This document shows, one piece after another, positions 1 to 64,000 of a DNA stretch of 64,000 nucleotides. Every line of letters begins with the position of its first letter. Position 1 is the first letter of the stretch. The position numbers were made by a program, and so were the translations under genes. Source of the stretch: Rhizobium leguminosarum bv. trifolii WSM1325 (GTDB taxonomy: Bacteria > Pseudomonadota > Alphaproteobacteria > Rhizobiales > Rhizobiaceae); assembly GCA_000023185.1 (NCBI GenBank), contig CP001627.1, positions 124,001-188,000 of the forward strand, written 5' to 3'. The notes under the pieces were generated by a model. It made no database searches and was not told the origin of the DNA. It saw only the letters and a list, made by a program, of their open reading frames with translations.

Positions 1-1294
1 GCGCCCCAATGTCGACGCCGGCGGTCGGATCTTCGGCGACCAGCAGCTTGCGGCCGGTCGCCAGCCAGCGGCCGACGACCACTTTCTGCTGGTTGCCGCC
101 CGACAGGGCCTCCACCGGCAGATCCGGGTCGTTCGGCCGTAGACCGACGGAATGGCCGATCTTATGGGCAAGGTCGGCTTCGCCGCGCGGCGACAGGAAG
201 GACAATAGCCCACGCCCGACGGCTCCCGGATTAAGGTAGGTATTTTCCCGAATGGACAGCGAGAGCGCCACGGACTCCTCCGTCCGGTCACGGGCAATCA
301 AGCCGATGCCCGACGCCATTGCCCCTCGTGGGCTGGAAAGGTCGGGGGCCTCGTCATGCAGCAGAACCGAGCCGTTGAAGGGCTCGCAACCAAACAGGGC
401 GCGGCCGATCCGTTCCTGACCGGCGCCACGCAATCCAGCCAGTCCCAGAAGCTCGCCCTCGCGGATATCGAAGGATATCGGGCCTGTGCCGGCGCAGACG
501 AGATCGCGGACCTCAACGATCGCCTTGCCGGGCGTGATCGCCGTCTTGGAAAAGAGGCTGTCGCCGCTGCGGCCGATGATCATCGTCACCAGCTCCTCGG
601 GGGTGGTCTCGCTGACGGGCTTCTGTCCCACCATGCATCCGTCGCGCAGAACCGCGACCCGATCGGCAATCCGGAAGATTTCGTCCAGCCTGTGGGAAAC
701 GTAGATCATCCCGACGCCACGATCCTTCAACGGACGGATCGCATTGAACAGCCGATCGACTTCATCGGCGGGAAGGCTCGCCGTCGGCTCGTCGAGCACC
801 AGCACGTCGGCTTCGACGGCAAGTGCACGGGCGATGGCGACAAGCGACTTTTCGGTGCGCGACAATGCCGAGACCCGCGTCGTGGGGTCAAAGTCGCAAC
901 CGACCAGTTTCAAGGCTTCGTTGGCGCGCGCCTGCGTCCTGTTCCAATCGATGAGGCCGCGACGCATCGAGAAGCCCTGCGACAGGCCCATGTTCTCGCC
1001 GACCGTCATCCACTCGATCAAACCGAGATCCTGGTGGATGAAGGCAACCGGCTGCCGCTCGTTCGGCTTCGGGGGACGATGATGGTAGCTCTGGCCGCGA
1101 AACAGGATGTCGCCGCTATCGGGCCTGTAGATGCCCGCAAGTGTCTTGATGAGCGTCGATTTGCCGGCGCCGTTTTCTCCCAGCAGCGCGAGGATTTCTC
1201 CTTCGCGCAGGTCGATCGAGACGTCGCGCAGCGCCTGCGTTCCGCCGAAGCTCTTGGTGATCGACTGGAATTCCAGCAGTCTCTTGGCTTCCAC
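1..1294 (-). CDS. Sugar ABC transporter ATP-binding protein (RbsA/XylG type), C-terminus cut by window edge
   Basis: Cytoplasmic double-ATPase subunit of a CUT2-type sugar importer; about 431 residues are visible and the C-terminal end lies beyond base 1. Seen: Walker A GENGAGKST near residue 40, signature-like LSRTEKSLVAIARAL, Walker B LVLDEPTASL, then a second domain with GLRGAGQERIG (degenerate Walker A, usual for this family), LSGGNQQKVVVGRWL and EDPTAGVDIGA. I chose the GTG at 1294 because GGGAGGAG sits about six bases upstream. It is the first gene after the palindromic operator at 1330, so it probably belongs to the sugar-acid regulon of the LacI protein at 5815. Binding protein and permease should lie to the left, outside the window. 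The exact sugar or sugar acid cannot be read from the ATPase. Confidence 0.9.
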   Translation of the reverse strand, partial: MEAKRLLEFQSITKSFGGTQALRDVSIDLREGEILALLGENGAGKSTLIKTLAGIYRPDSGDILFRGQSYHHRPPKPNERQPVAFIHQDLGLIEWMTVGENMGLSQGFSMRRGLIDWNRTQARANEALKLVGCDFDPTTRVSALSRTEKSLVAIARALAVEADVLVLDEPTASLPADEVDRLFNAIRPLKDRGVGMIYVSHRLDEIFRIADRVAVLRDGCMVGQKPVSETTPEELVTMIIGRSGDSLFSKTAITPGKAIVEVRDLVCAGTGPISFDIREGELLGLAGLRGAGQERIGRALFGCEPFNGSVLLHDEAPDLSSPRGAMASGIGLIARDRTEESVALSLSIRENTYLNPGAVGRGLLSFLSPRGEADLAHKIGHSVGLRPNDPDLPVEALSGGNQQKVVVGRWLATGRKLLVAEDPTAGVDIGA

Positions 1295-1329
1295 TGTGGC
1301 TCCTCCCAAGCTGCGGTTTTCATGGATGT

Positions 1330-1345
1330 ATGTTATCGATAACAT
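1330..1345. promoter_or_regulatory. LacI-family operator, perfect 16-bp palindrome
   Basis: ATGTTATCGATAACAT, a perfect inverted repeat 35 bases upstream of the ABC ATPase start. The same 16 bases recur at 3707 and near-copies at 6943 and 7079. The sequence resembles, from general knowledge, the E. coli GntR gluconate operator. Probable binding site of the LacI-type regulator encoded at 5815-6891. Confidence 0.8.
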
Positions 1346-1399
1346 TTATGCGTGGTCAAGCGGAAAGATGGCGATCCCGAATTTAACTGGAGATTGGCG

Positions 1400-2293
1400 T
1401 CAGTCGGTTTGGAATCCGTCGAGAAGGCGCATCATCTCGGCCGAGTCTTTTGGCCCAAGCCCGGCAGCGCAGAGCAGACGGTGAATCTCGACCACCGAGC
1501 CAGTCATCGGCAGTGGCGTCTTCGTCTTCAGCGCAAAGACTTGAAGCGAATCCAGGTCCTTCAACATGTTGTCGATTCTGCCTGTCGGCGAGAAATCCCG
1601 GGCGGCGAATTTCGCCATGAATTCCTGCAATATGCGGCTATCCGCCCTGCCGCCGGCAAGGGCGGCAGGAATGGCGGCCGGATCGACGCCGCCGGCTTCA
1701 GCGAGCTTGACCGCCTCCGCGACGGCCTGAAACAGCACGGCGCAAAACAGCTGATTGATCAGCTTCGTGGTCTGCCCTGCGCCGGATACACCCATCAGCG
1801 TGTAATTGGCGGCAAGATGCCGCATCACTACGCGCGCCCGTTCGAAATCCTCAGCACTGCCGCCCGCCATGATCGTCAGGCGTCCGCTCAGCGCACCGGG
1901 CACGCCGCCGGAGAGCGGGCAATCCACCCACGCCATGCCGGTTTCCCGACGCAGCCGCATCGCCATGTCGGCCGTGTCGGCCGGATCGATCGAGGACATA
2001 TCGATCAGCACCTTGTCAGCATTCGCCGCCGCCGCAACGCCCTTTTCGCCGAAGACGACAGCGCGGACGATGTTTGCGTGATTGAGGCTGAGCACGCAAA
2101 ACGCCGACCATGAGACCGCTTCCTCCACGGAGCCGGCCGCGCGTGCGCCCTTGGCCTGCAAAGCCGCAACTTTTTCGGTATCCAGGTCGTAGACCGATAC
2201 CTTATGCCCGGTTTCGATCAATCGGGTGACGATCGCCGTTCCCATGATGCCGGCACCGATGACGGCGACATCTGCTCTGTAGTCATCCTGCAT
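1400..2293 (-). CDS. NAD(P)-dependent 3-hydroxyisobutyrate dehydrogenase-family reductase
   Basis: 297-residue beta-hydroxyacid dehydrogenase (GarR/MmsB/Gnd-like fold), the usual length. Seen: N-terminal Rossmann motif VIGAGIMGTAI (about 11-21), substrate-binding DCPLSGGVPGAL near 124-135, and the catalytic-lysine segment GAGQTTKLINQ near 172-182. The start at 2293 follows GGGAGGAG and overlaps the last 11 bases of the gluconokinase gene, so translation is probably coupled. In this gene company it may reduce a tartronate-semialdehyde-like or keto-sugar-acid intermediate. Substrate within the family cannot be read from sequence, so 2-hydroxy-3-oxopropionate reductase is only one option. Last gene of the 3618-to-1400 minus-strand unit. 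Confidence 0.85.
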   Translation of the reverse strand: MQDDYRADVAVIGAGIMGTAIVTRLIETGHKVSVYDLDTEKVAALQAKGARAAGSVEEAVSWSAFCVLSLNHANIVRAVVFGEKGVAAAANADKVLIDMSSIDPADTADMAMRLRRETGMAWVDCPLSGGVPGALSGRLTIMAGGSAEDFERARVVMRHLAANYTLMGVSGAGQTTKLINQLFCAVLFQAVAEAVKLAEAGGVDPAAIPAALAGGRADSRILQEFMAKFAARDFSPTGRIDNMLKDLDSLQVFALKTKTPLPMTGSVVEIHRLLCAAGLGPKDSAEMMRLLDGFQTD

Positions 2294-2840
2294 GATAATC
2301 TCCTCCCTTGACGGCCATGCCGCTCAGTCCCTTGCAAGCCAGTGCTACGATATCATCCAACGCATCATCGATTGCCACTGTCACGACATTAGCTTCACCG
2401 GTCGGCGGCTCCAGCGTCTGCAACTGGCTGTCGAGCAAAGTCGCGGGCATGAAATGGCCCTGACGGGCCTGCATCCGCGACAGCAGCAGATCGCGGGATC
2501 CCTCCAGGAAAACAAAGGCGAGACGCCCGTCCGCCGCTTGCCTCAACCTGTCCCGATAGCTTTTCTTCAGCGCCGAACAGGAAATCACCAGCCCTTGCGA
2601 TGCGTGTTGCGCGGTCCTTATTTCCTCGCCGATCCGGTCGAGCCAGGGCAGGCGGTCGTCGTCGGTCAGCGGTATGCCCTGCGCCATCTTCTCGACATTG
2701 CCAGCGGGGTGGAGTTGGTCGCCCTCCAGAAACAGCATGCCGTTTCGAGCGGCGAGATGCTCGCCAACCGAAGATTTTCCGCAGCCGCTGACGCCCATGA
2801 CGACGACGGCCAGAGGTGGCGCCTTTTTGTCGAAATCCAT
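2283..2840 (-). CDS. gntK: Gluconokinase
   Basis: 185-residue kinase that phosphorylates D-gluconate to 6-phosphogluconate, feeding the Entner-Doudoroff and pentose phosphate routes. Seen: P-loop VVMGVSGCGKSSVG near residues 13-26, the GntK hallmark EGDQLHP near 40, and SCSALKKSYRDRLR near 93-106. Length is typical for bacterial GntK. The ATG at 2840 is chosen because the family motif follows about a dozen residues later; longer in-frame starts would add a low-complexity Arg/Ser stretch overlapping the dehydrogenase. It sits 13 bases after the gluconate 5-dehydrogenase stop and overlaps the next gene, fitting a pathway ending in 6-phosphogluconate. Confidence 0.93.
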   Translation of the reverse strand: MDFDKKAPPLAVVVMGVSGCGKSSVGEHLAARNGMLFLEGDQLHPAGNVEKMAQGIPLTDDDRLPWLDRIGEEIRTAQHASQGLVISCSALKKSYRDRLRQAADGRLAFVFLEGSRDLLLSRMQARQGHFMPATLLDSQLQTLEPPTGEANVVTVAIDDALDDIVALACKGLSGMAVKGGDYHAG

Positions 2841-2853
2841 GGTCTCGTCTCTA

Positions 2854-3618
2854 TCAGAGGCAGGTCGTGATGCCGCCGTCGACATAAAGCGTGTGCCCGT
2901 TGATGAAGGACGAGCCCCGGCCCGACAGGAAAACGGCGGCGCCGACCAGTTCGTCGACATTGCCCCAGCGTCCGGCCGGCGTTCGCTTCTCGAGCCAGGA
3001 CGAGAACTCGGGATTGTCGACAAGCGCCTGATTGAGCGGCGTCTTGAAATAGCCCGGCGCAATCGCATTGATCTGCAGGCCGTACTTGGCCCAGTCGGCG
3101 CACATGCCGCGGGTCAGATTGCGCACCGCGCCCTTGGTCGCCGTATAGGGAGCAATGCCGGGGCGCGCCAGTTCGCTTTGCACGGAGGCGATGTTGATGA
3201 TCTTGCCCTGTCCGCGGGCGATCATGGGTTTGGCCGCTGCCTGGCCGACATAAAATACGCTCGAAATATTGGTGGTCAGCAGCAGCTCCCATTTGTCCGC
3301 CGGGAAATCTTCCAGCGGCGTACGAAACTGCATGCCGGCATTGTTGATCAGGATGTCGAGCGGACCGATATCGGCTTCGATCGCGTCGATACCCGCTTTG
3401 GCAGCGTCCTTGCTGGTCACGTCGAAGATCGCCGCATGGGCAGACAGGCCTTGATCCTTCAGGCTCTCGACCGCGCGGTTGACGCTTTCGGGCGTGCGGC
3501 CGTTGATGATGACTTGGGCGCCATACTGCGCCAGGCCTTCGGCCAGGGCATAGCCGATCCCCTGGCTCGAGCCGGTGATCAGCGCACGCCGTCCGGTAAG
3601 ATCGAACAAGTTCTTCAT
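2854..3618 (-). CDS. Gluconate 5-dehydrogenase (SDR family)
   Basis: 254-residue short-chain dehydrogenase, probably interconverting 5-keto-D-gluconate and D-gluconate (IdnO/Gno type). Seen: TGSSQGIGYAL cofactor loop near residue 14, NNAG near 90, catalytic Ser in IASVQSE and the YTATK Tyr/Lys pair near 156, C-terminal GHTLYVDGG. The ATG at 3618 is preceded by GGAGGAG; the 24-residue upstream extension lacks family similarity and was rejected. First gene after the operator at 3707, followed by gluconokinase, which takes its product. SDR substrate calls are risky in isolation, but idonate dehydrogenase and gluconokinase next door make this one strong. Confidence 0.9.
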   Translation of the reverse strand: MKNLFDLTGRRALITGSSQGIGYALAEGLAQYGAQVIINGRTPESVNRAVESLKDQGLSAHAAIFDVTSKDAAKAGIDAIEADIGPLDILINNAGMQFRTPLEDFPADKWELLLTTNISSVFYVGQAAAKPMIARGQGKIINIASVQSELARPGIAPYTATKGAVRNLTRGMCADWAKYGLQINAIAPGYFKTPLNQALVDNPEFSSWLEKRTPAGRWGNVDELVGAAVFLSGRGSSFINGHTLYVDGGITTCL

Positions 3619-3706
3619 GCAAATAACTCCTCCGGTTTCGCCGCGGGTGACGGCTTCAAACTGCCGCTGACGGTGAAACTCACTTGACATCGCTTTTCCG
3701 AATTAT

Positions 3707-3722
3707 ATGTTATCGATAACAT
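3707..3722. promoter_or_regulatory. LacI-family operator between divergent sugar-acid genes
   Basis: Second perfect ATGTTATCGATAACAT palindrome, extending to 18 bp as T...A. It lies between the minus-strand start at 3618 and the plus-strand start at 3755, so one repressor dimer could control both directions. Confidence 0.8.
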
Positions 3723-3754
3723 AATCAACTGTCAAAATGCGGGATGGAAACGGA

Positions 3755-4696
3755 ATGCCTAAGGTAGAAATCTTGATGACCGGAGCTTATCCGGAATGGG
3801 ACATGGTGGATCTGGAGGCGAACTACCGCATCCATCGCCTGTGGGAAGCGGCAGATCGGCACGAGCTGATCTCCAGGGTCGGCAAGGATATCCGCGCCAT
3901 AGCGACCCGGGGCGAACTCGGAGCCTCCGCAGAGCTGATGGCGCAATTGCCGAAACTGGAAATTGTCTCCTGTTACGGCGTCGGCACCGACGCCATCGAC
4001 TTGTCCTATGCCCGCGCCAACGGCATTCGCGTCACCAACACCCCTGATGTGCTGACCGAAGATGTCGCCGATATCGCCATCGGACTGCTGCTTGCGACGG
4101 CAAGGCAGGTCCCGCAGGCCGATGTTTTCGTCCGCTCCGGCCAGTGGGGCAGTGTCGCGATGCCGCTGGTGACGCGCGTCTCGGGCAAGAAGGTCGGGAT
4201 CGCCGGCATGGGGCGGATCGGCAAGGCGATCGCCAGGAGGGCTGCCGCTTTTGGCTGCGAAATCTCCTATTTCGCCCGCCATGATCACCAAGATGTTGCC
4301 TACACCTACGAGCCCGACCTGATCGCGCTTGCCGACTGGGCCGACTTTCTGATCGTCATCGTTCCCGGCGGGGAGGCGACCATGAAGATCATCAATGCGG
4401 AGGTGCTCAAAGCTCTCGGTCCGAACGGCATCTTGATTAACGTTTCGCGCGGAACGACCGTAGACGAAGAGGCGCTGATCGCAGCCCTTCAAGACCGCAC
4501 CATTCAGGCTGCGGGCCTTGATGTCTTCCTGAACGAACCCAAGATCGATGCACGTTTCCTGACCCTCCAAAACGTCGTGTTGCAGCCCCATCACGGCTCT
4601 GGCACTGTCGAAACCCGCAAGGCCATGGGCAAACTCGTCAGAGACAATCTCGCTGCGCATTTTGCCGGTAGCGCTCTTCCAACTCCCGTCGTGTGA
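3755..4696 (+). CDS. D-isomer specific 2-hydroxyacid dehydrogenase
   Basis: 313-residue NAD(P)H-dependent reductase of the GhrB / 2-ketogluconate reductase group. Seen: Rossmann loop VGIAGMGRIGKAIA near 146-159, catalytic Arg in INVSRGTTVDEEAL, catalytic Glu in LDVFLNEP and catalytic His in LQPHHGSGT. I prefer the ATG at 3755, preceded by GGAAACGGA; an in-frame ATG at 3737 has no ribosome site. Probably acts on a keto-sugar acid such as 2-ketogluconate or a 2-keto-L-idonate-like compound, or on glyoxylate/hydroxypyruvate. It leads a plus-strand pair with idonate dehydrogenase 10 bases downstream, under the operator at 3707. Confidence 0.88.
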   Translation: MPKVEILMTGAYPEWDMVDLEANYRIHRLWEAADRHELISRVGKDIRAIATRGELGASAELMAQLPKLEIVSCYGVGTDAIDLSYARANGIRVTNTPDVLTEDVADIAIGLLLATARQVPQADVFVRSGQWGSVAMPLVTRVSGKKVGIAGMGRIGKAIARRAAAFGCEISYFARHDHQDVAYTYEPDLIALADWADFLIVIVPGGEATMKIINAEVLKALGPNGILINVSRGTTVDEEALIAALQDRTIQAAGLDVFLNEPKIDARFLTLQNVVLQPHHGSGTVETRKAMGKLVRDNLAAHFAGSALPTPVV

Positions 4697-4706
4697 GGAC
4701 CCCGAT

Positions 4707-5738
4707 ATGAAAGCCATCGTCATTCATGCCGCCAAGGATCTGAGGATCGAAGAGCGCGAGCCGGAGGTTGCGGGCGCCGGGCAGGTGGAGATTGCCATCG
4801 AAGCCGGCGGCATCTGCGGTTCCGACCTGCATTATTACAATCACGGCGGTTTCGGCACCGTTCGCCTGCGCGAACCGATGATCCTTGGCCATGAGATCGC
4901 CGGCACGGTCAAGGCGCTGGGTTCCGACGTCGCCGATCTTGCCGTCGGAGACCGTGTCGCGGTTTCACCGAGCCGGCCGTGCAACCATTGCCAATATTGC
5001 CTGAAGGGGCAGCAAAACCATTGTCTCAACATGCGGTTCTACGGCAGTGCCATGCCGATGCCGCACATTCAGGGCGGCTTTCGCCAGCGGCTGGTGGCGG
5101 AGCGTTGGCAGTGCCACAAGGTCGCGGACGGCATTTCCATTCACGAGGCCGCCTTTGCCGAACCCTTTGCGGTGACGCTGCATGCGGCAAACCGCGCCGG
5201 GTCGCTGCTAGGCAAACGGGTGCTGGTCACCGGTTGCGGCCCCATTGGGATGTTGGCGATCGTCGCGGCGCGCGTCCTCGGCGCCCGTGAGATCGTCGCG
5301 ACCGACGTGACCGACAGCGTTCTGGCGATTGCGCGCACCAGCGGCGCCGACCGAACGATCAATGTTGCCACGCATGCTTCCGACCTCGCGGCCTACAGTG
5401 CCGAAAAGGGATATTTCGATGTCATGTTCGAAGCGTCGGGAAATGAGCGGGCGGTGCGCTCGGGCCTAGAAACGCTTAAGCCTCGCGCTGTTCTCGTGCA
5501 GCTCGGCCTTGGCGGCGATGTTTCCATTCCGCAGAATATGATCGTTGCGAAGGAAATCGAGATGCGCGGCACATTCCGTTTTCACGAGGAATTTGCGCTC
5601 GCCGTCGAACTGATCAACGCGCGTCGCGTCGATCTGAAGCCGCTGCTGACAGGTGTCTTTAAGATTGAAGAGGCCGTCGCCGCCTTCGAATTGGCCGGCG
5701 ATCGCAGCAAGTCCATGAAAGTCCAGATCGCCTTCTGA
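4707..5738 (+). CDS. idnD: L-idonate 5-dehydrogenase (zinc alcohol dehydrogenase family)
   Basis: 343-residue zinc-dependent medium-chain dehydrogenase, likely oxidising L-idonate to 5-keto-D-gluconate. Seen: catalytic zinc region GICGSDLHYYNHGGFG near residues 36-51, GHEIAG near 67, structural-zinc cysteines in CNHCQYCLKGQQNHC near 91-105, and Rossmann motif VTGCGPIGML near 175. The HYYNHGGFG segment is typical of idonate dehydrogenases rather than sorbitol dehydrogenases. The ATG at 4707 follows GAGGACCCCGAT. Its product is the substrate of the SDR at 2854, then gluconokinase. Sorbitol- or threonine-type activity is the alternative. Confidence 0.88.
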   Translation: MKAIVIHAAKDLRIEEREPEVAGAGQVEIAIEAGGICGSDLHYYNHGGFGTVRLREPMILGHEIAGTVKALGSDVADLAVGDRVAVSPSRPCNHCQYCLKGQQNHCLNMRFYGSAMPMPHIQGGFRQRLVAERWQCHKVADGISIHEAAFAEPFAVTLHAANRAGSLLGKRVLVTGCGPIGMLAIVAARVLGAREIVATDVTDSVLAIARTSGADRTINVATHASDLAAYSAEKGYFDVMFEASGNERAVRSGLETLKPRAVLVQLGLGGDVSIPQNMIVAKEIEMRGTFRFHEEFALAVELINARRVDLKPLLTGVFKIEEAVAAFELAGDRSKSMKVQIAF

Positions 5739-5770
5739 CCGACTGCATGATCCTTGCAGCCATTCAAAGT

Positions 5771-5810
5771 GTTACAGCGCCGCGCATCCGAAAAGACGCG
5801 CCGCGCCGCA
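5771..5810. repeat. GC-rich inverted-repeat segment between convergent genes
   Basis: The 77-base gap between the idonate dehydrogenase stop and the regulator stop holds a GCGC(A)-11 bases-(C)GCGC stem flanked by further GCGCCG runs. It resembles degenerate copies of the palindromic elements common between rhizobial genes. It may help terminate transcription from either side; there is no T-run, so the assignment is weak. Confidence 0.3.
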
Positions 5811-5814
5811 GTAC

Positions 5815-6891
5815 TCAAGCTGTCGGTGCGCCGTTGCGGTCCGTGCTTTCGCGCAAGACAACCTTGTAGCCGGTCAACGTGATCTCATCGCCGGTCGCCT
5901 CGCCGGTATGGAGGGTATCCAGCAGGCGGGCGGCGGCCTGACGGCCGATGCCATAACAATCCACATTGATGGTGGTGATGCGCGGATGACAGATGGACGA
6001 GATCTCATAGTCGCCGAAACCGGCAATGGCGATGTCCCTTGGAACCTTCATTCCCCTGCGCGTGCATTCCATGATGGCGCCAAAGGCGGAAAGGTCGGAG
6101 ACACAGAGAACCACTTCCGTGTCCGGCCAGCGTTCCAGCAGGCTGACGATCGCCTGGCCGCCCTGCTCCATGGTGATGGGCGGCACGCCGAAGGAAATCA
6201 TTCGTCCCGGTCCGAGGCCGAGTTCTTCGACTGTTCTCTGGAAACCGCTTCGCCGCTGGCTGCCGCGCGTATCGCGCGCCGTCGTTCCACCGATATAGCC
6301 GAACTTCCGATATCCCTGACTGGCAAGCGTCCGCACCAACAGGGCCATCGCCTCGCTGTTGGAAAACCCGACAACCTGATTGATCGGATCTTCCGGAAGC
6401 TCCCAGGTTTCGACAACGGGAATGCCGGCTTTTGCCAGCATGCGCCGCGCGCGCGCCGTATGCGAGCCACCGGTCAGGATGATGCCTTCCGGCCGGCGGC
6501 GCAGCATAGCCTCGATCAGTTCTTCCTCTTTCTCCGACGAATAGTCGGTATAGCCGAGGAGGAGCTGAAGGCCGGTATTTTCCAGTGCATCGGTCATGCC
6601 CCGCGCAGTGTCGGAAAAATTCGAATTGTTGATTGAGGGCACCAGGGCAGCGATGAAGCCGCTTCGCCTTGACGAAAGACTGCCGGCAGACAGGTCGAGC
6701 ACATAACCGAGTGCGTCGACCGCCTCCATGATGCGCTTTCGGGTCTCCTCGGAAACGCTCGCGTCCTGGCGAAAGGCACGCGAAACGGTCATGGCAGAAA
6801 CGCCGACATATTTGGCGACCTCCGCCATCGTCAGCTTTTGAGCGTCTCCCGGCTTGAGACGTTTGACTTTCGGCTCATCCTCGTTTTTCAC
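5815..6891 (-). CDS. LacI-family transcriptional regulator of the sugar-acid genes
   Basis: 358-residue repressor-type regulator. Seen: N-terminal helix-turn-helix LTMAEVAKYVGVSAMTVSRAF near residues 20-40, hinge region to about 75, then a periplasmic-binding-protein-like sugar domain (SGFIAALVPSINNSNFS, GIILTGGSHT, GYIGGTTARDTRGSQRRSGF, IAIAGFGDYEIS). The start is a GTG at 6891 behind GCGGAGACCA; the first 18 residues are charged and precede the HTH. Its own upstream region carries a degenerate operator at 6943, and good copies flank the adjacent metabolic genes, so it is inferred to be a GntR-like (E. coli sense) repressor released by gluconate, idonate or a lactone. Confidence 0.9.
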   Translation of the reverse strand: MKNEDEPKVKRLKPGDAQKLTMAEVAKYVGVSAMTVSRAFRQDASVSEETRKRIMEAVDALGYVLDLSAGSLSSRRSGFIAALVPSINNSNFSDTARGMTDALENTGLQLLLGYTDYSSEKEEELIEAMLRRRPEGIILTGGSHTARARRMLAKAGIPVVETWELPEDPINQVVGFSNSEAMALLVRTLASQGYRKFGYIGGTTARDTRGSQRRSGFQRTVEELGLGPGRMISFGVPPITMEQGGQAIVSLLERWPDTEVVLCVSDLSAFGAIMECTRRGMKVPRDIAIAGFGDYEISSICHPRITTINVDCYGIGRQAAARLLDTLHTGEATGDEITLTGYKVVLRESTDRNGAPTA

Positions 6892-6942
6892 TGGTCTCCG
6901 CTTTCAAACAAGCTTCCGAATTGGGTAGTTCAAGAGACGATA

Positions 6943-6958
6943 AAGTTATCGTTATCAT
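6943..6958. promoter_or_regulatory. Degenerate LacI operator upstream of the regulator gene
   Basis: AAGTTATCGTTATCAT matches 13 of 16 positions of the perfect operator and lies 52 bases before the regulator's GTG. Suggests autoregulation with weaker affinity. Confidence 0.55.
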
Positions 6959-7078
6959 CGTACAATCGATATTAATGCAAAAACACACCATTCGAACGCC
7001 CAGAAAGCAAGCTTCCTTGGGAATTTTGGCAAAGGCCGGCAGATCGGCGTCTGTACGAAGCCGTCAAAACACGACATG

Positions 7079-7094
7079 ATGATATCGATAACAA
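7079..7094. promoter_or_regulatory. LacI operator upstream of the lactonase gene
   Basis: ATGATATCGATAACAA matches 14 of 16 positions of the perfect operator and lies 24 bases before the SMP-30 lactonase start, where a bound repressor would block transcription. Confidence 0.68.
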
Positions 7095-7117
7095 TCTGAG
7101 CGCAATGGAGGAGTATC

Positions 7118-8044
7118 ATGTTCGGGCAAATTGACGGTACGGGGTTTGAGGTTCTCGACCCGCGTTTCGAAAGCTGCTTCGTCGGGCACACCCGCGTCGA
7201 GCGTCTTTGGACCGGCGGCCGCTGGCTGGAGGGACCGGCCTGGTTTGCCGCCGGGCGGTATCTGGTTTTCTCGGATATCCCCAACAACCGAATGATGCGC
7301 TACGACGACGCCAGCGGGCAGACGTCGGTCTTCCGCTCGCCCAGCAACAATTCGAATGGCAACACTGTCGACAATCAGGGTCGGCTGATTACCTGCGAGC
7401 ATCTGACGCGCCGTGTCACGCGCACGGATTTCGACGGCAGGGTCACCCTTCTGGCCGATCGAATTGCAGGCAAGCGGCTCAATTCTCCAAATGATGTCAC
7501 CGTCAAGTCCGATGGGACCGTCTGGTTCACCGACCCGAGCTACGGCATCCTCCACGATTATGAGGGCGACTACGGCGCAGAGGAAATCGGTGGATGCCAC
7601 GTCTACCGGCATGATCCGGCAACAGGTACCACCGATCAGGTGACCTCCGATTTCGTCAAGCCGAACGGACTGGCCTTTTCCCCCGACGAGACGTTGCTTT
7701 ACGTTGCCGACACCGGAGCAACGCATCTGCCCGGCGGTCCGCGTCATATCAGAAAGCTCGCGGTCTCGAATGAGGGGAGGCTGACCGATCTCGGCGTTTT
7801 CGCAGAATGTAGTGCAGGTCTGTTCGATGGTTTTCGTGTCGATCGCAAGGGCAGGATATGGACGAGCGCCGGCGATGGTGTGCACGCTTACGATCCGGAT
7901 GGGACGTTGATCGGCAAGATCCATATTCCTGAAGGCGTCTCCAACGTGACTTTCGGCGGCGAGAAACTGAACCGCCTCTTCATCACTGCAAGCACGTCTC
8001 TTTATGCTGTTTATCTCACCGCCAACGGAACGAGACTGGGATGA
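7118..8044 (+). CDS. SMP-30/gluconolactonase family lactonase
   Basis: 308-residue six-bladed beta-propeller metal-dependent lactonase that would open an aldonolactone (glucono-, gulono- or idono-lactone) to the free acid. Seen: metal/active-site pieces EGPAWF near 37, NTVDNQGRL near 86, LNSPNDVTVKSDGTVWFTDPSYG spanning about 122-144 (Asn-Asp metal ligands), and YVADTGATH near 208. The ATG follows ATGGAGGAGTATC, a strong site. It is alone on its transcript but shares the operator with the idonate/gluconate genes, so it is placed as the entry enzyme of the same pathway. No signal peptide is visible, so it is cytoplasmic. Confidence 0.9.
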   Translation: MFGQIDGTGFEVLDPRFESCFVGHTRVERLWTGGRWLEGPAWFAAGRYLVFSDIPNNRMMRYDDASGQTSVFRSPSNNSNGNTVDNQGRLITCEHLTRRVTRTDFDGRVTLLADRIAGKRLNSPNDVTVKSDGTVWFTDPSYGILHDYEGDYGAEEIGGCHVYRHDPATGTTDQVTSDFVKPNGLAFSPDETLLYVADTGATHLPGGPRHIRKLAVSNEGRLTDLGVFAECSAGLFDGFRVDRKGRIWTSAGDGVHAYDPDGTLIGKIHIPEGVSNVTFGGEKLNRLFITASTSLYAVYLTANGTRLG

Positions 8045-8053
8045 TCACTGAGC

Positions 8054-8080
8054 AGAGGCCGCCCTTTTGGGACGGCCTCT
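8054..8080. terminator. Stem-loop between convergent lactonase and VWA genes
   Basis: AGAGGCCGCCC-TTTT-GGGACGGCCTCT forms an 11-bp stem with one bulge, ten bases after the lactonase stop, followed by TTGTTTGG. Reads as a terminator for the plus strand and possibly for the opposing gene. Confidence 0.7.
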
Positions 8081-8108
8081 TGTTTGGTACAGTTTTGTGC
8101 CTCTTGCC

Positions 8109-10229
8109 TCACCGTTGACTGAGACCGTCCGCCAGCCGAACCAGACCGAGGAAATCCGACCTGTAACCGAAGGTGTCCGTGCCTCGCGATGCCGCGGCGA
8201 GATCGGCGATCGCCTGATAGGAATAGGTGTCGACGGCCGCGACATGGCTGAGTTTCTGGCCGAAGGCTGCGACTGCCACCGAGAAACGGACATCCTGCGG
8301 CGCGGCATCGACGGTGGCGACCGCGTTGCCGTCGTTGACAGGCGTGGTGATGAGGGCGCTCTTGTCCTCGCCCGGCCGCTTGTAGCGCATCTTGACGAAG
8401 GCAAGCTCGCCGTGATGGGCGCTGTCGGAGGCCTCGGCCGGCACCTTATCGGCTGCGCCGTACCGCAGGTCGTCATTCATCACGGCGGGGCTTCCCTTCG
8501 GCGTAATCTCGTAAATCGCCGTGACGCTGTGGCCGGAGCCGATATCGCCGGCATCGACGCGGTCATTGTTGAAATCCTCGCGGTTCAGCGCCCGCGTCTC
8601 GTAACCGATCAGCCGGTATTCGGCGATCCGTTCCGGGTTGAACTCGACCTGGAATTTGACGTCGCTGGCGATCGGAAACAGCGTCGATCCGGCCTCTTCG
8701 ACCAGCGTCTTCTGCGCCTCGGCCAAGGTATCGATATAGGCAGCACTGCCATTGCCGTTCTGGGCGAGCGTCTGCATCAGGGAATCGTTGAGATTGCCCC
8801 GTCCGAAGCCGAGAACGGTGAGGAAGATGCCGTCTTTGCGCTTCTCTTCAATGATGCGCTTCAAATCCCCATCGCTCGACGGACCGACATTGAAGTCGCC
8901 ATCGGTCGCCAGCATAACCCGGTTGACGCCGTCCTTGACGAAGCCCTGCTTGGCAAGGTCGTAGGCCGCCTCGATGCCTTCGGCCCCGCCGGTCGAGCCT
9001 CCGGGCTCCAGCCTGTCGATCGCCGACAGGATCTTCGATTTCTCCGCCACGCGTGTCGGCGCCAGCACCGTGCCGGCATTACCGGCATAGGTGACGATCG
9101 ACACGGTATCGTCAGCCTTCAGCCTGTTGACCATGAGCCGGAAGGCGCTCTTCAGCAGCGGCAGTTTGTCCGGCTCGTCCATCGAGCCCGACACGTCGAT
9201 CAGGAAAACCAGATTGGCACGCGGCGTGGTCGCCGGCGCAATATCATAACCCTTGATCGCCACATGCATCAATTCCGTGTCGCGGTTCCACGGGGTCGGC
9301 ATGACAGTCACCGTCGCCTTGAAAGGCTGGTCGGCATTGTTAGGACCCGGCCAGTCATAGGGGAAATAATTGATCATCTCCTCGACGCGAACCGATAGTG
9401 GATCGGGCATTGCCCCGCCCGTCAACGACCGGCGGACGAAGGCATAGGACGCGCTGTCGACATCGGCGGAGAATGTCGAAACCGGATCCGTCGCGACGCT
9501 CTTGATCGGATTTGCCGCCGCATTGGCAAACCGCTCGCGATTGGGATCGAGCTGCATCTGCATGCGCCCCTCCGCAGGCGGAACAGGCGAGGGGGCGATG
9601 GCGGCCATCGGTTCGGCAAACTGCCGCTGGGGGACGATGCCGGGAGCGGCCGGCGCAGCGCGTTTGGTAGCCCCGAGTGCCGCGGCAGAACCCTCCGGCT
9701 TGTTCGTGAGGGCGGCGTTGGCATCGTATTCGGATGTCTGCGACGCATCGGGTTTCGCGAGGGCCGGCGCCTCCTTGTCCTGCAGCGCTTGCGCGACAGC
9801 AACAGATTGCTCAGCCAGGCTGACGTTCCCGGCCGGTATTTGCGGCGCGACCGCAACCGGCTGACCGGTGGTTGCAGCCGGTTGTTTCGACGCCTCACTT
9901 TTCGAAAGATTGCCGGCGATCTCAGTCTGGTCGATGATCGGCAATCCGTTACGGGTCAGCTCGATCGCGAGATAACCGGCGGCCGGAATGACCAGCAGCG
10001 TCGCAAGGGCTGAACCGGCGAGGAATTTCTTGTTCATGGCAGGGCTCCATATCCAGTTGATGATGGAGCTTTGACGCCAGCCTTTCGCATTTCCTTGGGC
10101 CGCCGTTGCATTATTTTCCGCGGTGTCGAAGGCCTGCATCGCGGCAGCAAGTGCACGCGTACGCGCCTCCGGCGTTGCTGCCGGCGGTGTCAGGCGGGAG
10201 AGCTTGTCGAGTTCCTTGTCCACGGTCAT
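8109..10229 (-). CDS. VWA-domain membrane protein of the YfbK family
   Basis: 706-residue protein. Seen: cytoplasmic N-terminus of about 65 residues, one membrane segment (FLAGSALATLLVIPAAGYLAI, about 69-89), an Ala/Pro-rich linker to about 225, the conserved YfbK N-terminal region (STFSADVDSASYAFVRR near 251), then a von Willebrand A domain with an intact MIDAS DVSGSMDEPDK at 345, TDGDFNVG near 450, and a C-terminal YfbK domain ending SDFLGLVRLA. The start overlaps the sigma factor's stop as ATGA, so the two are co-translated. By position the short cytoplasmic N-terminus could serve as the sigma factor's membrane anchor or antagonist; no zinc-binding anti-sigma motif is visible. Function is not established for the family. 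Confidence 0.85.
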   Translation of the reverse strand: MTVDKELDKLSRLTPPAATPEARTRALAAAMQAFDTAENNATAAQGNAKGWRQSSIINWIWSPAMNKKFLAGSALATLLVIPAAGYLAIELTRNGLPIIDQTEIAGNLSKSEASKQPAATTGQPVAVAPQIPAGNVSLAEQSVAVAQALQDKEAPALAKPDASQTSEYDANAALTNKPEGSAAALGATKRAAPAAPGIVPQRQFAEPMAAIAPSPVPPAEGRMQMQLDPNRERFANAAANPIKSVATDPVSTFSADVDSASYAFVRRSLTGGAMPDPLSVRVEEMINYFPYDWPGPNNADQPFKATVTVMPTPWNRDTELMHVAIKGYDIAPATTPRANLVFLIDVSGSMDEPDKLPLLKSAFRLMVNRLKADDTVSIVTYAGNAGTVLAPTRVAEKSKILSAIDRLEPGGSTGGAEGIEAAYDLAKQGFVKDGVNRVMLATDGDFNVGPSSDGDLKRIIEEKRKDGIFLTVLGFGRGNLNDSLMQTLAQNGNGSAAYIDTLAEAQKTLVEEAGSTLFPIASDVKFQVEFNPERIAEYRLIGYETRALNREDFNNDRVDAGDIGSGHSVTAIYEITPKGSPAVMNDDLRYGAADKVPAEASDSAHHGELAFVKMRYKRPGEDKSALITTPVNDGNAVATVDAAPQDVRFSVAVAAFGQKLSHVAAVDTYSYQAIADLAAASRGTDTFGYRSDFLGLVRLADGLSQR

Positions 10230-10750
10230 ACCTCTTCCTTGCCGAGCACGGCCTTCAGCCTCTTGCGCGCTTCATGAACCTGCCAGGACACAGTCGCCTC
10301 CGAGCAGCCCATGACATCGGCGGCAGCCGAATGGCTGAGACCTTCGCCGTAAACGAGCAGCACTGCGTCGCATTGCCTGTCCGGCAAGGCGCGCACGGCT
10401 GCCCATAATTCGCTCGATAGCTCATCGTCATTTGCGGCCGGCGCATCGGGCTGCGGTTCGACAGCGTAGGCGCGGAATGTCTGCTCCTCTCGTGCAAGCT
10501 TGCGTCTATGGTCACGGGCGGCATTGAGCGTCAGAGTATAAAGCCATGTCCTGAAGCGGCTGGCGCCGCGAAAGCTGCGGATGGCTGCGCCGAGCTTGAC
10601 GCAGACCTCCTGGGCGATGTCGTCGGCATCCGTGGAACTGCCAGACCACCGCCACGCCGTCGCATGGACGAAATCATAATGGCGCGACACCAGTTGCCCG
10701 AAGGCCTCCCGGTCGCCGCCCTGCGCTCGTTCTATGAGCTCCGCGTCCAA
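10226..10750 (-). CDS. ECF-family RNA polymerase sigma factor
   Basis: 174-residue group-4 sigma factor. Seen: region 2 from about residue 20 to 85 (YDFVHATAWRW, DADDIAQEVCVKL, FRTWLYTLTLNAARDHRR) and region 4 from about 115 to 168 (ALPDRQCDAVLLVYGEGLSHSAAADVMGCSEATVSWQVHEARKRLK). The only in-frame start is TTG at 10750, since a TAG lies just upstream; GGGGTAGG precedes it at reasonable spacing. A TTG start suggests low expression. It is translationally coupled to the VWA protein. Target promoters cannot be named from this window; I saw no clear ECF-type promoter in the 223-base region upstream. Confidence 0.92.
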   Translation of the reverse strand: MDAELIERAQGGDREAFGQLVSRHYDFVHATAWRWSGSSTDADDIAQEVCVKLGAAIRSFRGASRFRTWLYTLTLNAARDHRRKLAREEQTFRAYAVEPQPDAPAANDDELSSELWAAVRALPDRQCDAVLLVYGEGLSHSAAADVMGCSEATVSWQVHEARKRLKAVLGKEEV

Positions 10751-10974
10751 TTCCGCACCTACCCCATGCTATCCAGCAAGATGCTATTTCGAGATTGAGA
10801 CGTTTCTCGGATGACTTTCCTTGGGTCGGCGATGAAAAAATTATCGCGAATTTTGAAAGCCGCGACATCCATGGGTCGCGGCCAGACAGATCGTCCGCTT
10901 CACAGAGGCGCATGATGAGGACAGAGTCGGCCAGGGACATGATCTGTCATGTCCCAAATCGCGAAAGGACCTTC

Positions 10975-11886
10975 ATGTCCGCTCAACCACCTGCCCCCAC
11001 CGAAAGGGGCATCCTGCAGTTTCTGGCGATTTGCGATTCCTTCTATCCGCCAGACGCCGTTCTAGCATCGATCGAACAGCAGCGACATTGGTACGACACG
11101 CTCTGCGCTCGTTTCGACCGCCCGCTGCCCCCGGAGATGATCTTTGCGGACGGCATGCTCCAGCGCATACCGATCCGGCGCTACCGCCCGCGGAAAATCA
11201 GCACCCGCACCAGTCTGCTCTATCTTCATGGCGGCGGCTTTGTTGTCGGTTCGCTCGAGAGCCATCATGCCATCTGCGCCGAGATCGCCGATTTTGCCGG
11301 CGCGGAACTTGTTTCGGTCGATTACCGGCTGGCCCCTGAATATCGCTGGCCGGCGCAGACGGATGACGGCTTTACCGTGTTGAAGCATCTGCTTTCCGCC
11401 AACAGCAAGGTCGTGCTGATCGGCGACAGTGCCGGGGCCAATCTGGCGGCGGGCCTTGCATTGCGCGCGCGCGACGAGGGCCTGTCCGGAGTCGTCGGCC
11501 AAGTTCTGATCTATCCGGCGCTTGGCGGTGACCTTGCCGCAGGCTCTTACGTCGAAATGGCCGCGGCGCCGGGCCTGACGACGGCGGATGTCGGCTATTA
11601 TCGCGAAATCCTGCAGGCGCCGGCAGGCAATGAGATCGCCGAGCCCCTGCAGGCAGCTTCGCTTGCCGGGCTGCCGCCGGCCTTCATCACGGTCGCGCAT
11701 TTCGATCCGCTTCGGGACGACGGCCGGCACTATGCCGCCCGGCTCACCGCGGAGGGCGTCGAAGTCTGGTTCCGAGAGGAGCCGCAAATGGTGCACGCGT
11801 GGCTGCGCGCCCGCCACATGAGCGACGGCGCCCGCGATGGCTTCCGTGCCGTCTGCGAGGCCGTTCGGCGTCTGGCGATCGCCTGA
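10975..11886 (+). CDS. Alpha/beta hydrolase, hormone-sensitive-lipase (HSL) family
   Basis: 303-residue carboxylesterase/lipase-like enzyme. Seen: oxyanion-hole motif HGGGFVVGS near residue 87, VDYRLAPEYRWPA near 115, nucleophile GDSAGANLA near 147, catalytic Asp in FDPLRDDG near 250 and catalytic His in QMVHAWLR near 279. The ATG at 10975 follows GAAAGGACCTTC; the 60-residue in-frame upstream extension is rejected because the family similarity starts after it. Its stop lies four bases from the stop of the convergent CocE-type gene. Small acyl esters are the expected substrates; the true one is unknown. Confidence 0.88.
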   Translation: MSAQPPAPTERGILQFLAICDSFYPPDAVLASIEQQRHWYDTLCARFDRPLPPEMIFADGMLQRIPIRRYRPRKISTRTSLLYLHGGGFVVGSLESHHAICAEIADFAGAELVSVDYRLAPEYRWPAQTDDGFTVLKHLLSANSKVVLIGDSAGANLAAGLALRARDEGLSGVVGQVLIYPALGGDLAAGSYVEMAAAPGLTTADVGYYREILQAPAGNEIAEPLQAASLAGLPPAFITVAHFDPLRDDGRHYAARLTAEGVEVWFREEPQMVHAWLRARHMSDGARDGFRAVCEAVRRLAIA

Positions 11887-11889
11887 CGA

Positions 11890-13893
11890 TCACATCAGGT
11901 CGCGCGCGATCCGCTTTTCGGCAAAGACCTTTTCGAAGATCTGCACGTCGTCCTCGAAGGCGGTGACGACAGCACTGATGATCCAGTCGGTCCGGGTGCA
12001 GGCAACACGCCCGGTCGCCACTGTCCGCACGAACCAGCCGGGGCGGCGCATGTCGCAGGTCCAGGTCGAGGTCCCGGTCATCGACAGGGGATTATCGGGT
12101 GAAATCGACCAGAGTTCCTCGCGCAATTGCCGGGTCGAGAGGCCTGTCTCAGGGTGCTCGGTGAGCCCGGTATCCTCGTGGATGTGATACTCGGTCCTGT
12201 TGACCGAGAGATCGCGGACGACCTGCCGCTTCGTCGCGGCCGCCGCGTGCTCAATGTATTTCGGCAGCGGATCGGGATTGGCCGGTTCCTTGATGTCTAT
12301 CCGCTGGTGCTCGCCGAGCATCGGCAGCCCCAGACCGAGTGCGGCGATATCGACCTCGATGCCGTCGTCATCAGGCGGCGGCAGGATCATCGGCCAATAG
12401 GCGGTAGAAAGCGAAAGGCGGATGCGATGCCCCTTGCGGAAGCGATAACCGCAGGCATCGAGCACGAGCCGGATCGGCACCGTCTCGCCCGGTTTCAGCG
12501 GCTTGGGATCTACATTGCCGTCCCGGTGGGTAAGATTGACGACGCCGAAAGCGACACGCGTTGCCGTGCCATCCGGATGGACATCGACGAGCCGGGCGCA
12601 GAGATTTCCGCACGCCGCCCGAGAGCGCAGCGCAAGCGTGAGCACGGGCCGGCCGAGATAGTCGTGATCGCCAGCAAGCGGCATCGTATCGAAGACCAGC
12701 GAGCCGGCATCGTCCGAGCGTTGATCAATCGCCATTTCGGCGTCGGGTTTCAGCGTGAAATATTCACCCGATGCCGTCCCGGTGTCGAGCGGAGAGCGGA
12801 GATAAACGGGATGTTCGGGCGCATGCGGGATCGGCATGCCTTCGGTCAGCTTGCCGAACTGCTCGACATAGAAGCACTGCATCTGTGGCGGCGACCAGAC
12901 GTCCTTGGCGACCCAGAAGCCCGGATCGCTGTCGCGGCGTGGGGCAGGGCGGATGGCATCGAGAATATAGGCGCGGGCCTGCGGCAGCCTGTCGATCCCA
13001 TTGTCCTCGCCCCGCAGCCATTTGTTCCACCAGGCGATTGCCTCGCCATGGAAATCGGTGCGCGGCTTCGGCCAGGCGAAATGCGGATATTTGTGGACCC
13101 AGGGGCCGATCAGCGCCTTCGCCTTGCCGCCCAGGCCTTCGACCGCCATCAGCGGCGTATTGCGGTAGCCGTCGGCCCAGCCGGCAATCACCAGCGCGGG
13201 GATCTCCACGCTCGAAAAATCCTCTGAGATCGAGCCGTGACGCCAGAAGACATCGCGCCGCTGATGGGCCAGCCATTCCTCCATGAAGAAGGGTTCGCCT
13301 GCCAGGCGTTCCAGCCACATTTCCTTCCAGCGTTCGCCGACGAGTGCGGGGTCGGGCGGGCGCGACTGGTAGCCAAGCATCGTTGCCGCCCATGAGAGCT
13401 GGGCGGAGAGATGGCAGCCGTTCTTGTAGTGGATGTCGTCATTGTAGCGGTCGACGGTCGAGGCGATCGATATGACGGCCTTCAGCGCCGGCGGGCGCAA
13501 TGCTGCGACCTGCAGACTGTTGAAGCCACCCCAGGAGATGCCCATCATGCCGACCGCGCCGTTCGACCATGGCTGCGAGGCAATCCAGGCGATCAGCTCG
13601 CAGGCATTGGCAAGCTCGCTTTCGGTATATTCGCCGTCGATGACGCCGTCTGATTCTCCGGATCCGCGGATATCAACGCGCACGCCGGCAATGCCTGCGG
13701 CCGCGAATACCGGATAGGTCGACTCGTCCCTGAGGCTGGTTCCGTCCCGTTTGCGATAGGGCAGGAATTCGAAGACGGCGGGAACGGGATCTTCGCTAGC
13801 GCCATCCGGCATCCAGATGCGCGCGGCAAGCCGCGTCCCATCCTCCAGCGTAATCCATTCATTCTCGATGGTGGTGAAGCCGCGCGAGGTCAT
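11890..13893 (-). CDS. CocE/NonD family hydrolase (X-Pro dipeptidyl-peptidase-like esterase)
   Basis: 667-residue serine hydrolase. Seen: alpha/beta hydrolase core with VFEFLPYRKRD near 40, RVDIRGSGESDG near 75, nucleophile elbow GMMGISWGGFNSLQ near 116, catalytic region IAGWADGY near 240 and His in GPWVHKYPH near 265, then a lid/helical part and a C-terminal jelly-roll from about 420 (HRIRLSLSTAYWP). ATG at 13893 is favoured because AAGGA sits six bases upstream; ATGs at 13911 and 13899 are possible. It is the last gene of the carnitine-type operon, 51 bases after the ABC ATPase, so an O-acyl-carnitine or choline-ester-like substrate is a reasonable guess. Peptidase or amide/ester specificity cannot be read. 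Confidence 0.85.
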   Translation of the reverse strand: MTSRGFTTIENEWITLEDGTRLAARIWMPDGASEDPVPAVFEFLPYRKRDGTSLRDESTYPVFAAAGIAGVRVDIRGSGESDGVIDGEYTESELANACELIAWIASQPWSNGAVGMMGISWGGFNSLQVAALRPPALKAVISIASTVDRYNDDIHYKNGCHLSAQLSWAATMLGYQSRPPDPALVGERWKEMWLERLAGEPFFMEEWLAHQRRDVFWRHGSISEDFSSVEIPALVIAGWADGYRNTPLMAVEGLGGKAKALIGPWVHKYPHFAWPKPRTDFHGEAIAWWNKWLRGEDNGIDRLPQARAYILDAIRPAPRRDSDPGFWVAKDVWSPPQMQCFYVEQFGKLTEGMPIPHAPEHPVYLRSPLDTGTASGEYFTLKPDAEMAIDQRSDDAGSLVFDTMPLAGDHDYLGRPVLTLALRSRAACGNLCARLVDVHPDGTATRVAFGVVNLTHRDGNVDPKPLKPGETVPIRLVLDACGYRFRKGHRIRLSLSTAYWPMILPPPDDDGIEVDIAALGLGLPMLGEHQRIDIKEPANPDPLPKYIEHAAAATKRQVVRDLSVNRTEYHIHEDTGLTEHPETGLSTRQLREELWSISPDNPLSMTGTSTWTCDMRRPGWFVRTVATGRVACTRTDWIISAVVTAFEDDVQIFEKVFAEKRIARDLM

Positions 13894-13944
13894 GCTCATT
13901 CCTTGATGCATATTCCGTAAGACGAAGGTTCTGCCCTCGTCAGG

Positions 13945-15576
13945 TCAGTTGCCGGCGCTCTCCATGCGACGCGTGGCAAGCACCCGTTCCAGCCAGCCGA
14001 TTTCCATTTCCGGCACGGATTTCAACAGCAGATCGGTGTAGTCGTCAAAGGGCGGCGACAGCGCCGTCGATTTCGGACCGAACCGTACCAGCTTGCCGCG
14101 ATGCATCACCGCCACGCTGTCGGCGATCGCCCGGACGATCGCGATGTCGTGGGTGATGAAGACATAGGACAGCTGCTCTTCTTGCTGCAGGCGCAGAAGC
14201 AGCTTGAGGATACCCTCCGCCACCAGCGGATCGAGCGCCGAGGTCGGCTCGTCGCAGAGGATGAGTTCGGGCTTGGCGGCCAGCGCTCTCGCAATCGCCA
14301 CGCGCTGCTTCTGGCCGCCGGATAGTTCGGCCGGGTAGCGGTCGACGAAGCCCTTGCCCATTTCGATCTGATCGAGCAGTTCCTTCACCCGGGCGGTCTT
14401 CTCGGCACCTCTCAGGCCATAATAGAAGGTCAGCGGGCGGCCGATGATGTCGCGCACCGTCTGTCGCGGGTTCATCGCCGTATCGGCCATCTGGTAGATC
14501 AACTGGATGCGCCTCAAATCGTCATTCGGCCGGCTCTTCAGACCTGGCATCAGCGGCTTGCCGTCAAAGACGATGCGGCCGCTGCTCGGCGGCAACAGGC
14601 CGGTGATGACGCGCGCCAGGGTCGATTTGCCGGAACCGGATTCACCAACGACCGCGAGCGTCTGCCCCTTCGGCACGTGCAGCGAGACATCGTGCAGCAC
14701 TTTGAAGCCGTTGGAATATTCGGCGCTGACATTTTCGACCTTGAGAAGTGCTGCAGACTGGTCGGCCGCCTCCTCACGATAGGCCTGCCTGACATTGACG
14801 AGAGCGCGCGTATAGTCTTCCCGCGGCGCCTCGATGATCTGCTGGACACTGCCATATTCGACCTGCTTGCCATAACGCAGGACCATGATGTCGTCCGAGA
14901 TCTGGGCGACGACGGCAAGGTCATGGGTGATGTAGAGGGCGGCGGTGTGCGTTTCCTCGATGGCATGCTTGATCGCCGCCAGCACGTCGATCTGCGTGGT
15001 GACGTCAAGCGCCGTCGTCGGCTCGTCGAAGACGATGAGTTCGGGATTGGAGCAGAGCGCCATCGCCGTCATCGCGCGCTGCAACTGGCCGCCGGAGACC
15101 TGGTGGGGAAAGCGCTCGCCGAAGGTTTCCGGATTGGGCAGGCCGAGAACCCCGAACAGATAAAGCGCCCGTTTGCGCGCCTCGTCTTTCGTCATCAATC
15201 TATGTTTGACCGAGGCTTCGATCACCTGATCGCCGAGCCTGTGGGCCGGATTGAAGGCGGCGGCGGCCGATTGCGCAACGTAGCAGACCCGTGCGCCGCG
15301 GATTTTCCGGATGCCGTCCTTGCCGAGCACCAGGATATCAGCGCCGTCGAGCCGCACCTCGCCACCGGTGATTTCGGCGCCGCCCCGGCCATAGGCAAGC
15401 GCCGAAAGGCCGATCGTCGACTTGCCGGCGCCCGATTCCCCGATCAGGCCGAGAACCTTGCCCTTCTGCAGATCGAAGGAAACCCCGTCTACGATCGTCA
15501 CTCGCTTCGGCGGTTCGCCCGGCGGGTAGCTGGTTGCTTCGATCTTCAGATTACGAACGGAAAGAAGCTCAGGCAT
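13945..15576 (-). CDS. Dipeptide-type ABC transporter, fused DppD-DppF ATPase
   Basis: 543-residue protein with two complete ATPase domains. First domain (about 1-260): Walker A GESGAGKST near 48, signature VSGGQLQRAM, Walker B LIVFDEPTTALD. Second domain (about 275-520): GESGSGKST, LSGGQKQRVAIARAL, LILCDEPTSALD. Both look catalytically intact. The ATG at 15576 lies within the last bases of the permease gene (8-base overlap). Powers the importer encoded at 15569-19084. The operon context suggests a quaternary amine or its acyl ester rather than a peptide, but PepT-type importers are too varied to assign. Confidence 0.92.
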   Translation of the reverse strand: MPELLSVRNLKIEATSYPPGEPPKRVTIVDGVSFDLQKGKVLGLIGESGAGKSTIGLSALAYGRGGAEITGGEVRLDGADILVLGKDGIRKIRGARVCYVAQSAAAAFNPAHRLGDQVIEASVKHRLMTKDEARKRALYLFGVLGLPNPETFGERFPHQVSGGQLQRAMTAMALCSNPELIVFDEPTTALDVTTQIDVLAAIKHAIEETHTAALYITHDLAVVAQISDDIMVLRYGKQVEYGSVQQIIEAPREDYTRALVNVRQAYREEAADQSAALLKVENVSAEYSNGFKVLHDVSLHVPKGQTLAVVGESGSGKSTLARVITGLLPPSSGRIVFDGKPLMPGLKSRPNDDLRRIQLIYQMADTAMNPRQTVRDIIGRPLTFYYGLRGAEKTARVKELLDQIEMGKGFVDRYPAELSGGQKQRVAIARALAAKPELILCDEPTSALDPLVAEGILKLLLRLQQEEQLSYVFITHDIAIVRAIADSVAVMHRGKLVRFGPKSTALSPPFDDYTDLLLKSVPEMEIGWLERVLATRRMESAGN

Positions 15577-16396
15577 CGCCGCGCCCTCCCTTGAGGCTGG
15601 ATGTGCGTTTCAGGAGCCAGTCGACCACGAGGTTGACGCAGACGGCAAGTGTCGCGATCGCCGTGCCCGGCACCAGCGCTGCCGAGATACCGAAGATGAT
15701 GCCGTCCTTGTTGTCCTTGACCATGCCGCCCCAATCGGCCGCAGGCGGCTGAATGCCGAGGCCGAGGAAGGAAAGCGTCGAGAGGAACAGGATCGAGAAG
15801 GCGAAGCGCAGGCCGAATTCGGCCAGCAGCGGCGACAGCGTGTTCGGCAGGATTTCGCGGAAGATGATCCAAAGTTTGCCTTCGCCGCGCAGTGTTGCCG
15901 CCTCGACGAATTCCATCACCGCGACATCGAGCGCGACGGCGCGGCCGAGACGATAGACGCGGGTGGAATCGAGGATCGCCATGACAAGGATCAACACGAC
16001 GATGTTTTGCGGCAGCACCGCAAGAACGACGAGCGCGAAGATCAGCGTCGGGATCGACATCATCAGATCGTTGAAGCGCGAAAAGACCGTGTCGATGATG
16101 CCGCGCGAGACGGCCGCGGTGAAGCTCAGGATAATGCCCAGCGAGAAGGAGATGACGGTGGCGGCGGATGCGACCGTCAGCGTCGTGCGCGCGCCGTAGA
16201 TCAACCGCGAGAAGATGTCGCGGCCGAGATTGTCGAGACCGAAAATATACTGGTTATCAGGCAACTGCCACACGTCGCCGACGACCTGCGTCTCGCCATA
16301 GGGGGCGAGCCAGGGAGCGAAGAGCGCGAAGATGAAAGCGATGGCGATACCGGCCATGCCGATCCAGGCGGTGATGGGGATATCTCGCAATCTCAT
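15569..16396 (-). CDS. Dipeptide-type ABC transporter permease, DppC subunit
   Basis: 275-residue inner-membrane protein. Seen: a first membrane segment near residues 8-30 (ITAWIGMAGIAIAFIFALFA), the DppC hallmark FGLDNLGRDIFSRLIYGART near 52-71, four to five further hydrophobic segments, and the EAA loop AATLRGEGKLWIIFREILPNT-like stretch near 165-185. Starts at 16396 overlapping the DppB stop as ATGA, and ends overlapping the ATPase start. Together with DppB forms the membrane pore of the importer. Confidence 0.92.
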   Translation of the reverse strand: MRLRDIPITAWIGMAGIAIAFIFALFAPWLAPYGETQVVGDVWQLPDNQYIFGLDNLGRDIFSRLIYGARTTLTVASAATVISFSLGIILSFTAAVSRGIIDTVFSRFNDLMMSIPTLIFALVVLAVLPQNIVVLILVMAILDSTRVYRLGRAVALDVAVMEFVEAATLRGEGKLWIIFREILPNTLSPLLAEFGLRFAFSILFLSTLSFLGLGIQPPAADWGGMVKDNKDGIIFGISAALVPGTAIATLAVCVNLVVDWLLKRTSSLKGGRGDA

Positions 16397-17397
16397 CGCG
16401 GATGCCTCAGCCGGGGATTGGCGATAATCGCGAGAATATCGGCCGTCATGTTGAGGAAGATATAGACAGCCGCGAAGATCAGGCCGCAGGCCTGCACGAC
16501 GGGCATGTCGCGCACGGTGACCGCATCGACCATATATTGTCCCATGCCGGGATAGACGAAGACCACTTCGACAACGACGACGCCGACCACGAGATAGGCA
16601 AGGTTCAGCGCGATGACATTGATGATCGGCGCAAGCGCATTGGGGGCGGCATGTTTGACGATCGAGCGGAAGGCGCTGAGGCCCTTCAGCTCGGCGGTCT
16701 CCATATAGGCCGACGACATGACGGAGAGGATAGCCGCCCGTGTCATGCGCATCATATGCGCGAGCACGACGAGCACGAGGGTCGCCGTCGGCAGCGCGAT
16801 CGCCTTCAACCGCTCGACGAAGCCCATGCTGTCATAGACGGTCGCTGGAAAGGTCGCCATGCCAAGGTTCACCGCGAAGAGCAGGATGAGCAGGTAGCCG
16901 ATAAAGAATTCCGGCAGTGAGATCGCCGCAAGCGAGATGATGTTGATGATCTTGTCCGGCAGGCGGTTGCGGAAGTGCACCGACAGCATGCCGAGGCCGA
17001 CGGCGAGCGGCACTGATATCACCGCTGCGAAACCCGCGAGGAAAAGCGAATTGCCGAGGCGTTTGCCGATCTGCTCGCTCACCGAATTCTTGCTGGCCCA
17101 GGAGGTGCCGAAGTCACCCTGAACGGCGTTGCCGAGCCACTCAACGTAGCGCGTCGTCACCGGACGGTTCAGCCCGAGATCCTGGCGAATATTGGCAACG
17201 GCCTGCGGCGTCGCCGACTGGCCGAGATAGGTTGTGGCAAAATCGCCGGGCAGGGCTTCCAGGCCGCCGAAGATCAGGATGGAAACGGCAAAAAGCAGGA
17301 CCAGGCTGAGCACGAAGCGCTCGAGGATGAGGGCAAGCAGCGGAAAACGCTGCCGGAACCCGAGGCCGGGCAAGATGCTTGGGGCAGGATTGGTCAT
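16393..17397 (-). CDS. Dipeptide-type ABC transporter permease, DppB subunit
   Basis: 334-residue inner-membrane protein with six predicted spans, the usual length for DppB/OppB. Seen: N-terminal ILERFVLSLVLLFAVSILIF span near 25-45, LPGDFA near 49, GLNRPVTTRYVEWLGNAVQGDFGTS-type segment near 74-98 typical of the family, and the EAA loop TAELKGLSAFRSIVKHAAPNAL-like stretch near 232-253. It is separated from the binding-protein gene by 97 bases containing two stem-loops. Confidence 0.92.
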   Translation of the reverse strand: MTNPAPSILPGLGFRQRFPLLALILERFVLSLVLLFAVSILIFGGLEALPGDFATTYLGQSATPQAVANIRQDLGLNRPVTTRYVEWLGNAVQGDFGTSWASKNSVSEQIGKRLGNSLFLAGFAAVISVPLAVGLGMLSVHFRNRLPDKIINIISLAAISLPEFFIGYLLILLFAVNLGMATFPATVYDSMGFVERLKAIALPTATLVLVVLAHMMRMTRAAILSVMSSAYMETAELKGLSAFRSIVKHAAPNALAPIINVIALNLAYLVVGVVVVEVVFVYPGMGQYMVDAVTVRDMPVVQACGLIFAAVYIFLNMTADILAIIANPRLRHPR

Positions 17398-17426
17398 GGC
17401 GAGGACCTCGCGCTAAAACGTCGGGA

Positions 17427-17489
17427 GGACCGCGGGGTTTCATCCCACGGTCCCGGCTTCGTTGGAGATCAGAGGGGCAAACGTCCCCT
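17427..17489. terminator. Two stem-loops between binding-protein and permease genes
   Basis: GGACCGCGGG-GTTTCAT-CCCACGGTCC (17427-17453, one mismatch) and AGGGG-CAAACGT-CCCCT (17473-17489) lie in the gap downstream of the binding-protein gene. Such structures often stabilise the binding-protein message or let only part of transcription continue into the permeases. No T-run follows, so partial attenuation or processing is more likely than full termination. Confidence 0.5.
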
Positions 17490-17494
17490 TGCCA

Positions 17495-19084
17495 TCAAGC
17501 GTCCAGCCAGACGCGGGTCGCAACGTAGCCGTTCGACATGTCGTTGCCGATGTCGTGGACATAACCCTTCACCTGCTTGGTGGAGGCATTCACGAAATCG
17601 TTGAACATCGGCAAGATCACCCCGCCCTCGTCGCGCACCGTCATCGCCATGGTGCGATACATGTCCTTGCGCTTGACTTCATCAAGTTCGGAACGGGCCT
17701 GCAGCAGCAGCTTATCGAAGTCAGGACGCTTGAAACGGGTGTCGTTCCAATCCGCCGTCGAGAGATAGGCGGTTGAATACATCTGGTCCTGCGTCGGGCG
17801 GCCACCCCAATAGGAGGTCGAGAAGGGCTGGACGTTCCAGACGTTGGTCCAGTAGCCGTCGCCCGGTTCGCGCTTGACCTCGATCTCGATGCCGGCCTTC
17901 TTGCAGCTTTCCTGATAGAGGACGGCTGCGTCGACACCGCCGGGGAAGGCGACTTCGGAGGTGCGCAGGAGGACCGAGCCGCTATGACCTGACTTCTTAT
18001 AGTGGAAGGCAGCCTTGTCAGGATCGTAAACGCGCTGCTCGATGCCCTCGGGAAACAGCGCATAGGTGCTGTTGATCGGGAAGTCGTTGCCGACCTTGCC
18101 GTAACCGCCGAGGATCTTCTGCACCATGGCCTCACGGTCCATGGCATATTTGAGGGCCAGGCGCAGGTCGTTGTTGTCGAACGGCGCCTTGTCACAATGC
18201 ATGATGAAGACGTAATGGCCACGGCCGGCGGTCGAGAGAATCTCGACGTTGGGTGCGCGTTTCAAGAGGTTGACGGTCTTCGGGTCAACCCGGTTGATGT
18301 AGTGCACCTGGCCGGACGACAGGGCCGCGATGCGGGCGGTCGCATCGTTCATGCCGATGATTTCGATCGAATCGACGTAACCGCGGTCGGTGCGCCAGTC
18401 GTCTTTGTTCCTTTCGAAGGTGGCGCGGACGCCGGGCTCGAAGCTTGTCATCTTGTAGGGGCCGGTGCCGATCGAGGCGAGAGGATCGTCGACGCCGCCG
18501 TTCGGCTGGATGACCAGATGGTAGTCCGACAGCAGCAGCGGCATGTCGGCATTGCCTTCGCTGAGCGTCAGCACGAGATTGCCGCCGTCGGCCTTGATCT
18601 CCTTGATCGAGCCGAGAACACCGAGCGCGCCGGATTCCGACTTGGCGTCGGTGTGGCGCTTCAGCGTCGCAACAACGTCATCGATCGTCAGTTCCTTGCC
18701 ATCGTGAAACTTGACGCCCTTGCGGATCTTGAAGGTCCAGGTCGCCGCGTCCTTCGACGGTTCCCAGGATTCGGCGAGCGCCGGCACGGCGGCACCGGTC
18801 AGCGGATCAGACTCGACCAGCATGTCGCCCCAGCAGCGGCCGATGCAGAACATGACCTGCGACAGGAACTTCGCCGGGTCGTTGGAATCGGTAGCGGCAC
18901 CGCCTTCGAGGCCGAGCTTCAAGTGACCGCCGCGCTTCGGTTCGGCAGCTTGCGCACTTTCGGTGAAGAGCTTGTCGGCGACGGCAAGTGTGATGCCCGC
19001 GGCCATGGCGCGTCCCATGAATTCGCGGCGGCTGAGCCCGCCGGCGGTGACACGGCTTGCGAGATACTTCGTGTAGTCGTTCAT
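17495..19084 (-). CDS. Extracellular solute-binding protein, family 5 (DppA-like)
   Basis: 529-residue periplasmic binding protein. Seen: twin-arginine signal SRREFMGRAMAAGITLAVADKLF near residues 18-40 with an AQA cleavage site near 46; family-5 motifs VPALAESWEPSKDAATWTFKIRKGVKFHDGKELTIDDV from about 97 (quoted pieces: AESWEPS, FKIRKGVKFHDG), FERNKDDWR near 220, and FDNNDLRLALKYAMDREAMV-like stretch near 300. Length is typical. The ATG follows AAGGAACTGGGGA. It delivers substrate to the permeases at 16393-17397 and follows the crotonase gene by 118 bases in the same orientation, tying the importer to the carnitine-type enzymes. Ligand inferred as carnitine, acylcarnitine or butyrobetaine; peptides remain possible. 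Confidence 0.9.
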   Translation of the reverse strand: MNDYTKYLASRVTAGGLSRREFMGRAMAAGITLAVADKLFTESAQAAEPKRGGHLKLGLEGGAATDSNDPAKFLSQVMFCIGRCWGDMLVESDPLTGAAVPALAESWEPSKDAATWTFKIRKGVKFHDGKELTIDDVVATLKRHTDAKSESGALGVLGSIKEIKADGGNLVLTLSEGNADMPLLLSDYHLVIQPNGGVDDPLASIGTGPYKMTSFEPGVRATFERNKDDWRTDRGYVDSIEIIGMNDATARIAALSSGQVHYINRVDPKTVNLLKRAPNVEILSTAGRGHYVFIMHCDKAPFDNNDLRLALKYAMDREAMVQKILGGYGKVGNDFPINSTYALFPEGIEQRVYDPDKAAFHYKKSGHSGSVLLRTSEVAFPGGVDAAVLYQESCKKAGIEIEVKREPGDGYWTNVWNVQPFSTSYWGGRPTQDQMYSTAYLSTADWNDTRFKRPDFDKLLLQARSELDEVKRKDMYRTMAMTVRDEGGVILPMFNDFVNASTKQVKGYVHDIGNDMSNGYVATRVWLDA

Positions 19085-19202
19085 TCCCCAGTTCCTTCTT
19101 TATGGTGCGTTGACAGAACTTCCGGGCAGGTCCGCAGACGGTTTCCTCTCCACCTCCGGTGCCCGCATCATGCGGGAAAATAATGCGGTTGCCGCCGCCT
19201 GG

Positions 19203-19985
19203 CTATTTTCCTTTCCAAATGGGGCTTCGCTTCTCGGCGAAGGCCCGTGCGCCTTCTAATTGGTCCTCGCTCGAATAGAGCCTGTCGACCGTCGCAAACT
19301 GCCGTTTGGTGATCTTGTTCATGGCAGTCTGGAACGTCGAACCCTCCGCTTCGCGGACGATTTCCTTGATGGCCGCATGGACGAGCGACGGCCCGCTCTC
19401 AAGCAGCCGGGCAAGCTCCCATGCTCTCTCCATCAGCCGCTCGGCCGGCAGGACCTCGTTGATAAAACCCCAGCGATGCGCCTCGTGAACGTCGAGCCAA
19501 CGACCGGTCAAAAGCATGTCCATGGCGATGTGGTAGGGGATGCGTTTCGGCAGCTTGATCGAAGCCGCATCGGCAACCGTGCCGGAGCGGATTTCCGGCA
19601 GGGCGAAGGTCGCATGTTCGGCGGCGAGGATCAGGTCGGCAGAAAGCGCGATCTCCAGACCGCCGCCGCAACAGATACCGTTGACCGCACAAATGACCGG
19701 CTTGTTGAGGTCGCGCAGTTCCTGCAGCCCGCCGAAGCCGCCCACACCGTAGTCCCCGTCGACCGCATCACCTGATGCCGCCGCCTTGAGATCCCAGCCG
19801 GCACAGAAAAACTTCTCGCCGGCGCCCGACACGATGGCGACGCGCAGCGCCGGATCGTCGCGGAAATTTCGGAAGATCAACCCCAGAGCACGGCTGGTCG
19901 CAAGGTCGATGGCATTCGCCTTCGGCCGGTCGATGACGACTTCGAGCACTCCGCCGTCCTGTCGTGTGCGAATGGGTTCGCTCAA
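19203..19985 (-). CDS. Enoyl-CoA hydratase/isomerase, probable carnitinyl-CoA dehydratase
   Basis: 260-residue crotonase-fold enzyme. Seen: AGWDLKAAASGD near residue 62 (CoA/oxyanion region), ICAVNGICCGGGLEIALSADL around 95-115 with the oxyanion-hole GGG, FALPEIRSGTVADAASIKLPKRIPYHIAMDMLLTG around 128-162 with the active-site Glu, and C-terminal EDQLEGARAFAEKRSPIWKG. The TVAD.A.IKLPKRIPY arrangement is like CaiD. In this operon it would hydrate crotonobetainyl-CoA to carnitinyl-CoA. Starts seven bases before the CoA-ligase gene stop region ends, same strand, so co-expressed. General crotonase activity is the fallback call. Confidence 0.85.
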   Translation of the reverse strand: MSEPIRTRQDGGVLEVVIDRPKANAIDLATSRALGLIFRNFRDDPALRVAIVSGAGEKFFCAGWDLKAAASGDAVDGDYGVGGFGGLQELRDLNKPVICAVNGICCGGGLEIALSADLILAAEHATFALPEIRSGTVADAASIKLPKRIPYHIAMDMLLTGRWLDVHEAHRWGFINEVLPAERLMERAWELARLLESGPSLVHAAIKEIVREAEGSTFQTAMNKITKRQFATVDRLYSSEDQLEGARAFAEKRSPIWKGK

Positions 19986-19991
19986 CCTATG

Positions 19992-22046
19992 CTACCTCCT
20001 CCGCCGTATCAAAGCATCGACTACGGCCACGCCACGCCCTTCGGGAAGAACCATCAATGGATTAATGTCCAGTTCCTCCAGCCATGCCGCGTTCTTTACG
20101 ACATAATCTGCCGTTGCTAAGACAGCGCCGACAGCGGCCTCAAGATCGCCTTTTGGCCGACCGCGATAGCCATAGATCAATTTTGCAAGTTTGAGGCGCG
20201 AAATTGCCGCGTGAATGTCGGTTTTCGTCGCCGGAAGGGGTAGGATGACGGAATCTTCAAGCAATTCAACGAAGATTCCGCCCGCCCCGAGCGTGAGCGA
20301 CAATCCGAAGACAGGGTCGCGGATAGCGCCGACAATGAGCTCGGCAACCGGCGGATCGATCATTTTCTCGACGAGATAACCGGCATTCGGCGGCATTGCC
20401 GCCGCCGCATTCGACACCGCCTTTATATTCTTTAGGTTGAGTGCGACGGCCCCGGCCTCGGTCTTATGGGCAATGCCGAGCGCTTTCAGCACGACGGGAA
20501 AGCCGAGCCGCTCAGCTTGCTCGGCCGCTTGACCGGGAGAAGAGGCCAACAGCCCTTGCGGAACCGGAAGGCCGAAGGCGGCAAGCTCGGCCTTCGCATC
20601 GGCCTCCGTCAGCGTCTCGATCTCGCCATCGATAGAGGGCACATCGAGCAGCGGCAGGGGCGGCGGACGATCCCAGGCCTGGCCGATGCCGGCGGCGACG
20701 TCCGCAGCCGTGATGGCTTCGTCGATACCGCAGAAGGTAATGATGCCGTTTGCCATCAGCCGATCGGCGATCGGCTCCGGCATGTTTTCCGGAAGGGTCG
20801 CCAGAAGGCCGGCCAGCGCACCGGTTGCAGCGGCAGCCGCAATCACCGCGTCTGCCGTCATCGCCCATTCGGATGCATCGCAGCGATCATCGCGCGGAAA
20901 GTCGAGGACGACGAGATTGAGGGCATAACCGCCCTCGAACATGGCGCTGAAGGCTTCGGTCTGGCGTGCAAGATCCCCCCACACGAAGGTGTGGTAATCG
21001 AGCGGATTGGACAGCGTCACCATCTCGCCGAGAACGCGCCGCAGACGGGGCAATTGTTGCGGCTGCAGCGCGGGGAATTCCACATTGCGACCGACGGCTG
21101 CATCCGCCATCAGCGAAGCTTCGCCCCCGGAACAGCTCATCGACGAGATCGAATGGCTTGCGAGCGGGCCGGCGACATGCAGCAGCTTCAGGGTTTCGAG
21201 CAACGCCGGCAAGGTCTGGACACGGCCAAGACCAAGGCGGGCGAGCACGGCATCCGCGACCGCATCGCTGCCGGCAAGCGAGGCGGTATGCGACACCGCC
21301 GCGCATTTTGCCTGCTCGGACCTGCCGACCTTCAGCACGACGACCGGCTTCCTCGACCGTCGGGCCATGGTGGCCAGCCGTTCGAGTGCAGAGAGATTGC
21401 CGAAACCTTCGACATGAAGGCCGACCGCCGTCACACGCGGGTCGTCGATCAATGCGCAGGCGACATCGGCAAGCGATGTCTGCGCCTGGTTGCCGGCGGT
21501 GACCACATAGGCGATCGGCAGGCCGCGGGTCTGCATGGTCAGGTTGATGGCGATATTGGAGGACTGCGTGAGGATCGCGACGCCACGTGCGATGCGCTGC
21601 ATGCCATGCTGATCGGGCCAGAGCAGCGCACCGTCGAGACCGTTGATCAGCCCGTAGCAATTCGGCCCGAGGATCGGCATGTCGCCGGCTGCCTCCAGCA
21701 GGGCCTGCTGCAACTCGGCGCCGTCGCCGAGTTCACCCGTCGCCTCGCTGAAACCCGATGCATAACAGACCGCCCCGCCGGCACCGGCCGCAGAAAGGCT
21801 GCGGACGATCTCGACGGTCTGCATCCTGTTGACGCCGACGAAGGCGGCGTCCGGCGCCGAAGGCAGGTCGGAGACGGAGCGATAACAGGGCCGCCCGAGC
21901 ACCTCGTCGAGCTTTGGATGGACGGGCCAGATCTCGCCGGCAAAACCCATGCGGTCGCACTGCTCGATCACCCTGCGCGCCTCGCGGCCGCCGAAGACGG
22001 CGATCGTTTGCGGTCTGAGCAGGCGGTCGAGCGGGCGCGGCGTCAT
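19992..22046 (-). CDS. NDP-forming acyl-CoA synthetase (CoA-binding plus ATP-grasp)
   Basis: 684-residue fusion of the acetyl-CoA synthetase (ADP-forming) / succinyl-CoA synthetase superfamily. Seen: N-terminal CoA-binding domain (LLRPQTIAVFGGREARRV near 9), the ligase domain with the phospho-His segment CAAVSHTASLAGSDAV near 265, and a C-terminal ATP-grasp domain from about 475 (EADAKAELAAFGLPVPQG, VLKALGIAHKTEAGAV, ILGAGGIF-like LTLGAGGIFVELL). ATG at 22046 is chosen since the 31-residue upstream extension overlaps the dehydrogenase gene in another frame. It probably activates gamma-butyrobetaine or carnitine to the CoA ester. Most described carnitine systems use an AMP-forming CaiC-type ligase or CoA transferase, so this choice is noteworthy. 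Confidence 0.87.
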   Translation of the reverse strand: MTPRPLDRLLRPQTIAVFGGREARRVIEQCDRMGFAGEIWPVHPKLDEVLGRPCYRSVSDLPSAPDAAFVGVNRMQTVEIVRSLSAAGAGGAVCYASGFSEATGELGDGAELQQALLEAAGDMPILGPNCYGLINGLDGALLWPDQHGMQRIARGVAILTQSSNIAINLTMQTRGLPIAYVVTAGNQAQTSLADVACALIDDPRVTAVGLHVEGFGNLSALERLATMARRSRKPVVVLKVGRSEQAKCAAVSHTASLAGSDAVADAVLARLGLGRVQTLPALLETLKLLHVAGPLASHSISSMSCSGGEASLMADAAVGRNVEFPALQPQQLPRLRRVLGEMVTLSNPLDYHTFVWGDLARQTEAFSAMFEGGYALNLVVLDFPRDDRCDASEWAMTADAVIAAAAATGALAGLLATLPENMPEPIADRLMANGIITFCGIDEAITAADVAAGIGQAWDRPPPLPLLDVPSIDGEIETLTEADAKAELAAFGLPVPQGLLASSPGQAAEQAERLGFPVVLKALGIAHKTEAGAVALNLKNIKAVSNAAAAMPPNAGYLVEKMIDPPVAELIVGAIRDPVFGLSLTLGAGGIFVELLEDSVILPLPATKTDIHAAISRLKLAKLIYGYRGRPKGDLEAAVGAVLATADYVVKNAAWLEELDINPLMVLPEGRGVAVVDALIRRRR

Positions 22047-22050
22047 CGGC

Positions 22051-23211
22051 TTATGCTCCCAAGGGTCTAAGCAGATCGCGGCTGATGATATGCCGCTGGA
22101 TTTCAGAGGTACCGTCCCAGATGCGCTCGACGCGCGCATCGCGCCAGAAGCGGGCGAGCGGCAGATCGTCCATCAGGCCCATGCCGCCGAAGATCTGGAT
22201 CGCCTCGTCAGTCACGCGGGCCAGCATTTCGGAGGAGTAGAGCTTGGCCGAGGCGATCTGCCGGTCTGCGGAGAGTCCGGCATCGAGCCGCCAGGCGGCG
22301 GCGAGCGTCAGCCAATCGGCCGCGTCGATCTCGGTAATCATATCGGCGAGCTTGAACGACACGCCCTGATTGGCGCCGATCGGCTTGCCGAACTGCTTGC
22401 GCTCGGCGGCATAAGGCAGCGTCATGTCGAAGACGCGCCGTGCCCGGCCGACGCAGGTGGCGGCCACCGTCAACCGCGTGCCATAGAGCCATTTATTGGC
22501 GATTTCGAAGCCGCGATGCACCTCGCCAAGTACCTGGCTTGCCGGAATCCGGCAATCGGTGAAGCTGAGCGTTGAGTTGTGGTAGCCGCGATGCGAAACG
22601 GAATCGTAGCCCCCGAGGATTTCGAATCCCGGCGTGCCGCGATCCACCAGGAAGGCGGTGATCTTCTTCTTGATGCCCTTCGGCGTTTCCTCCTCGCCCG
22701 TTGCGGCAAAGACGATGACGAAATCGGCGACGTCGGCATGCGAGATGAAGTGTTTCGTGCCGTTGAGGACGAAGTCGCTGCCATCGCGGCGGGCAGCGCA
22801 TTTCATGCCGCGCATATCGGAACCGGCGTCCGGCTCGGTGATAGCAAGCGCATCGATCTTCTCACCGCGCACTGCGGGCAGGAGATAGCGTTCTCGCTGC
22901 TCGCCCTCGCAGGCCATCAGGATGCCGGACGGCCGGCCGAAGAAAACCGTCAGCCCCAGGGAGCCGCGCCCGAGTTCCCGCTCGACCAGCGTGAAGGTGA
23001 CATGGTCGAGACCGGCGCCGCCGACTTCTTCCGGGAAATTGCAGGCGTAAAAGCCGAGATCGATGCATTTGCGCCGGATCTCGTCTCCGAGCTCCGGCGG
23101 GACGATGCCACTGCGCTCGACCTCGTTTTCATGCGGATAGATTTCGGTTTCGACGAAGGCGCGGACCGTCTCGACGATCATTTCCTGTTCTTCGCTCAGT
23201 CCGAAATGCAT
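22051..23211 (-). CDS. Acyl-CoA dehydrogenase, probable gamma-butyrobetainyl-CoA/crotonobetainyl-CoA dehydrogenase
   Basis: 386-residue FAD-dependent dehydrogenase. Seen: N-terminal helical domain from FGLSEEQEMIVETVRAFVE, FAD-binding ALAITEPDAGSDMRGM near 125-140, and C-terminal FGGMGLMDDLPLARFWRDAR with WDGTSEIQRHIISRDLL near 365-381, which is the family end signature. The ATG at 23211 follows GTAGGAGGATAGGC. Fits oxidation of gamma-butyrobetainyl-CoA to crotonobetainyl-CoA (CaiA-like role), the step before the hydratase at 19203. Four bases separate it from the CoA ligase and ten from the fused dehydrogenase/thioesterase gene. Confidence 0.88.
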   Translation of the reverse strand: MHFGLSEEQEMIVETVRAFVETEIYPHENEVERSGIVPPELGDEIRRKCIDLGFYACNFPEEVGGAGLDHVTFTLVERELGRGSLGLTVFFGRPSGILMACEGEQRERYLLPAVRGEKIDALAITEPDAGSDMRGMKCAARRDGSDFVLNGTKHFISHADVADFVIVFAATGEEETPKGIKKKITAFLVDRGTPGFEILGGYDSVSHRGYHNSTLSFTDCRIPASQVLGEVHRGFEIANKWLYGTRLTVAATCVGRARRVFDMTLPYAAERKQFGKPIGANQGVSFKLADMITEIDAADWLTLAAAWRLDAGLSADRQIASAKLYSSEMLARVTDEAIQIFGGMGLMDDLPLARFWRDARVERIWDGTSEIQRHIISRDLLRPLGA

Positions 23212-23221
23212 GCCTATCCTC

Positions 23222-24712
23222 CTACCGCCTCTGGCCGACGTGACGGCCGGCACCTTCAGGCACGGCCAAATTCGCGTGGGCTCCTGCAACCGCCTTGACC
23301 TTGTCGAGAATGACGGCCGGCGCCGGTGTGGCCTTGCCGGCCTTGCTGTCGACATGCAGCAACATGTGTTCGGCGGTTGCCAGAGCCTCGCCCGTCGCCG
23401 TGTCGTACAGAGTGTGGAAGACATGCAGCCGCTTCTCGTCGACGGAGAGGATCTGGCAGGTCGAGTGGATCGCCTGGCCGAGTTTCGCCTCGCCGAGATG
23501 GCGGATATGGGTTTCCACCGTGTAATAGCTCTGCCCCGCCTCGACATAGGCGAGATCGACGCCGATGAGGCGCAACAATGCGTCCGATGTATCGCCGAAA
23601 ACCTGCAGGTAGCGGTGCTCGGTCATATGGCCGTTATAGTCGACCCAGGCAGGGCCGACTTTCGTCTCCACGAGCCTCAGCGGCTTCGACGGGTCGAAAG
23701 ACGTGGCCGCCCTACCGCCTTGCGCCCAGAGCGATTGCTCGAAGTCCTTCAGCAGCTTGCCGGCGCCCCAGCCCTTGCCGCCATCGCCGCCCTTGAGGGC
23801 CTGCAGGATGCCGACGAGGTTTTCGTCGCGGATGCGTTCGAGCTCGCGGATCGACAGGCCGGCCGCCTGTTCGTCGGATTGCCGGCCGATCTTTTCGATC
23901 AGCGCATCGTCGAGATCGACGACATCGGTGAGCTTGGTCCAGGGCCAGGCGAGGCATGGACCGAACTGGGCGAGGAAGTGGCGCATGCCGGCCTCGCCGC
24001 CGGCAATGCGGTAGGTCTGGAACAGGCCCATCTGCGCCCAGCGCAAGCCGAAAGAGTAGCGGATGACATCGTCGAGGGTCTCGACCGTGCAAATATCGTC
24101 ATGGATCAGCCACAAGGCCTCACGCCAGAGCGCTTCGAGCAGCCGGTCGCCGACAAAGGCCTCGATCTCCTTGGCGATGTGGACGCCCTTCATACCGAGC
24201 GGCGCCAGTCTTTCGATCGCCGCCCGGATGGTCGCCGCCGAGGTTTTTTCGCCACCGACGATTTCGACGAGCGGCAGCAGATAGACGGGATTATAGGGGT
24301 GGGCGACGAAGAGGCGTTCGGGATGCGTCATGTCGCGCTGCAGATCGCTCGGCAGCAGGCCTGAGGTGGAAGAGCCGATCAGGGCGTCCGAGCGTGCTGC
24401 AGCATCGATCTCAGTCAGGACACGGCGCTTGAGGTCGAGCCTTTCCGGCACGCTTTCCTGAATCCAGTCGGCGCCGGCGACAGCTTCCTCGAGCTTCGCG
24501 CAGAAGGTCAGCCTGCCGCGGGGCGGCAGGGGTGCTCCGGTCAGCATGGCATAGGCTTTTTCGGCGTTAGCGAGCACTTCGCCGACGATGCGGCTCGCTT
24601 CCGGATGCGGATCGAACACATCAACGTCAATGCCGGCCAGCAGAAAACGCGCGATCCATCCGCCGCCAATGACGCCGCCGCCGATACAAGCCGCCTTGTT
24701 GATCCCAGTCAT
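23222..24712 (-). CDS. L-carnitine 3-dehydrogenase fused to betainyl-CoA-type thioesterase
   Basis: 496-residue bifunctional protein. Domain 1 (about 1-320) is a 3-hydroxyacyl-CoA-dehydrogenase-fold NAD enzyme: IGGGVIGGGWIARFL near 10-24, DWIQESVPERLDLKR near 82-96, FVAHPYNPVYLLPLVEIVGG near 135-154 with the catalytic His, typical of carnitine dehydrogenase (CdhA). Domain 2 (about 340-470) is a hotdog thioesterase with VDYNGHMTEHRY carrying the catalytic Asp. Domain 1 makes 3-dehydrocarnitine; domain 2 would cleave betainyl-CoA released by the BKACE enzyme. In Pseudomonas these are separate CdhA and CdhB; the fusion is also known, as I recall, in rhizobia. Confidence 0.9.
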   Translation of the reverse strand: MTGINKAACIGGGVIGGGWIARFLLAGIDVDVFDPHPEASRIVGEVLANAEKAYAMLTGAPLPPRGRLTFCAKLEEAVAGADWIQESVPERLDLKRRVLTEIDAAARSDALIGSSTSGLLPSDLQRDMTHPERLFVAHPYNPVYLLPLVEIVGGEKTSAATIRAAIERLAPLGMKGVHIAKEIEAFVGDRLLEALWREALWLIHDDICTVETLDDVIRYSFGLRWAQMGLFQTYRIAGGEAGMRHFLAQFGPCLAWPWTKLTDVVDLDDALIEKIGRQSDEQAAGLSIRELERIRDENLVGILQALKGGDGGKGWGAGKLLKDFEQSLWAQGGRAATSFDPSKPLRLVETKVGPAWVDYNGHMTEHRYLQVFGDTSDALLRLIGVDLAYVEAGQSYYTVETHIRHLGEAKLGQAIHSTCQILSVDEKRLHVFHTLYDTATGEALATAEHMLLHVDSKAGKATPAPAVILDKVKAVAGAHANLAVPEGAGRHVGQRR

Positions 24713-24719
24713 GCCGTCC

Positions 24720-25622
24720 TCAGCGCTTCGTCAGTTTGAGTTTCTTGCGAACGTCTTCCGGGCCGATAATCCGGGCACCCATGCCCTCGACCACTTGCAC
24801 GGCCTTTTCAACGAGCTCAGCATTGGTGGCGAGTTGGCCCTTGCCGACAAAGAGATTGTCCTCCAGGCCGACGCGCACGTTGCCGCCGGCCAGAACGGCT
24901 GCCGCCGGATAGGCCATGGCGTTGCGGCCGATCGAAAAGGCCGAAAAAGTCCAGCTCTGAGGCACGTTGTTGACCATCGCCATGAAGGTATTGAGATCGT
25001 CGGGCGCCCCCCATGGTATGCCCATGCAGAGCTGGATCAGCACCGGGTCTTCGATCAGGCCTTCCTCGGCAAGCTGCTTGGCAAACCAGAGATGGCCGGT
25101 GTCGAAAGCCTCGATTTCGGGGCGCACGCCGAGACCGGTCATCTTCTTCGCCATGGCCCGCAGCATGGCCGGCGTGTTGGTCATGACATAGTCGCCGAGG
25201 TTGAAGTTCATCGTGCCGCAGTCGAGCGTGCAGATTTCAGGCAAGCATTCGGCGATATGGCTGACGCGCTCGGTGGCGCCGGCCATATCCGTGCCGTTAG
25301 GATTGAGGGGAAGGGGGCTTTCGACATCCCCGAAAATCAGGTCTCCGCCCATGCCGGCGGTGAGATTGAGGACGACATCGACATCGGCCGAGCGGATGCG
25401 GTCGGTGACCTCCCTGTAGAGGTCGTTGCGGCGGCTGGCAGCACCCGTTTCCGGGTCGCGGACGTGGCAGTGAACCACCGCAGCACCAGCCTTTGCCGCG
25501 TCGATGGCGGAATCGGCGATCTGCTTGGGAGTGATCGGCACGTGGCTGGATCTGGAAACCGTGTCGCCGGCGCCGGTAACGGCGCAGGTAATGAAGACAT
25601 CGCGGTTCATCGCAAGAGGCAT
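24720..25622 (-). CDS. BKACE family beta-keto acid cleavage enzyme, dehydrocarnitine type
   Basis: 300-residue zinc-dependent enzyme (DUF849 / beta-keto acid cleavage family) expected to convert 3-dehydrocarnitine plus acetyl-CoA to betainyl-CoA and acetoacetate (CdhC role). Seen: N-terminal ITCAVTGAGDT near 11, zinc ligands VVHCHVRDPETG near 49-60, VVLNLTAGMGGD near 83, MGIPWGAPDD near 200 and the zinc Glu region VRVGLEDNLFVGKGQLA near 249-265. Starts at 25622 behind GGGAGAAC; first gene of the operon, facing the AraC regulator. Its adjacency to the dehydrogenase/thioesterase fusion makes the substrate call strong for this promiscuous family. Confidence 0.9.
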   Translation of the reverse strand: MPLAMNRDVFITCAVTGAGDTVSRSSHVPITPKQIADSAIDAAKAGAAVVHCHVRDPETGAASRRNDLYREVTDRIRSADVDVVLNLTAGMGGDLIFGDVESPLPLNPNGTDMAGATERVSHIAECLPEICTLDCGTMNFNLGDYVMTNTPAMLRAMAKKMTGLGVRPEIEAFDTGHLWFAKQLAEEGLIEDPVLIQLCMGIPWGAPDDLNTFMAMVNNVPQSWTFSAFSIGRNAMAYPAAAVLAGGNVRVGLEDNLFVGKGQLATNAELVEKAVQVVEGMGARIIGPEDVRKKLKLTKR

Positions 25623-25683
25623 GTTTTTGTTCTCCCTCGTCTTGTCGGCATTACGCGACAGGATGAAGGACGATGCGTTGCAA

Positions 25684-25712
25684 TATCGGAAGCAACCGAT
25701 ACATTATCGGAA
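25684..25712. promoter_or_regulatory. Direct repeats in the carnitine operon/regulator promoter region
   Basis: TATCGGAA occurs at 25684-25691 and again at 25705-25712, 21 bases apart, i.e. two helical turns, with an intervening CCGATA in inverted orientation. The spacing fits a dimeric AraC-family activator binding on one DNA face. The site lies 62 bases upstream of the operon start and just before the regulator start. Confidence 0.5.
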
Positions 25713-25722
25713 CTCTAGGGAG

Positions 25723-26721
25723 ATGATCTTGCTGCAGCGATCCACAGAACGGCTCGATATCGACCTTCTCGTCCTGCCGGACGCGAACCTGATCCTGATC
25801 GCCTCGGTGATCGAGCCGCTGCGCGGCGCCAACCGCATTTCCGGCAGCGAGCTCTATCGCTGGCGGCTGCTGACGCCGGACGGAGCACCGGTCCCGACCA
25901 CCAGCAATATTGCCGTGCCCGCGCAAGGCGCTTTCAAGGCGACGACCGAGGATACGCCGCTGTTCGTACTTGCTAGCTACAACTGGCGCCGAAGTGCTAC
26001 GCCGGCGCTGAAGATGCAGCTCTCCCAGGCCGCCCGCTATCGCACGGTGATTGCCGGCATCGAGTCCGGCACCTGGCTGCTAGCCGAAGCCAGCCTGCTC
26101 GACGGGCTCCCGGCAACCGTCCACTGGGAGGACTACGAGGATTTTGCGCTGGCCTATCCTGAGGTGCGGGCCGTCAAGGATCGTTTCGTCATCGACGGCA
26201 AGCGGCTGACGACGTCAGGTTCGCTTCCGACCGTCGACCTGATGCTGGAGGTGATCCGGCAAAGGCAGGGTTATTCGCTGGCGCTCGAGGTCAGCCGGCT
26301 GTTCCGCTACGAGCAGCCGTCCTTCCATGCGGACGAGCAGCTTTCCGCAGCCTCGGCGGGGTTGCGCATGCATGATCCCCGCGTGACCCAGGCAGTACGG
26401 CTGATGGAGGAGCATATCGAGCAGCCTCTGGTCCTGACACGGCTGGCCCGGCGGGTGGGTATCAGCGCCCGGCATCTGCAGTATCTCTTCCAGCAGAGCA
26501 TCGGCGCGCCGCCGCATGTGCACTATCTGGCGCTGCGCCTGAATGCGGCGCGCCGCAAGGTGATCGAGACGACAGCCTCTTTCGCCGACATCGCGGCGGC
26601 AACCGGCTTCAATTCGGCCTCAGCCTTTGCGAGAAGCTACCGGGCGAGTTTTTCCGAGAGCCCGTCCGAGACCCGGCGCCGCTTGCGCCGCCGCATCACG
26701 TCATCGCAGGCGCCGGTATAG
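25723..26721 (+). CDS. GlxA-family AraC-type regulator (CdhR-like)
   Basis: 332-residue regulator with an N-terminal DJ-1/PfpI-like amidotransferase domain (LDIDLLVLPDANLILIASVIEPLRGANR near 10-37; TVIAGIESGTWLLAEASLLDG near 108-128) and a C-terminal AraC DNA-binding domain from about 215 (RVTQAVRLMEEHIEQPLVLTRLARRVGISARHLQYLFQQ...). The domain pair is that of GbdR, SouR and CdhR, regulators of betaine and carnitine catabolism. The ATG at 25723 has the purine-rich GGGAG immediately before it, so a TTG at 25729 with better spacing may be the true start. Divergent from the carnitine operon; likely its activator. Confidence 0.88.
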   Translation: MILLQRSTERLDIDLLVLPDANLILIASVIEPLRGANRISGSELYRWRLLTPDGAPVPTTSNIAVPAQGAFKATTEDTPLFVLASYNWRRSATPALKMQLSQAARYRTVIAGIESGTWLLAEASLLDGLPATVHWEDYEDFALAYPEVRAVKDRFVIDGKRLTTSGSLPTVDLMLEVIRQRQGYSLALEVSRLFRYEQPSFHADEQLSAASAGLRMHDPRVTQAVRLMEEHIEQPLVLTRLARRVGISARHLQYLFQQSIGAPPHVHYLALRLNAARRKVIETTASFADIAAATGFNSASAFARSYRASFSESPSETRRRLRRRITSSQAPV

Positions 26722-27571
26722 GCTGGAACGCGTCCCGTATCATCTCAGCAAGCTCCCGAACGGCCTCGCTGGAACGGTAGGTGCTTCGGCGGAGCACGAC
26801 CTTGGAGGAGTCGACCGGCGGGAAACCGTCTTCGGCGGTCAGCTCCCGGCAGCCGGGCGGTATATTGCTGCGGGAAAGCGTGGTCACGGCAAGGCCGGCA
26901 ATCACGGCATTCTTCAGCCCCGAGCCGGTATCGGCGATGAAGGCGATCCGATAGTTGCGGCCGATCTGCTCCAGCGACCGGAGCGCAAAATCGCGCGACC
27001 AGGTGGAATTGCGATAGGTCGCAATCGGCAGGGGATCGATGTCGTGCAGCCGATGGACCATTGATGTGACCCAGACCGTGGGATCAATGCAGATGACCTC
27101 GCCTTTCGTCTCATCGCTCCAGTCGAAAACGACGGCCAGATCAAGCTCGTCCCGCTCGAGGGCGGCGAGGTTACGGACGGTATAGTCGCAGGACACGGTC
27201 ACCTCGACGGCCGGGTGGCGAACGGCGAAAGCCGCGAGCGCCGCCGGCAGTACCGTCTGGCTGTATTCCTCGGGAATTCCGATGCGCACCGGCCCATCTA
27301 GCGGCTTGCTGCGGATCGTCGCGGCGGCCTCGTTCAAGAGGTCGATGATCCTGCGGGCATAGGGGACGAGTTGCATGCCTTGACGCGTCAGCAATACGCC
27401 GCGGGCGCCGCGCTCGAACAGCGTTTCGCCGATCGTCTGCTCCAGCTTTTTGATCTGGCTGCTGACGGCCGACTGCGTCCGCCCGATGCGCTGAGCGGCC
27501 GCGGAGAAGTTCGACGTCTCGGCGACGACAAGAAAGGTTCTCAGCAGGTCGCTTTCAATCGGCTCGTGCAT
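26696..27571 (-). CDS. LysR-family transcriptional regulator
   Basis: 291-residue regulator. Seen: N-terminal winged HTH ESDLLRTFLVVAETSNFSAAAQRIGRTQSAVSSQIKKLEQ within residues 5-44, dimer helix to about 85, and an effector-binding domain from VRIGIPEEYSQTVLP near 93. ATG at 27571 chosen because it gives the canonical LysR N-terminus; longer in-frame starts add 52 non-LysR residues. It is divergent from the EamA transporter at 27683, which it probably controls. Its last 26 bases overlap the end of the convergent AraC regulator gene. Confidence 0.9.
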   Translation of the reverse strand: MHEPIESDLLRTFLVVAETSNFSAAAQRIGRTQSAVSSQIKKLEQTIGETLFERGARGVLLTRQGMQLVPYARRIIDLLNEAAATIRSKPLDGPVRIGIPEEYSQTVLPAALAAFAVRHPAVEVTVSCDYTVRNLAALERDELDLAVVFDWSDETKGEVICIDPTVWVTSMVHRLHDIDPLPIATYRNSTWSRDFALRSLEQIGRNYRIAFIADTGSGLKNAVIAGLAVTTLSRSNIPPGCRELTAEDGFPPVDSSKVVLRRSTYRSSEAVRELAEMIRDAFQPIPAPAMT

Positions 27572-27682
27572 GTTCAGCCATAGAAAAAATCGATGATAGC
27601 CATCTCTACTATTCGTTTGTCTGATGTCAATTCTGGGCGCACAAATGACCCGCGTTCGACTTCCTTCTTTGAGAATATCTGC

Positions 27683-28588
27683 GTGACAATTGAAAATCCG
27701 GCCAGACGCCTCGCAAGCAGCGAGCATGAGAAGGGTGTGTTTCTCATCGTTGCTGCGACACTTGCCTGGAGCGCGAGCGGCGTCTATTCGCGACTCCTGA
27801 CGACCGACGTATGGACGGCGATCGCCTGGCGATCGTTGTTCGGTGGCCTGTTCCTGCTGATCCCCTGCCTTTTCCTCGAAGGGGGTATTTCACGGCAGCA
27901 ATGGCGTTTCATCTTCCATCCGTCCAGCCTTGCGATGATCGCCTGCCAGACCTTCAGTCAGGGCTGCTTCATCGGGGCGCTCTACATGACCACCGTCGCC
28001 AATGTGACGATGATCTATGCGACCGCGCCATTTATCGCGGCCATGCTCGGCTGGGTCATCCTCAGGGAGAGGGTCTCCAGGCGGACGCTGATTGCCGGCG
28101 GCATCTCGCTCCTCGGCGTCGCGGTCATCGTCGCCTCGTCGATCGGCGGCGGCACCGGATGGGGCGACCTGCTGGCGCTCGGCATGACAGCGTCCTTCGC
28201 GCTCGTCATCATCATTCCGCGGATCAGTCCCGACGTGCCGAGCCTGCCGCCGACCGTGGTCAGCGCTTTCCTGACGCTTGCACTCTTCGCGCCGTTCGGT
28301 TCGGTAGGCTCGCTCGACCTGCACAACTGGATCGTTCTTGCTGCCTTCGGCGCGACCAATTTCTCCCTGGCACTGGTGCTCTTCCTTGCCGGGGCGAAGC
28401 GGATGCCGCCAGCGGAGGCGGCGCTGATCGGCACAATGGAAATCGTGCTCACGCCGTTCTGGGTCTGGCTGCTGTTTTCCGAAGAGCCGCCCGTCGCCAC
28501 GTTTTTCGGCGGCGCGATCATCCTCGGCGCAGTGATCTGGCACACGGCCATCGACGTCAGCCGCAGCCGGCGACCGCATCGCGCCTAA
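27683..28588 (+). CDS. EamA/RhaT family drug/metabolite exporter
   Basis: About 301-residue inner-membrane protein of the DMT superfamily with ten predicted spans in two EamA repeats. Seen: first repeat from FLIVAATLAWSASGVYSRLL to LLGVAVIVASS, second from DLLALGMTASFALVIIIPR to GGAIILGAVIWHTA, with the typical EAALIGTMEIVLTPFWVWLLFSEEP ending. The start is uncertain: GTG at 27683 gives the standard length; an in-frame ATG at 27593 would overlap the promoter region. Divergent from the LysR gene. Substrate unknown; metabolite or amino-acid export is usual for the family. Confidence 0.87.
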   Translation: MTIENPARRLASSEHEKGVFLIVAATLAWSASGVYSRLLTTDVWTAIAWRSLFGGLFLLIPCLFLEGGISRQQWRFIFHPSSLAMIACQTFSQGCFIGALYMTTVANVTMIYATAPFIAAMLGWVILRERVSRRTLIAGGISLLGVAVIVASSIGGGTGWGDLLALGMTASFALVIIIPRISPDVPSLPPTVVSAFLTLALFAPFGSVGSLDLHNWIVLAAFGATNFSLALVLFLAGAKRMPPAEAALIGTMEIVLTPFWVWLLFSEEPPVATFFGGAIILGAVIWHTAIDVSRSRRPHRA

Positions 28589-28600
28589 AGCCTTTAGGCG
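28582..28600. terminator. Perfect palindrome at the EamA stop codon
   Basis: CGCCTAAAG-C-CTTTAGGCG is a 9-bp perfect inverted repeat containing the gene's TAA. Likely a terminator or 3'-end stabiliser; a second weaker TTCCGG...CCGGAA repeat follows at about 28610-28628. Confidence 0.5.
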
Positions 28601-29173
28601 GCGATCAATCTTCCGGGACGATCCGGAAAACCGCCGTATTCGCGGGATCAGTTACTCCCCTGCACAGCGAGCTATGGCGACTTTGCCGACTGTCGTCTTT
28701 GCGTTGCACCCATGTCGTTTTCTTGATCGCTGTTTTCCGTCAGGCATGGTTTGTTTGTGGTGTTCAAGGCGCTATCTCGCAAACTGGCGAAATGGGCATT
28801 GGGAAGCCGGCCTGACGCGCCGACGCTCCCAGCAGCGGTAGGAGAACTGAAATCCTCAAGGAAATCGCCGGATAGAAATCCGGAAAGATATCGAGATGGA
28901 TCGAAAGGAGATTCTGGAGCTGGAAACCAGCTCTTGGCAGAGCAAATCGACGGATTGCAGGCAGACGATCACGAGCGGAACGACAGGCGAAAGCCATGAC
29001 GTTTACTCCTCTTCTCCATTCAATCTGTCCCTTTTGCAAAATCCGAATATCGCCCGATGCGGCGGTATCCTCGTGTTGTGGACACCGGGCTGCTGAGGAG
29101 GCAGGCCGGAGGGAAGGTTGCCATCGGCTGCATTGGTTGCAGATCGAGGCATTCAAACAAGTGGGAGGAATTC
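28601..29173. other. 573-base gap without a convincing gene; possible decayed zinc-finger gene
   Basis: Several short frames exist but none is convincing. At 28996 a frame begins with CPFCK; a second frame passing through 29057-29170 contains AIGCIGCRSRHSNKW. Joined by frameshifts these would resemble small Lar-like zinc-ribbon proteins (CPFC ... CxxC ... W). This suggests an eroded small gene, but could be chance. The end of the gap carries the promoter and ribosome site (GTGGGAGGAATTC) of the formaldehyde dehydrogenase. Confidence 0.3.
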
Positions 29174-30364
29174 ATGAGTAAAAATAGAGGCGTCGTCTAT
29201 CTCCGGCCGGGCAAGGTCGAAGTTCGCGACATCGACGACCCGAAGCTGGAAGCGCCTGACGGCCGCCGCATCGAACACGGCGTCATTCTGAAAGTGATTT
29301 CTACCAATATCTGCGGCTCCGATCAGCACATGGTCCGCGGCCGCACGACGGCGATGCCGGGCCTGGTCCTTGGTCATGAAATCACCGGCGAGATCATCGA
29401 GAAAGGCATCGATGTCGAGATGCTCGAAATCGGCGATATCGTCTCGGTGCCTTTCAATGTCGCCTGCGGCCGCTGCCGCTGCTGCAAGTCTCAGGATACC
29501 GGTGTCTGCCTGACGGTAAACCCGGCCCGCGCCGGCGGTGCTTATGGTTATGTCGACATGGGCGGCTGGATCGGCGGACAGGCACGCTACGTCACCATTC
29601 CCTACGCAGATTTCAACCTGCTGAAAATCCCCGATCGGGACAAGGCAATGGCGAAGATCCGGGATCTCACCATGCTCTCCGACATCCTGCCCACCGGCTT
29701 CCATGGCGCAGTGCGGGCAGGCGTTGGCGTCGGCTCGACCGTCTATGTCGCAGGCGCGGGCCCCGTCGGCCTTGCGGCTGCCGCTTCGGCTCGCATTCTC
29801 GGCGCCGCAGTCGTGATGATCGGTGACTTCAACAAAGACCGTCTGGCGCATGCGGCGAAGGTCGGTTTCGAACCGATCGACCTGTCGAAGAGCGACCGTC
29901 TTGGCGACATGATCGCGCAGGTCGTCGGCACCAACGAAGTGGACAGCGCCATCGATGCTGTCGGCTTCGAGGCCCGCGGCCACTCGGGCGGGGAACAGCC
30001 GGCGATCGTGCTCAATCAGATGATGGAGATTACCCGTGCCGCCGGTTCGATCGGCATTCCCGGCCTCTACGTTACCGAGGATCCAGGTGCTGTCGACAAT
30101 GCCGCCAAACACGGCAATTTGTCGCTTCGCTTCGGCCTCGGATGGGCCAAGGCGCAGTCCTTCCACACCGGCCAGACTCCGGTGATCAAATACAATCGTC
30201 AACTCATGCAGGCGATCCTCCACGACCGACTGCCAATTGCCGATATCGTCAACGCCAAGGTCATCCCGCTCGACGATGCCGCCAATGGATATGAGAGCTT
30301 CGACCAGGGAGCGGCGACGAAATATGTCCTCGATCCGCATGGCGAGGTGGCGAAAGCCGCATAG
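29174..30364 (+). CDS. fdhA: Formaldehyde dehydrogenase, glutathione-independent
   Basis: 396-residue zinc-containing medium-chain dehydrogenase oxidising formaldehyde to formate with tightly bound NAD, as in Pseudomonas putida FdhA. Seen: NRGVVYLRPGKVEVRDI at the start, catalytic-zinc TNICGSDQHMVRGRT near 42-56, GHEITGEI near 67, structural cysteines in CGRCRCCKSQDTGVC near 97-111, Rossmann VAGAGPVGLAAAAS near 190, and the long inserted loop (EQPAIVLNQMMEITRAAGSIGIPGLYVTEDPGA, about 272-304) that separates this group from other alcohol dehydrogenases. Strong GGGAGGA site. Monocistronic, ended by the hairpin at 30384. Would detoxify formaldehyde from demethylation of betaines. Confidence 0.93.
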   Translation: MSKNRGVVYLRPGKVEVRDIDDPKLEAPDGRRIEHGVILKVISTNICGSDQHMVRGRTTAMPGLVLGHEITGEIIEKGIDVEMLEIGDIVSVPFNVACGRCRCCKSQDTGVCLTVNPARAGGAYGYVDMGGWIGGQARYVTIPYADFNLLKIPDRDKAMAKIRDLTMLSDILPTGFHGAVRAGVGVGSTVYVAGAGPVGLAAAASARILGAAVVMIGDFNKDRLAHAAKVGFEPIDLSKSDRLGDMIAQVVGTNEVDSAIDAVGFEARGHSGGEQPAIVLNQMMEITRAAGSIGIPGLYVTEDPGAVDNAAKHGNLSLRFGLGWAKAQSFHTGQTPVIKYNRQLMQAILHDRLPIADIVNAKVIPLDDAANGYESFDQGAATKYVLDPHGEVAKAA

Positions 30365-30383
30365 CGACATTACTGCACACATA

Positions 30384-30413
30384 GGAATGGCCGGGCGAAA
30401 ACCCGGCCATTCC
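30384..30413. terminator. Strong stem-loop between convergent genes
   Basis: GGAATGGCCGGG-CGAAAA-CCCGGCCATTCC, a perfect 12-bp stem, 20 bases after the fdhA stop and 26 bases from the stop of the opposing binding-protein gene. No long T-run, but stem strength and position indicate bidirectional termination. Confidence 0.75.
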
Positions 30414-30439
30414 GCATTCTCGAAAAATTGGACGGCGAA

Positions 30440-31246
30440 CTACTGGATGCTGAACGGGAAATATTTGGCGTTGATCATGTCATAGGTTCCGTCCGCCTGG
30501 ATGCTCTTCAACGCTTCGTTCAGACGTGTCAGACGCTCCTTGTCATCCAAGCGCAGCGCTATACCGGCGCCTTCACCAAAATAGGTGACGTCGACCAGGT
30601 CCGGCCCCTTGAACTCGCAGCAGCTTCCAGCCTTGGTGTTGGCAATCCAATCATAGATGGCCAGTTTATCCTCGAGGATAATGTCGACGCTCCCATCCGC
30701 CAGACCCTTGTACAATTCCGGCGAAGACCGAAACACCGTCTTTTTCATTGCCGGATAAAGATGGTTGGCATAGGATTCCTGCGCTGTCGACGACGTCACC
30801 CCAAGAATTTTGTCGCTGAGGGCGGCGGGGCTGACATCGCTGATCGACGAATCCTTCCGGGCGATGAACACCGACGGGCTGTTGTAGTATTTTTCAGTGA
30901 AGGCAACCTTTTGACGCCGCTCAAGGCTCATCGACATGGATGAGATGATCGCGTCGTATTTGTCGGCAACGAGATCGGGGATGATGTCGTCCCACTTCTC
31001 GATGATAAATTGGCATTCAAACTTGCCGACCTCGCACAGCGCATTGGCAATATCGATATCGAAGCCCTGAAGCTTGTTGTTTGAATCGAGATAGTTGAAG
31101 GGCGGAAATGCACCTTCGACGGCAATTCTCATTGGCATGCGATCCTGCGCAGCCAGCTCGAGCGGCGCGGCCGCCGCTAACAAGACACCGATCCCGCCCG
31201 CCATCAGCGTTCCGCGCAATATGGTCTGAATGGATATGCGCAACAT
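30440..31246 (-). CDS. Orphan family-3 (amino-acid type) periplasmic binding protein
   Basis: 268-residue binding protein. Seen: hydrophobic N-terminal signal with cleavage after ELAAQ (near residue 34), then PMRIAVEGAFPPFNYLD near 37, GFDIDIANALCEV near 60, FECQFIIEKWDDIIPDLVADKYDAIISSMSMSLERRQKVAFTEKYY within 68-115, and C-terminal ADGTYDMINAKYFP, all typical of His/Arg/Lys-type binding proteins. The ATG at 31246 follows AAGGAGCTCCCGACG. No permease or ATPase lies beside it. It is divergent from a membrane GGDEF-EAL protein with a periplasmic domain, so it may be a sensor partner rather than a transporter subunit. Four cysteines are unusual but not diagnostic. Confidence 0.85.
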   Translation of the reverse strand: MLRISIQTILRGTLMAGGIGVLLAAAAPLELAAQDRMPMRIAVEGAFPPFNYLDSNNKLQGFDIDIANALCEVGKFECQFIIEKWDDIIPDLVADKYDAIISSMSMSLERRQKVAFTEKYYNSPSVFIARKDSSISDVSPAALSDKILGVTSSTAQESYANHLYPAMKKTVFRSSPELYKGLADGSVDIILEDKLAIYDWIANTKAGSCCEFKGPDLVDVTYFGEGAGIALRLDDKERLTRLNEALKSIQADGTYDMINAKYFPFSIQ

Positions 31247-31372
31247 CGTCGGGAGCTCCTTGGGGCATAGTCGATCTCGCGCCATAGTGGGCCACAGCTT
31301 TTAATTCTACGTGAACGCTTCTTTGTTAGCGTCGACGAATGCGCGCGTGTCGTGGTGTTCAGGGGTCTAGGC

Positions 31373-33739
31373 TTGCAGATCGTTCTTCCTTCCAGCTCCA
31401 ATACGTTTCAGCAATCCTGGATCGCCTCCGGGAGAATTCTGTTCCTTATTGCCGTCAGCGGGCTCGGAGCGATCGGGCTTGTCGTACTCTCGGCGCTCTG
31501 GGCAGGAACCGAAAGCGATGCCGCAGCCCTCGATCGACAGCGTCAGCTTGTGAATGCCCGCCTGCGCGAACAGGTCGATCAAGTCGCGCATGTTATCGGC
31601 CAGTTCGGCAATGGCTATCTCGCACGTGTCTATCCTGCCGCCCTTTCGACCGAAGGCTCCTCCGGCCTCGATGCCGTTTTGACGGCAGCAGCCGGGAGTG
31701 CGATCGGCCAGACGGCTATGTCGGCGTTCGGCTACGACCAGGCCTTTGTTGTCGATGAAAAGGCGCAACTGCTCATGCTGGCGGACGCCCAAACGGAGAA
31801 GCGGTACCGCTGGATGAGGCCTCTCTTTTTGCCTCTCCTTCAGGATGCCCGCTTTGGGGTCAGGCGAAGCACGGCTTTGAACGAAAGAACGCCATCCTCA
31901 ATGGAAGCCCGCCTTGCGAGCGCCGCCCATTCCAACCGTGCTCTGGCCAATCTGATGCGGCTCGAGGGCCGGCCGACCATCGTCGGAGTCGTCGCCATTA
32001 ACGAGGCTGCCGGGGGACAGCGCCAGCCGATGCGGCAATTCCTGATCGTCGTGCGCTTTATCGATGGTGCGGCGCTGGACGAATTGAGCCGGCAACAGGG
32101 CCTTAACGGCGCCCGCTTCGCGCGCACCGCCGATGCGGACGAAAATGAGGTTGCGTTCCAGATTGACGCCACGGCAAACGGCGAACCGATCGGCTTTATC
32201 GTATGGCGGCCGGATCTTCCAGGTTCGAGGGTGATCGGTCGATTGATGCCGGCGCTTTCGATTGCCGCCTTGGTGATCGCGATCCTGTTCTCGGTCTTGC
32301 TGGTGCGCCTGCGAAGGAGTCTCGGCGAGTTGAAGAAAAGCGAGCTGCATGCAAGGCAGCTTGCCTTGCATGATGTGCTCACCGATCTTCCCAACCGCGC
32401 TTTGTTCGCTATGAGGTTCGACGAGTGCCTGGCCGAGACGCAGAATTCGACCGAGCGCTCGGCGGTCGCACTTCTCGACCTCGATCGCTTCAAAGCGGTG
32501 AACGACACATTCGGCCATGCCGCCGGCGATGAACTCATCAGGATGGCCGCCGAGCGGATCCGCTCGCTGCTTCGTCCGGGCGACACGCTTGCCCGGCTAG
32601 GGGGCGACGAATTTGCGCTGCTTCTCCGGGACATCAAAGATCATGACCACGTTTTGCCGGCAATATGCGAAGCGATCGTTGCCGAACTTGGCAAACCCTT
32701 CCCGCTTTTGCGCGGCGAAGCGGTTGCGCGCGTCGGCGGCTCGATCGGCGTGACCGTCGTGCCGGATGCCGGGCGGAATGCCGATGACATCATGCGCTAC
32801 GCCGACGTCGCGCTGTACGAGGCAAAGATGGGCGGCCGAGGCCAGTGGCGTCTCTATTCACCGTCCATGGACGGCGGCCGAAATGCACGCGACATTCTCA
32901 AGAACGAATTGCGGGAAGTTCTGGCCAAAGGCATGGCCTCAGATGGTCCACACGCCGATCCGGTTTCGAACCGGCCGGACTTCGGATCGCTCGAGGTCTA
33001 TTACCAAACGGTCCATCGCGCTGAGGCAGGATACGCGGCGTCGGGCGCGGAAGCTCTCGTGCGTTGGCGTCACAGTCAGCGCGGGCTGTTGACGCCTGCC
33101 AGCTTCATCCCTGTCGCCGAGGAGGGCGGCCTCATCGACGCTCTCGGTTTCTGGGTCTTGCGCGAAGCCTGCAGAGCCGCCTGCAAATGGCCGGAGGACA
33201 CGTTTGTTGCGGTCAACGTGTCTCCTGCCCAGTTGAGAAGACCGAATTTCGCCGAGGAAGTTTTCGCCGTGCTTGAGGAGAGCGGTCTGCAGCCGTCCCG
33301 GCTCGAGCTCGAACTCACCGAGTCCTCACTGATCGAGGACAACTCGGACGTTTATACGGTGCTGAAGTCGTTGCGCAGCCGGGGTGTCCAGGTTTCGCTG
33401 GATGATTTCGGAACTGGCTTTTCATGCCTCAGCCATCTCCTGCGCTTCGATATCGACCGCATCAAGATCGATCGATCGTTCGTCTCACAGCTCGGCACCA
33501 AGGCCAATGGGGCGGCAATCATTGGCGCCATCGTCGCGCTCAGCCGTAACCTCGGTATCTCGACGACGGCCGAAGGGGTCGAAACCGATTATCAACGCGA
33601 CTTTCTGGCCGCCCTCGGCTGCACCGACCTCCAAGGCTACTTCTTCTCCAAACCCGTTCCTATTGGCGAGCTTGATAGTTTCCGGAAAGCTGAAAGCGCC
33701 GCTGGGTTACTGACGACCGCCCGAGGCGCCGTCGCGTGA
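31373..33739 (+). CDS. Membrane GGDEF-EAL protein with periplasmic sensor domain (CHASE4-like)
   Basis: About 788 residues. Seen: membrane segment near 20-43, a periplasmic domain of about 250 residues, second membrane segment near 292-313 (LSIAALVIAILFSVLLV), GGDEF domain with intact ARLGGDEFALL near 410, and EAL domain from about 530. The EAL domain keeps EALVRW, NVSPAQL, ELTESS, DDFGTG, KIDRSFV, EGVET and QGYFFSKP, so both cyclase and phosphodiesterase activity look possible; its opening motif is YYQTVH rather than the usual YQPI. TTG at 31373 has AGGGG well placed; the GTG at 31352 would add seven residues. Makes or degrades cyclic di-GMP in response to a periplasmic signal, perhaps via the divergent binding protein. 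Confidence 0.88.
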   Translation: MQIVLPSSSNTFQQSWIASGRILFLIAVSGLGAIGLVVLSALWAGTESDAAALDRQRQLVNARLREQVDQVAHVIGQFGNGYLARVYPAALSTEGSSGLDAVLTAAAGSAIGQTAMSAFGYDQAFVVDEKAQLLMLADAQTEKRYRWMRPLFLPLLQDARFGVRRSTALNERTPSSMEARLASAAHSNRALANLMRLEGRPTIVGVVAINEAAGGQRQPMRQFLIVVRFIDGAALDELSRQQGLNGARFARTADADENEVAFQIDATANGEPIGFIVWRPDLPGSRVIGRLMPALSIAALVIAILFSVLLVRLRRSLGELKKSELHARQLALHDVLTDLPNRALFAMRFDECLAETQNSTERSAVALLDLDRFKAVNDTFGHAAGDELIRMAAERIRSLLRPGDTLARLGGDEFALLLRDIKDHDHVLPAICEAIVAELGKPFPLLRGEAVARVGGSIGVTVVPDAGRNADDIMRYADVALYEAKMGGRGQWRLYSPSMDGGRNARDILKNELREVLAKGMASDGPHADPVSNRPDFGSLEVYYQTVHRAEAGYAASGAEALVRWRHSQRGLLTPASFIPVAEEGGLIDALGFWVLREACRAACKWPEDTFVAVNVSPAQLRRPNFAEEVFAVLEESGLQPSRLELELTESSLIEDNSDVYTVLKSLRSRGVQVSLDDFGTGFSCLSHLLRFDIDRIKIDRSFVSQLGTKANGAAIIGAIVALSRNLGISTTAEGVETDYQRDFLAALGCTDLQGYFFSKPVPIGELDSFRKAESAAGLLTTARGAVA

Positions 33740-33819
33740 GAGGCTTCAGATCTTCCGCAGGCTAGGGGAACTTTCGCCCCGCGTCGCGGTTGACGCGCGA
33801 AGACCGAATGGAGGATGTG

Positions 33820-34404
33820 ATGGGCGAGGTCGGGGAATGGCGGCACCTTTGCGTCGACATGCAGCGGATGTTTGCCGAAGACACGCCGTGGCACGTTGCC
33901 TGGATGGCACGGATCTCTCCCCAGATCGAAGAGCTGGCCGGGCGGCATCCGTCGCGAACGATCTTTACCCGCTTCCTGCCACCCGAGCGTGCGGACGACA
34001 TGCCGGGGAAATGGCGGGATTATTACCAGAAATGGTGGATGATGACGGGCGAACATCTTCCGCGCGGCTTCATAGATCTCGCCCCATCGCTGGCCTCGTT
34101 GGTTCCGCCGGCAAGGCACTTCGACAAACGCACTTATTCGCCTTGGATCGACGGCCGCCTGCATCCGATCCTTCAGTCGGAGCGGGTCGATACGCTTGTG
34201 ATAACGGGCGGTGAAACGGATGTCTGCGTGCTTGCCACGACGCTCGGCGCGATCGATCTCGGCTATCGTGTCATCGTGCTGAACGACGCCGTCTGTAGCG
34301 GCGCCGACGATACGCATGACGCGTCACTGGAACTTCTGCACGATCGGTTTTCCGTGCAGCTCGAACTCATGGATACCGAAGAGTTTTTGAGATGCGTTGG
34401 CTAG
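33820..34404 (+). CDS. Isochorismatase-family cysteine hydrolase
   Basis: 194-residue hydrolase. Seen the family triad: Asp in HLCVDMQRMF near residue 9, Lys in FDKRTYSPW near 100, Cys in GGETDVCVLATTLGAIDLGYRVIVLNDAV around 130-155. The ATG at 33820 is chosen because GGAGGATGTG directly precedes it; TTG or ATG starts upstream would put the ribosome site inside the gene. 80 bases downstream of the GGDEF-EAL gene on the same strand. Substrate unknown: nicotinamidase-, ureidoacrylate- or carbamoyl-sarcosine-type reactions are all possible. Convergent to the agmatinase gene with a 190-base gap in which I see no gene. Confidence 0.85.
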   Translation: MGEVGEWRHLCVDMQRMFAEDTPWHVAWMARISPQIEELAGRHPSRTIFTRFLPPERADDMPGKWRDYYQKWWMMTGEHLPRGFIDLAPSLASLVPPARHFDKRTYSPWIDGRLHPILQSERVDTLVITGGETDVCVLATTLGAIDLGYRVIVLNDAVCSGADDTHDASLELLHDRFSVQLELMDTEEFLRCVG

Positions 34405-34594
34405 TACGCTTGGCGTGACGATGAAGGCTTCGCCGTAATACTGCTCATCGCCTCCACCGACAGTGGCTGCATGACGGGAGGCGTCGGTGGCGACGACCAT
34501 GGGCGTGAGATTCCCTGCTTCCGTCATTGCTAGGTGCGAATGATATGATCTTGGCCCATCCGGCCAGTTGCCACGGATGACCGAGAGGTCGGCC

Positions 34595-35656
34595 TTAGCG
34601 CCTGCCGATCGATGGACTAAACACCATGAGGCTCAGGACCTCAAAGAGCACCTGTGCTGCGGCGTGCGCCGTGTTGGTCGTTGCGTCATATTGCGGGGCG
34701 ACTTCGACGACGTCACCACCCACCAGATTTATCCCCTTCAGTCCGCGTATCAGTTCAAGGACTTCACGCGTGGTCAATCCACCGACCTCGGGCGTGCCCG
34801 TGCCGGGCGCAAAGCTCGGATCGAGGCTGTCGACGTCGAAGGAAAGATAGGTGGGGCCGTCGCCGACGATGGATTTTGCCTTGGCAATGACGGCCGCAAT
34901 CCCCATTCCGCTGATGTCCTCTGCGTGGATCACGGTCATTCCCGAAGCGTAGGAGAATTCCCACAAATATTCCGCTGAACCGCGGATGCCGATCTGGATA
35001 GTCCGTGTCGGATCGAGCACGCCGTCAAGCACCGCATTGCGGAACGGCCCACCGTGATGAAACTTCGTCTGATCGAAAGCGCCGCTTGTATCGCAATGGG
35101 CATCAATATGGATGAGGCCGACCGGTTGGTGCCGGCCGATGGCCTTCAATATCGGGTGGCTGATGGAATGATCGCCTCCGACGGAAAGCGGGGCCACGCC
35201 GGCATCGACGATCTGGCCGATCCGCTTTTCGATGTCGTCGTGGCTGAGTTCCAACCGGTAACGGCTTTGGAACGATATGTCGCCGATATCGGCGACCCGA
35301 AGATCGAAGACCGGCGCCGTAGCGAGAACATGATTGTAGGGGCCGATCCTTTCGATGGCGCGAAGTGCTCTCGGTCCGAAACGCGAGCCTGGACGATTGG
35401 TGACGCCAAGATCCATGGGGATCCCGGTGATCGCAACCTGGAGATTGCCGAAATCCGGATCATCGGCCGCGACCTGCATGTAGGGTGCGCTGAGGAAGGT
35501 CGGCACTCCGGCGTATGGCGCCAGTCTCGTGCCGCTCTTGGAGATGATCTTCTCCGCTACTTTGCGAAACTTCTCATCGAATATCTCGCCGCCATTGGCG
35601 TCTGCAAATTCTGCGCGCAGTTGCTCGAGCCGCGTTTTATCCCACACCATATGCAT
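34595..35656 (-). CDS. Agmatinase / ureohydrolase family protein
   Basis: 353-residue manganese ureohydrolase that would release urea from agmatine or a related guanidino compound. Seen metal-binding motifs: LSVGGDHSISHPIL near 165-178, IHIDAHCDTSG near 190-200, and SFDVDSLDPSFAPGTGTPEVGG near 282-303. The first 60 residues are longer than in E. coli SpeB, as in guanidinobutyrase-type members. ATG at 35656 follows GCGGAGACGC. Divergent from the aminotransferase at 35747, suggesting a joint amine-degradation route. Guanidinobutyrase is a real alternative to agmatinase. Confidence 0.88.
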   Translation of the reverse strand: MHMVWDKTRLEQLRAEFADANGGEIFDEKFRKVAEKIISKSGTRLAPYAGVPTFLSAPYMQVAADDPDFGNLQVAITGIPMDLGVTNRPGSRFGPRALRAIERIGPYNHVLATAPVFDLRVADIGDISFQSRYRLELSHDDIEKRIGQIVDAGVAPLSVGGDHSISHPILKAIGRHQPVGLIHIDAHCDTSGAFDQTKFHHGGPFRNAVLDGVLDPTRTIQIGIRGSAEYLWEFSYASGMTVIHAEDISGMGIAAVIAKAKSIVGDGPTYLSFDVDSLDPSFAPGTGTPEVGGLTTREVLELIRGLKGINLVGGDVVEVAPQYDATTNTAHAAAQVLFEVLSLMVFSPSIGRR

Positions 35657-35746
35657 GCGTCTCCGCTTCAGGTCCGTCTCGTCAGACAAAGAGGTTGAGA
35701 AAACAATTGGTATCGTTGTAGCAATCGGTATCAAAGAGAAATCGAT

Positions 35747-36910
35747 ATGATCGCTGCAAAACCCAATTCCCTCGTTGCCCGCCTCTCTGCCCCGCCCATT
35801 CCTTCCGTCGTCGCCTGGAGCCACGAATACAAGGGGGGAAAAGGGCCACTCATCGATTTGTCGCAAGCTGTGCCCGGCTATCCCGCGCATCCGGAGATGC
35901 TTCGGCTTCTCGCCGAGGCGGCTGGGCAACAGGCGATGACAGGATACGGGCCGATCGAGGGCGAACCTTTATTGCGCAAGACCTACGCGGCTCACGTTGC
36001 CGAATATTACGGCGCCGACCTTTCCGCCGGCAATATCCACATTACCGCCGGCTGCAATCAGGCGTTCATGTGTTCGGCAATCGCGCTTGCCGGCGCCGGC
36101 GATACCGTCGCGCTGACCAATCCCTTCTATTTCAATCACGATACGACGCTGTCGATGCTGGGGATCGGTCGACGGCTGGTCGATTGCGACCCAGCCTTCG
36201 GCTTTCTTCCCGATCCAGGTTCGGCCGAGGCGGCCCTTGCGGCCGGCGCGAAGATGCTTGCCGTCGTCACACCAAACAATCCCACCGGGGCCGTGTATCC
36301 GCCGAGCCTGCTGCATGAGCTTTTCGTTCTCTGCCGGAGATACGGCGCCTGGCTGATCCTCGATGAAACCTATCGCGATTTCCTCGGCGAGGATAACGGA
36401 CGGCCACACTCACTCCTCTCAGAGCCGGGCTGGGAAGACACGCTCGTTCTTCTCTACAGCTTCTCGAAATCCTTCTGCATCCCCGGTCACAGGCTGGGTG
36501 CAATCACGGCAGGGCCTAAACTCATCGCCGAGATCGCCAAGGTGATGGACAATATGCAGATCTGCGCGCCGCGCTCGGCCCAGATCGCCGTTGCATCGGC
36601 GATCCCGGCGCTTGCCGATTGGCGGGCCGGCAACCGGCTGGAGATTGCTCGCCGGGCGGACGCTTTGAGGTTGGTCCTTTCCGGGCTGCCGGATTGGGAG
36701 ATCGGTGCGATTGGCGCCTATTTCGCCTTTGTCCGCCATCCCCACGCCGATCGATCGTCTTCCGAAGTTGCCGAGAAACTCGCCAAGGAATCCGGCATCG
36801 TTTGTTTGCCCGGCGCCTATTTCGGCGAGGGCCAGGAGCGTTACCTCAGACTTGCCTTTGCCAATGCGGATGTCGCCTCGATTGGGCTATTGTCCGAGCG
36901 CCTTCGCTAG
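35747..36910 (+). CDS. Class I/II pyridoxal-phosphate aminotransferase
   Basis: 387-residue fold-type I PLP enzyme. Seen: IDLSQAVPGYPAHPEML near 37, GYGPIEGEPLLRK near 66-78, NIHITAGCNQAF near 96, VVTPNNPTGAVYPP near 170, LDETYRDF near 206, and the PLP-lysine segment LLYSFSKSFCIPGHRLG near 229-245. The ATG lies 12 bases after AAAGAG. The start region holds two GGTATC repeats 18 bases apart. Adjacent to agmatinase, it may transaminate an amino acid or the amine product, but specificity is not readable. Its last 24 bases overlap the convergent flavin reductase gene. Confidence 0.88.
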   Translation: MIAAKPNSLVARLSAPPIPSVVAWSHEYKGGKGPLIDLSQAVPGYPAHPEMLRLLAEAAGQQAMTGYGPIEGEPLLRKTYAAHVAEYYGADLSAGNIHITAGCNQAFMCSAIALAGAGDTVALTNPFYFNHDTTLSMLGIGRRLVDCDPAFGFLPDPGSAEAALAAGAKMLAVVTPNNPTGAVYPPSLLHELFVLCRRYGAWLILDETYRDFLGEDNGRPHSLLSEPGWEDTLVLLYSFSKSFCIPGHRLGAITAGPKLIAEIAKVMDNMQICAPRSAQIAVASAIPALADWRAGNRLEIARRADALRLVLSGLPDWEIGAIGAYFAFVRHPHADRSSSEVAEKLAKESGIVCLPGAYFGEGQERYLRLAFANADVASIGLLSERLR

Positions 36911-37426
36911 ACCGTTTTGATCAACCTCCGCCGGAAGTTCATGATAGCCGCCGCGCCAGTAGAGCAGCGGCCCTATGCCCTGCCGGATTTCCATTGCGCA
37001 AACATGTCCGACCAAAATGGCATGGGAATTGTAGTGGAAAGCGGTTTCGAGCTTGCAGTCCAGGACCGTCAGGGCGTTTTCAAGGGCGGCCGCGCCGGTC
37101 TTGAGGCGATACCATCCTGCACCGCCGTAGCGTTCGGCGCCCTTTCGTCCGTCAAGACCGGCAAAGGATTGCGCCACCTGTTGCTGGTCGGCGGCGAGCA
37201 CGTTGACGCAGAAGCAGCCGTACCGCTGCAGCGCCGGCCATGAGGAAGACGCTCGGTTGACGCTGACGATGACGGACGGCAACTCCGCCGATAGCGAGGA
37301 GACCGACGTTGCCGTGAAGCCGGTGCGGTGTTGCCCGTCGCCGACCGTAATCACGCTGACGGCACCCGCCAGATGACGCATCGAAAGCTTGAAGTCCGCT
37401 TCGCTGATCAAAGCCTCGACACTCAT
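36887..37426 (-). CDS. Flavin reductase (FMN/FAD reductase component of a two-component monooxygenase)
   Basis: 179-residue flavin reductase. Seen: FKLSMRHLAGAVSVITVGDG near 11-30, RTGFTATSVSSLSAELPSVIVSVNRASSS around 33-61 (flavin-binding region), CFCVNVLAADQQQVAQSFAG near 71-90, and C-terminal LLYWRGGYHEL. ATG at 37426 overlaps the monooxygenase stop as ATGA, so the pair is made together. Supplies reduced flavin to the LLM monooxygenase at 37423. Confidence 0.9.
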   Translation of the reverse strand: MSVEALISEADFKLSMRHLAGAVSVITVGDGQHRTGFTATSVSSLSAELPSVIVSVNRASSSWPALQRYGCFCVNVLAADQQQVAQSFAGLDGRKGAERYGGAGWYRLKTGAAALENALTVLDCKLETAFHYNSHAILVGHVCAMEIRQGIGPLLYWRGGYHELPAEVDQNGLAKALGQ

Positions 37427-38778
37427 CGGGCTGGCTCTTTTGTTTTGGCAAAGCGGTTTACCGGCATTGAAAGACCGAGGTTTTCGCGCAAGGTCTTGCC
37501 TTCGTATTCCTCGCGGAACAGCCCGCGGCGTCGAAGCTCTGGCAGGACAAGCCGCACGAAGTCGTCGAGGCTGGACGGCAAGGTCGGAAACATCAGGATG
37601 AAGCCGTCGGCGGCGCGCGTTTCGAACCATTCCTCCATGAAGTCGGCAATCTGGGCCGGCGTGCCCGTCATGCCATTTCCGGTATGCTTCTCGGCATAGT
37701 GCCGGATGAGCTCGCCGACGGTGCGGCCGCTTCTGACGAAATCGACCAGCTCGTCGAACAAGGCGCGTGATCCCTTGGGCGCCGCCGGCAGCCGATCCAT
37801 GGGGAAAGGCTTGTCGAGTGCGACGTCACGCAGGTCCGCCTCGAGGAATTCGGAGAGCATCAGCCGGCCGACATCCGGATGCATCTTGTCGATCAGATAA
37901 TCCACCTTCGCCTTTGCCTCGGCTTCAGTTTCACCGACGTTGATGACGATGCCCGGCATGATCTTCAGGTCATCGGGATCGCGCCCAAAGGCCGGCATCC
38001 GGCGCTTGACGTTTTCGTAAAAAGCCCGGTTGCGGTCGATATTCGATGCGAGGCTGAAGACGATCTCCGCCGTGCGTGCCGCCATGTCCATTCCGGGTTC
38101 GGAACCGCCCGCCTGGGCAATGACAGGACGGCCCTGGGGCGTTCGCGCGATGTTGAGGGGTCCGCGAACCTGGAAGTGCGTGCCTTTGTGATTGAGCGTG
38201 TGGTGCTTGTCCTTGTCGTAGTAGACACCGTTTTCACGGTCGAGAAGCAGTGCGCCGTCCTCGAAGCTGTCCCAAAGACCGAATACGACATCGACGAACT
38301 CGTTGCCACGCTCGTAGCGTAACGCATGCGGGTCGAGCCCTTCACGATTGAAATTGTAGCCGGTTTCGTCGTGGTCGGAGGTGACGACATTCCAGCAGAC
38401 ACGGCCCTTACTCAGATGGTCGATCGAGGCGAACAAGCGCGCGACATTGTATGGTTCGTAATAACTCGTCGATACCGTCGCCACGAGGCCGAGGTCATTG
38501 GTGGTGACCGCCAGAGCCGAAAGCAGCGACAGCGGTTCGAAACGGTTCATCTTGGTTGGAATGCGGGCAAGCGCTTTCGGATCGCCGACGGCAGCGGCAG
38601 GAGAATCCGCCATGAACATGAAATCGAATTTGGCCGCCTCGGATCGTTTGGCGACATCGAGCAGATGGGCGAAGTCGTTGGCGCCATTGACGTCGCTTGC
38701 CGGATGCAGCCAGGAGGCCGGGTGAAAGCCGAATGTGTAGACGAAAGTCCCGAGTTTCATCTTGTCGGTTCGCGCCAT
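37423..38778 (-). CDS. LLM-class flavin-dependent monooxygenase (NtaA/SnaA/DszA group)
   Basis: 451-residue bacterial-luciferase-like monooxygenase. Seen: KMKLGTFVYTFGFHPASWLHP near 6-26, SSYYEPYNVAR-like VSTSYYEPYNVARLFASIDHLSKGRVCWNVVTS within 102-135, GTHFQVRGPLNIARTPQGRPVIAQAGGSEPGMDMAAR within about 200-236, and FIL/MFP end (DGFILMFPTLPSSLDDFVRLVLPELRRRG). These are hallmarks of nitrilotriacetate- and dibenzothiophene-sulfone-type oxygenases. ATG at 38778 follows AGGAGAGCTCG. Uses reduced flavin from the adjacent reductase to oxidise an unidentified xenobiotic, sulfonate or chelate. A LysR gene follows in the same orientation upstream. Confidence 0.9.
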   Translation of the reverse strand: MARTDKMKLGTFVYTFGFHPASWLHPASDVNGANDFAHLLDVAKRSEAAKFDFMFMADSPAAAVGDPKALARIPTKMNRFEPLSLLSALAVTTNDLGLVATVSTSYYEPYNVARLFASIDHLSKGRVCWNVVTSDHDETGYNFNREGLDPHALRYERGNEFVDVVFGLWDSFEDGALLLDRENGVYYDKDKHHTLNHKGTHFQVRGPLNIARTPQGRPVIAQAGGSEPGMDMAARTAEIVFSLASNIDRNRAFYENVKRRMPAFGRDPDDLKIMPGIVINVGETEAEAKAKVDYLIDKMHPDVGRLMLSEFLEADLRDVALDKPFPMDRLPAAPKGSRALFDELVDFVRSGRTVGELIRHYAEKHTGNGMTGTPAQIADFMEEWFETRAADGFILMFPTLPSSLDDFVRLVLPELRRRGLFREEYEGKTLRENLGLSMPVNRFAKTKEPAR

Positions 38779-38891
38779 CGAGCTCTCCTGCTATGTCGGC
38801 CACGCCGCCAACGGTGGAGGGCGACTGCGTAAATTATCGCCAGGCGCAAATTTTCATCAATATCGCTCAGCTAGGTTCCGTTTTAGTTTTT

Positions 38892-39830
38892 CTAAAGTAT
38901 CGGCTTAGGCGCTGACGCCAGGGCCTGCTGACGGGAAATGGCAATGAGCCACTCGCGGAATTCGTGCCCGTGGGGCTTCTGCAAGGCCGCACGGTCCCAG
39001 GCGAGAAAATAGCTTTCGCGCAGTGCAATGCGCAGGTCGACGGGAATGACCAGCGTTTGCGCTTCAAGCTCGTCTGATATCATCGACATTTGTGCGAGCA
39101 CGACGCCGCGCTTGTTGACAGCAGCATCAATCGCGCTGCTCGAAAGAGTGAAGGAAAGGCCCGGCGTCGACGCATCGAGGGGGACACCGGCCTTGGCGGC
39201 AAACTCCGCCCAGCTGGGATAAGGGGTGAAGTGCCGTTCCCACTCGACATGGAGGAGGGGCTTTTCGAAAAGATCGCGAGCCGCATGCGCGCGATCCTGC
39301 ATCAGCGCCGGCGAGCAGGCAGGCACCACCCAATCGCGGAACAGTTCGGTATAGTGTTCGTGCTGGAGGACGTCCGATCCATAGCTGACGCGGAAATCGA
39401 CATCGTCGAAACCGATCCGGGGCTCTTTGTCGCGTCCGATAATCCTCACTGGAACTTCGGGATGAAGCGCCTGCCAGTCGAAGATGCGCCTGCCGATCCA
39501 TTTGTTGACGACGGAGGAAAGCGCACTGAGCACCAGCGCCGTCTCGTTGCGCGCCTTTTCCAACAATTGCTGGGCCAGCGCAAATTGCTCGAACCCCTTC
39601 GATATCTCCTGATGGTAGAGCCGGCCCCAGGCGGTCAGCTCGACGGTTCGCCCGCTGCGTTCCAGAAGCGAAATTCCAAGAAAGCTTTCGATCTTGCGGA
39701 TCTGCTGGCTGATGGCGCCCGGCGAAACCCTGAGCTCCAGCGCCGCTGCCGTCACGCCGCCGCAGCGCCCCACCGCCTCGAACGCCTGCAAACTTTTCAG
39801 CGGGATCGCCTTGAGGCGCTCATCGGTCAC
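38892..39830 (-). CDS. LysR-family regulator, GcvA-like
   Basis: 312-residue regulator. Seen: N-terminal PLKSLQAFEAVGRCGGVTAAALELRVSPGAISQQIRKIESFLG within residues 10-52 (winged HTH of the GcvA type), effector domain from about 95, FRVSYGSDVLQHEHYTELFRDWVVPACSPAL near 148-178. GTG start at 39830. Located 113 bases upstream of the monooxygenase gene, same strand, so likely its regulator, and 30 bases after the GntR-type gene's stop. Confidence 0.88.
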   Translation of the reverse strand: MTDERLKAIPLKSLQAFEAVGRCGGVTAAALELRVSPGAISQQIRKIESFLGISLLERSGRTVELTAWGRLYHQEISKGFEQFALAQQLLEKARNETALVLSALSSVVNKWIGRRIFDWQALHPEVPVRIIGRDKEPRIGFDDVDFRVSYGSDVLQHEHYTELFRDWVVPACSPALMQDRAHAARDLFEKPLLHVEWERHFTPYPSWAEFAAKAGVPLDASTPGLSFTLSSSAIDAAVNKRGVVLAQMSMISDELEAQTLVIPVDLRIALRESYFLAWDRAALQKPHGHEFREWLIAISRQQALASAPKPIL

Positions 39831-39860
39831 TTGCAGAACCTCTCGTGATTGGCGTCGAGC

Positions 39861-40568
39861 TCAATTTGCTGCCGGATGAAACGTCCCCGCAAACTGGAAC
39901 CGGTCGCCTGGATGGGTGAACTCGACATAGGTCACCGTACGACCGTTCTGCCAGGTCTGGCGGATGAGGCTAAGGCAGGCCTCGCCGCGTTCCGTCTGCA
40001 GGATCCGCGCCGTCGTGGTGTCGGCCGAAACGGCGCGAATGACATGTTTGGCCTTGGACCAGGGAACCTCGTCAAGCAGCCATTTGCCGGGCGGAGTTGA
40101 AGCAAAGCTCTCCTCTCTCGCCCGTGGGACAGCATCGAGCATGATGATCCGCCGCTCGATGGCATTCGGCCTGCCATCGACGATATGCAGGCATTGGAGC
40201 CTGAGGACTTCTGCATCGGCAGGTTCCGACAGCTGCTGCGCCTCCGCCTCTCCAAGGCGCTCGATCTTGCGGGCGAGGATTTCGAAGCGGTGTTCGTGCC
40301 CGGCCAGTTCCGCTTCGGTGCTGATATCCTGGATATCCATCACCGTGCGGTCGATCTGGGGCGATGCGACAAACGAACCTGTCTTGCGCCGTCTGACAAT
40401 CATGCCGCGCTCTGCGAGCGCCGACAGCGCCTTGCTGACGGTCATCCGCGAGCACCGATATTCCGCCGCGAGTTCGTGTTCGACGGGAATACGGTCACCG
40501 GGCCGCCAATCGCCGCTGATGATCTTCGTCTCGACATCGGTGAAAATACGTTGATAAATCGACACCAA
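39861..40568 (-). CDS. GntR-family regulator, HutC subfamily
   Basis: About 235-residue regulator. Seen: winged HTH IYQRIFTDVETKIISGDWRPGDRIPVEHELAAEYRCSRMTVSKALSALAERGMIVRRRKTGSFVA within residues 4-68, then a UTRA ligand domain (DAEVLRLQCLHIVDGRPNAIERRIIM, YVEFTHPGDRFQF). Starts at TTG 40568 or GTG 40565; GAGGTGCGGG upstream suits either. HutC proteins often sense urocanate; here the divergent gene is an amino-acid binding protein, so it may control histidine-like amino-acid uptake. Confidence 0.88.
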   Translation of the reverse strand: MVSIYQRIFTDVETKIISGDWRPGDRIPVEHELAAEYRCSRMTVSKALSALAERGMIVRRRKTGSFVASPQIDRTVMDIQDISTEAELAGHEHRFEILARKIERLGEAEAQQLSEPADAEVLRLQCLHIVDGRPNAIERRIIMLDAVPRAREESFASTPPGKWLLDEVPWSKAKHVIRAVSADTTTARILQTERGEACLSLIRQTWQNGRTVTYVEFTHPGDRFQFAGTFHPAAN

Positions 40569-40668
40569 GCCCGCACCTCATCCGGCGTCAAGGACATAAA
40601 TTCCGGAACGGTCATGCCAGCGAGATCGACGCCACCCGGCACAAATTTTGCGTTCCTCGTCTTTTACA

Positions 40669-40704
40669 TTGACACTCTAGGCCAGCCTATATCTATTTGT
40701 ATAG
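40669..40704 (+). promoter_or_regulatory. Promoter/operator region of the amino-acid ABC operon
   Basis: TTGACA at 40669-40674 and an 18-base imperfect palindrome CTATATCTATTTGTATAG at 40687-40704 lie between the divergent HutC-type regulator and the binding-protein gene. TTGTATA resembles half of the known HutC operator core. Spacing of -35 to a -10 is not ideal, so the exact promoter is uncertain. Confidence 0.4.
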
Positions 40705-40795
40705 TCAAAAGCGGAGCATAGAAATCCGCGCAGAGGAAATCGAAGTCGGGAACAAAAACTCCTCCGCCGGGGGAATAAAAACTGGAGAGATGATC

Positions 40796-41623
40796 ATGAA
40801 GGCACATTCACTGCTGAAGGGTCTGGTCGGCGCCGCGTTCCTGCTCGGAGCAGCCGTTTCCGCCCATGCCGCCGACACGCTGGCAGCCGTCAAGGCAGCC
40901 GGCACCCTCAAGGTCGGCACCGAAACGGCTTTCGCACCGTTCGACTATATCGATGCCGGCGAACACACGGGCTTGAACGTCGACCTCTTTGCCGAGATCG
41001 GCAAGGAACTCGGCGTCAAGATCGAGTGGGTCGCCCTTCCCTGGGACGGCGTCTTCCCGGCGCTCGAGGCCGGCAAGTTCGATGTCGTCGCAGGTCCTGC
41101 AACGATCACCAAGAAGCGCATGGAGCGCTATCGCTTCACGCCGCCGATCGCCGAAGCAACGATTGCCATTCTGAAGAAGGCTGGCGACACGACGATCAGC
41201 AAGCCGGAAGATATTGCCGGCAAGACGATCGGTGTCGGCAAGGCAACTGCGCAGCTCGACCAGCTGAAGGAATTCTCCGCCACGCTGCCGACCAAGGTCG
41301 ACGTGCGCGAATATCCCGCCTTTACCGAATCCTACGCCGATCTCGCCGCCGGCCGTATTGCCGGCGTCGCCAATTCGCTGCCGAATATCGCCTTCGTCGC
41401 CAGCCAGCGAAAAGGCACCTTCGAAGTCGTCCTGCCGCCATTCGGCAAGAAGTCCTATTTCGGCTTCATCGGTCTCAAGGATGCCGACCATGCGCCCCTG
41501 ATGGATGCGATCGACGCCGCGATGCTCAAGATCAAGGCAGACGGGCGCATGGCAGAGCTGCAGAAGAAGTGGTTTGGTGCATCTTTCGATACGCCTGATG
41601 CTGTCAAGGACCCGGCATTCTGA
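40796..41623 (+). CDS. Amino-acid ABC transporter substrate-binding protein (family 3)
   Basis: 275-residue periplasmic protein. Seen: Sec signal LLKGLVGAAFLLGAAVSAHA with AHA cleavage near residue 25, GTLKVGTETAFAPFDYID near 36-53, GLNVDLFAEIGKELGVKIEWVALPWDGVFPALEAGKFDVVAG within 59-100, and KADGRMAELQKKWFGA near the C-terminus. ATG at 40796 preferred over 40790 because GGAG is eight bases before it. Leads the four-gene importer operon with permeases and ATPase. Ligand probably a polar or basic amino acid. Confidence 0.9.
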   Translation: MKAHSLLKGLVGAAFLLGAAVSAHAADTLAAVKAAGTLKVGTETAFAPFDYIDAGEHTGLNVDLFAEIGKELGVKIEWVALPWDGVFPALEAGKFDVVAGPATITKKRMERYRFTPPIAEATIAILKKAGDTTISKPEDIAGKTIGVGKATAQLDQLKEFSATLPTKVDVREYPAFTESYADLAAGRIAGVANSLPNIAFVASQRKGTFEVVLPPFGKKSYFGFIGLKDADHAPLMDAIDAAMLKIKADGRMAELQKKWFGASFDTPDAVKDPAF

Positions 41624-41644
41624 TTTGCCGCCGGTGAAACGAAC

Positions 41645-41668
41645 GCGCCCCGCCAGTGGTCGGGGCGC
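41645..41668 (+). terminator. Intercistronic hairpin after the binding-protein gene
   Basis: GCGCCCCG-CCAGTGGT-CGGGGCGC, a perfect 8-bp GC stem 22 bases after the stop. Without a T-run it more likely limits read-through or protects the binding-protein message than ends the operon. Confidence 0.6.
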
Positions 41669-41721
41669 AATCTGCCGTGGCATCAGAGTTCACGGCCGCA
41701 GCGCCCAGGCAAACATCGCCC

Positions 41722-42363
41722 ATGTCCATCAAGCTTTTCGAACTGCTTCTGCAAGCCTCGATCTACACGGTGACGATCAGCGTGGTTTCTATCCTGATCG
41801 GCTTTGCGATCGCGATCGTTATTTCCGCCATGTTGCTTTCGCAGCAACGGCTTTTGGTGCTGCCGGCGAAGATTTTCATCAGTTTTTTTCGCGGAGTGCC
41901 GCTGCTGGTGCAGCTGTTGCTCATCTATAACCTGCTGCCGGCGATCGACATCAACGTGCCGAGCATCGTTGCGGCCATCGTTGGTCTGTCGCTGTGTACG
42001 GCAGCCTACCAGGCTGAAAATCTGCGCGGCGGTTTTGCCAGCGTTCCCATGGGCCTGGTCGAATCTGCCGAAATGGTTGGCATGAGTCCCGTTCAGATCT
42101 TCCGTCGTATCAAGGCCCCGATCGCCCTGCGCCTGACCTTTCCAGCACTCGTCAACGAAGCGATCCTTATCCTGAAAGCGTCTTCGCTGGTCTCGGTCGT
42201 CGGCGTCATCGAGCTGACGCGCATGGCCCAGGATCTTGCCGGCAGCACCTTCCTGCCGCTTGAGATTTTCGCTTCCGCCGGTCTAATCTATTTCATCATC
42301 AATTGGATCGTCGCCCTTGCGGGCGGCCTGATCGAACGCTCCCTGCCGGGAGTGCCGCGATGA
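41722..42363 (+). CDS. Amino-acid ABC transporter permease (HisM/GlnP type), subunit 1
   Basis: 213-residue inner-membrane protein with about five spans. Seen: LFELLLQASIYTVTISVVSILIGFAIAIVI near 5-34, FFRGVPLLVQLLLIYNLLP near 57-75, AYQAENLRGGFASVPMGLVESAEMVGMSPVQIFRRIKAPIALR around 96-138, the family EAA loop. ATG at 41722 gives the standard length. Overlaps the next permease as ATGA. Confidence 0.92.
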   Translation: MSIKLFELLLQASIYTVTISVVSILIGFAIAIVISAMLLSQQRLLVLPAKIFISFFRGVPLLVQLLLIYNLLPAIDINVPSIVAAIVGLSLCTAAYQAENLRGGFASVPMGLVESAEMVGMSPVQIFRRIKAPIALRLTFPALVNEAILILKASSLVSVVGVIELTRMAQDLAGSTFLPLEIFASAGLIYFIINWIVALAGGLIERSLPGVPR

Positions 42364-43028
42364 CCTTCGACATCAATGTGATTTTCAACAATTTTCCGGA
42401 AATCCTCAGCGGCGCATGGCTCACCATCGTCATCTGGATCGTCACCACGCCGGCCGCTGCCGCGCTCGGCTTCCTTGTTGCCGTTGCCAGGCGTTTTGGC
42501 GGCGTTGTCCCGGACAAGGCATTCGGCGTTGTCATCGCAGTGCTGCGCGGCACGCCCTTCTTGATTCAGATATTCCTCGTCTACTACGGCGGCCCCTTCG
42601 TCGGATTGTCACTCGATCCGATCCCGGCCGGCGTCATCGGCCTTTCCATCTACGGCGCGGCTTATTTCAGCGAGATTTTCCGTTCGGGCTTTGCCGCCGT
42701 CCCGAAGGGACATATCGAGGCCGGCCTGTGCGTTGGCCTGACACAAGGGCAGATCGTCCGACGCATATTGCTGCCGGAGATGACCATGCTGGTGTTGCCG
42801 CCTTCGGTCAACATGACGATCATCCTGATGAAGGAGACGGCCGTGCTGTCCATCATCACCGTGCCGGAGTTGACGGCGACGTTGAGTGCGATCGGTTCGC
42901 AGCAATATGCTTTCGTCGAGGCGCTCTTCGTGCTTGCCCTTTTTTATTGGGCGCTGGTGGAAATCACCGGCTGGCTCGGTCACCTCGCCGAAACGAAACT
43001 CTCAAGATTCAGGTTTTTCAACATATGA
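42360..43028 (+). CDS. Amino-acid ABC transporter permease, subunit 2
   Basis: 222-residue inner-membrane protein. Seen: ILSGAWLTIVIWIVTTPAAAALGFLVAVARR near 14-44, LRGTPFLIQIFLVYYGGPFVGLSLDP near 61-86, AYFSEIFRSGFAAVPKGHIEAGLCVGLTQGQIVRRILLPE around 101-140 (EAA loop), MKETAVLSIITVPELT. ATG at 42360 overlaps the upstream stop, and its own stop overlaps the ATPase start (ATGA). Forms the heterodimeric pore with the gene before. Confidence 0.92.
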   Translation: MTFDINVIFNNFPEILSGAWLTIVIWIVTTPAAAALGFLVAVARRFGGVVPDKAFGVVIAVLRGTPFLIQIFLVYYGGPFVGLSLDPIPAGVIGLSIYGAAYFSEIFRSGFAAVPKGHIEAGLCVGLTQGQIVRRILLPEMTMLVLPPSVNMTIILMKETAVLSIITVPELTATLSAIGSQQYAFVEALFVLALFYWALVEITGWLGHLAETKLSRFRFFNI

Positions 43029-43816
43029 GCATTCCTGCGATCGCAGTCAAAAATCTCGTCAAGACCTTTGGCGGTTCCACCGTGCTGCAGGGCATCGACC
43101 TCGACATCGTTCAGGGACAGGTTTCCTGCGTCATCGGCCCATCCGGATCCGGCAAGAGTACGCTGCTGCGCTGCATGGCGTTTCTCGAGGAATCGACGAA
43201 GGGTACGATTGCCGTCAACGGCGAGGTGCTTGGCTTTGCGGAAAACGCCAAGGGCGTCCGGGAGCGGGTGCCGGCGGCGGCGAACCGGCGGATCCGATCC
43301 CAGATCGGCATGGTTTTTCAGCAGTTCAATCTCTGGCCGCATATGACCGCGCTCGGCAATGTCAGCGAGGCGCTGAAGTCCGTTCACAAGATGAGCCGCA
43401 AGGATGCTGAGGAGCGGGCAATGGCCCAGCTCGTCAAGGTCGGCCTCGAGGGCAGGGCAGGGCACTATCCGTCGCAGCTCTCGGGAGGGCAACAGCAGCG
43501 CGTCGCCATCGCCCGGGCGCTAGCCCTCAACCCGAAGATCATGCTGTTTGACGAGCCGACCTCGTCACTTGATCCCGAGCTGACCGGCGAGGTGCTCAAC
43601 GTCATGCGCGATCTCGCCGCCGAGGGCATGACGATGGTCGTCGTCTCCCACGAGATCGGATTTGCCGCGACGGTCGGCCAGCAGATCATCTTTCTCGATC
43701 ACGGCAAGGTGCTGTTCACCGGCCCGCCGCAGGACGTCTTCAAACGGCCGAGAAATCCCCGCCTCGAGCAATTTCTGGATACCTATATCGATCGCGGCGC
43801 CTCGATGCTGCTGTGA
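43025..43816 (+). CDS. Amino-acid ABC transporter ATP-binding protein
   Basis: 263-residue ATPase. Seen: Walker A GPSGSGKSTLLR near 37-48, Q-loop MVFQQFNLWPHMT near 97-109, signature QLSGGQQQRVAIARALAL near 155-172, Walker B MLFDEPTSSLDPE near 177-189, and switch His in VVSHEIGFA. Last gene of the operon 40796-43816. It carries a short insertion (AENAKGVRERVPAAANRR, about 76-93) also seen in several rhizobial members. Confidence 0.93.
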   Translation: MSIPAIAVKNLVKTFGGSTVLQGIDLDIVQGQVSCVIGPSGSGKSTLLRCMAFLEESTKGTIAVNGEVLGFAENAKGVRERVPAAANRRIRSQIGMVFQQFNLWPHMTALGNVSEALKSVHKMSRKDAEERAMAQLVKVGLEGRAGHYPSQLSGGQQQRVAIARALALNPKIMLFDEPTSSLDPELTGEVLNVMRDLAAEGMTMVVVSHEIGFAATVGQQIIFLDHGKVLFTGPPQDVFKRPRNPRLEQFLDTYIDRGASMLL

Positions 43817-43867
43817 CGTTCATGTCCTTTCGGATCGTCGGGCAGACCTTCAAGGCCGGCGTCGGGT

Positions 43868-44221
43868 TCAGGCAGTGTCGTCTTCGAATATTTTGACGGG
43901 CCGGTCCCACTGGATGAGCACGACACAGCCGGTCTCGCTCCAGACCGAATGTTCGCTGCCCGGTGCATTGACGATATAACTGCCGCTGATGTAATCGCCC
44001 GTCTCGTCGGATTGAACGCCATCGAGCACCAGGATGGTCTCGAGCCCCTCGTGGCGATGGCGGGGAACCGAAGCGCCGGGCTCATATTTCAGCAGCGCCA
44101 CGCCCGGCTGATCGCCCTCGAAGGGGCGGATCCAGTGAATGGTGACAGCATCGCGGAAAGGGCCGAATTCCAACTCCTTCCAGCCGCCTGAGGTCAGGCG
44201 TTCGCGGGTCGTTTCAGGCAT
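43868..44221 (-). CDS. Small cupin-domain protein (ChrR-like fold)
   Basis: 117-residue single cupin. Seen: VALLKYEPGASVPRHRHEGLETILVLDG within 41-68, carrying the metal-ligand pattern HRHEGLE, and a second motif SYIVNAPGSEHSVWSETG near 81-98. Its start overlaps the hydrolase gene by eight bases and it is the last gene of the nine-gene operon from 52432. Could be a small dioxygenase, isomerase or metal-dependent accessory for the pathway; role unknown. Confidence 0.8.
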   Translation of the reverse strand: MPETTRERLTSGGWKELEFGPFRDAVTIHWIRPFEGDQPGVALLKYEPGASVPRHRHEGLETILVLDGVQSDETGDYISGSYIVNAPGSEHSVWSETGCVVLIQWDRPVKIFEDDTA

Positions 44222-44885
44222 GGGCGATGCTTTCCAGAATGTCGTCGATATGGGCGGTCCAGCCGACGATCGCGCCCTGGGCGCGGATCATGGCGATGGC
44301 GGCGGCTTTGAATTCGGGGAAATAGCTTTCCGTGGCCTCCTCGGCGAGCAGGCATTCATAGCCGCGGTCGTTTGCTTCGCGCATCGTCGTCTGCACGCAG
44401 ACTTCGGTGGTGACACCGGCAAAGACGAGCTGACGTATGCCCTTCTGCTGCAACACGGTGCCGAGGTCGGTCGCGTAGAAGGCGCCCTTGCCGGGTTTTT
44501 CGATGACGACTTCGCCCTTCACCGGAGCGAGCTCCGGAAGAATTGCCGTGCCGGGTTCGCCCGAGATCAGGATGCGGCCCATCGGGCCTTCGTCGCCGAT
44601 CCTGAGCGCAGGATTGCCGCGGTCGCGTTTGGCCGGTGGCAGGTCGGAGAGATCAGGCCGGTGGCACTCCATCGTATGGATCACAGGCAGGCCGGCATTG
44701 CGGAAGCCCTGGATGAGGCGTTTGACATCGGGCACGATCCTGGTGATGCGGCTGACATCGTTGCCGAGGCTGGCGCCGAATCCGCCCGGCTCGGCGAAAT
44801 CGCGCTGCATGTCGATGACGATGAGGGCGAGCTCATCGTGTTTCACCGGAAAGGCGAAGGGTTCTGCCTTGATCCCCATCATCAA
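44214..44885 (-). CDS. Isochorismatase-family cysteine hydrolase, paralog of biuret hydrolase
   Basis: 223-residue amidohydrolase with the family triad: Asp in ALIVIDMQRDFAEPGG near 19-34, Lys in IEKPGKGAFYATDLG near 126-140, Cys in [24 protein letters not shown] near 155-178. It is clearly related to the biuret hydrolase at 47489 in the same operon (shared PGKG.F.ATDL and [14 protein letters not shown] blocks). The start overlaps the ATPase stop (ATGA). A second amide of the same pathway, for example a ureido or formyl-urea intermediate, is the natural guess. Peroxyureidoacrylate-type activity is another option. Confidence 0.85.
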   Translation of the reverse strand: MMMGIKAEPFAFPVKHDELALIVIDMQRDFAEPGGFGASLGNDVSRITRIVPDVKRLIQGFRNAGLPVIHTMECHRPDLSDLPPAKRDRGNPALRIGDEGPMGRILISGEPGTAILPELAPVKGEVVIEKPGKGAFYATDLGTVLQQKGIRQLVFAGVTTEVCVQTTMREANDRGYECLLAEEATESYFPEFKAAAIAMIRAQGAIVGWTAHIDDILESIAHA

Positions 44886-46432
44886 TGATGCCCCGCCATG
44901 TGGGCGCCGATCACGCCGATATCGGCCGAACGCGCCGGTGTCTCGTAAACCAGCTTGCCTTCCGAAATGACCATGATGCGGTCGGACATCTCGAGCAGTT
45001 CGTCGAGGTCTTCCGAAAGCAGCAGCACGGCGGCTCCCAAATTGCGGGCCTTCATGATCCGGGCGCGGATTTCGGCAACGGCCGAGAAATCGAGGCCGAA
45101 ACAGGGGTTGGAGACTATCAGCAGATCGACATCGCCGGTCAGTTCGCGGGCGAGCACCGCCCGCTGCACGTTGCCGCCCGAGAGCGCTGCGATCGGCGAG
45201 GAGGAAGAGGCCGTCTTGACCTTGAAGTCGGAGATCAGCGCCGAGGCACGCTTCTTCATGCTGCCCTTGTTCAGCCAGATCGCGTCCTTGCCGTCCAGCT
45301 TCAAATCGAAGGTGCGGAACGCAAGGTTCTCGCTCACGGTCATCTTGGGCGCACAGGCATTCTGCAACGGCTCTTCGGGGATGAAACGCACCCTGTTCTT
45401 GCGGGTCTCCTCACGGGTGGCGCCGTAAGTCTCGCCATTGACCATGACCTGGCCGCTATCGGTCGGGCGCTGGCCGGCCAGAATTTCCGTCAGCTCCTTC
45501 TGGCCGTTGCCGGATATGCCGGCGATGCCGACGATCTCACCGGAGCGGACCGTCAGCGCGTCGATCTCGATCGTCTTCAGGCCGGAGCGATCCGGAGCTT
45601 TCACCTGGGTCACAGTGAGCACGGATTTGGCCGCTTCCGCCACCGGCAGACGGCTGTCGAGCTCGGCGAGCTTGACGTCGCCGATCATCATCGCCGCCAT
45701 CTCGGCGGTGGAGAGCTCGCCGACCTTGCCGGTGCCGACCAGCTTGCCGCGCCGCAGGATCGAGACGGCATCAGCGAACTTCGTCACCTCGTGGAACTTG
45801 TGGGAGATCATCAGCACGGTGAGCTCGCCGCGCTCGGTCATCCCGCGGACGATGCCGAGCATCTCATCGGCTTCGGCCGGCGTCAGCACCGAGGTCGGCT
45901 CGTCGAGGACGAGGAAGGAACGGCCGAGATAGAGCTGCTTGACGATTTCGAGCTTCTGTTTTTCGCCGGCGGCAAGCTCGCTCACCGGCCTGTCGAGCGG
46001 GATCTTGAACGGCATGCGCTCCATGAAAGCCGCCAGATCCTTGCGTTCCCTGGGCCAGTTGATCACCGCGGGCACTTCGGTGCGGCTGATGACCAGGTTT
46101 TCCGCACCGGTCAGAGAGGGAACCAGTGTGAAATGCTGGTAGACCATGCCGAGCCCATAGGTCGCGGCATCCTTGGGTGAGGCGACCGCCACCTCGCGGC
46201 CGTCGACCGACAACGAGCCTGACGTGGCGTGATAGAAGCCCATGATGCATTTGACGAGCGTCGACTTGCCGGCGCCGTTTTCGCCGAGAAGCGCGTGAAA
46301 AGAGCCGGCCGGAACGGCGATCGAGACGTTGTCGAGCGCGGTGAAGCTGCCGAAACGCATGGTCATATCGAGCGTCTCGATGCCGACGGCCTTGCCGGCT
46401 TGCGGAAGGGGCGTGTCGCGGACTGTGCTCAC
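44882..46432 (-). CDS. BMP-type (nucleoside/nucleobase) ABC transporter ATPase
   Basis: 516-residue double ATPase of the YufO/NupA group. Domain 1 (about 15-255): Walker A GENGAGKSTLVK, unusual signature ELAAGEKQKLEIVKQL, Walker B FLVLDEPTSVLTPAEAD. Domain 2 (about 265-510): degenerate Walker A GISGNGQKELTEIL, signature ALSGGNVQRAVLAREL, and SNPCFGLDFSA in place of a normal Walker B, so only the first site is likely fully active. GTG at 46432 chosen: AAGGAG lies seven bases upstream, and the preceding gene's TGA ends one base before. The gene sits between catabolic enzymes rather than next to its permeases. Confidence 0.9.
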   Translation of the reverse strand: MSTVRDTPLPQAGKAVGIETLDMTMRFGSFTALDNVSIAVPAGSFHALLGENGAGKSTLVKCIMGFYHATSGSLSVDGREVAVASPKDAATYGLGMVYQHFTLVPSLTGAENLVISRTEVPAVINWPRERKDLAAFMERMPFKIPLDRPVSELAAGEKQKLEIVKQLYLGRSFLVLDEPTSVLTPAEADEMLGIVRGMTERGELTVLMISHKFHEVTKFADAVSILRRGKLVGTGKVGELSTAEMAAMMIGDVKLAELDSRLPVAEAAKSVLTVTQVKAPDRSGLKTIEIDALTVRSGEIVGIAGISGNGQKELTEILAGQRPTDSGQVMVNGETYGATREETRKNRVRFIPEEPLQNACAPKMTVSENLAFRTFDLKLDGKDAIWLNKGSMKKRASALISDFKVKTASSSSPIAALSGGNVQRAVLARELTGDVDLLIVSNPCFGLDFSAVAEIRARIMKARNLGAAVLLLSEDLDELLEMSDRIMVISEGKLVYETPARSADIGVIGAHMAGHH

Positions 46433-46433
46433 T

Positions 46434-47489
46434 TCATTGCTCCTTTTCGACGATGATGGCGACGGGACCGCCGCCGGGCGGACCCTGGTGTTCGGCGCCG
46501 CCGGACACATAGAGATCGGTAATGCCGAAGATGCCGGCGAGAACGCCGCCGACGAAGGCACGGGCATGGCGGGTGCCTGCAATATCCGAGTCATCGAGCA
46601 TCGTGTGGCGCCTGCCGTCGATCCTGCCGGACGGGTCCGGCTCGGCCTTGGCGAGAACCGCCGCCAGCCGGCTGTTTTCCGGCAGGCGTTCGCGGGCTTT
46701 CCTGACGGAATGCGCGTCGATCGCATCCAGCATGACCGCGTGGTCGATCGACAGCGGACCGGACCATTTTGCGCTCATGCCGAGGACGATGATTTCGTGA
46801 TCGGTGAGTTCGCCCCCGGACGAGGTTGAGGCGCAGCGGGAAAAGAGATCGAAACGTGTGCAGATGTCGGCATCGCCGATCGATGTCGCATCTATCTCGC
46901 CGAGTGCCACGGCGACGCCGAGAGCCGAAGCGCCGCGCGAGAGGCCCATGGATTTCAGCGTGTCGTGGGTTGCGACCGTCCTGCCTGCTGCCTCGGCCTC
47001 GGCAATCCGGCGCGAGGTGAGCAGCGGACACTTGATCTGCACGAAATGGACATCGGCGGGATCATCGATGCCGGCATCCCTCATCGCGGACTTCACGCCT
47101 TCGGCAACGAGCAGGATCTGTTCCCGGCGCCCGAGATGTTCGGGGGGCAGCGCGGGGGTACGCGACACACCAATGGCCAGCGCCCGTTCGCCCGGGGTTT
47201 CTACGGTTTCACGCGCAAAAACCGTCCAATGCGGCGAGAGCGCCCCCTCGGTGCCGCCGGACATGATGATCGAGACGCCGTCGACGCCATATCTACTGAA
47301 CAATGTCTCGAAGCTGCGGGTGGCATAACCGCGGGTAAAATCATTGACGCAGCCGTTGCCTTCCGTCTTGCCGAGAACGGCGACGACGTTGTTCGCCTGA
47401 AGGCCGCTGGCAAAGAGCGCCTCGACGCCGGCAACGTCATCGGGGCCGTCGGCTGGCACGCGAAAGACATGGGCACGCAATGACGGCAT
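46434..47489 (-). CDS. Cyanuric acid amidohydrolase / barbiturase family ring-opening enzyme
   Basis: 351-residue member of a small family with three repeated domains, each with a Ser-Lys dyad. Seen: LGKTEGNGCVNDFTRG near 39, SIIMSGGTEGALSPHWTVF near 78-96 (first Ser), QIKCPLLTS near 157, SRGASALGVAVALGE near 188, RCASTSSGGELTDHEIIVLG near 220-239 (second Ser), and C-terminal YVSGGAEHQGPPGGGPVAIIVE (third Ser). Hydrolyses cyanuric acid to carboxybiuret (then biuret) or barbiturate to ureidomalonate. Its start overlaps the biuret-hydrolase stop as TGATG; that neighbour favours a triazine substrate. I cannot distinguish the two activities from sequence alone. Confidence 0.9.
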   Translation of the reverse strand: MPSLRAHVFRVPADGPDDVAGVEALFASGLQANNVVAVLGKTEGNGCVNDFTRGYATRSFETLFSRYGVDGVSIIMSGGTEGALSPHWTVFARETVETPGERALAIGVSRTPALPPEHLGRREQILLVAEGVKSAMRDAGIDDPADVHFVQIKCPLLTSRRIAEAEAAGRTVATHDTLKSMGLSRGASALGVAVALGEIDATSIGDADICTRFDLFSRCASTSSGGELTDHEIIVLGMSAKWSGPLSIDHAVMLDAIDAHSVRKARERLPENSRLAAVLAKAEPDPSGRIDGRRHTMLDDSDIAGTRHARAFVGGVLAGIFGITDLYVSGGAEHQGPPGGGPVAIIVEKEQ

Positions 47490-48193
47490 CAGGGCAGCGC
47501 CTCGACTAGAGCCGCGGAATTGGAGACCGAGCCGAAGACGCCGCCCTGCATCTTCACCATCTTGATCGCGGCGAGGTGGTTTCCGTAGTCGGTCGCACCG
47601 CAGCAGTCCTCCAGAAGTAGGCATTCGTAGCCGCGGTCGTTTGCCTCGCGCATCGTCGTCGAAACGCAGACATCGGTGGTGATCCCCGTGAGGATAATGT
47701 TCTCGATGCGCTTCTGGTTGAGGATGAGTTCGAGGTCGGTGGCGCAGAACGAACCCTTGCCGGGCTTGTCGATGATCGTCTCGCCTTCGATCGGGTAGAG
47801 TTCGGGGATGATGTCCCAGCCCGGTTCGCCACGCGTCAGGATTCGGCCGCAGGGGCCGGCATCACCGATGCCGGCGCCGATCCGCTGCGAGCGCCAGCGT
47901 TTGTTGGCCGGCAGATCGGCGAGGTCCGGGCGGTGGCCCTCGCGGGTGTGGATGATGTGGTAGCCCTTGGCCCGCATGGCGGCAAGCACGCGTTTGATGG
48001 GTTCGATCGGCGCCTGCACCAGCGACAGGTCGTAGCCCATATGGTCGACATAGCCGCCCTTGCCGCAGAAATCCGTCTGCATGTCGATGATGATGAGGGC
48101 GGTGTTATCAGGCCTCAGAGCGCCATTATAGGGCCACGGATACGGATCGGCGTCGATAAAATGCCCGTTGGTTTCGACCATCGCGTCCATCAT
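47489..48193 (-). CDS. biuH: Biuret amidohydrolase
   Basis: 234-residue isochorismatase-fold cysteine hydrolase converting biuret to allophanate and ammonia. Seen: N-terminal [18 protein letters not shown], catalytic Asp in [20 protein letters not shown] near 32-51, [21 protein letters not shown] near 83-103, Lys in [15 protein letters not shown] near 138-152, Cys in [20 protein letters not shown] near 166-185. From memory this matches the structurally characterised R. leguminosarum enzyme almost residue for residue, including the [11 protein letters not shown]-terminus. Start at 48193 (or ATG at 48190) behind AGGAGAG. No allophanate hydrolase is in this window. Confidence 0.92.
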
Positions 48194-48201
48194 TCTCTCT
48201 C

Positions 48202-49218
48202 CTATTCCGCGGCAGGTTTGAGGGGTTCGCCGTAACGGCGCATCGGCTTGTCAAATCCGCAGGACGTGCCGTCCTTGACCTTTATCTCGTCTTCCCATGG
48301 CAGGCGGTATTTGCCGGCGATAAGGTCGTGCATGTAGGTGTAGGGCGCATCCTGCGCGCCGCCGGCGACGGCGACGTAGCCGCGATGACCGAACTGGTAG
48401 ATATTATTCTCCACGCCCCAGCCGAGCCGGGCCTCGCGAACGAGATCGGGACGCACCTCCGCGGTGATGATCTCGTTGACGCGGCCGGAGGTTCCGTGGG
48501 CGATGATCGTGCCATCGAAATTGCAAATCATGCCTTCACCCATGGAATCGAACGTTCCGTCCGAGCCACACATGCAGACATTCGCGGTGATCATCAGGTT
48601 GCAGAAGGCGTTGGCCTGGTTGGTGAAGCACCAGGCATCGCGGATCGGCGCCGTGTAGCCGGCTGTGCGGATCATGATTTCGGCGCCCTTGTAGGCGCAT
48701 TCGCGCGCCATCTCCGGGAACATGCCGTCATGGCAGATGATCAGAGCGAGCTTCGCGCCCCGCGGGCCCTCGATGACAGGGATGCCAAGATCGCCGGGCT
48801 CCCAGGGCTCGACGGGGATCCAGGGATGCATCTTGCGGTAATAGAGCTTCAACTCGCCCTGATCGTCGATGACGATGCCGGAGTTGTAGGGCATGGCGCC
48901 AGGGTTCAGCTCCATGATCGAGAAGCAGCCCCAGATCCGGTTGTCCCTGCAGGCCTGCTTGAAGGCCGCGACCTCCGGCCCGTCGAGCGTGCACATGATC
49001 TCCGGATTGATGTCCATGGAAAGGCCATGCAGCGCGTATTCGGGAAAGACGACGAGGTCCATGCCCGGCTGGTTGCGCCGCGCTTTGGCCACCAGATCAA
49101 CGATCACCTGCGTCTGTTTTGCCAAGTCCGCTTTGGTAACGGTCACCGGCAGCTGGAGCTGCACCAGGCCGATACCGACGCCGTGTTCGGATTTGTTGAG
49201 ACCGCCAAGTCCGTTCAT
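48202..49218 (-). CDS. Formamidase / aliphatic amidase (nitrilase superfamily, AmiF-AmiE type)
   Basis: 338-residue amidase with an intact Glu-Lys-Cys triad: Glu in [16 protein letters not shown] near 54-69, Lys in [19 protein letters not shown] near 127-145, Cys in [17 protein letters not shown] near 159-175. Length and the [17 protein letters not shown] segment fit formamidase (formamide to formate and ammonia). Twelve bases separate it from the permease gene and eight from biuret hydrolase. In this operon it may act on formamide or a formylated ring-cleavage product. Short-chain aliphatic amidase is the alternative. Confidence 0.9.
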
Positions 49219-49230
49219 CGAAAGGCTCCG

Positions 49231-50157
49231 TTATTTCGTGAGCGAGAGCGCACCCGGCGCACCGGCGAGCGAACGGGTGGGCGAGGAGGTGGCGATCAGG
49301 ATGATGAGGGTGAGCACGTAAGGCGCGGCGTAAAAAAGGTAGTAGCCTTGCGTGACGCCGACCGATTGCAGCGCCGGGCCGAGCGCGCCAGCACCGCCGA
49401 AAAGCAGGGCAGCGAGAAAGCAGCCGATCGGATTCCAGCGAGCGAAGATGACGAGAGCCACCGCCATCAGGCCCTGACCCGACGAGATGCCTTCGTTCCA
49501 GGATCCCGGATAGTAGAGCGAGAGATAGGCGCCGCCGATTGCCGCCAGCGAACCGCCCACTGCCGTTGCCAGCAAGCGAACCCGGTCCGGATGGATGCCC
49601 ATGGCCCGGGCCGCGTCGGTGCTGTCGCCGACGACGCGCAGGATCAGGCCGATGCGGGTATTCTTGAAGGCCCAGAACAGGAAGAGGGCAAGTGCCGCGC
49701 CGATGAAGAACAGCACGTTGATATTGAGCGCCGCCTGGACTTGCGGAGTGCTCGACCAGCCGCCGAGCGGGATCGAGGGCAGTTTCGGGGCAACCGGCTG
49801 GATGAAGGATTTGCCGAGGAAGAACGCCATGCCGAGACCGAACTGCATCATGGCGATGCCGATGGCGATATCGTTGACCTTGGGGAACTTGCAGATCCAG
49901 CCGTGGATGAGGCCGAAGATCGCGCCTGCCACCATGGCAGCCAGCACGCCGAGGGTCGGCGAGCCGGTCATGACGGCCACAGCATAGGCCGTCATGGCGC
50001 CGAAGACGAGCGTGCCTTCGAGGCCGAGATTGATGCGGCCGGAGCGTTCGGTGATCGCCTCGCCGAGGCTGACGAAGATGAAGGGGGTGGAAACGCGGAT
50101 GGCGCCGGCGAAGATCGCCAGCGGCACGCCCCAGATGCCGATGCCTGTCTCTTCCAT
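49231..50157 (-). CDS. BMP-type ABC transporter permease, subunit 2
   Basis: 308-residue inner-membrane protein with eight to ten spans. Seen: FIFVSLGEAITERSGRINLGLEGTLVFGAMTAYAVA near 30-64, the family hallmark (ERxGxxNLGxEG), and GLILRVVGDSTDAARAMGIHP near 186-206. Starts overlapping the partner permease stop as TGATG. Paired with 50157-51284. Confidence 0.92.
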   Translation of the reverse strand: MEETGIGIWGVPLAIFAGAIRVSTPFIFVSLGEAITERSGRINLGLEGTLVFGAMTAYAVAVMTGSPTLGVLAAMVAGAIFGLIHGWICKFPKVNDIAIGIAMMQFGLGMAFFLGKSFIQPVAPKLPSIPLGGWSSTPQVQAALNINVLFFIGAALALFLFWAFKNTRIGLILRVVGDSTDAARAMGIHPDRVRLLATAVGGSLAAIGGAYLSLYYPGSWNEGISSGQGLMAVALVIFARWNPIGCFLAALLFGGAGALGPALQSVGVTQGYYLFYAAPYVLTLIILIATSSPTRSLAGAPGALSLTK

Positions 50158-51284
50158 CAGAGGCTCCTTTTCCAGAGGTCGGGATTGAAGATCTTGAAGC
50201 GGCCGTAGAAGGTCTCGCAGAAGAGAATGACGATGAAGAGCGTCCCCTGCAGCACCAGAACCGTAGCATCCGGCAGGCCCATGCGCCGCTGGATGAGGCC
50301 GCCCGAGGCGTCGATGCCACCGAGCAGGATCGCGACCGGAATGATCGCCAGCGGATTGTGCCTGGCGAGGAAGGCGACGAGGATACCGGTATAACCGTAG
50401 CCGGCGGCAAGCGAGGCGTTGGCACTTCCCTGCACCGCCGCCACTTCGATCATGCCCGCCAGACCGGCAAAGCTGCCGGCAAGCGCGGTAAATCCGGCAA
50501 TCAGCTTGCCCACCGGCAGCCCCTGGATCTGCGCGGCGCGCACGTTGCCGCCGGCGATGCGGGCGGCAAAACCATAGCTCGTCGCCTCGATCACGATCCA
50601 GGAGATCATGCAGGCGAGGATGCCGATGACGAGGCCCCAATGCACGTCCATGCCGGGAATGTTGCCGAGCATGTAGTCCGCCGGCAGCGGCCTGGTCGAC
50701 GGCTTGTTGAGGCTTGCAGGATCGCGCAGCACCCCTTCGACAAACTGGTTCATCAGGGCGATGGCGATATAGGAGAGCAGCAGCGACGAAATGGTTTCAT
50801 TGACGCCGCGATAGTGCCGCAGGAAACCGGCAAGGCCGATCCAGATGCCGCCGACCACCATGGCAGCGATTGCCATCAGAATGAGAGTGAGGAAAACAGG
50901 CGCGGTGCCGGCGAGCGGCAGAGCCATGGCTGCGGCGGCAACGCCGCCCAGCACGACCGCTCCTTCCCCGCCGATGATGACGAGGCCGAGACGGGCGGGC
51001 AGGGCGACGCAGAGTGCCGTCAGGAGAAGGGGTGCGGCACGACTTAAGCTGTTCTGCACCGAAAACCAGCTGCCGAAACCGCCGGTATATATCAGTTGGA
51101 AGAGGGTGGCCGGCGACTTGCCGACCGCCAGGATGAAGAGGGAGAAGAGCGCAAGACCGATCAGGATGGCCGCGAGGCCGATGACAACAGGCTCGGCTCG
51201 CCGCGCGATCCATTCGAAGATGGGGCGCAGCGACACCGGTTTTTCCGTGATGGCTATTGCGGGATCATTGGCCTCGATGGTCAT
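50157..51284 (-). CDS. BMP-type ABC transporter permease, subunit 1
   Basis: 375-residue inner-membrane protein. Seen: a first span PVVIGLAAILIGLALFSLFILAVG near 32-55, LTALCVALPARLGLVIIGGEGAVVLGGVAAAAMAL near 93-127, RGVNETISSLLLSYIAIALMNQFVEG near 159-184, and FAARIAGGNVRAAQIQGLPVGK near 236-257. Typical of YufP/NupP-type nucleoside importer permeases. 20 bases downstream of the binding-protein gene. Confidence 0.92.
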   Translation of the reverse strand: MTIEANDPAIAITEKPVSLRPIFEWIARRAEPVVIGLAAILIGLALFSLFILAVGKSPATLFQLIYTGGFGSWFSVQNSLSRAAPLLLTALCVALPARLGLVIIGGEGAVVLGGVAAAAMALPLAGTAPVFLTLILMAIAAMVVGGIWIGLAGFLRHYRGVNETISSLLLSYIAIALMNQFVEGVLRDPASLNKPSTRPLPADYMLGNIPGMDVHWGLVIGILACMISWIVIEATSYGFAARIAGGNVRAAQIQGLPVGKLIAGFTALAGSFAGLAGMIEVAAVQGSANASLAAGYGYTGILVAFLARHNPLAIIPVAILLGGIDASGGLIQRRMGLPDATVLVLQGTLFIVILFCETFYGRFKIFNPDLWKRSL

Positions 51285-51304
51285 GGCGCTTCTCCCTTCG
51301 CGGT

Positions 51305-52432
51305 TTATGCCGTGGACCCGGCGACGCCCTCGACCAGATAATTCATGCTCTCGAGCTCGATCGCGTCTTCGGCGTAGCTCTTGTCGGCAGCCACGACGGT
51401 GTCGCCCTTATTGTCCTTCAACGGTCCCTTGAAGACCGAGAAGCCGCCCTTCATCATCTCAGCCTGCGTGGCTTCGAAGGCCTTGCGGCCCTCTGCCGAC
51501 ACGGCGGGACCGAGCGCGCTCATCTTCACGAAGCCGTCCTTCAGGCCGCCGCGCACGAAGTTGCCGAGCTTTTCGCCGGCCTGCGCCTTCTTGACGAAGT
51601 CGCTGTAGACGTTCCCCCAGGCCCATTCGGCGCCGGTCAGGTATTTTTCCGGAGCAAGCGGGCTCTGGTTGGCGTGATAGCCGCAGACGAAGGCGCCGCG
51701 GCCGGCGGCCGTCTCGACGACCACTTTGGGGCTGTCGACGTGGCAGGTGATGACGTCGACGCCCTGGTCGACCAAGGCGTTGGTGGCTTCGGCCTCCTTG
51801 ACGGCGAGCGACCATTCGCCGGTGAAGATCACCTGGCAGGTGATACCAGGATCGACTGCGCGCGCTCCAAGCAGGAAGGCGTTGATATTCTGCAGAACCT
51901 GCGGGATCGGCTTGGCGGCGACGAAGCCGATCTTCTTGCTCTTCGTCGCATGGCCGGCGGCAATGCCGTTCAGATACTGGCCCTGGAAGATATAGCCGAA
52001 ATAGGAGCCGGTGTTCGCCGGGTTCTTGCCCTCCTGCCAGAGGCCGCCGCAGTGGCGGAACTGGATGTCGGGATGTTTGGCGGCCACGGCCAGCATGTGC
52101 GGGTCGAAGTAGCCGAAGGAGGTCGGAAAGAGCAGGGTCGCGCCATCCAGGTTGATCATGGATTCCATCGTCTTCTGGACGTCGACGGTTTCCGGCACAT
52201 TCTCTTCTTCGACCAGCGTCACGCCCGATAGCGCCTTGACCACGGCTGCACCTTCCGCATGCGCCTGGTTGTAGCCGTAGTCGTCCTTAGGACCGACATA
52301 GATGAAGCCCACGGTCAGCGCTGTTTGGGCTGCGGCGGAGGAGGCGATCAGGCCGGGCATGGCGCCGGCAAGCGCACCGGCAGCGGAAGCCTGGAGGAAA
52401 TTACGGCGGTTCATGGAAAGGAGTTTGGTCAT
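51305..52432 (-). CDS. BMP-family (PnrA/Med-like) substrate-binding protein
   Basis: 375-residue periplasmic protein. Seen: Tat-type signal MNRRNFLQASAAGALAGAMPGL near residues 7-28 with AAA-Q cleavage, then VGFIYVGPKDDYGYNQAHAEG near 40-60, FPTSFGYFDPHMLAVAAKHPDIQFRHCGG near 100-128, NTGSYFGYIFQGQYLNGIAAGHATKSKKIGFV around 137-168, CHVDSPKVVVETAAGRG. BMP proteins bind purine nucleosides or related rings. ATG at 52432 follows AAGGAGCATTCCG. First gene of the operon. Ligand predicted to be a nucleobase-like ring such as cyanurate or an oxidised purine product. Confidence 0.9.
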   Translation of the reverse strand: MTKLLSMNRRNFLQASAAGALAGAMPGLIASSAAAQTALTVGFIYVGPKDDYGYNQAHAEGAAVVKALSGVTLVEEENVPETVDVQKTMESMINLDGATLLFPTSFGYFDPHMLAVAAKHPDIQFRHCGGLWQEGKNPANTGSYFGYIFQGQYLNGIAAGHATKSKKIGFVAAKPIPQVLQNINAFLLGARAVDPGITCQVIFTGEWSLAVKEAEATNALVDQGVDVITCHVDSPKVVVETAAGRGAFVCGYHANQSPLAPEKYLTGAEWAWGNVYSDFVKKAQAGEKLGNFVRGGLKDGFVKMSALGPAVSAEGRKAFEATQAEMMKGGFSVFKGPLKDNKGDTVVAADKSYAEDAIELESMNYLVEGVAGSTA

Positions 52433-52477
52433 CGGAATGCTCCTTGCGGCGCTGGGCCGGTTGCGAACTGGTACAGA

Positions 52478-52568
52478 AAAGTGCATGCAATGCATGTGCC
52501 AGAAATTAATCTATTGTTTTTTATAGTTTATCCGCCCAGCAAGATCTGTGCATTGCAAAGTGCATGCA
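52478..52568. promoter_or_regulatory. Repeated AAAGTGCATGCA sites between the BMP operon and GntR gene
   Basis: The 12-mer AAAGTGCATGCA occurs at 52478-52489 and 52557-52568, 79 bases apart. The first is inside CATGCA-A-TGCATG, a 13-base palindrome (52484-52496); the second is next to GTGCATTGCA (52549-52558). Spanning the promoter of the operon that starts at 52432, these are probable operators for the divergent GntR regulator. The rest of the 337-base gap is AT-rich with no gene. Confidence 0.6.
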
Positions 52569-52769
52569 GATTGATCGAATCTTTGCGTAAAAAGTAATCA
52601 ATAGATATTTCTTGTTCATTGTTACTGCGCGATTGGCATAAATTCGGATTTCCTGAGGTGCTCGTGCATCGGAAAGCGAAAATTTAACAATATCTTCGCC
52701 ACTAGATTTGACTTATCGAGTCTCGAACCGCATCTGTATGCAGAATGTTGACGTGAGCAGATTCGTATC

Positions 52770-53444
52770 GTGAAGCAGACCAGGCGCAGAGAAGTGATCC
52801 GTACCGGAACCACCGTCGAACAGATGGTGCGAGCGATTGCCGACATGATCGTCACGGGGGAAATCCTGCCCGGCGCGAAATTGGACGAGGTGTCGCTCGC
52901 GGTTCGTTTTGACGTTTCGCGCACGCCGGTACGCGAGGCTCTGCGTGAGCTGGGCGCCATGGGATTGATTGCGCGCGAGCCGAACCGCAGTGCCGTCGTG
53001 ACCAATGTCACCGAGGCTTATCTGCATTCGATGTTCGAAGCGATGGCCGAACTCGAAGCGATCTGCGCCAGGCTCTCGGCCGAGCGTATGACGGTCGATG
53101 AGCGGCGCGCGCTGGAGCTGGAGCATCGGGAATCGGTGAGGCTCGTGCATGCCGGTGCGGAAGAAGAATATTCGGCTCACAATACCGACTTTCACACCCG
53201 GCTTTATCGCGGCGCGCACAATGATCATGTCTTCGAGATGGTCACGCAGACGCGGGCGCGCCTCGCGCCCTTTCGGCGGGCGCAGTTCCGTCTGCCCGGG
53301 CGCCTGGCAAAATCCTATGAGGAGCACGGCCGGATCGTCACCGCGATCATGCGCGCGGACGCCGCCGCCGCCGGGCAGGCGGCATATTCCCATGTGGAAA
53401 TTGTCAGCGATGCCAGCGCGGTCTTTGCAACGCCCGGGGAGTAA
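52770..53444 (+). CDS. GntR-family regulator, FadR/FCD subfamily
   Basis: 224-residue regulator. Seen: winged HTH TTVEQMVRAIADMIVTGEILPGAKLDEVSLAVRFDVSRTPVREALRELGAMGLIAREPNRSAVV within 14-78, then an FCD ligand domain (MFEAMAELEAICARLSAERM near 87-106; HNTDFHTRLYRGAHNDHVFEMV near 134-155) with the metal-binding His/Asp pattern. Start is GTG at 52770 with only a weak ribosome site. Divergent from the cyanurate/biuret operon, which it likely represses; the ligand would be a pathway acid. Confidence 0.88.
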   Translation: MKQTRRREVIRTGTTVEQMVRAIADMIVTGEILPGAKLDEVSLAVRFDVSRTPVREALRELGAMGLIAREPNRSAVVTNVTEAYLHSMFEAMAELEAICARLSAERMTVDERRALELEHRESVRLVHAGAEEEYSAHNTDFHTRLYRGAHNDHVFEMVTQTRARLAPFRRAQFRLPGRLAKSYEEHGRIVTAIMRADAAAAGQAAYSHVEIVSDASAVFATPGE

Positions 53445-53526
53445 AGAGGCGCGACGCCTGAAATCAGGCGCCGCTACAAAGGCGAAAAAACCACGGCCGG
53501 TAAACGCCGAGGTTATGTCCCGGTCT

Positions 53527-54324
53527 CTACTCCGCCGCTTCGATGAAGCGGTGGCGTTCGTAGAGGAACTTCAGCACGGCTTCACGGCATTTGAGATAGG
53601 TCCGGTCGGAGGCGAGTTCGATGCGATTGCGGGGGCGGGGCATGGTCACATCGAGCACTTCGCCGATGCGGGCCGCCGGACCGTTGGTCATCATCACGAT
53701 GCGATCGGACAGCAGCACCGCTTCATCGACGTCATGGGTGATCATCACCATGGTGTTGCCGAGGCGAGCGTGGATCTCCATCACCGCATCCTGAAGATGG
53801 GCGCGGGTCAGCGCATCGAGCGCGCCGAAGGGCTCGTCGAGCAGCAGGATCTTCGGCTCCATTGAAAGCGCGCGGGCAATGCCGACGCGTTGTTTCATGC
53901 CGCCTGAAATTTCCGAAGGCCGCTTATCCCTCGCATGCGCCATCTGCACGAGGTCGAGGTTGGCCATGACCCAGTCATGCCGTTCGGCCTTGGTCTTCGT
54001 TCGGTTGAAGAGTTTGGAGACGGCGAGATTGACGTTCTCGTAGACCGTCAGCCAGGGCAGCAGCGAGTGGTTCTGGAAGACGACGGCGCGCTCCGGGCCG
54101 GGTCCGTTGACCTCACGGTTTTCAAGGAGCACGGCGCCTGCCGATACCGGAGTCAGGCCGGCGATGAGGTTGAGCAGGGTGGATTTGCCGCAGCCCGAAT
54201 GGCCGATGATCGAGACGAATTCGCCCGCGGAAATCGTCAGGTTGATGTCCTTCAGGACTTCGGCGCGTACGCCGCCCCGATCGAAATGTTTGTCGATATG
54301 GTCGAGCTTCAGATAGGCGTTCAT
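53527..54324 (-). CDS. Nitrate/taurine-type ABC transporter ATP-binding protein
   Basis: 265-residue ATPase of the NrtD/SsuB/TauB group. Seen: Walker A GHSGCGKSTLLNL near 39-51, Q-loop VFQNHSLLPWLT near 82-93, signature EISGGMKQRVGIARAL near 140-155, Walker B LLLDEPFGALDALTR near 161-175, and switch His ITHDVDEAVLL. The PERAVVFQNHSLLPWLTVYENV segment is characteristic of nitrate importers. ATG at 54324, 12 bases after the permease stop. Last gene of the three-gene importer. Confidence 0.9.
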   Translation of the reverse strand: MNAYLKLDHIDKHFDRGGVRAEVLKDINLTISAGEFVSIIGHSGCGKSTLLNLIAGLTPVSAGAVLLENREVNGPGPERAVVFQNHSLLPWLTVYENVNLAVSKLFNRTKTKAERHDWVMANLDLVQMAHARDKRPSEISGGMKQRVGIARALSMEPKILLLDEPFGALDALTRAHLQDAVMEIHARLGNTMVMITHDVDEAVLLSDRIVMMTNGPAARIGEVLDVTMPRPRNRIELASDRTYLKCREAVLKFLYERHRFIEAAE

Positions 54325-54335
54325 AGGAGCGTTCC

Positions 54336-55229
54336 TCAGTTGGCCATGGCGCCGCGCGTGATGAGTTTGCCGAGTGCTGCCACCAGTTTGTCGAGGGCGA
54401 AGCCGACGATGCCGATATAGGCGAGCGCGACGATGATGTCCGGAAGGCGCGACGAGTTCCATGCGTCCCAGATGAAGAAGCCGATGCCGACGCCACCCGT
54501 CAGCATTTCGGCCGCGACGATGGCGAGCCAGGAAAGGCCGACGCCGATCCTGAGGCCGGTGAAGATGTAAGGCGCTGCCGAAGGCAGCATGATCTTCCAG
54601 AAAAACTCGAACTGGTTGAGCCGCAGCACCTCGGCGACATTGCGGTAATCCTGCGGGATATTGCGGACGCCAACGGCGGTGTTGATGATCACCGGCCAGA
54701 TCGAAGTGATGAAGATCACGAAGATCGCCGAAGGATTGGAATCCTGGAAGGCTGCGAGCGACAGCGGCAGCCAGGCGAGCGGCGGAACCGTACGCAGCAC
54801 CTGGAAGATCGGATCGAGGCCACGCATTGCCCAGACCGACTGGCCGATGATCGCACCGATTATGACGCCGGTGACCGCGGCAAGCCCAAAGCCATAGAGA
54901 ACGCGCTGCAGCGAAATGAGCACGCGCCAGCCGAGCCCGATATCCTGGGAGCCATAGTTGAAAAACGGATAGGCGATCAGGTCATAACTATCCAGCCAGA
55001 CCCGATGCGGCGAGGGTAAAGACGCATCCGCCGATGAGCAGAGCACCTGCCAGACGAGCAGGATGAGTGCCAGCACGACGACTGGCGGAACGACGTTGCG
55101 AAGTGCGGTCAGTGCCGCTCGACGAAAATCGATCCGCGATCCATGCTTGCCGGAAAATGGCAGAACCTTTGCCGCCAGCTTGGCGGAGGCAGACGTTGAG
55201 GGAATTTCTTTATTTGCCAGGGCGGACAT
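54336..55229 (-). CDS. Nitrate/taurine-type ABC transporter permease (NrtB-like)
   Basis: 297-residue inner-membrane protein with six spans. Seen: VVPPVVVLALILLVWQVLC near 47-65, SLQRVLYGFGLAAVTGVIIGAIIG near 106-129, VLRTVPPLAWLPLSLAAFQDSNPSAIFVIFITSIWPVIINTAVGVRNIPQDYRNVAEVLR around 144-204 (EAA loop), SWLAIVAAEMLTGGVGIGFFIWDAWN. ATG at 55229 preferred over GTG at 55244 because GAGGAG is eight bases upstream of it. The SDPxxP-free, WPVIINTAVG pattern is NrtB-like. Confidence 0.9.
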   Translation of the reverse strand: MSALANKEIPSTSASAKLAAKVLPFSGKHGSRIDFRRAALTALRNVVPPVVVLALILLVWQVLCSSADASLPSPHRVWLDSYDLIAYPFFNYGSQDIGLGWRVLISLQRVLYGFGLAAVTGVIIGAIIGQSVWAMRGLDPIFQVLRTVPPLAWLPLSLAAFQDSNPSAIFVIFITSIWPVIINTAVGVRNIPQDYRNVAEVLRLNQFEFFWKIMLPSAAPYIFTGLRIGVGLSWLAIVAAEMLTGGVGIGFFIWDAWNSSRLPDIIVALAYIGIVGFALDKLVAALGKLITRGAMAN

Positions 55230-55285
55230 CAACGCGCTCCTCACGGGAATGAAAGGCCGGCGCGCCCGTTGCGCGCCGGAGCGGG

Positions 55286-56599
55286 TCAGGAGACAGCCTT
55301 GATCGAAAGGCTGTCGAGATAGGCCGAAGGATTTTCAGGGTCGAAGACCTTGCCGTCGAAGAAAGTCTCCTTGCCGCGAGAAGACGATGCGGGGATATCG
55401 GCCGCCGCGACGCCGAGATCCTTGGCGGCCTCGCGCCAGATGTCTTCACGGTTCACCTGGTTGACCAGCGCCTTGATGTCGGTGCTCGCCGGCAGATTTC
55501 CCCAACGGATGTTTTCCGTCATGAACCATGTGTCGTGGCTCTTGAACGGATAGGAGGCGCCGTCTTTCCAGAACTTCATATAGAGGTCGGTGGCCTTGAC
55601 CTCGCGGCCATTGCCATAATTGATGTCGCCCTTGAGGCGGCCGAGCACGTCCTTGGTCGGAACGTTGAACCATTGGCGCTTGCCGAGAATGTCAGCCATC
55701 TCCGCCTTGTTGTCCATGCTTTCGCACCACTGCTGCGCCTCCATGACAGCCATCAGCAGGGCCTTGGCAGCATTGGGATTCTTTTCGATCCATTCGGCGC
55801 GCAGTCCGAGCGCCTTTTCAGGATGACCCTTCCAGAGCTCGCCGGTGGTGGCTGCGGTAAAGCCGATGCCCTGGTTGACGAGCTGCTCATTCCACGGTTC
55901 GCCGACACAGAAGACGTCCATGTTGCCGACCTTCATGTTGGCAACCATCTGCGGCGGCGGCACGACGATGGTCGAAACGTCCTTGCTCGGATCAATGCCG
56001 CCGGCGGCGAGCCAGTAGCGGATCCAGAGGTCATGGGTGCCGCCCGGGAAGGTCATGGCGGCCTTGATCTCCTTGCCCTCCGCCTTCTTCTTCTCGAATG
56101 CCGCCTTCAGCTTGGAGGAATCGAGCTGCACGCCGGTGTCGGCATATTCCTTGGCGACGGAAATGCCTTGGCTGTCGAGGTTGAGCCGCGCGAGGATTGC
56201 CATCGGCACCGGCTTATTGTTCTGCGTCACCTTGCCGGTATGCATGAGATAGGGGAGCGGCGACAGGATATGCGCACCGTCGATGCCGTTTGCGGCGCCA
56301 CCCAGCACGAGGTTGTCGCGGGTCGCACCCCAGGAGGCCTGTTTGGCCACATCCGTTTCCGGAAGGCCATGCTTGTCGAAAAAGCCCTTTTCCTTGGCGA
56401 TGATCAGCGGCGCGGAATCGGTGAGAGCGATAAAACCGAGCTTGACGCCCTTCACCTCAGGGCCTGCTCCGGCTGCGAAGGCGCCGGATGGAAAGGCCGT
56501 CTTGACAGCGCCGATGAGGGCAGCCGCTGCAGTCGTCTTGAGCATGCTGCGGCGGGTAATGCCGGTTGTCGAAATCCCAGTCTGCAAATTCTTAGTCAT
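55286..56599 (-). CDS. CmpA/NrtA-family substrate-binding protein
   Basis: 437-residue periplasmic binding protein. Seen: Tat signal ITRRSMLKTTAAAALIGAV near 14-32, KLGFIALTDSAPLIIAKEKGFFDKHGLPETDVAKQASWGATRDNLVLGGAANGIDGAHILSPLPY within about 56-120, MTFPGGTHDLWIRYWLAAGGIDP near 184-206, VGNMDVFCVGEPWNEQLV near 220-237, and TENIRWG near 350. These are the core of nitrate- and bicarbonate-binding NrtA/CmpA. ATG at 56599. Nitrate, nitrite or a small organic anion such as cyanate is likely. It sits between the two nucleobase-type operons, consistent with a nitrogen-acquisition island. Confidence 0.9.
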   Translation of the reverse strand: MTKNLQTGISTTGITRRSMLKTTAAAALIGAVKTAFPSGAFAAGAGPEVKGVKLGFIALTDSAPLIIAKEKGFFDKHGLPETDVAKQASWGATRDNLVLGGAANGIDGAHILSPLPYLMHTGKVTQNNKPVPMAILARLNLDSQGISVAKEYADTGVQLDSSKLKAAFEKKKAEGKEIKAAMTFPGGTHDLWIRYWLAAGGIDPSKDVSTIVVPPPQMVANMKVGNMDVFCVGEPWNEQLVNQGIGFTAATTGELWKGHPEKALGLRAEWIEKNPNAAKALLMAVMEAQQWCESMDNKAEMADILGKRQWFNVPTKDVLGRLKGDINYGNGREVKATDLYMKFWKDGASYPFKSHDTWFMTENIRWGNLPASTDIKALVNQVNREDIWREAAKDLGVAAADIPASSSRGKETFFDGKVFDPENPSAYLDSLSIKAVS

Positions 56600-56968
56600 G
56601 CGCAGGTTCCCTCTGCTGGCTGAATTTGGACACAAAAAAACGCCGCCGGAAATTGCGTCCAGGGGATGGGAGAATCCCGGAGCAAAAACCTTGCGACGTC
56701 GGTGTCTATTGTAGGCGCTTATGCCGCGCCTATCCGCACCGGTCGCCGTTGACCGATGCGTATCTGAACCTGCAATCGGCGTGCCAATTCTGCAGGATGC
56801 TGGTAACAGATTGAAGTAAAAAGAGAAACCCGAAGAATTCGCGAGTGCCTATACTTTAGGCATGATTGCTTTGTGCCGAGGTTTTGTGCGACTGCTGCTA
56901 TGTGCGCGGTCGTGAGAGCGCCTATTTGTGCAGCGCACGCGCGCCGCGCCGTCCCGCAACACCGAAGA
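56600..56968. other. 369-base gap upstream of the NrtA-type operon
   Basis: No convincing gene. It holds the ribosome site and presumably the promoter of the binding-protein gene (minus strand) and the trailer of the permease gene ending at 56969. A short run of A/T-rich sequence at 56810-56870 is the most promoter-like part. I see no clear nitrogen-regulatory (sigma-54) promoter motif. Confidence 0.4.
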
Positions 56969-57880
56969 CTACCGCTCGAATGGCTCGCCGAGCGAAGCGA
57001 CGCCGTTCAGTTTCAACAGGCGGCGGTCGGCGGAGATGATGCCGAGCACGATGATCGTGACCAGATATGGCAGGCTCGAGAGCAGTTGCGAGGGAACGTC
57101 CAGTCCGGTTGCCTGGGCTGCAAGCCCCATCAGCGAGACTGCGCCGAAGAGGCAGGCGCCGAGGAAGATACGGCCGGTGAGCCAAGTCCCGAAGACGACG
57201 AGGGCAATCGCGATCCAGCCGCGCCCGGCAATCATCCCATCGGCCCAGAGTGGTGTATAGACCACCGACGCATAGGCGCCGGCGAAGCCGGCCATCGCGC
57301 CGCCGAAGGCGATGGCGAGGACGCGGACTGAGATTACCGAATAGCCGATGGCGTGAGCGGCCTTGGGATTCTCGCCGACGGCGCGGACGATGAGGCCAAG
57401 CTTGGTGTAGGCAAATATGGCCCACAAAGCGAGGGTCGCGGCGAGTGAAATCCACACGACGATGTCCTGGACGAACAGGCCGCCGACAACCGGCAGTTCC
57501 GAAAGCCCGGGAAGGCCAAGCTTCGGCAGTCCCCTGACCGTGAGGCTTTCATAGGTCTTGCCGAAAAGCGCGGAAAGGCCCTGGCCGAGAATGCCGATGG
57601 CAAGCCCCGCCGCCACCTGGTTTGCCCGGAAACCCAGCGTGACGAAGGCGAAGAGCAGCGAAAGGACCGCGCTGCCGAGCCCGGCGACGACGAAACCCAG
57701 GAGATGTCCGCCGCCCTGGTAGACGATAATGAAAGCGAGCACGGCACCGAAGGCCATCAATCCCTCGACCCCGAGGTTGAGGACGCCGGCGCGCTCGGCC
57801 ACCAGCTCGCCAAGGGCTGCCAGAAGAAACGGTGTCGCAGCCGCGAGCATGCCGGCAAGAATGAACTCGATGGCGTTCAT
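56969..57880 (-). CDS. BMP-type ABC transporter permease, second importer, subunit 2
   Basis: 303-residue inner-membrane protein. Seen: PFLLAALGELVAERAGVLNLGVEGLMAFGAVLAF around 17-50, the family hallmark, LGFRANQVAAGLAIGILGQGLSALFG near 83-108, and LIVRAVGENPKAAHAIGYSVISVR near 170-193. ATG at 57880 overlaps the partner permease stop as ATGA; the upstream in-frame extension to 57910 is rejected. Last gene of this importer operon (63665-or-beyond to 56969). Confidence 0.92.
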   Translation of the reverse strand: MNAIEFILAGMLAAATPFLLAALGELVAERAGVLNLGVEGLMAFGAVLAFIIVYQGGGHLLGFVVAGLGSAVLSLLFAFVTLGFRANQVAAGLAIGILGQGLSALFGKTYESLTVRGLPKLGLPGLSELPVVGGLFVQDIVVWISLAATLALWAIFAYTKLGLIVRAVGENPKAAHAIGYSVISVRVLAIAFGGAMAGFAGAYASVVYTPLWADGMIAGRGWIAIALVVFGTWLTGRIFLGACLFGAVSLMGLAAQATGLDVPSQLLSSLPYLVTIIVLGIISADRRLLKLNGVASLGEPFER

Positions 57881-58977
57881 GATGGGCTCCGGTGGGCGGC
57901 GCGGCGCCATTCAAGGCGATAGCGCACGAAGGCGACGGCAATCAGGTAAGTGAGCAGCAGACTGCCCTGGAAGACACGGACGGCGGCGATCGGCAGGTTG
58001 GCCGAGACCATGGCATTGTCGCCGCCGATATAGATGACCGCCATGACCAGCGCCGAGATCACGATGCCGATCGGATGCAGGCCACCGAGATAGGCGACGA
58101 TGATGGCCGCATAGCCATAGCCGCTCGCGACCGAACGCTGCAGCTGGCCGAGCGGACCGGCGACTTCGGCGGCCCCCGCAAGACCGGCTGCAAAACCGCC
58201 GATCAGCAGCGAAAGCCAGATCGCCCACCCTTCCTTAAAGCCGGCATAGCCGGCAGCTCGCGGCGCCAGACCGCCGACTTGCAGCTTGTAACCGATGAAG
58301 CTCCTCTGCATGAAGACCCAGGCCGCAACCGACAAAGCGAGCGTGATGAGGAACGAAACATTGACGCGGGTACCGGCAATCAGGGTCGGTACCATCGCAT
58401 CGTACTGGAACATCACCGACTGGGGGAAGTTGAAGCCGTTCGGATCCTTCCAGGGGCCGAGCAGCAGATAGTTCAGCAGCTGCGCCGCGACGAGGCTCAG
58501 CATCAGGGAAACGAGAATCTCGTTGGCGTTGAGGCGCACGCGCCAGAAGGCGGTGAGAGAAGCCCAAAGTGCGCCGCCGATGGCGCCGAGCAGCAGCATC
58601 GCCGGCCAGATCCACTGGCCCGTCGCCTGCGGAAACCAGACCGGAATGGCAGAGGCGAAGATCGCGCCGAGAATGAATTGGCCTTCGGCGCCGATGTTGA
58701 AGACCTTGGCGCGAAAGCCGATCGCCAGTCCCTGTGCGATCAGAAGGAGCGGGCCTGCTTTTAGCAGCACTTCCGAAAATGAGGCCCAGGAAAGGAAGGG
58801 CTCGAAGAGCATCGCATAAATGACCGCGACAGGGTCACGGCCCATCAAAATGTAAAGTCCGAGGTTGAGCGCGACCGCTATGACAAGTGCTATGACGGGC
58901 GCGAGCAAGGTCGCGGCAAGCGAAGCGCGCTCCCGGCGGACCAGGGTGGGAACGAAAGCAAGGGACCAAGCACTCAT
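57877..58977 (-). CDS. BMP-type ABC transporter permease, second importer, subunit 1
   Basis: 366-residue inner-membrane protein. Seen: LAATLLAPVIALVIAVALNLGLYILMG near 21-47, AIGFRAKVFNIGAEGQFILGAIFAS near 85-109 (hallmark NIGAEGQ), LNANEILVSLMLSLVAAQLLNYLLLGPWKDP near 150-180, and LAPRAAGYAGFKEG near 235. ATG at 58977 (or GTG 58980) overlaps the ATPase TGA as TGATG. Confidence 0.92.
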   Translation of the reverse strand: MSAWSLAFVPTLVRRERASLAATLLAPVIALVIAVALNLGLYILMGRDPVAVIYAMLFEPFLSWASFSEVLLKAGPLLLIAQGLAIGFRAKVFNIGAEGQFILGAIFASAIPVWFPQATGQWIWPAMLLLGAIGGALWASLTAFWRVRLNANEILVSLMLSLVAAQLLNYLLLGPWKDPNGFNFPQSVMFQYDAMVPTLIAGTRVNVSFLITLALSVAAWVFMQRSFIGYKLQVGGLAPRAAGYAGFKEGWAIWLSLLIGGFAAGLAGAAEVAGPLGQLQRSVASGYGYAAIIVAYLGGLHPIGIVISALVMAVIYIGGDNAMVSANLPIAAVRVFQGSLLLTYLIAVAFVRYRLEWRRAAHRSPS

Positions 58978-60497
58978 CACTGGACTTTCTCGGGCGAGGC
59001 TTGTGCCCCGATCATGTGTCGGCCGATCTCCTCGGGCTTCGTGTCCCGCGTTGCGAGCGGCGGGCTTAGCCGGCCGTGATGCAGCACCTGGATGGAATCG
59101 CAGAGCTCGAACAATTCCTCCAGCTCCTCGGAAATGACGAGGATCGCCATGCCCTGATTGCGCAATGCGACCAGACGGCTGCGGATGGCGGATGCGGCGC
59201 CGATATCGACGCCCCAGGTCGGCTGCGCCAGGAAAAGCAATTTGGGAGACAGCATGATTTCGCGGCCGACGATGAACTTCTGCAGATTGCCGCCCGATAG
59301 AGTGCCGGCTTCGGCATCCGGGCCGGGCGTGCGGACATCATTCTGACGGATGCAATCATGGGTGAACGCCAACGCACGCGCTTTGTCGACGAGACCGTGC
59401 CGCAAAAGCTTGAGCGGATGAGCCGTCAGCAGGCTGTTGAGGACGAGCGACATTTCGGGCACCGCGCCGCGTCCGAGCCGGTCTTCCGGAACGAAGGCAA
59501 ATCCGAGCGTTCGCCGCGCGGCGGCATCGAGCCTGCCGACATCCATCTCCATCATGTAGATCCGGTCGCGTTGGTCACGCCCCAGCACCGTCTCGCCTGA
59601 AATCAACGCGGCAAGCTCGCCTTGGCCGTTGCCCGAAATACCGGCGATCCCTAGGATCTCTCCGGCACGCACCTCGAGGCTGATGCCGGAGAGCGGCACC
59701 GCGAAGGGATCGTCGGGCTGATAATCCAACCCAATGATCTCCAGCCGCTTTTCCCCGCCGGACAGTGGCAGGGCCGAGATGGGCGCCGGCATCTCACGGC
59801 CGATCATCATGCGGGCAAGGTCATGGGCATCATGCTCGCGCGGGTCGACATCTCCGGTCACCCGTCCGCCGCGCAGGATCGTCGCCCGGTCACAGATCGC
59901 CCGGATTTCCTCGAGCTTGTGGGAGATCAACAGGATGGAAACGCCGCCGTCGCGCAGCCGGCGCAGTGTGTCGAAGAGCTTCTCCACCAGTTGCGGCGGC
60001 AGGACGGAGGTGGGCTCGTCGAGGATCAGCAGCTTCGGATTGGTCATCAGGCTTCGGATGATCTCCACCCGCTGCCGCTCGCCGACGGACAGCGCATGCA
60101 CATGGGCGAGCGGGTCGACTTCGAGGCCGAATTCCCGTCCGAGCGTCCGAATGCGTTCCTTGAGCTCAGCCTTGCGGCCCGGCACGACCAGCCGAATATT
60201 CTCCAGGACGGTCAGGGTCTCGAACAGCGAGAAGTGCTGGAAGACCATGCCGATGCCGTTGCGCCTCGCCTCGGCGGGGGAGGCGAGGCGCAAAGAGTTT
60301 CCTTCCCAGATGACCTCACCGTCATCCGGTTGCTCGACGCCGTAGATCAGTTTCATCAGCGTCGATTTTCCCGCCCCGTTTTCTCCGAGGATCGCATGGA
60401 TCGATTGCGGCGCCACGTCCAGATCGATGGCCTGATTGGCATGGATCTGGCCGTAGCTCTTCGAAATGCCGCGCAGCGACAGGAGCGGGGTGGTCAT
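58977..60497 (-). CDS. BMP-type ABC transporter ATPase, second importer
   Basis: 506-residue double ATPase. Domain 1: Walker A GENGAGKSTLMKL near 36-48, signature ALSVGERQRVEIIRSL near 137-152, Walker B LLILDEPTSVLPPQ near 157-170. Domain 2: degenerate Walker A GISGNGQGELAAL near 285, signature TLSGGNLQKFIVGREI near 407-422, and LFLAQPTWGVDIGA near 428-441. More canonical than the ATPase at 44882, so the two importers are paralogs of different lineages. Three bases from the binding-protein gene's stop. Confidence 0.93.
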   Translation of the reverse strand: MTTPLLSLRGISKSYGQIHANQAIDLDVAPQSIHAILGENGAGKSTLMKLIYGVEQPDDGEVIWEGNSLRLASPAEARRNGIGMVFQHFSLFETLTVLENIRLVVPGRKAELKERIRTLGREFGLEVDPLAHVHALSVGERQRVEIIRSLMTNPKLLILDEPTSVLPPQLVEKLFDTLRRLRDGGVSILLISHKLEEIRAICDRATILRGGRVTGDVDPREHDAHDLARMMIGREMPAPISALPLSGGEKRLEIIGLDYQPDDPFAVPLSGISLEVRAGEILGIAGISGNGQGELAALISGETVLGRDQRDRIYMMEMDVGRLDAAARRTLGFAFVPEDRLGRGAVPEMSLVLNSLLTAHPLKLLRHGLVDKARALAFTHDCIRQNDVRTPGPDAEAGTLSGGNLQKFIVGREIMLSPKLLFLAQPTWGVDIGAASAIRSRLVALRNQGMAILVISEELEELFELCDSIQVLHHGRLSPPLATRDTKPEEIGRHMIGAQASPEKVQ

Positions 60498-60500
60498 GAC

Positions 60501-61598
60501 TTATTTCGGCAGCGGCGTGGAGACGCCCTTGACGTGCCAGTTCATGGCGATGATCTCGGGGTCGGCCATGGTTGCACCGGATGCGACACCTTCGCTGCCG
60601 TCGGCCTTGGCGATCGGCCCGGTGAAGGGCGAGAAGCTGCCGTCGGCAACCTTTGCCTCGATCTCCTTGATCTTGGTCATCACGTCAGCCGGAACATCCG
60701 CATTCCAGTCGACCACTTCGACGACCTTGTCGGCGACGCCGAGGAACGCATTGGCGCCCTTGAAAGTGCCGGCAAGGTGGGCGTCGACCGATGCCTTGAA
60801 GAACGGCGACCAGTCCGTCGAGATGCATCCGAGATAGGTTTTCGGTGCGTACTTCTTCATCGAGGAGTTGAGGTTGAAGGCGTAGACGCCGGCTTCCTCG
60901 CAGGCCGAGATCACAGACGGCGTGTCCTGGGCGTTGGAGAAGATCACGTCGCATTTCTGCGCGATCAGGGCTTTGGCGGCTTCCTGCTCCTTGGCAGGGT
61001 CGAACCATGAGTTCACCCAGACCACCGAGACCTCGATGTCGGGCTTGACGGCTTGGGCGCCGAGGGTGAAGGCGTTGATGGACGTGATGAGTTCGGGAAT
61101 GGCGAAGGCGGAGACAGAGCCAAGCTTGCCGGTCTTGGAAAGTGCTGCGGCAGCCATGCCGAGCAGATAGGTACCTTGGAAATACTTGGCGGCGAAGGGC
61201 GAGAAGTTCGGAGCAACCTGGAAGCCGGAGGCGTGCAGGACCGTGACGCTTGGATCGCGGCGGGCGATCTGCAAGGCGCCGTTCTGATAGCCGAAAGAGC
61301 CGGCGATCAGGAATTTGTTTCCGTCGGCGACGGTCTTGTTCATGATGCGGTCGGCGTCCGGGCCTTCCGCGATATTCTCAAGCACGGTGACCTTTACCTT
61401 GTCGCCGTAAGCGGCCCTGATCGGCTCGAGACCGGCGGCAAGCGCATGCCCCCAGCCAACGTCGCCGATCGGCGACGGGACGACGAGCGTGATGCCGAGC
61501 GGCTCGTCGGCGGCCAAAGCAAGGCGGCTGCCGAGCACGCCAGCAAGGCCGGTGGCGGCAGCGGCCGTCATCAGGTTTCTGCGGGTCAGTTTGGTCAT
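60501..61598 (-). CDS. BMP-family substrate-binding protein, second importer
   Basis: 365-residue periplasmic protein. Seen: Tat-like signal MTKLTRRNLMTAAAATGLAG near 1-20 with ALA-A cleavage near 32, then GITLVVPSPIGDVGWGHALAAGLEPIRAAYGD around 38-69, IAGSFGYQNGALQIARRDPSVTVLHASGFQ near 103-132, YFQGTYLLGMAAAALSKTGKLGSVSAF near 143-169, and SNAQDTPSVISACEEAGVYAFNLNSSMKKYAPKTYLGCISTDWSPFF around 221-268. ATG at 61598 behind GAGGGAAC. Follows the deaminase gene by 26 bases, so the imported ring is probably the deaminase substrate or a relative. Confidence 0.9.
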   Translation of the reverse strand: MTKLTRRNLMTAAAATGLAGVLGSRLALAADEPLGITLVVPSPIGDVGWGHALAAGLEPIRAAYGDKVKVTVLENIAEGPDADRIMNKTVADGNKFLIAGSFGYQNGALQIARRDPSVTVLHASGFQVAPNFSPFAAKYFQGTYLLGMAAAALSKTGKLGSVSAFAIPELITSINAFTLGAQAVKPDIEVSVVWVNSWFDPAKEQEAAKALIAQKCDVIFSNAQDTPSVISACEEAGVYAFNLNSSMKKYAPKTYLGCISTDWSPFFKASVDAHLAGTFKGANAFLGVADKVVEVVDWNADVPADVMTKIKEIEAKVADGSFSPFTGPIAKADGSEGVASGATMADPEIIAMNWHVKGVSTPLPK

Positions 61599-61624
61599 GT
61601 TCTCAGTTCCCTCTTTTGGTTTTT

Positions 61625-63004
61625 TTAAAATTCCACGGTGGATAGTGCGGCCTCGGCATCGGCAGCCAACTTGGCTTCGTCGAGCCCGGGAAATTCGCCC
61701 TTCTGCCAGACGACGCGGCCATTGATCATGGTCATGTCCGTCGCCATGCCGATGCCGACGCGGGCAATCAGGCTCAGCGGATCGTGGCGCGTGCCGACAT
61801 AATCCATACGCCGAGTGTCGATCGCAAACAGGTCGGCAGCCATGCCGGGCGCGAGCCGGCCGATATCGCGCCGGCCGAGCAGGCTGGCGCCGCCTGCCGT
61901 GCCGTAGCCGAGAAAATCGACCGGCGGCGGCACGGGATGGGCACGGCTGGAGGAGACGAGGCATTGCAGCATGTAGGCGGAATGCAGGCAGTGCATCAGG
62001 TTGGAGTTGTCGTTGGAGGCCGCGCCGTCGCAGCCGAGGCCGACACGCAGGCCGAAGGCGGCCATGGCGGGAATGTCGGTGACCTCAGCGCCGACCAGAT
62101 AGACTGGTTCCGGGCAATGCGCGACACCGGTGCCGCTGGCCGCCATCTTCCTGAGTTCGTCGTGTGTCAGTTCCCAGCAATGGGCATAGAAAGTATCAGG
62201 CCCGGCAAAGCCGAGTTCTTCCAGATAGTCGACCGTGCGCATGCCATGGCGAGCCTGAATGACCGGGCTTTCGCCTTCGCCGACATGGGTATGCATCATG
62301 ACGCCGCGATCACGCGCCAATGCCACCGATTCCACGAAGGTCTCTCGGTAGCAGTTCACCGGCTGGCACGGCGCGACCACGACCTGGCGCATGCTGAAGG
62401 GGCTGGTATCGTGGTAGGTCTCGATCAGCCGTGCGCAGTCGGCGATGAATTCGTCGGTCGTTTCCAGCATCTCGTTCGGGATAGTCGAGCCTTCCGACTT
62501 CGGCAGGGTATTGCCGCCGCGGCCGGCATGGAAACGCATGCCGAGCAGTTCGGCTGCTTCGAACTGGCGGTCGATCAGCCGCTTTCCGGCGTGCCGGGGG
62601 AAATTGTATTGGTGATCTAAGGCCGTGGTGCAGCCATGCTTGACCATCTCGGCCATCGCCGTGACGGAGGCGTGGTAAAAGCACTCCTCATGGAGCTGCG
62701 AAAAGATCGGGTAGATGCGGTCCAGCCACTCGATCACCGAGAGCTTCGTCCAGTCGAGATCGGCACGGTTGCGCACGAAGCACTGGAAGAAGTGATGATG
62801 GGTGTTGACAAGGCCCGGATAGACGAACCAGCCGGCAGCATCCTGAACGGTCGTGCCGGCAGGCAGCGCGTCCGCCCCCAGATTCTCACCGATCGCCATA
62901 ATCGCCGGACCGTTGGTCAGGAGATCGACATTGCGATGGGCGACCGGCCCTTTGCCCTCGTCGACGATCACGGCAGCGCAGTTCTTCAGGAGATATCCAG
63001 CCAT
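61625..63004 (-). CDS. Amidohydrolase, probable 8-oxoguanine deaminase (AtzB/TrzN-like family)
   Basis: 459-residue metal-dependent deaminase. Seen: VYPGLVNTHHHFFQCFVRNRADL near 56-78 (HxH metal ligands), MHTHVGEGES near 235 (metal His), FYAHCWELTHDELRKMAASGTGVAHCPEP around 269-297, and LRVGLGCDGAASNDNSNLMHCLHSAYMLQ around 313-341 with the catalytic Asp. The GCDGAASNDNSNL block is like 8-oxoguanine deaminases, which turn 8-oxoguanine into uric acid; hydroxyatrazine ethylaminohydrolase (AtzB) and other purine or triazine deaminases are close relatives. Linked to a BMP-type importer 26 bases downstream and one base from the GST gene. Confidence 0.85.
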   Translation of the reverse strand: MAGYLLKNCAAVIVDEGKGPVAHRNVDLLTNGPAIMAIGENLGADALPAGTTVQDAAGWFVYPGLVNTHHHFFQCFVRNRADLDWTKLSVIEWLDRIYPIFSQLHEECFYHASVTAMAEMVKHGCTTALDHQYNFPRHAGKRLIDRQFEAAELLGMRFHAGRGGNTLPKSEGSTIPNEMLETTDEFIADCARLIETYHDTSPFSMRQVVVAPCQPVNCYRETFVESVALARDRGVMMHTHVGEGESPVIQARHGMRTVDYLEELGFAGPDTFYAHCWELTHDELRKMAASGTGVAHCPEPVYLVGAEVTDIPAMAAFGLRVGLGCDGAASNDNSNLMHCLHSAYMLQCLVSSSRAHPVPPPVDFLGYGTAGGASLLGRRDIGRLAPGMAADLFAIDTRRMDYVGTRHDPLSLIARVGIGMATDMTMINGRVVWQKGEFPGLDEAKLAADAEAALSTVEF

Positions 63005-63005
63005 C

Positions 63006-63665
63006 TCACGCCTCGCCCGGTTCGATCTGGGGTTCGGGCTTCAACTCGTGTAGTCGGTGAATGCCAGGCATTTCGATAAACTTGTCGAGGGCGCGCAGCG
63101 CCCGGGACCAGAGCCGGATCGCAGGATAAGCATCCAGCGTGACGCCCCCATCGGGCGCCAGCGCCACATAGGGAAAGCAGGCGATGTCGGCAATTGTCGG
63201 CCGGTCGGCGGCGAGGAAACGCATGCCGCGAAGACCCTGCTCGACAAGCCCGGCTTCAAGCTCGCGAAGGGCGGCGATGCCCTGGGCCTGCAGCGCGCCG
63301 ATATCGCCCGGCCGCAGCAGCATTTCATGGAGCCGCGCACCGCCGAGGCTTGCCGTCAGCCGGCCGGAGAACGACAGCCATTGCTGCACCCGCGCCGCTT
63401 CCTCGGCCTTGCCGCTGCCCAGCCATTCGGGTGCTGCCTTGGCGGCGAGATAGACGAGGATCGCCGACGACTCGGTCAGGATCAGGTCGCCATCCTCCAG
63501 GATCGGAATGGAGCCTGCCGGATTGAGTGCAAGCAGCTCGGGGCCTCGATGCTCGGCGCCGGGATGGAAATCTACCGGGCGCAAGTCAAGCTTCACGCCG
63601 GTCAGCGCCGCCATCAGGCGCACCTTGTAGCAACTGGGCGAGAGAATATAGTCGTAGAGCTTCAT
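63006..63665 (-). CDS. Glutathione S-transferase family protein
   Basis: 219-residue GST. Seen: N-terminal thioredoxin-like domain KLYDYILSPSCYKVRLMAALTG near 2-23 with the SPSCYKV active-site segment, NPAGSIPILEDGDLILTESSAILVYLA near 48-74 (glutathione-binding PI/ES), and an all-helical C-terminal domain with RPTIADIACFPYVAL near 154-168 (N-capping box). ATG at 63665 overlaps the Rieske gene stop as ATGA. Possible role in conjugating or isomerising an oxygenase product; function unknown. Confidence 0.9.
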   Translation of the reverse strand: MKLYDYILSPSCYKVRLMAALTGVKLDLRPVDFHPGAEHRGPELLALNPAGSIPILEDGDLILTESSAILVYLAAKAAPEWLGSGKAEEAARVQQWLSFSGRLTASLGGARLHEMLLRPGDIGALQAQGIAALRELEAGLVEQGLRGMRFLAADRPTIADIACFPYVALAPDGGVTLDAYPAIRLWSRALRALDKFIEMPGIHRLHELKPEPQIEPGEA

Positions 63666-64000
63666 TGCGCCACCAGCTGTGCGCCGTAGGTATAATTGTG
63701 ACGCTTCAGCCAGCGCCGGTAAGCGATCGATGTCAGATCGGCCCGCGTCGGAATTTCCATGCCGGGGTCGAGCGGCAGCAGCCGCGGGATCTGGTTTTCG
63801 AGGATCGAACGGTCCTGCAGAAAGATCGTCTGCTGGAAGTGGATGAGGTCGGTCATCGCGGTCTCGTCATCGAAGAGCGCCATCCATGGCCAGACGTCGC
63901 AGAGGTCTTCGGCCAGCGGCTGCACGAAGAGCGTGATGACATCCCATTCGCTCGGGCGCGGCGGGCAGGTCTTGTAAAGCACGGAGCAGGTGGGCGCCGG
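63662..64000 (-). CDS. Rieske-type aromatic ring-hydroxylating oxygenase, C-terminal fragment at window edge
   Basis: About 112 residues of the C-terminal catalytic domain are visible; the N-terminal Rieske domain lies beyond base 64000. Seen: FVQPLAEDLCDVWPW, LIHFQQTIFLQDRSILENQIPRLLPLDPG and LTSIAYRRWLKRHNYTYG, a conserved end pattern (HFQ..IF.QDR.I.E.Q.P..LPLD ... S..YRRWL) of VanA-like oxygenase alpha subunits. It overlaps the GST start as ATGA and leads the unit GST-deaminase-importer as far as visible. Substrate unknown; with a purine-type deaminase next door a heterocyclic ring is possible. Confidence 0.8.
   Translation of the reverse strand, partial: PAPTCSVLYKTCPPRPSEWDVITLFVQPLAEDLCDVWPWMALFDDETAMTDLIHFQQTIFLQDRSILENQIPRLLPLDPGMEIPTRADLTSIAYRRWLKRHNYTYGAQLVAQ

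Follow-up and report, generated by a model that had tools for sequence, protein, structure and literature searches.

A predicted ureide-nitrogen operon of Rhizobium leguminosarum WSM1325 in which biuret hydrolase is accompanied by an apparently separate branch of formamidases

Introduction

The biuret hydrolase BiuH of Rhizobium leguminosarum bv. viciae 3841 converts biuret to allophanate, and the paper describing it also names the AtzD–BiuH pair of strain WSM1325; it leaves the fate of allophanate open (Esquirol 2018, PMC5806882). A triuret operon, TrtA–BiuH–AtzF, has been reported as well (Tassoulas 2020, PMC7948467), and Pseudomonas ADP carries an atzDGEHF cluster on plasmid pADPe. The core of the operon considered here is already published, and the operon is of a known kind; since its core pathway is known, the operon itself adds little. 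We describe it within a window of 64,000 nucleotides of the root-nodule bacterium R. leguminosarum bv. trifolii WSM1325 (contig CP001627.1, positions 124,001 to 188,000), and all positions below are those of the window.

Results

Nine closely packed genes occupy 43868-52432 on the minus strand of this part of plasmid pR132505, encoding a BMP importer protein, two permeases, a formamidase, BiuH, AtzD, an ATPase, a second isochorismatase and a cupin. Start-site analysis, with the start of the second permease taken from the reference annotation, places neighbouring genes at most 20 bp apart or overlapping throughout, and this spacing makes it likely that the nine form one operon. No terminator or sigma-70 promoter within the operon rose above shuffle level, and Rfam at gathering scores and a tRNA search gave no match in the window. 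The reference annotation of pR132505 agrees with the gene calls. The importer-coupled arrangement proposed in an earlier note on this DNA is borne out: all nine genes lie where they were claimed, on the minus strand, with Pfam, NCBIfam and the reference annotation in agreement, and the named identities of BiuH, the cyanurate-type ring hydrolase and the formamidase all pass their NCBIfam cut-offs.

Our synteny sample comprised the 80 closest relatives retained by the search. Across these loci the conserved unit is importer, BiuH, TrtA and cupin; AtzD (17/80) and the formamidase (32/80) are optional. Records from Sulfitobacter, Klebsiella and R. phaseoli show a matching operon layout.

The importer has a BMP-family substrate-binding protein with a TAT signal (51305..52432, minus strand; PF02608, PF10518), ABC permeases 1 (50157..51284) and 2 (49231..50157), both on the minus strand, matching PF02653 and found in 80 of 80 loci, and a sugar-importer-like ATPase with two ATP-binding stretches (44882..46432, minus strand; PF00005; GTG start, reference CDS). 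The start of the binding protein at 52432, preceded by an AAGGAG ribosome site, was correctly placed in the earlier note: an upstream ATG at 52495 lies inside the sigma-54 element described below, which ends just before another ATG at 52486. Among solved structures, 6pi5, a periplasmic protein that binds atrazine, comes closest to the binding protein (212 bits).

BiuH itself (47489..48190, minus strand; NF050097, 428.3 bits against a cut-off of 370) is identical to the crystallised 3841 protein at 231 of 234 residues. It retains the whole catalytic set given in PMC5806882, namely the triad Asp36, Lys142 and Cys175 together with Lys145 and Gln215. The second isochorismatase (44214..44882, minus strand) scores 247 bits against the same model, below the cut-off of 370. 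Among solved structures it matches best 6xix and 6xj4, which we take to be TrtA structures (the 6xix entry is titled Cysteine hydrolase); 6xix reaches 281.9 bits, against 204.6 for the R. leguminosarum BiuH 6azo, and the TrtA-type residues D24, K129, K132, C162 and Q202 are present. A second isochorismatase paralog had been noted before; the gene is there, but that description is too vague, as the 6xix/6xj4 match and Q202 point to a probable triuret hydrolase TrtA, which recurs in 77/80 loci. Overlapping its gene by 8 bp is that of a ChrR-type cupin (43868..44221, minus strand; PF12973; 75/80 loci), a candidate carboxybiuret decarboxylase by guess; a literature search for TrtB together with cupin found nothing.

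The ring enzyme, cyanuric acid hydrolase AtzD (46434..47489, minus strand; NF052395, 539 bits against a cut-off of 360), shares 204 of 343 aligned residues with the Azorhizobium caulinodans enzyme 4nq3 and conserves all three Ser-Lys dyads (79/40, 226/156, 333/285) as well as Glu230. According to PMC4051656, cyanuric acid hydrolases have Arg at position 188 and barbiturases Gln. R185 of the window protein aligns with Arg188, so the barbiturase Gln is not found here, and the protein scores 395 bits to cyanurate hydrolase against 252 to barbiturase. With these cyanurate-type residues and scores, we judge a barbiturase or a 5-azauracil hydrolase unlikely as the ring enzyme.

The earlier note had suggested that formylbiuret arises when the ring hydrolase cleaves 5-azauracil (allantoxaidine) or a related triazine, and that the formamidase and BiuH then complete the breakdown. 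The formamidase is indeed present at 14 of the 17 loci with adjacent AtzD and missing from 3 (Fisher p 0.00013, uncorrected for kinship). When corrected for the tree, AtzD moved with the formamidase in 3.1 of 7 pairs and never in the opposite direction, which is not significant (median p 0.25) with too few informative pairs to reach 0.05. On a Skermanella plasmid, too, an AtzD-like gene occurs together with a gene of the acetamidase/formamidase family and an allantoinase. Against such a route stand the cyanurate-type active site, a literature search that found no paper joining azauracil and cyanuric acid hydrolase, and the 14 of 32 genomes with the operon formamidase in which AtzD was not found (E <= 1e-40). 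Because of those 14 genomes the formamidase is ruled out as an obligate partner of AtzD, and we consider the 5-azauracil route decidedly improbable. The note's pairing of the formamidase with BiuH is strongly supported, though through linkage to BiuH and TrtA rather than to AtzD.

Could the operon then serve mainly for cyanurate, as a herbicide residue? AtzD is a genuine cyanurate hydrolase by family and residues, the binding protein is closest to an atrazine binding protein, and on pADPe a BMP importer adjoins atzD. However, AtzD is adjacent in just 17 of the 80 relatives, against 77 for TrtA, and such a specialisation seems unlikely to us.

Within the 40 kb read around the operon, the annotation shows neither AtzE nor allophanate hydrolase. 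The claim that AtzE/TrzE and allophanate hydrolase are absent stands for the operon, and for AtzE genome-wide as well, where no match exceeds the cut-off (best 262 against 425.75); it fails for allophanate hydrolase, which is encoded on pR132504 (791 bits against a cut-off of 511, the sole match above it) by a gene adjoining that of urea carboxylase. Nor does the operon want for its usual partners, as had been thought, since BiuH replaces AtzE in the published pathway that names WSM1325 and the allophanate hydrolase lies on another replicon.

We also weighed whether the formamidase substitutes for allophanate hydrolase in the operon. It occurs at 22 of 34 loci where no allophanate hydrolase gene follows the cupin, against 10 of 46 others (Fisher p 0.00018, uncorrected for kinship), and the tree-corrected test, which is underpowered, is not significant. 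Allophanate hydrolase exceeds the cut-off in 77 of the 80 relatives (30/32, and 47/48 further genomes). The exceptions are the formamidase-bearing L046 and L057, as substitution would have it, and the formamidase-free, metagenome-assembled L059. Klebsiella pA708-3 and Sulfitobacter p2 carry both enzymes. Given these two plasmids and the 77 genomes, we judged replacement unlikely, indeed hardly credible.

The formamidase (48202..49218, minus strand; NF009803, 588 bits against a cut-off of 406) is a nitrilase-superfamily amidase of what we call a BiuH-linked subfamily. In a draw of 398 genomes across the phylum Pseudomonadota, its family was found in 15 of 26 genomes with BiuH and in 0 of the 372 others, and all 24 sampled genomes with the family carry BiuH. 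The window protein falls in a supported clade apart from the formamidases of known structure and from a Urt-linked Klebsiella branch. The latter formamidases are 43-51% identical to it, against 63-89% among themselves, and 23 fixed differences, several of them beside the pocket, separate its clade from five other formamidases. The stretch that reads ISGYSTQV in the formamidases compared is TAGYTAPI in this clade, and the pocket-side residues are to that extent not those of the formamidases of known structure. We place this protein in a distinct and apparently uncharacterised branch that accompanies the BiuH pathway, and the differences beside the pocket suggest that formamide is perhaps not its substrate. 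A literature search for biuret with formamidase returned only unrelated work.

It is quite conceivable, though we would not bet on it, that this is an ordinary formamidase which serves environmental formamide outside the ureide pathway and shares a broad small-amide importer by chance. It retains E60, K129, E137 and C162, the catalytic Glu-Lys-Glu-Cys positions of formamidases, and another formamidase branch adjoins a urea-type importer in Klebsiella plasmids, which would make the pairing of formamidase and importer a usual one. The confinement of the family to BiuH genomes, without exception in the draw and among the 24, speaks against this, as do the 23 fixed differences. As for its substrate, formamide is the most likely one, whether met as such or set free from formyl-ureides, which TrtA and BiuH could possibly process. 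We advance only tentatively, and as a rather doubtful proposition, that it is no plain formamidase but founds a subfamily of amidases that serves the pathway of BiuH and TrtA alone. These two enzymes would trim formyl-ureides stepwise, from formylbiuret through formylurea to formylcarbamate, which would decay to formamide, and the amidase would take the formyl end, as formamide or formylurea, to formate. The operon would then recycle debris of nucleobase oxidation (triuret, cyanurate, formyl-ureides), not residues of fertiliser or herbicides.

Upstream of the operon an exact sigma-54 type -24/-12 promoter element, TGGCAC-N5-TTGC, lies at 52487..52501 on the minus strand. The form TGGCAY-N5-TTGC is found upstream of the operon in 75 of 80 loci, 50 of them with the strict TGGCAC-N5-TTGC, against a mean of 0.12 and a maximum of 1 of 80 in dinucleotide shuffles, which do not correct for kinship among loci. 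The five loci lacking it are the most distant of the 80 (L091, L095, L096, L097, L099). Facing away from the operon is a GntR-FCD family regulator gene (52770..53444, plus strand; PF00392 and PF07729), which adjoins the operon in 76/80 loci. One TGCATGCA box (52482..52489, minus strand) overlaps the -12 element and is kept there in 73 of the 75 promoter-bearing loci; a second TGCATGCA box (52561..52568, minus strand) lies upstream of the -24 element, and 73 of those 75 loci have a box 55-80 bp ahead of the -24 element. A TGCATACA box (52735..52742, minus strand), observed in the window, is 28 bp from the GntR start. Of these TGCATRCA boxes, we presume the two TGCATGCA ones to be operators of the divergent GntR protein. 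A dyad resembling a classical NtrC site precedes the promoter in just 12 of 75 loci, and we claim no NtrC site. The conserved, predicted sigma-54 promoter with its operator-like boxes is new in this analysis, as is the separate formamidase clade, and it makes nitrogen control of the operon directly testable.

Discussion

Taken as a whole, the locus is in all probability a nitrogen-starvation operon that would import planar urea-like compounds and strip them of their nitrogen. RNA polymerase with sigma-54 would start at the -24/-12 element, and the divergent GntR protein would repress through the TGCATRCA boxes. The BMP importer would take up triuret, biuret, cyanurate or relatives, and carboxybiuret would arise from triuret through TrtA and from cyanurate through AtzD. 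Its conversion to biuret and CO2 may be spontaneous or aided, perhaps (a guess) by the cupin. BiuH would then convert biuret to allophanate, which the pR132504 hydrolase encoded beside urea carboxylase would finish, judging by its family. AtzD and the formamidase would be optional additions to the importer–BiuH–TrtA unit.

With the pR132504 gene, on a different replicon from the operon, there is now a named candidate for the published question of the fate of allophanate in R. leguminosarum. That an enzyme annotated as formamidase accompanies biuret hydrolase in the sampled Pseudomonadota means either that this annotation is too restrictive or that ureide breakdown includes a formyl branch not yet described.

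Among the known systems, the AtzD–BiuH cluster on pRL10 of strain 3841 shows no essential difference from that of WSM1325. The two share gene order and BiuH, and across the 10 kb that were aligned their DNA is 95.6% identical; as in WSM1325, allophanate hydrolase is not nearby (none is annotated at pRL10 310000-379782), and in both genomes it is found in trans. With the triuret operon TrtA–BiuH–AtzF (PMC7948467), WSM1325 has in common a pair of TrtA-like and BiuH-like enzymes that keep the catalytic residues and Q202; it adds AtzD and the formamidase and has AtzF on another replicon. The Pseudomonas ADP cluster on pADPe likewise has AtzD and a neighbouring BMP-type importer, but it uses AtzEG, AtzH (annotated HpxZ), AtzF in cis and a LysR-type regulator, and the part of pADPe that was read carries no annotation of BiuH or TrtA, whereas WSM1325 has no AtzE above the cut-off genome-wide and no AtzF in its cluster. 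The Urt-linked Klebsiella formamidase and the formamidases 2dyu and 5g3o, which we take to be those of Helicobacter pylori and Bacillus cereus, share with the window enzyme its family, by name and score, and its catalytic positions, but form clades separate from it.

Results

The nine-gene importer and enzyme operon noted earlier is present as described on the minus strand (52432 to 43868; gene calls and the NC_012854.1 annotation). A 10 kb query matches NC_012854.1 at 100% identity, which places the window on pR132505 of WSM1325. Separated by gaps of at most 20 bp, or otherwise overlapping, the genes encode, 5' to 3', a BMP-type binding protein, two permeases, a formamidase, biuret hydrolase (BiuH), cyanuric acid hydrolase (AtzD), an ATPase, a second isochorismatase and a cupin. 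The divergent neighbour is a GntR-FCD regulator.

BiuH scores above its curated family cut-off, differs from the protein of R. leguminosarum bv. viciae 3841 at 3 of 234 positions, and matches crystal entry 6azo and its kin. All 16 catalytic or binding residues checked, taken from the accessible text of PMC5806882, are present. AtzD also exceeds its family cut-off, and alignment with the A. caulinodans enzyme reveals that the three Ser-Lys dyads, Glu230 and Arg188 are retained. According to the available part of PMC4051656, the arginine at 188 is kept in all but two of the family's subgroups, and barbiturases have glutamine. The second isochorismatase falls below the cut-off of the BiuH model (247 versus 370). 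Its best solved relatives are 6xix (282 bits) and 6xj4 (277 bits), followed by 6xjm (entry titled biuret hydrolase; 217) and 6azo (R. leguminosarum BiuH; 205). We read 6xix and 6xj4 as structures of triuret hydrolase (TrtA), their entry titles saying only "Cysteine hydrolase". The protein has Q202, a residue discussed in the accessible portion of the TrtA paper (PMC7948467).

Genomic context was compared in the best 80 of at least 581 places encoding a BiuH relative, all at 82% identity or more; these loci are close relatives, mainly from Rhizobiaceae and Mesorhizobium. Around BiuH, the binding protein and both permeases occur in 80 of 80 loci, the ATPase in 79, TrtA in 77, the GntR regulator in 76 and the cupin in 75. 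Allophanate hydrolase directly follows the cupin in 46, formamidase is present in 32, and AtzD is adjacent in 17 (recounted). Some absences reflect truncation, because nine loci are shorter than 20 kb owing to contig ends and one (L059) ends just past BiuH. As judged from these gene sets, the conserved unit among the 80 close relatives is a predicted triuret/biuret import-and-hydrolysis operon. AtzD and formamidase were gained or lost repeatedly, with at least nine changes each on a tree of 79 loci plus the window (L059, which has no ATPase, was left out). In one locus (L037) the formamidase is reduced to a 71-residue remnant, perhaps a recent loss. In the genome of L029 (G009:C40), a pair of AtzD-family genes separated by about 6 kb lies at a distance from the operon. 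On Klebsiella quasipneumoniae pA708-3, typed as a conjugative plasmid, an importer-formamidase-BiuH-TrtA operon with atzF is flanked by insertion-sequence genes.

The earlier statement that the usual partner enzymes are missing does not hold. In the published pathway of strain 3841 BiuH stands in for AtzE, and the conclusion of that paper names WSM1325's own AtzD-BiuH pair; its accessible text reports no atzF near the genes and leaves the fate of allophanate open (PMC5806882). WSM1325 encodes an allophanate hydrolase on pR132504 (791 bits; cut-off 511), adjoining urea carboxylase and a putative urea importer. This operon (12576-22190 of the pR132504 stretch) also includes UAAP1/UAAP2 proteins. 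Sets of urea carboxylase with UAAP1/UAAP2 have been linked to guanidine use rather than urea. Strain 3841 also has an allophanate hydrolase, located away from the operon. None is annotated on pRL10 either in the operon or at 310000-379782, contrary to the available text of PMC7948467, in which the R. leguminosarum operon is said to contain AtzF. Across the genomes of the best 80 loci, allophanate hydrolase exceeds its cut-off in 77 (30 of 32 in one search and 47 of 48 further genomes), the only exceptions being those of L046, L057 and L059.

The 337 bp between the GntR gene and the binding protein gene contain a sigma-54 type element, TGGCAC-N5-TTGC (52487-52501). In 75 of 80 loci (strict form, 50 of 80) the 330 bp preceding the binding protein gene include TGGCAY-N5-TTGC. 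Dinucleotide shuffles gave a mean of 0.12 and a maximum of 1 of 80 loci, although the loci share ancestry that shuffles ignore. The five loci lacking the element are the most distant: three from Alloalcanivorax/Alcanivorax, one alphaproteobacterial draft and one draft labelled Phycisphaerales. A TGYATRCA box overlies the -12 part in 73 of the 75 element-bearing loci, a further box lies 55-80 bp upstream in 73, and both occur in 71. We infer that the operon would be transcribed under nitrogen limitation, with GntR acting as repressor. The strict pattern has two matches in the whole window (0.18 expected); the second (56772-56786, minus strand) is upstream of nitrate-type importer genes (53527-56599). 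A second BMP-type ABC importer occupies 56969-61598 (minus strand), and further upstream of it are annotated amidohydrolase, glutathione S-transferase and ring-hydroxylating dioxygenase genes.

Discussion

The pathway of this operon is already known, and WSM1325 itself is named for it in the accessible text of PMC5806882. Closer attention is due to the conserved promoter and to the formamidase subfamily linked to BiuH.

The formamidase is the part of the operon that is not ordinary. In an even draw of 398 genomes from within the phylum, all 15 with an operon-type formamidase (E <= 1e-110) fall within the 26 with BiuH (E <= 1e-90; Fisher p 1.3e-20, uncorrected for relatedness). Both searches used the same draw, judged by the listed genomes; it included the window's own genome, and only the best few candidates per genome were scored. 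A class-level draw found the formamidase in 12 of 385 genomes. Together the draws yield 24 distinct formamidase genomes besides the window's own, all with BiuH above cut-off and at least one second BiuH-family protein. BiuH is the neighbour of the formamidase in 16 and within 10 kb in 6; in the remaining two, the contig ends after the formamidase or the genes lie on different contigs. Conversely, the 48 relatives without the operon formamidase have none above cut-off elsewhere in the genome (one weak match, 275 bits). The slot between permease and BiuH is also filled by formamidase on Sulfitobacter, Klebsiella and R. phaseoli plasmids.

Sequence comparison places the BiuH-linked formamidase on a separate branch. 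Identity between the window protein and five other formamidases is 43-51%, against 63-89% among those five; the two types form separate clades (support 98/94 and 96/93). The five come from a Priestia plasmid, two Klebsiella plasmids, where they adjoin urea-type importers, and PDB entries 2dyu and 5g3o. The latter two are the H. pylori and B. cereus enzymes. Comparing the five with 60 BiuH-type rows, which include the window's own sequence twice and at least one further identical pair, gives 23 positions with a fixed difference, a generous count because the five represent only about three independent lineages. Several of these positions flank a tyrosine of the pocket (ISGYSTQV versus TAGYTAPI). 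The four catalytic positions are unaltered.

What this enzyme acts on may be considered in two ways. It may be an ordinary formamidase that shares a small-amide importer. It does not depend on AtzD, because of the 18 genomes whose operon carries formamidase but whose BiuH locus lacks a neighbouring AtzD, 14 have no AtzD match at E <= 1e-40; that search covered 50 of the 63 genomes without AtzD beside the operon, and five had one. The raw association of the two genes points the other way (formamidase in 14 of 17 AtzD loci; Fisher p 0.00013); in tree-corrected pairs, 3.1 of 7 change the same way and 0 opposite (median p 0.25, with too few pairs to reach 0.05). As a general substitute for allophanate hydrolase the formamidase was rejected, since both genes coexist. 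Alternatively, the pathway may accept formyl-ureides as substrates. Among the alternative substrates assayed with TrtA, formylurea performed best, at only 0.3% of triuret (PMC7948467, Table 2, in the portion available), and this weakly favours the second reading. If formylurea lost ammonia and CO2, formamide would be left, which the operon formamidase could finish. Such a chain would retain the formamide-biuret link proposed earlier, without the ring-opening step.

The pairing of a BMP-type importer with a cyanurate pathway has precedent, because the nearest solved relative of the binding protein is the atrazine periplasmic binding protein and, on the atrazine plasmid pADPe, a BMP-type importer adjoins atzD too. 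On Skermanella rosea pSR-2 (2283-10044 of the locus), an AtzD-like ring-opening hydrolase (61% identity) occurs with an acetamidase/formamidase-family gene, an amidohydrolase and allantoinase. This cluster is distinct from the operon described here, and it too combines ring opening with a formamidase-named gene.
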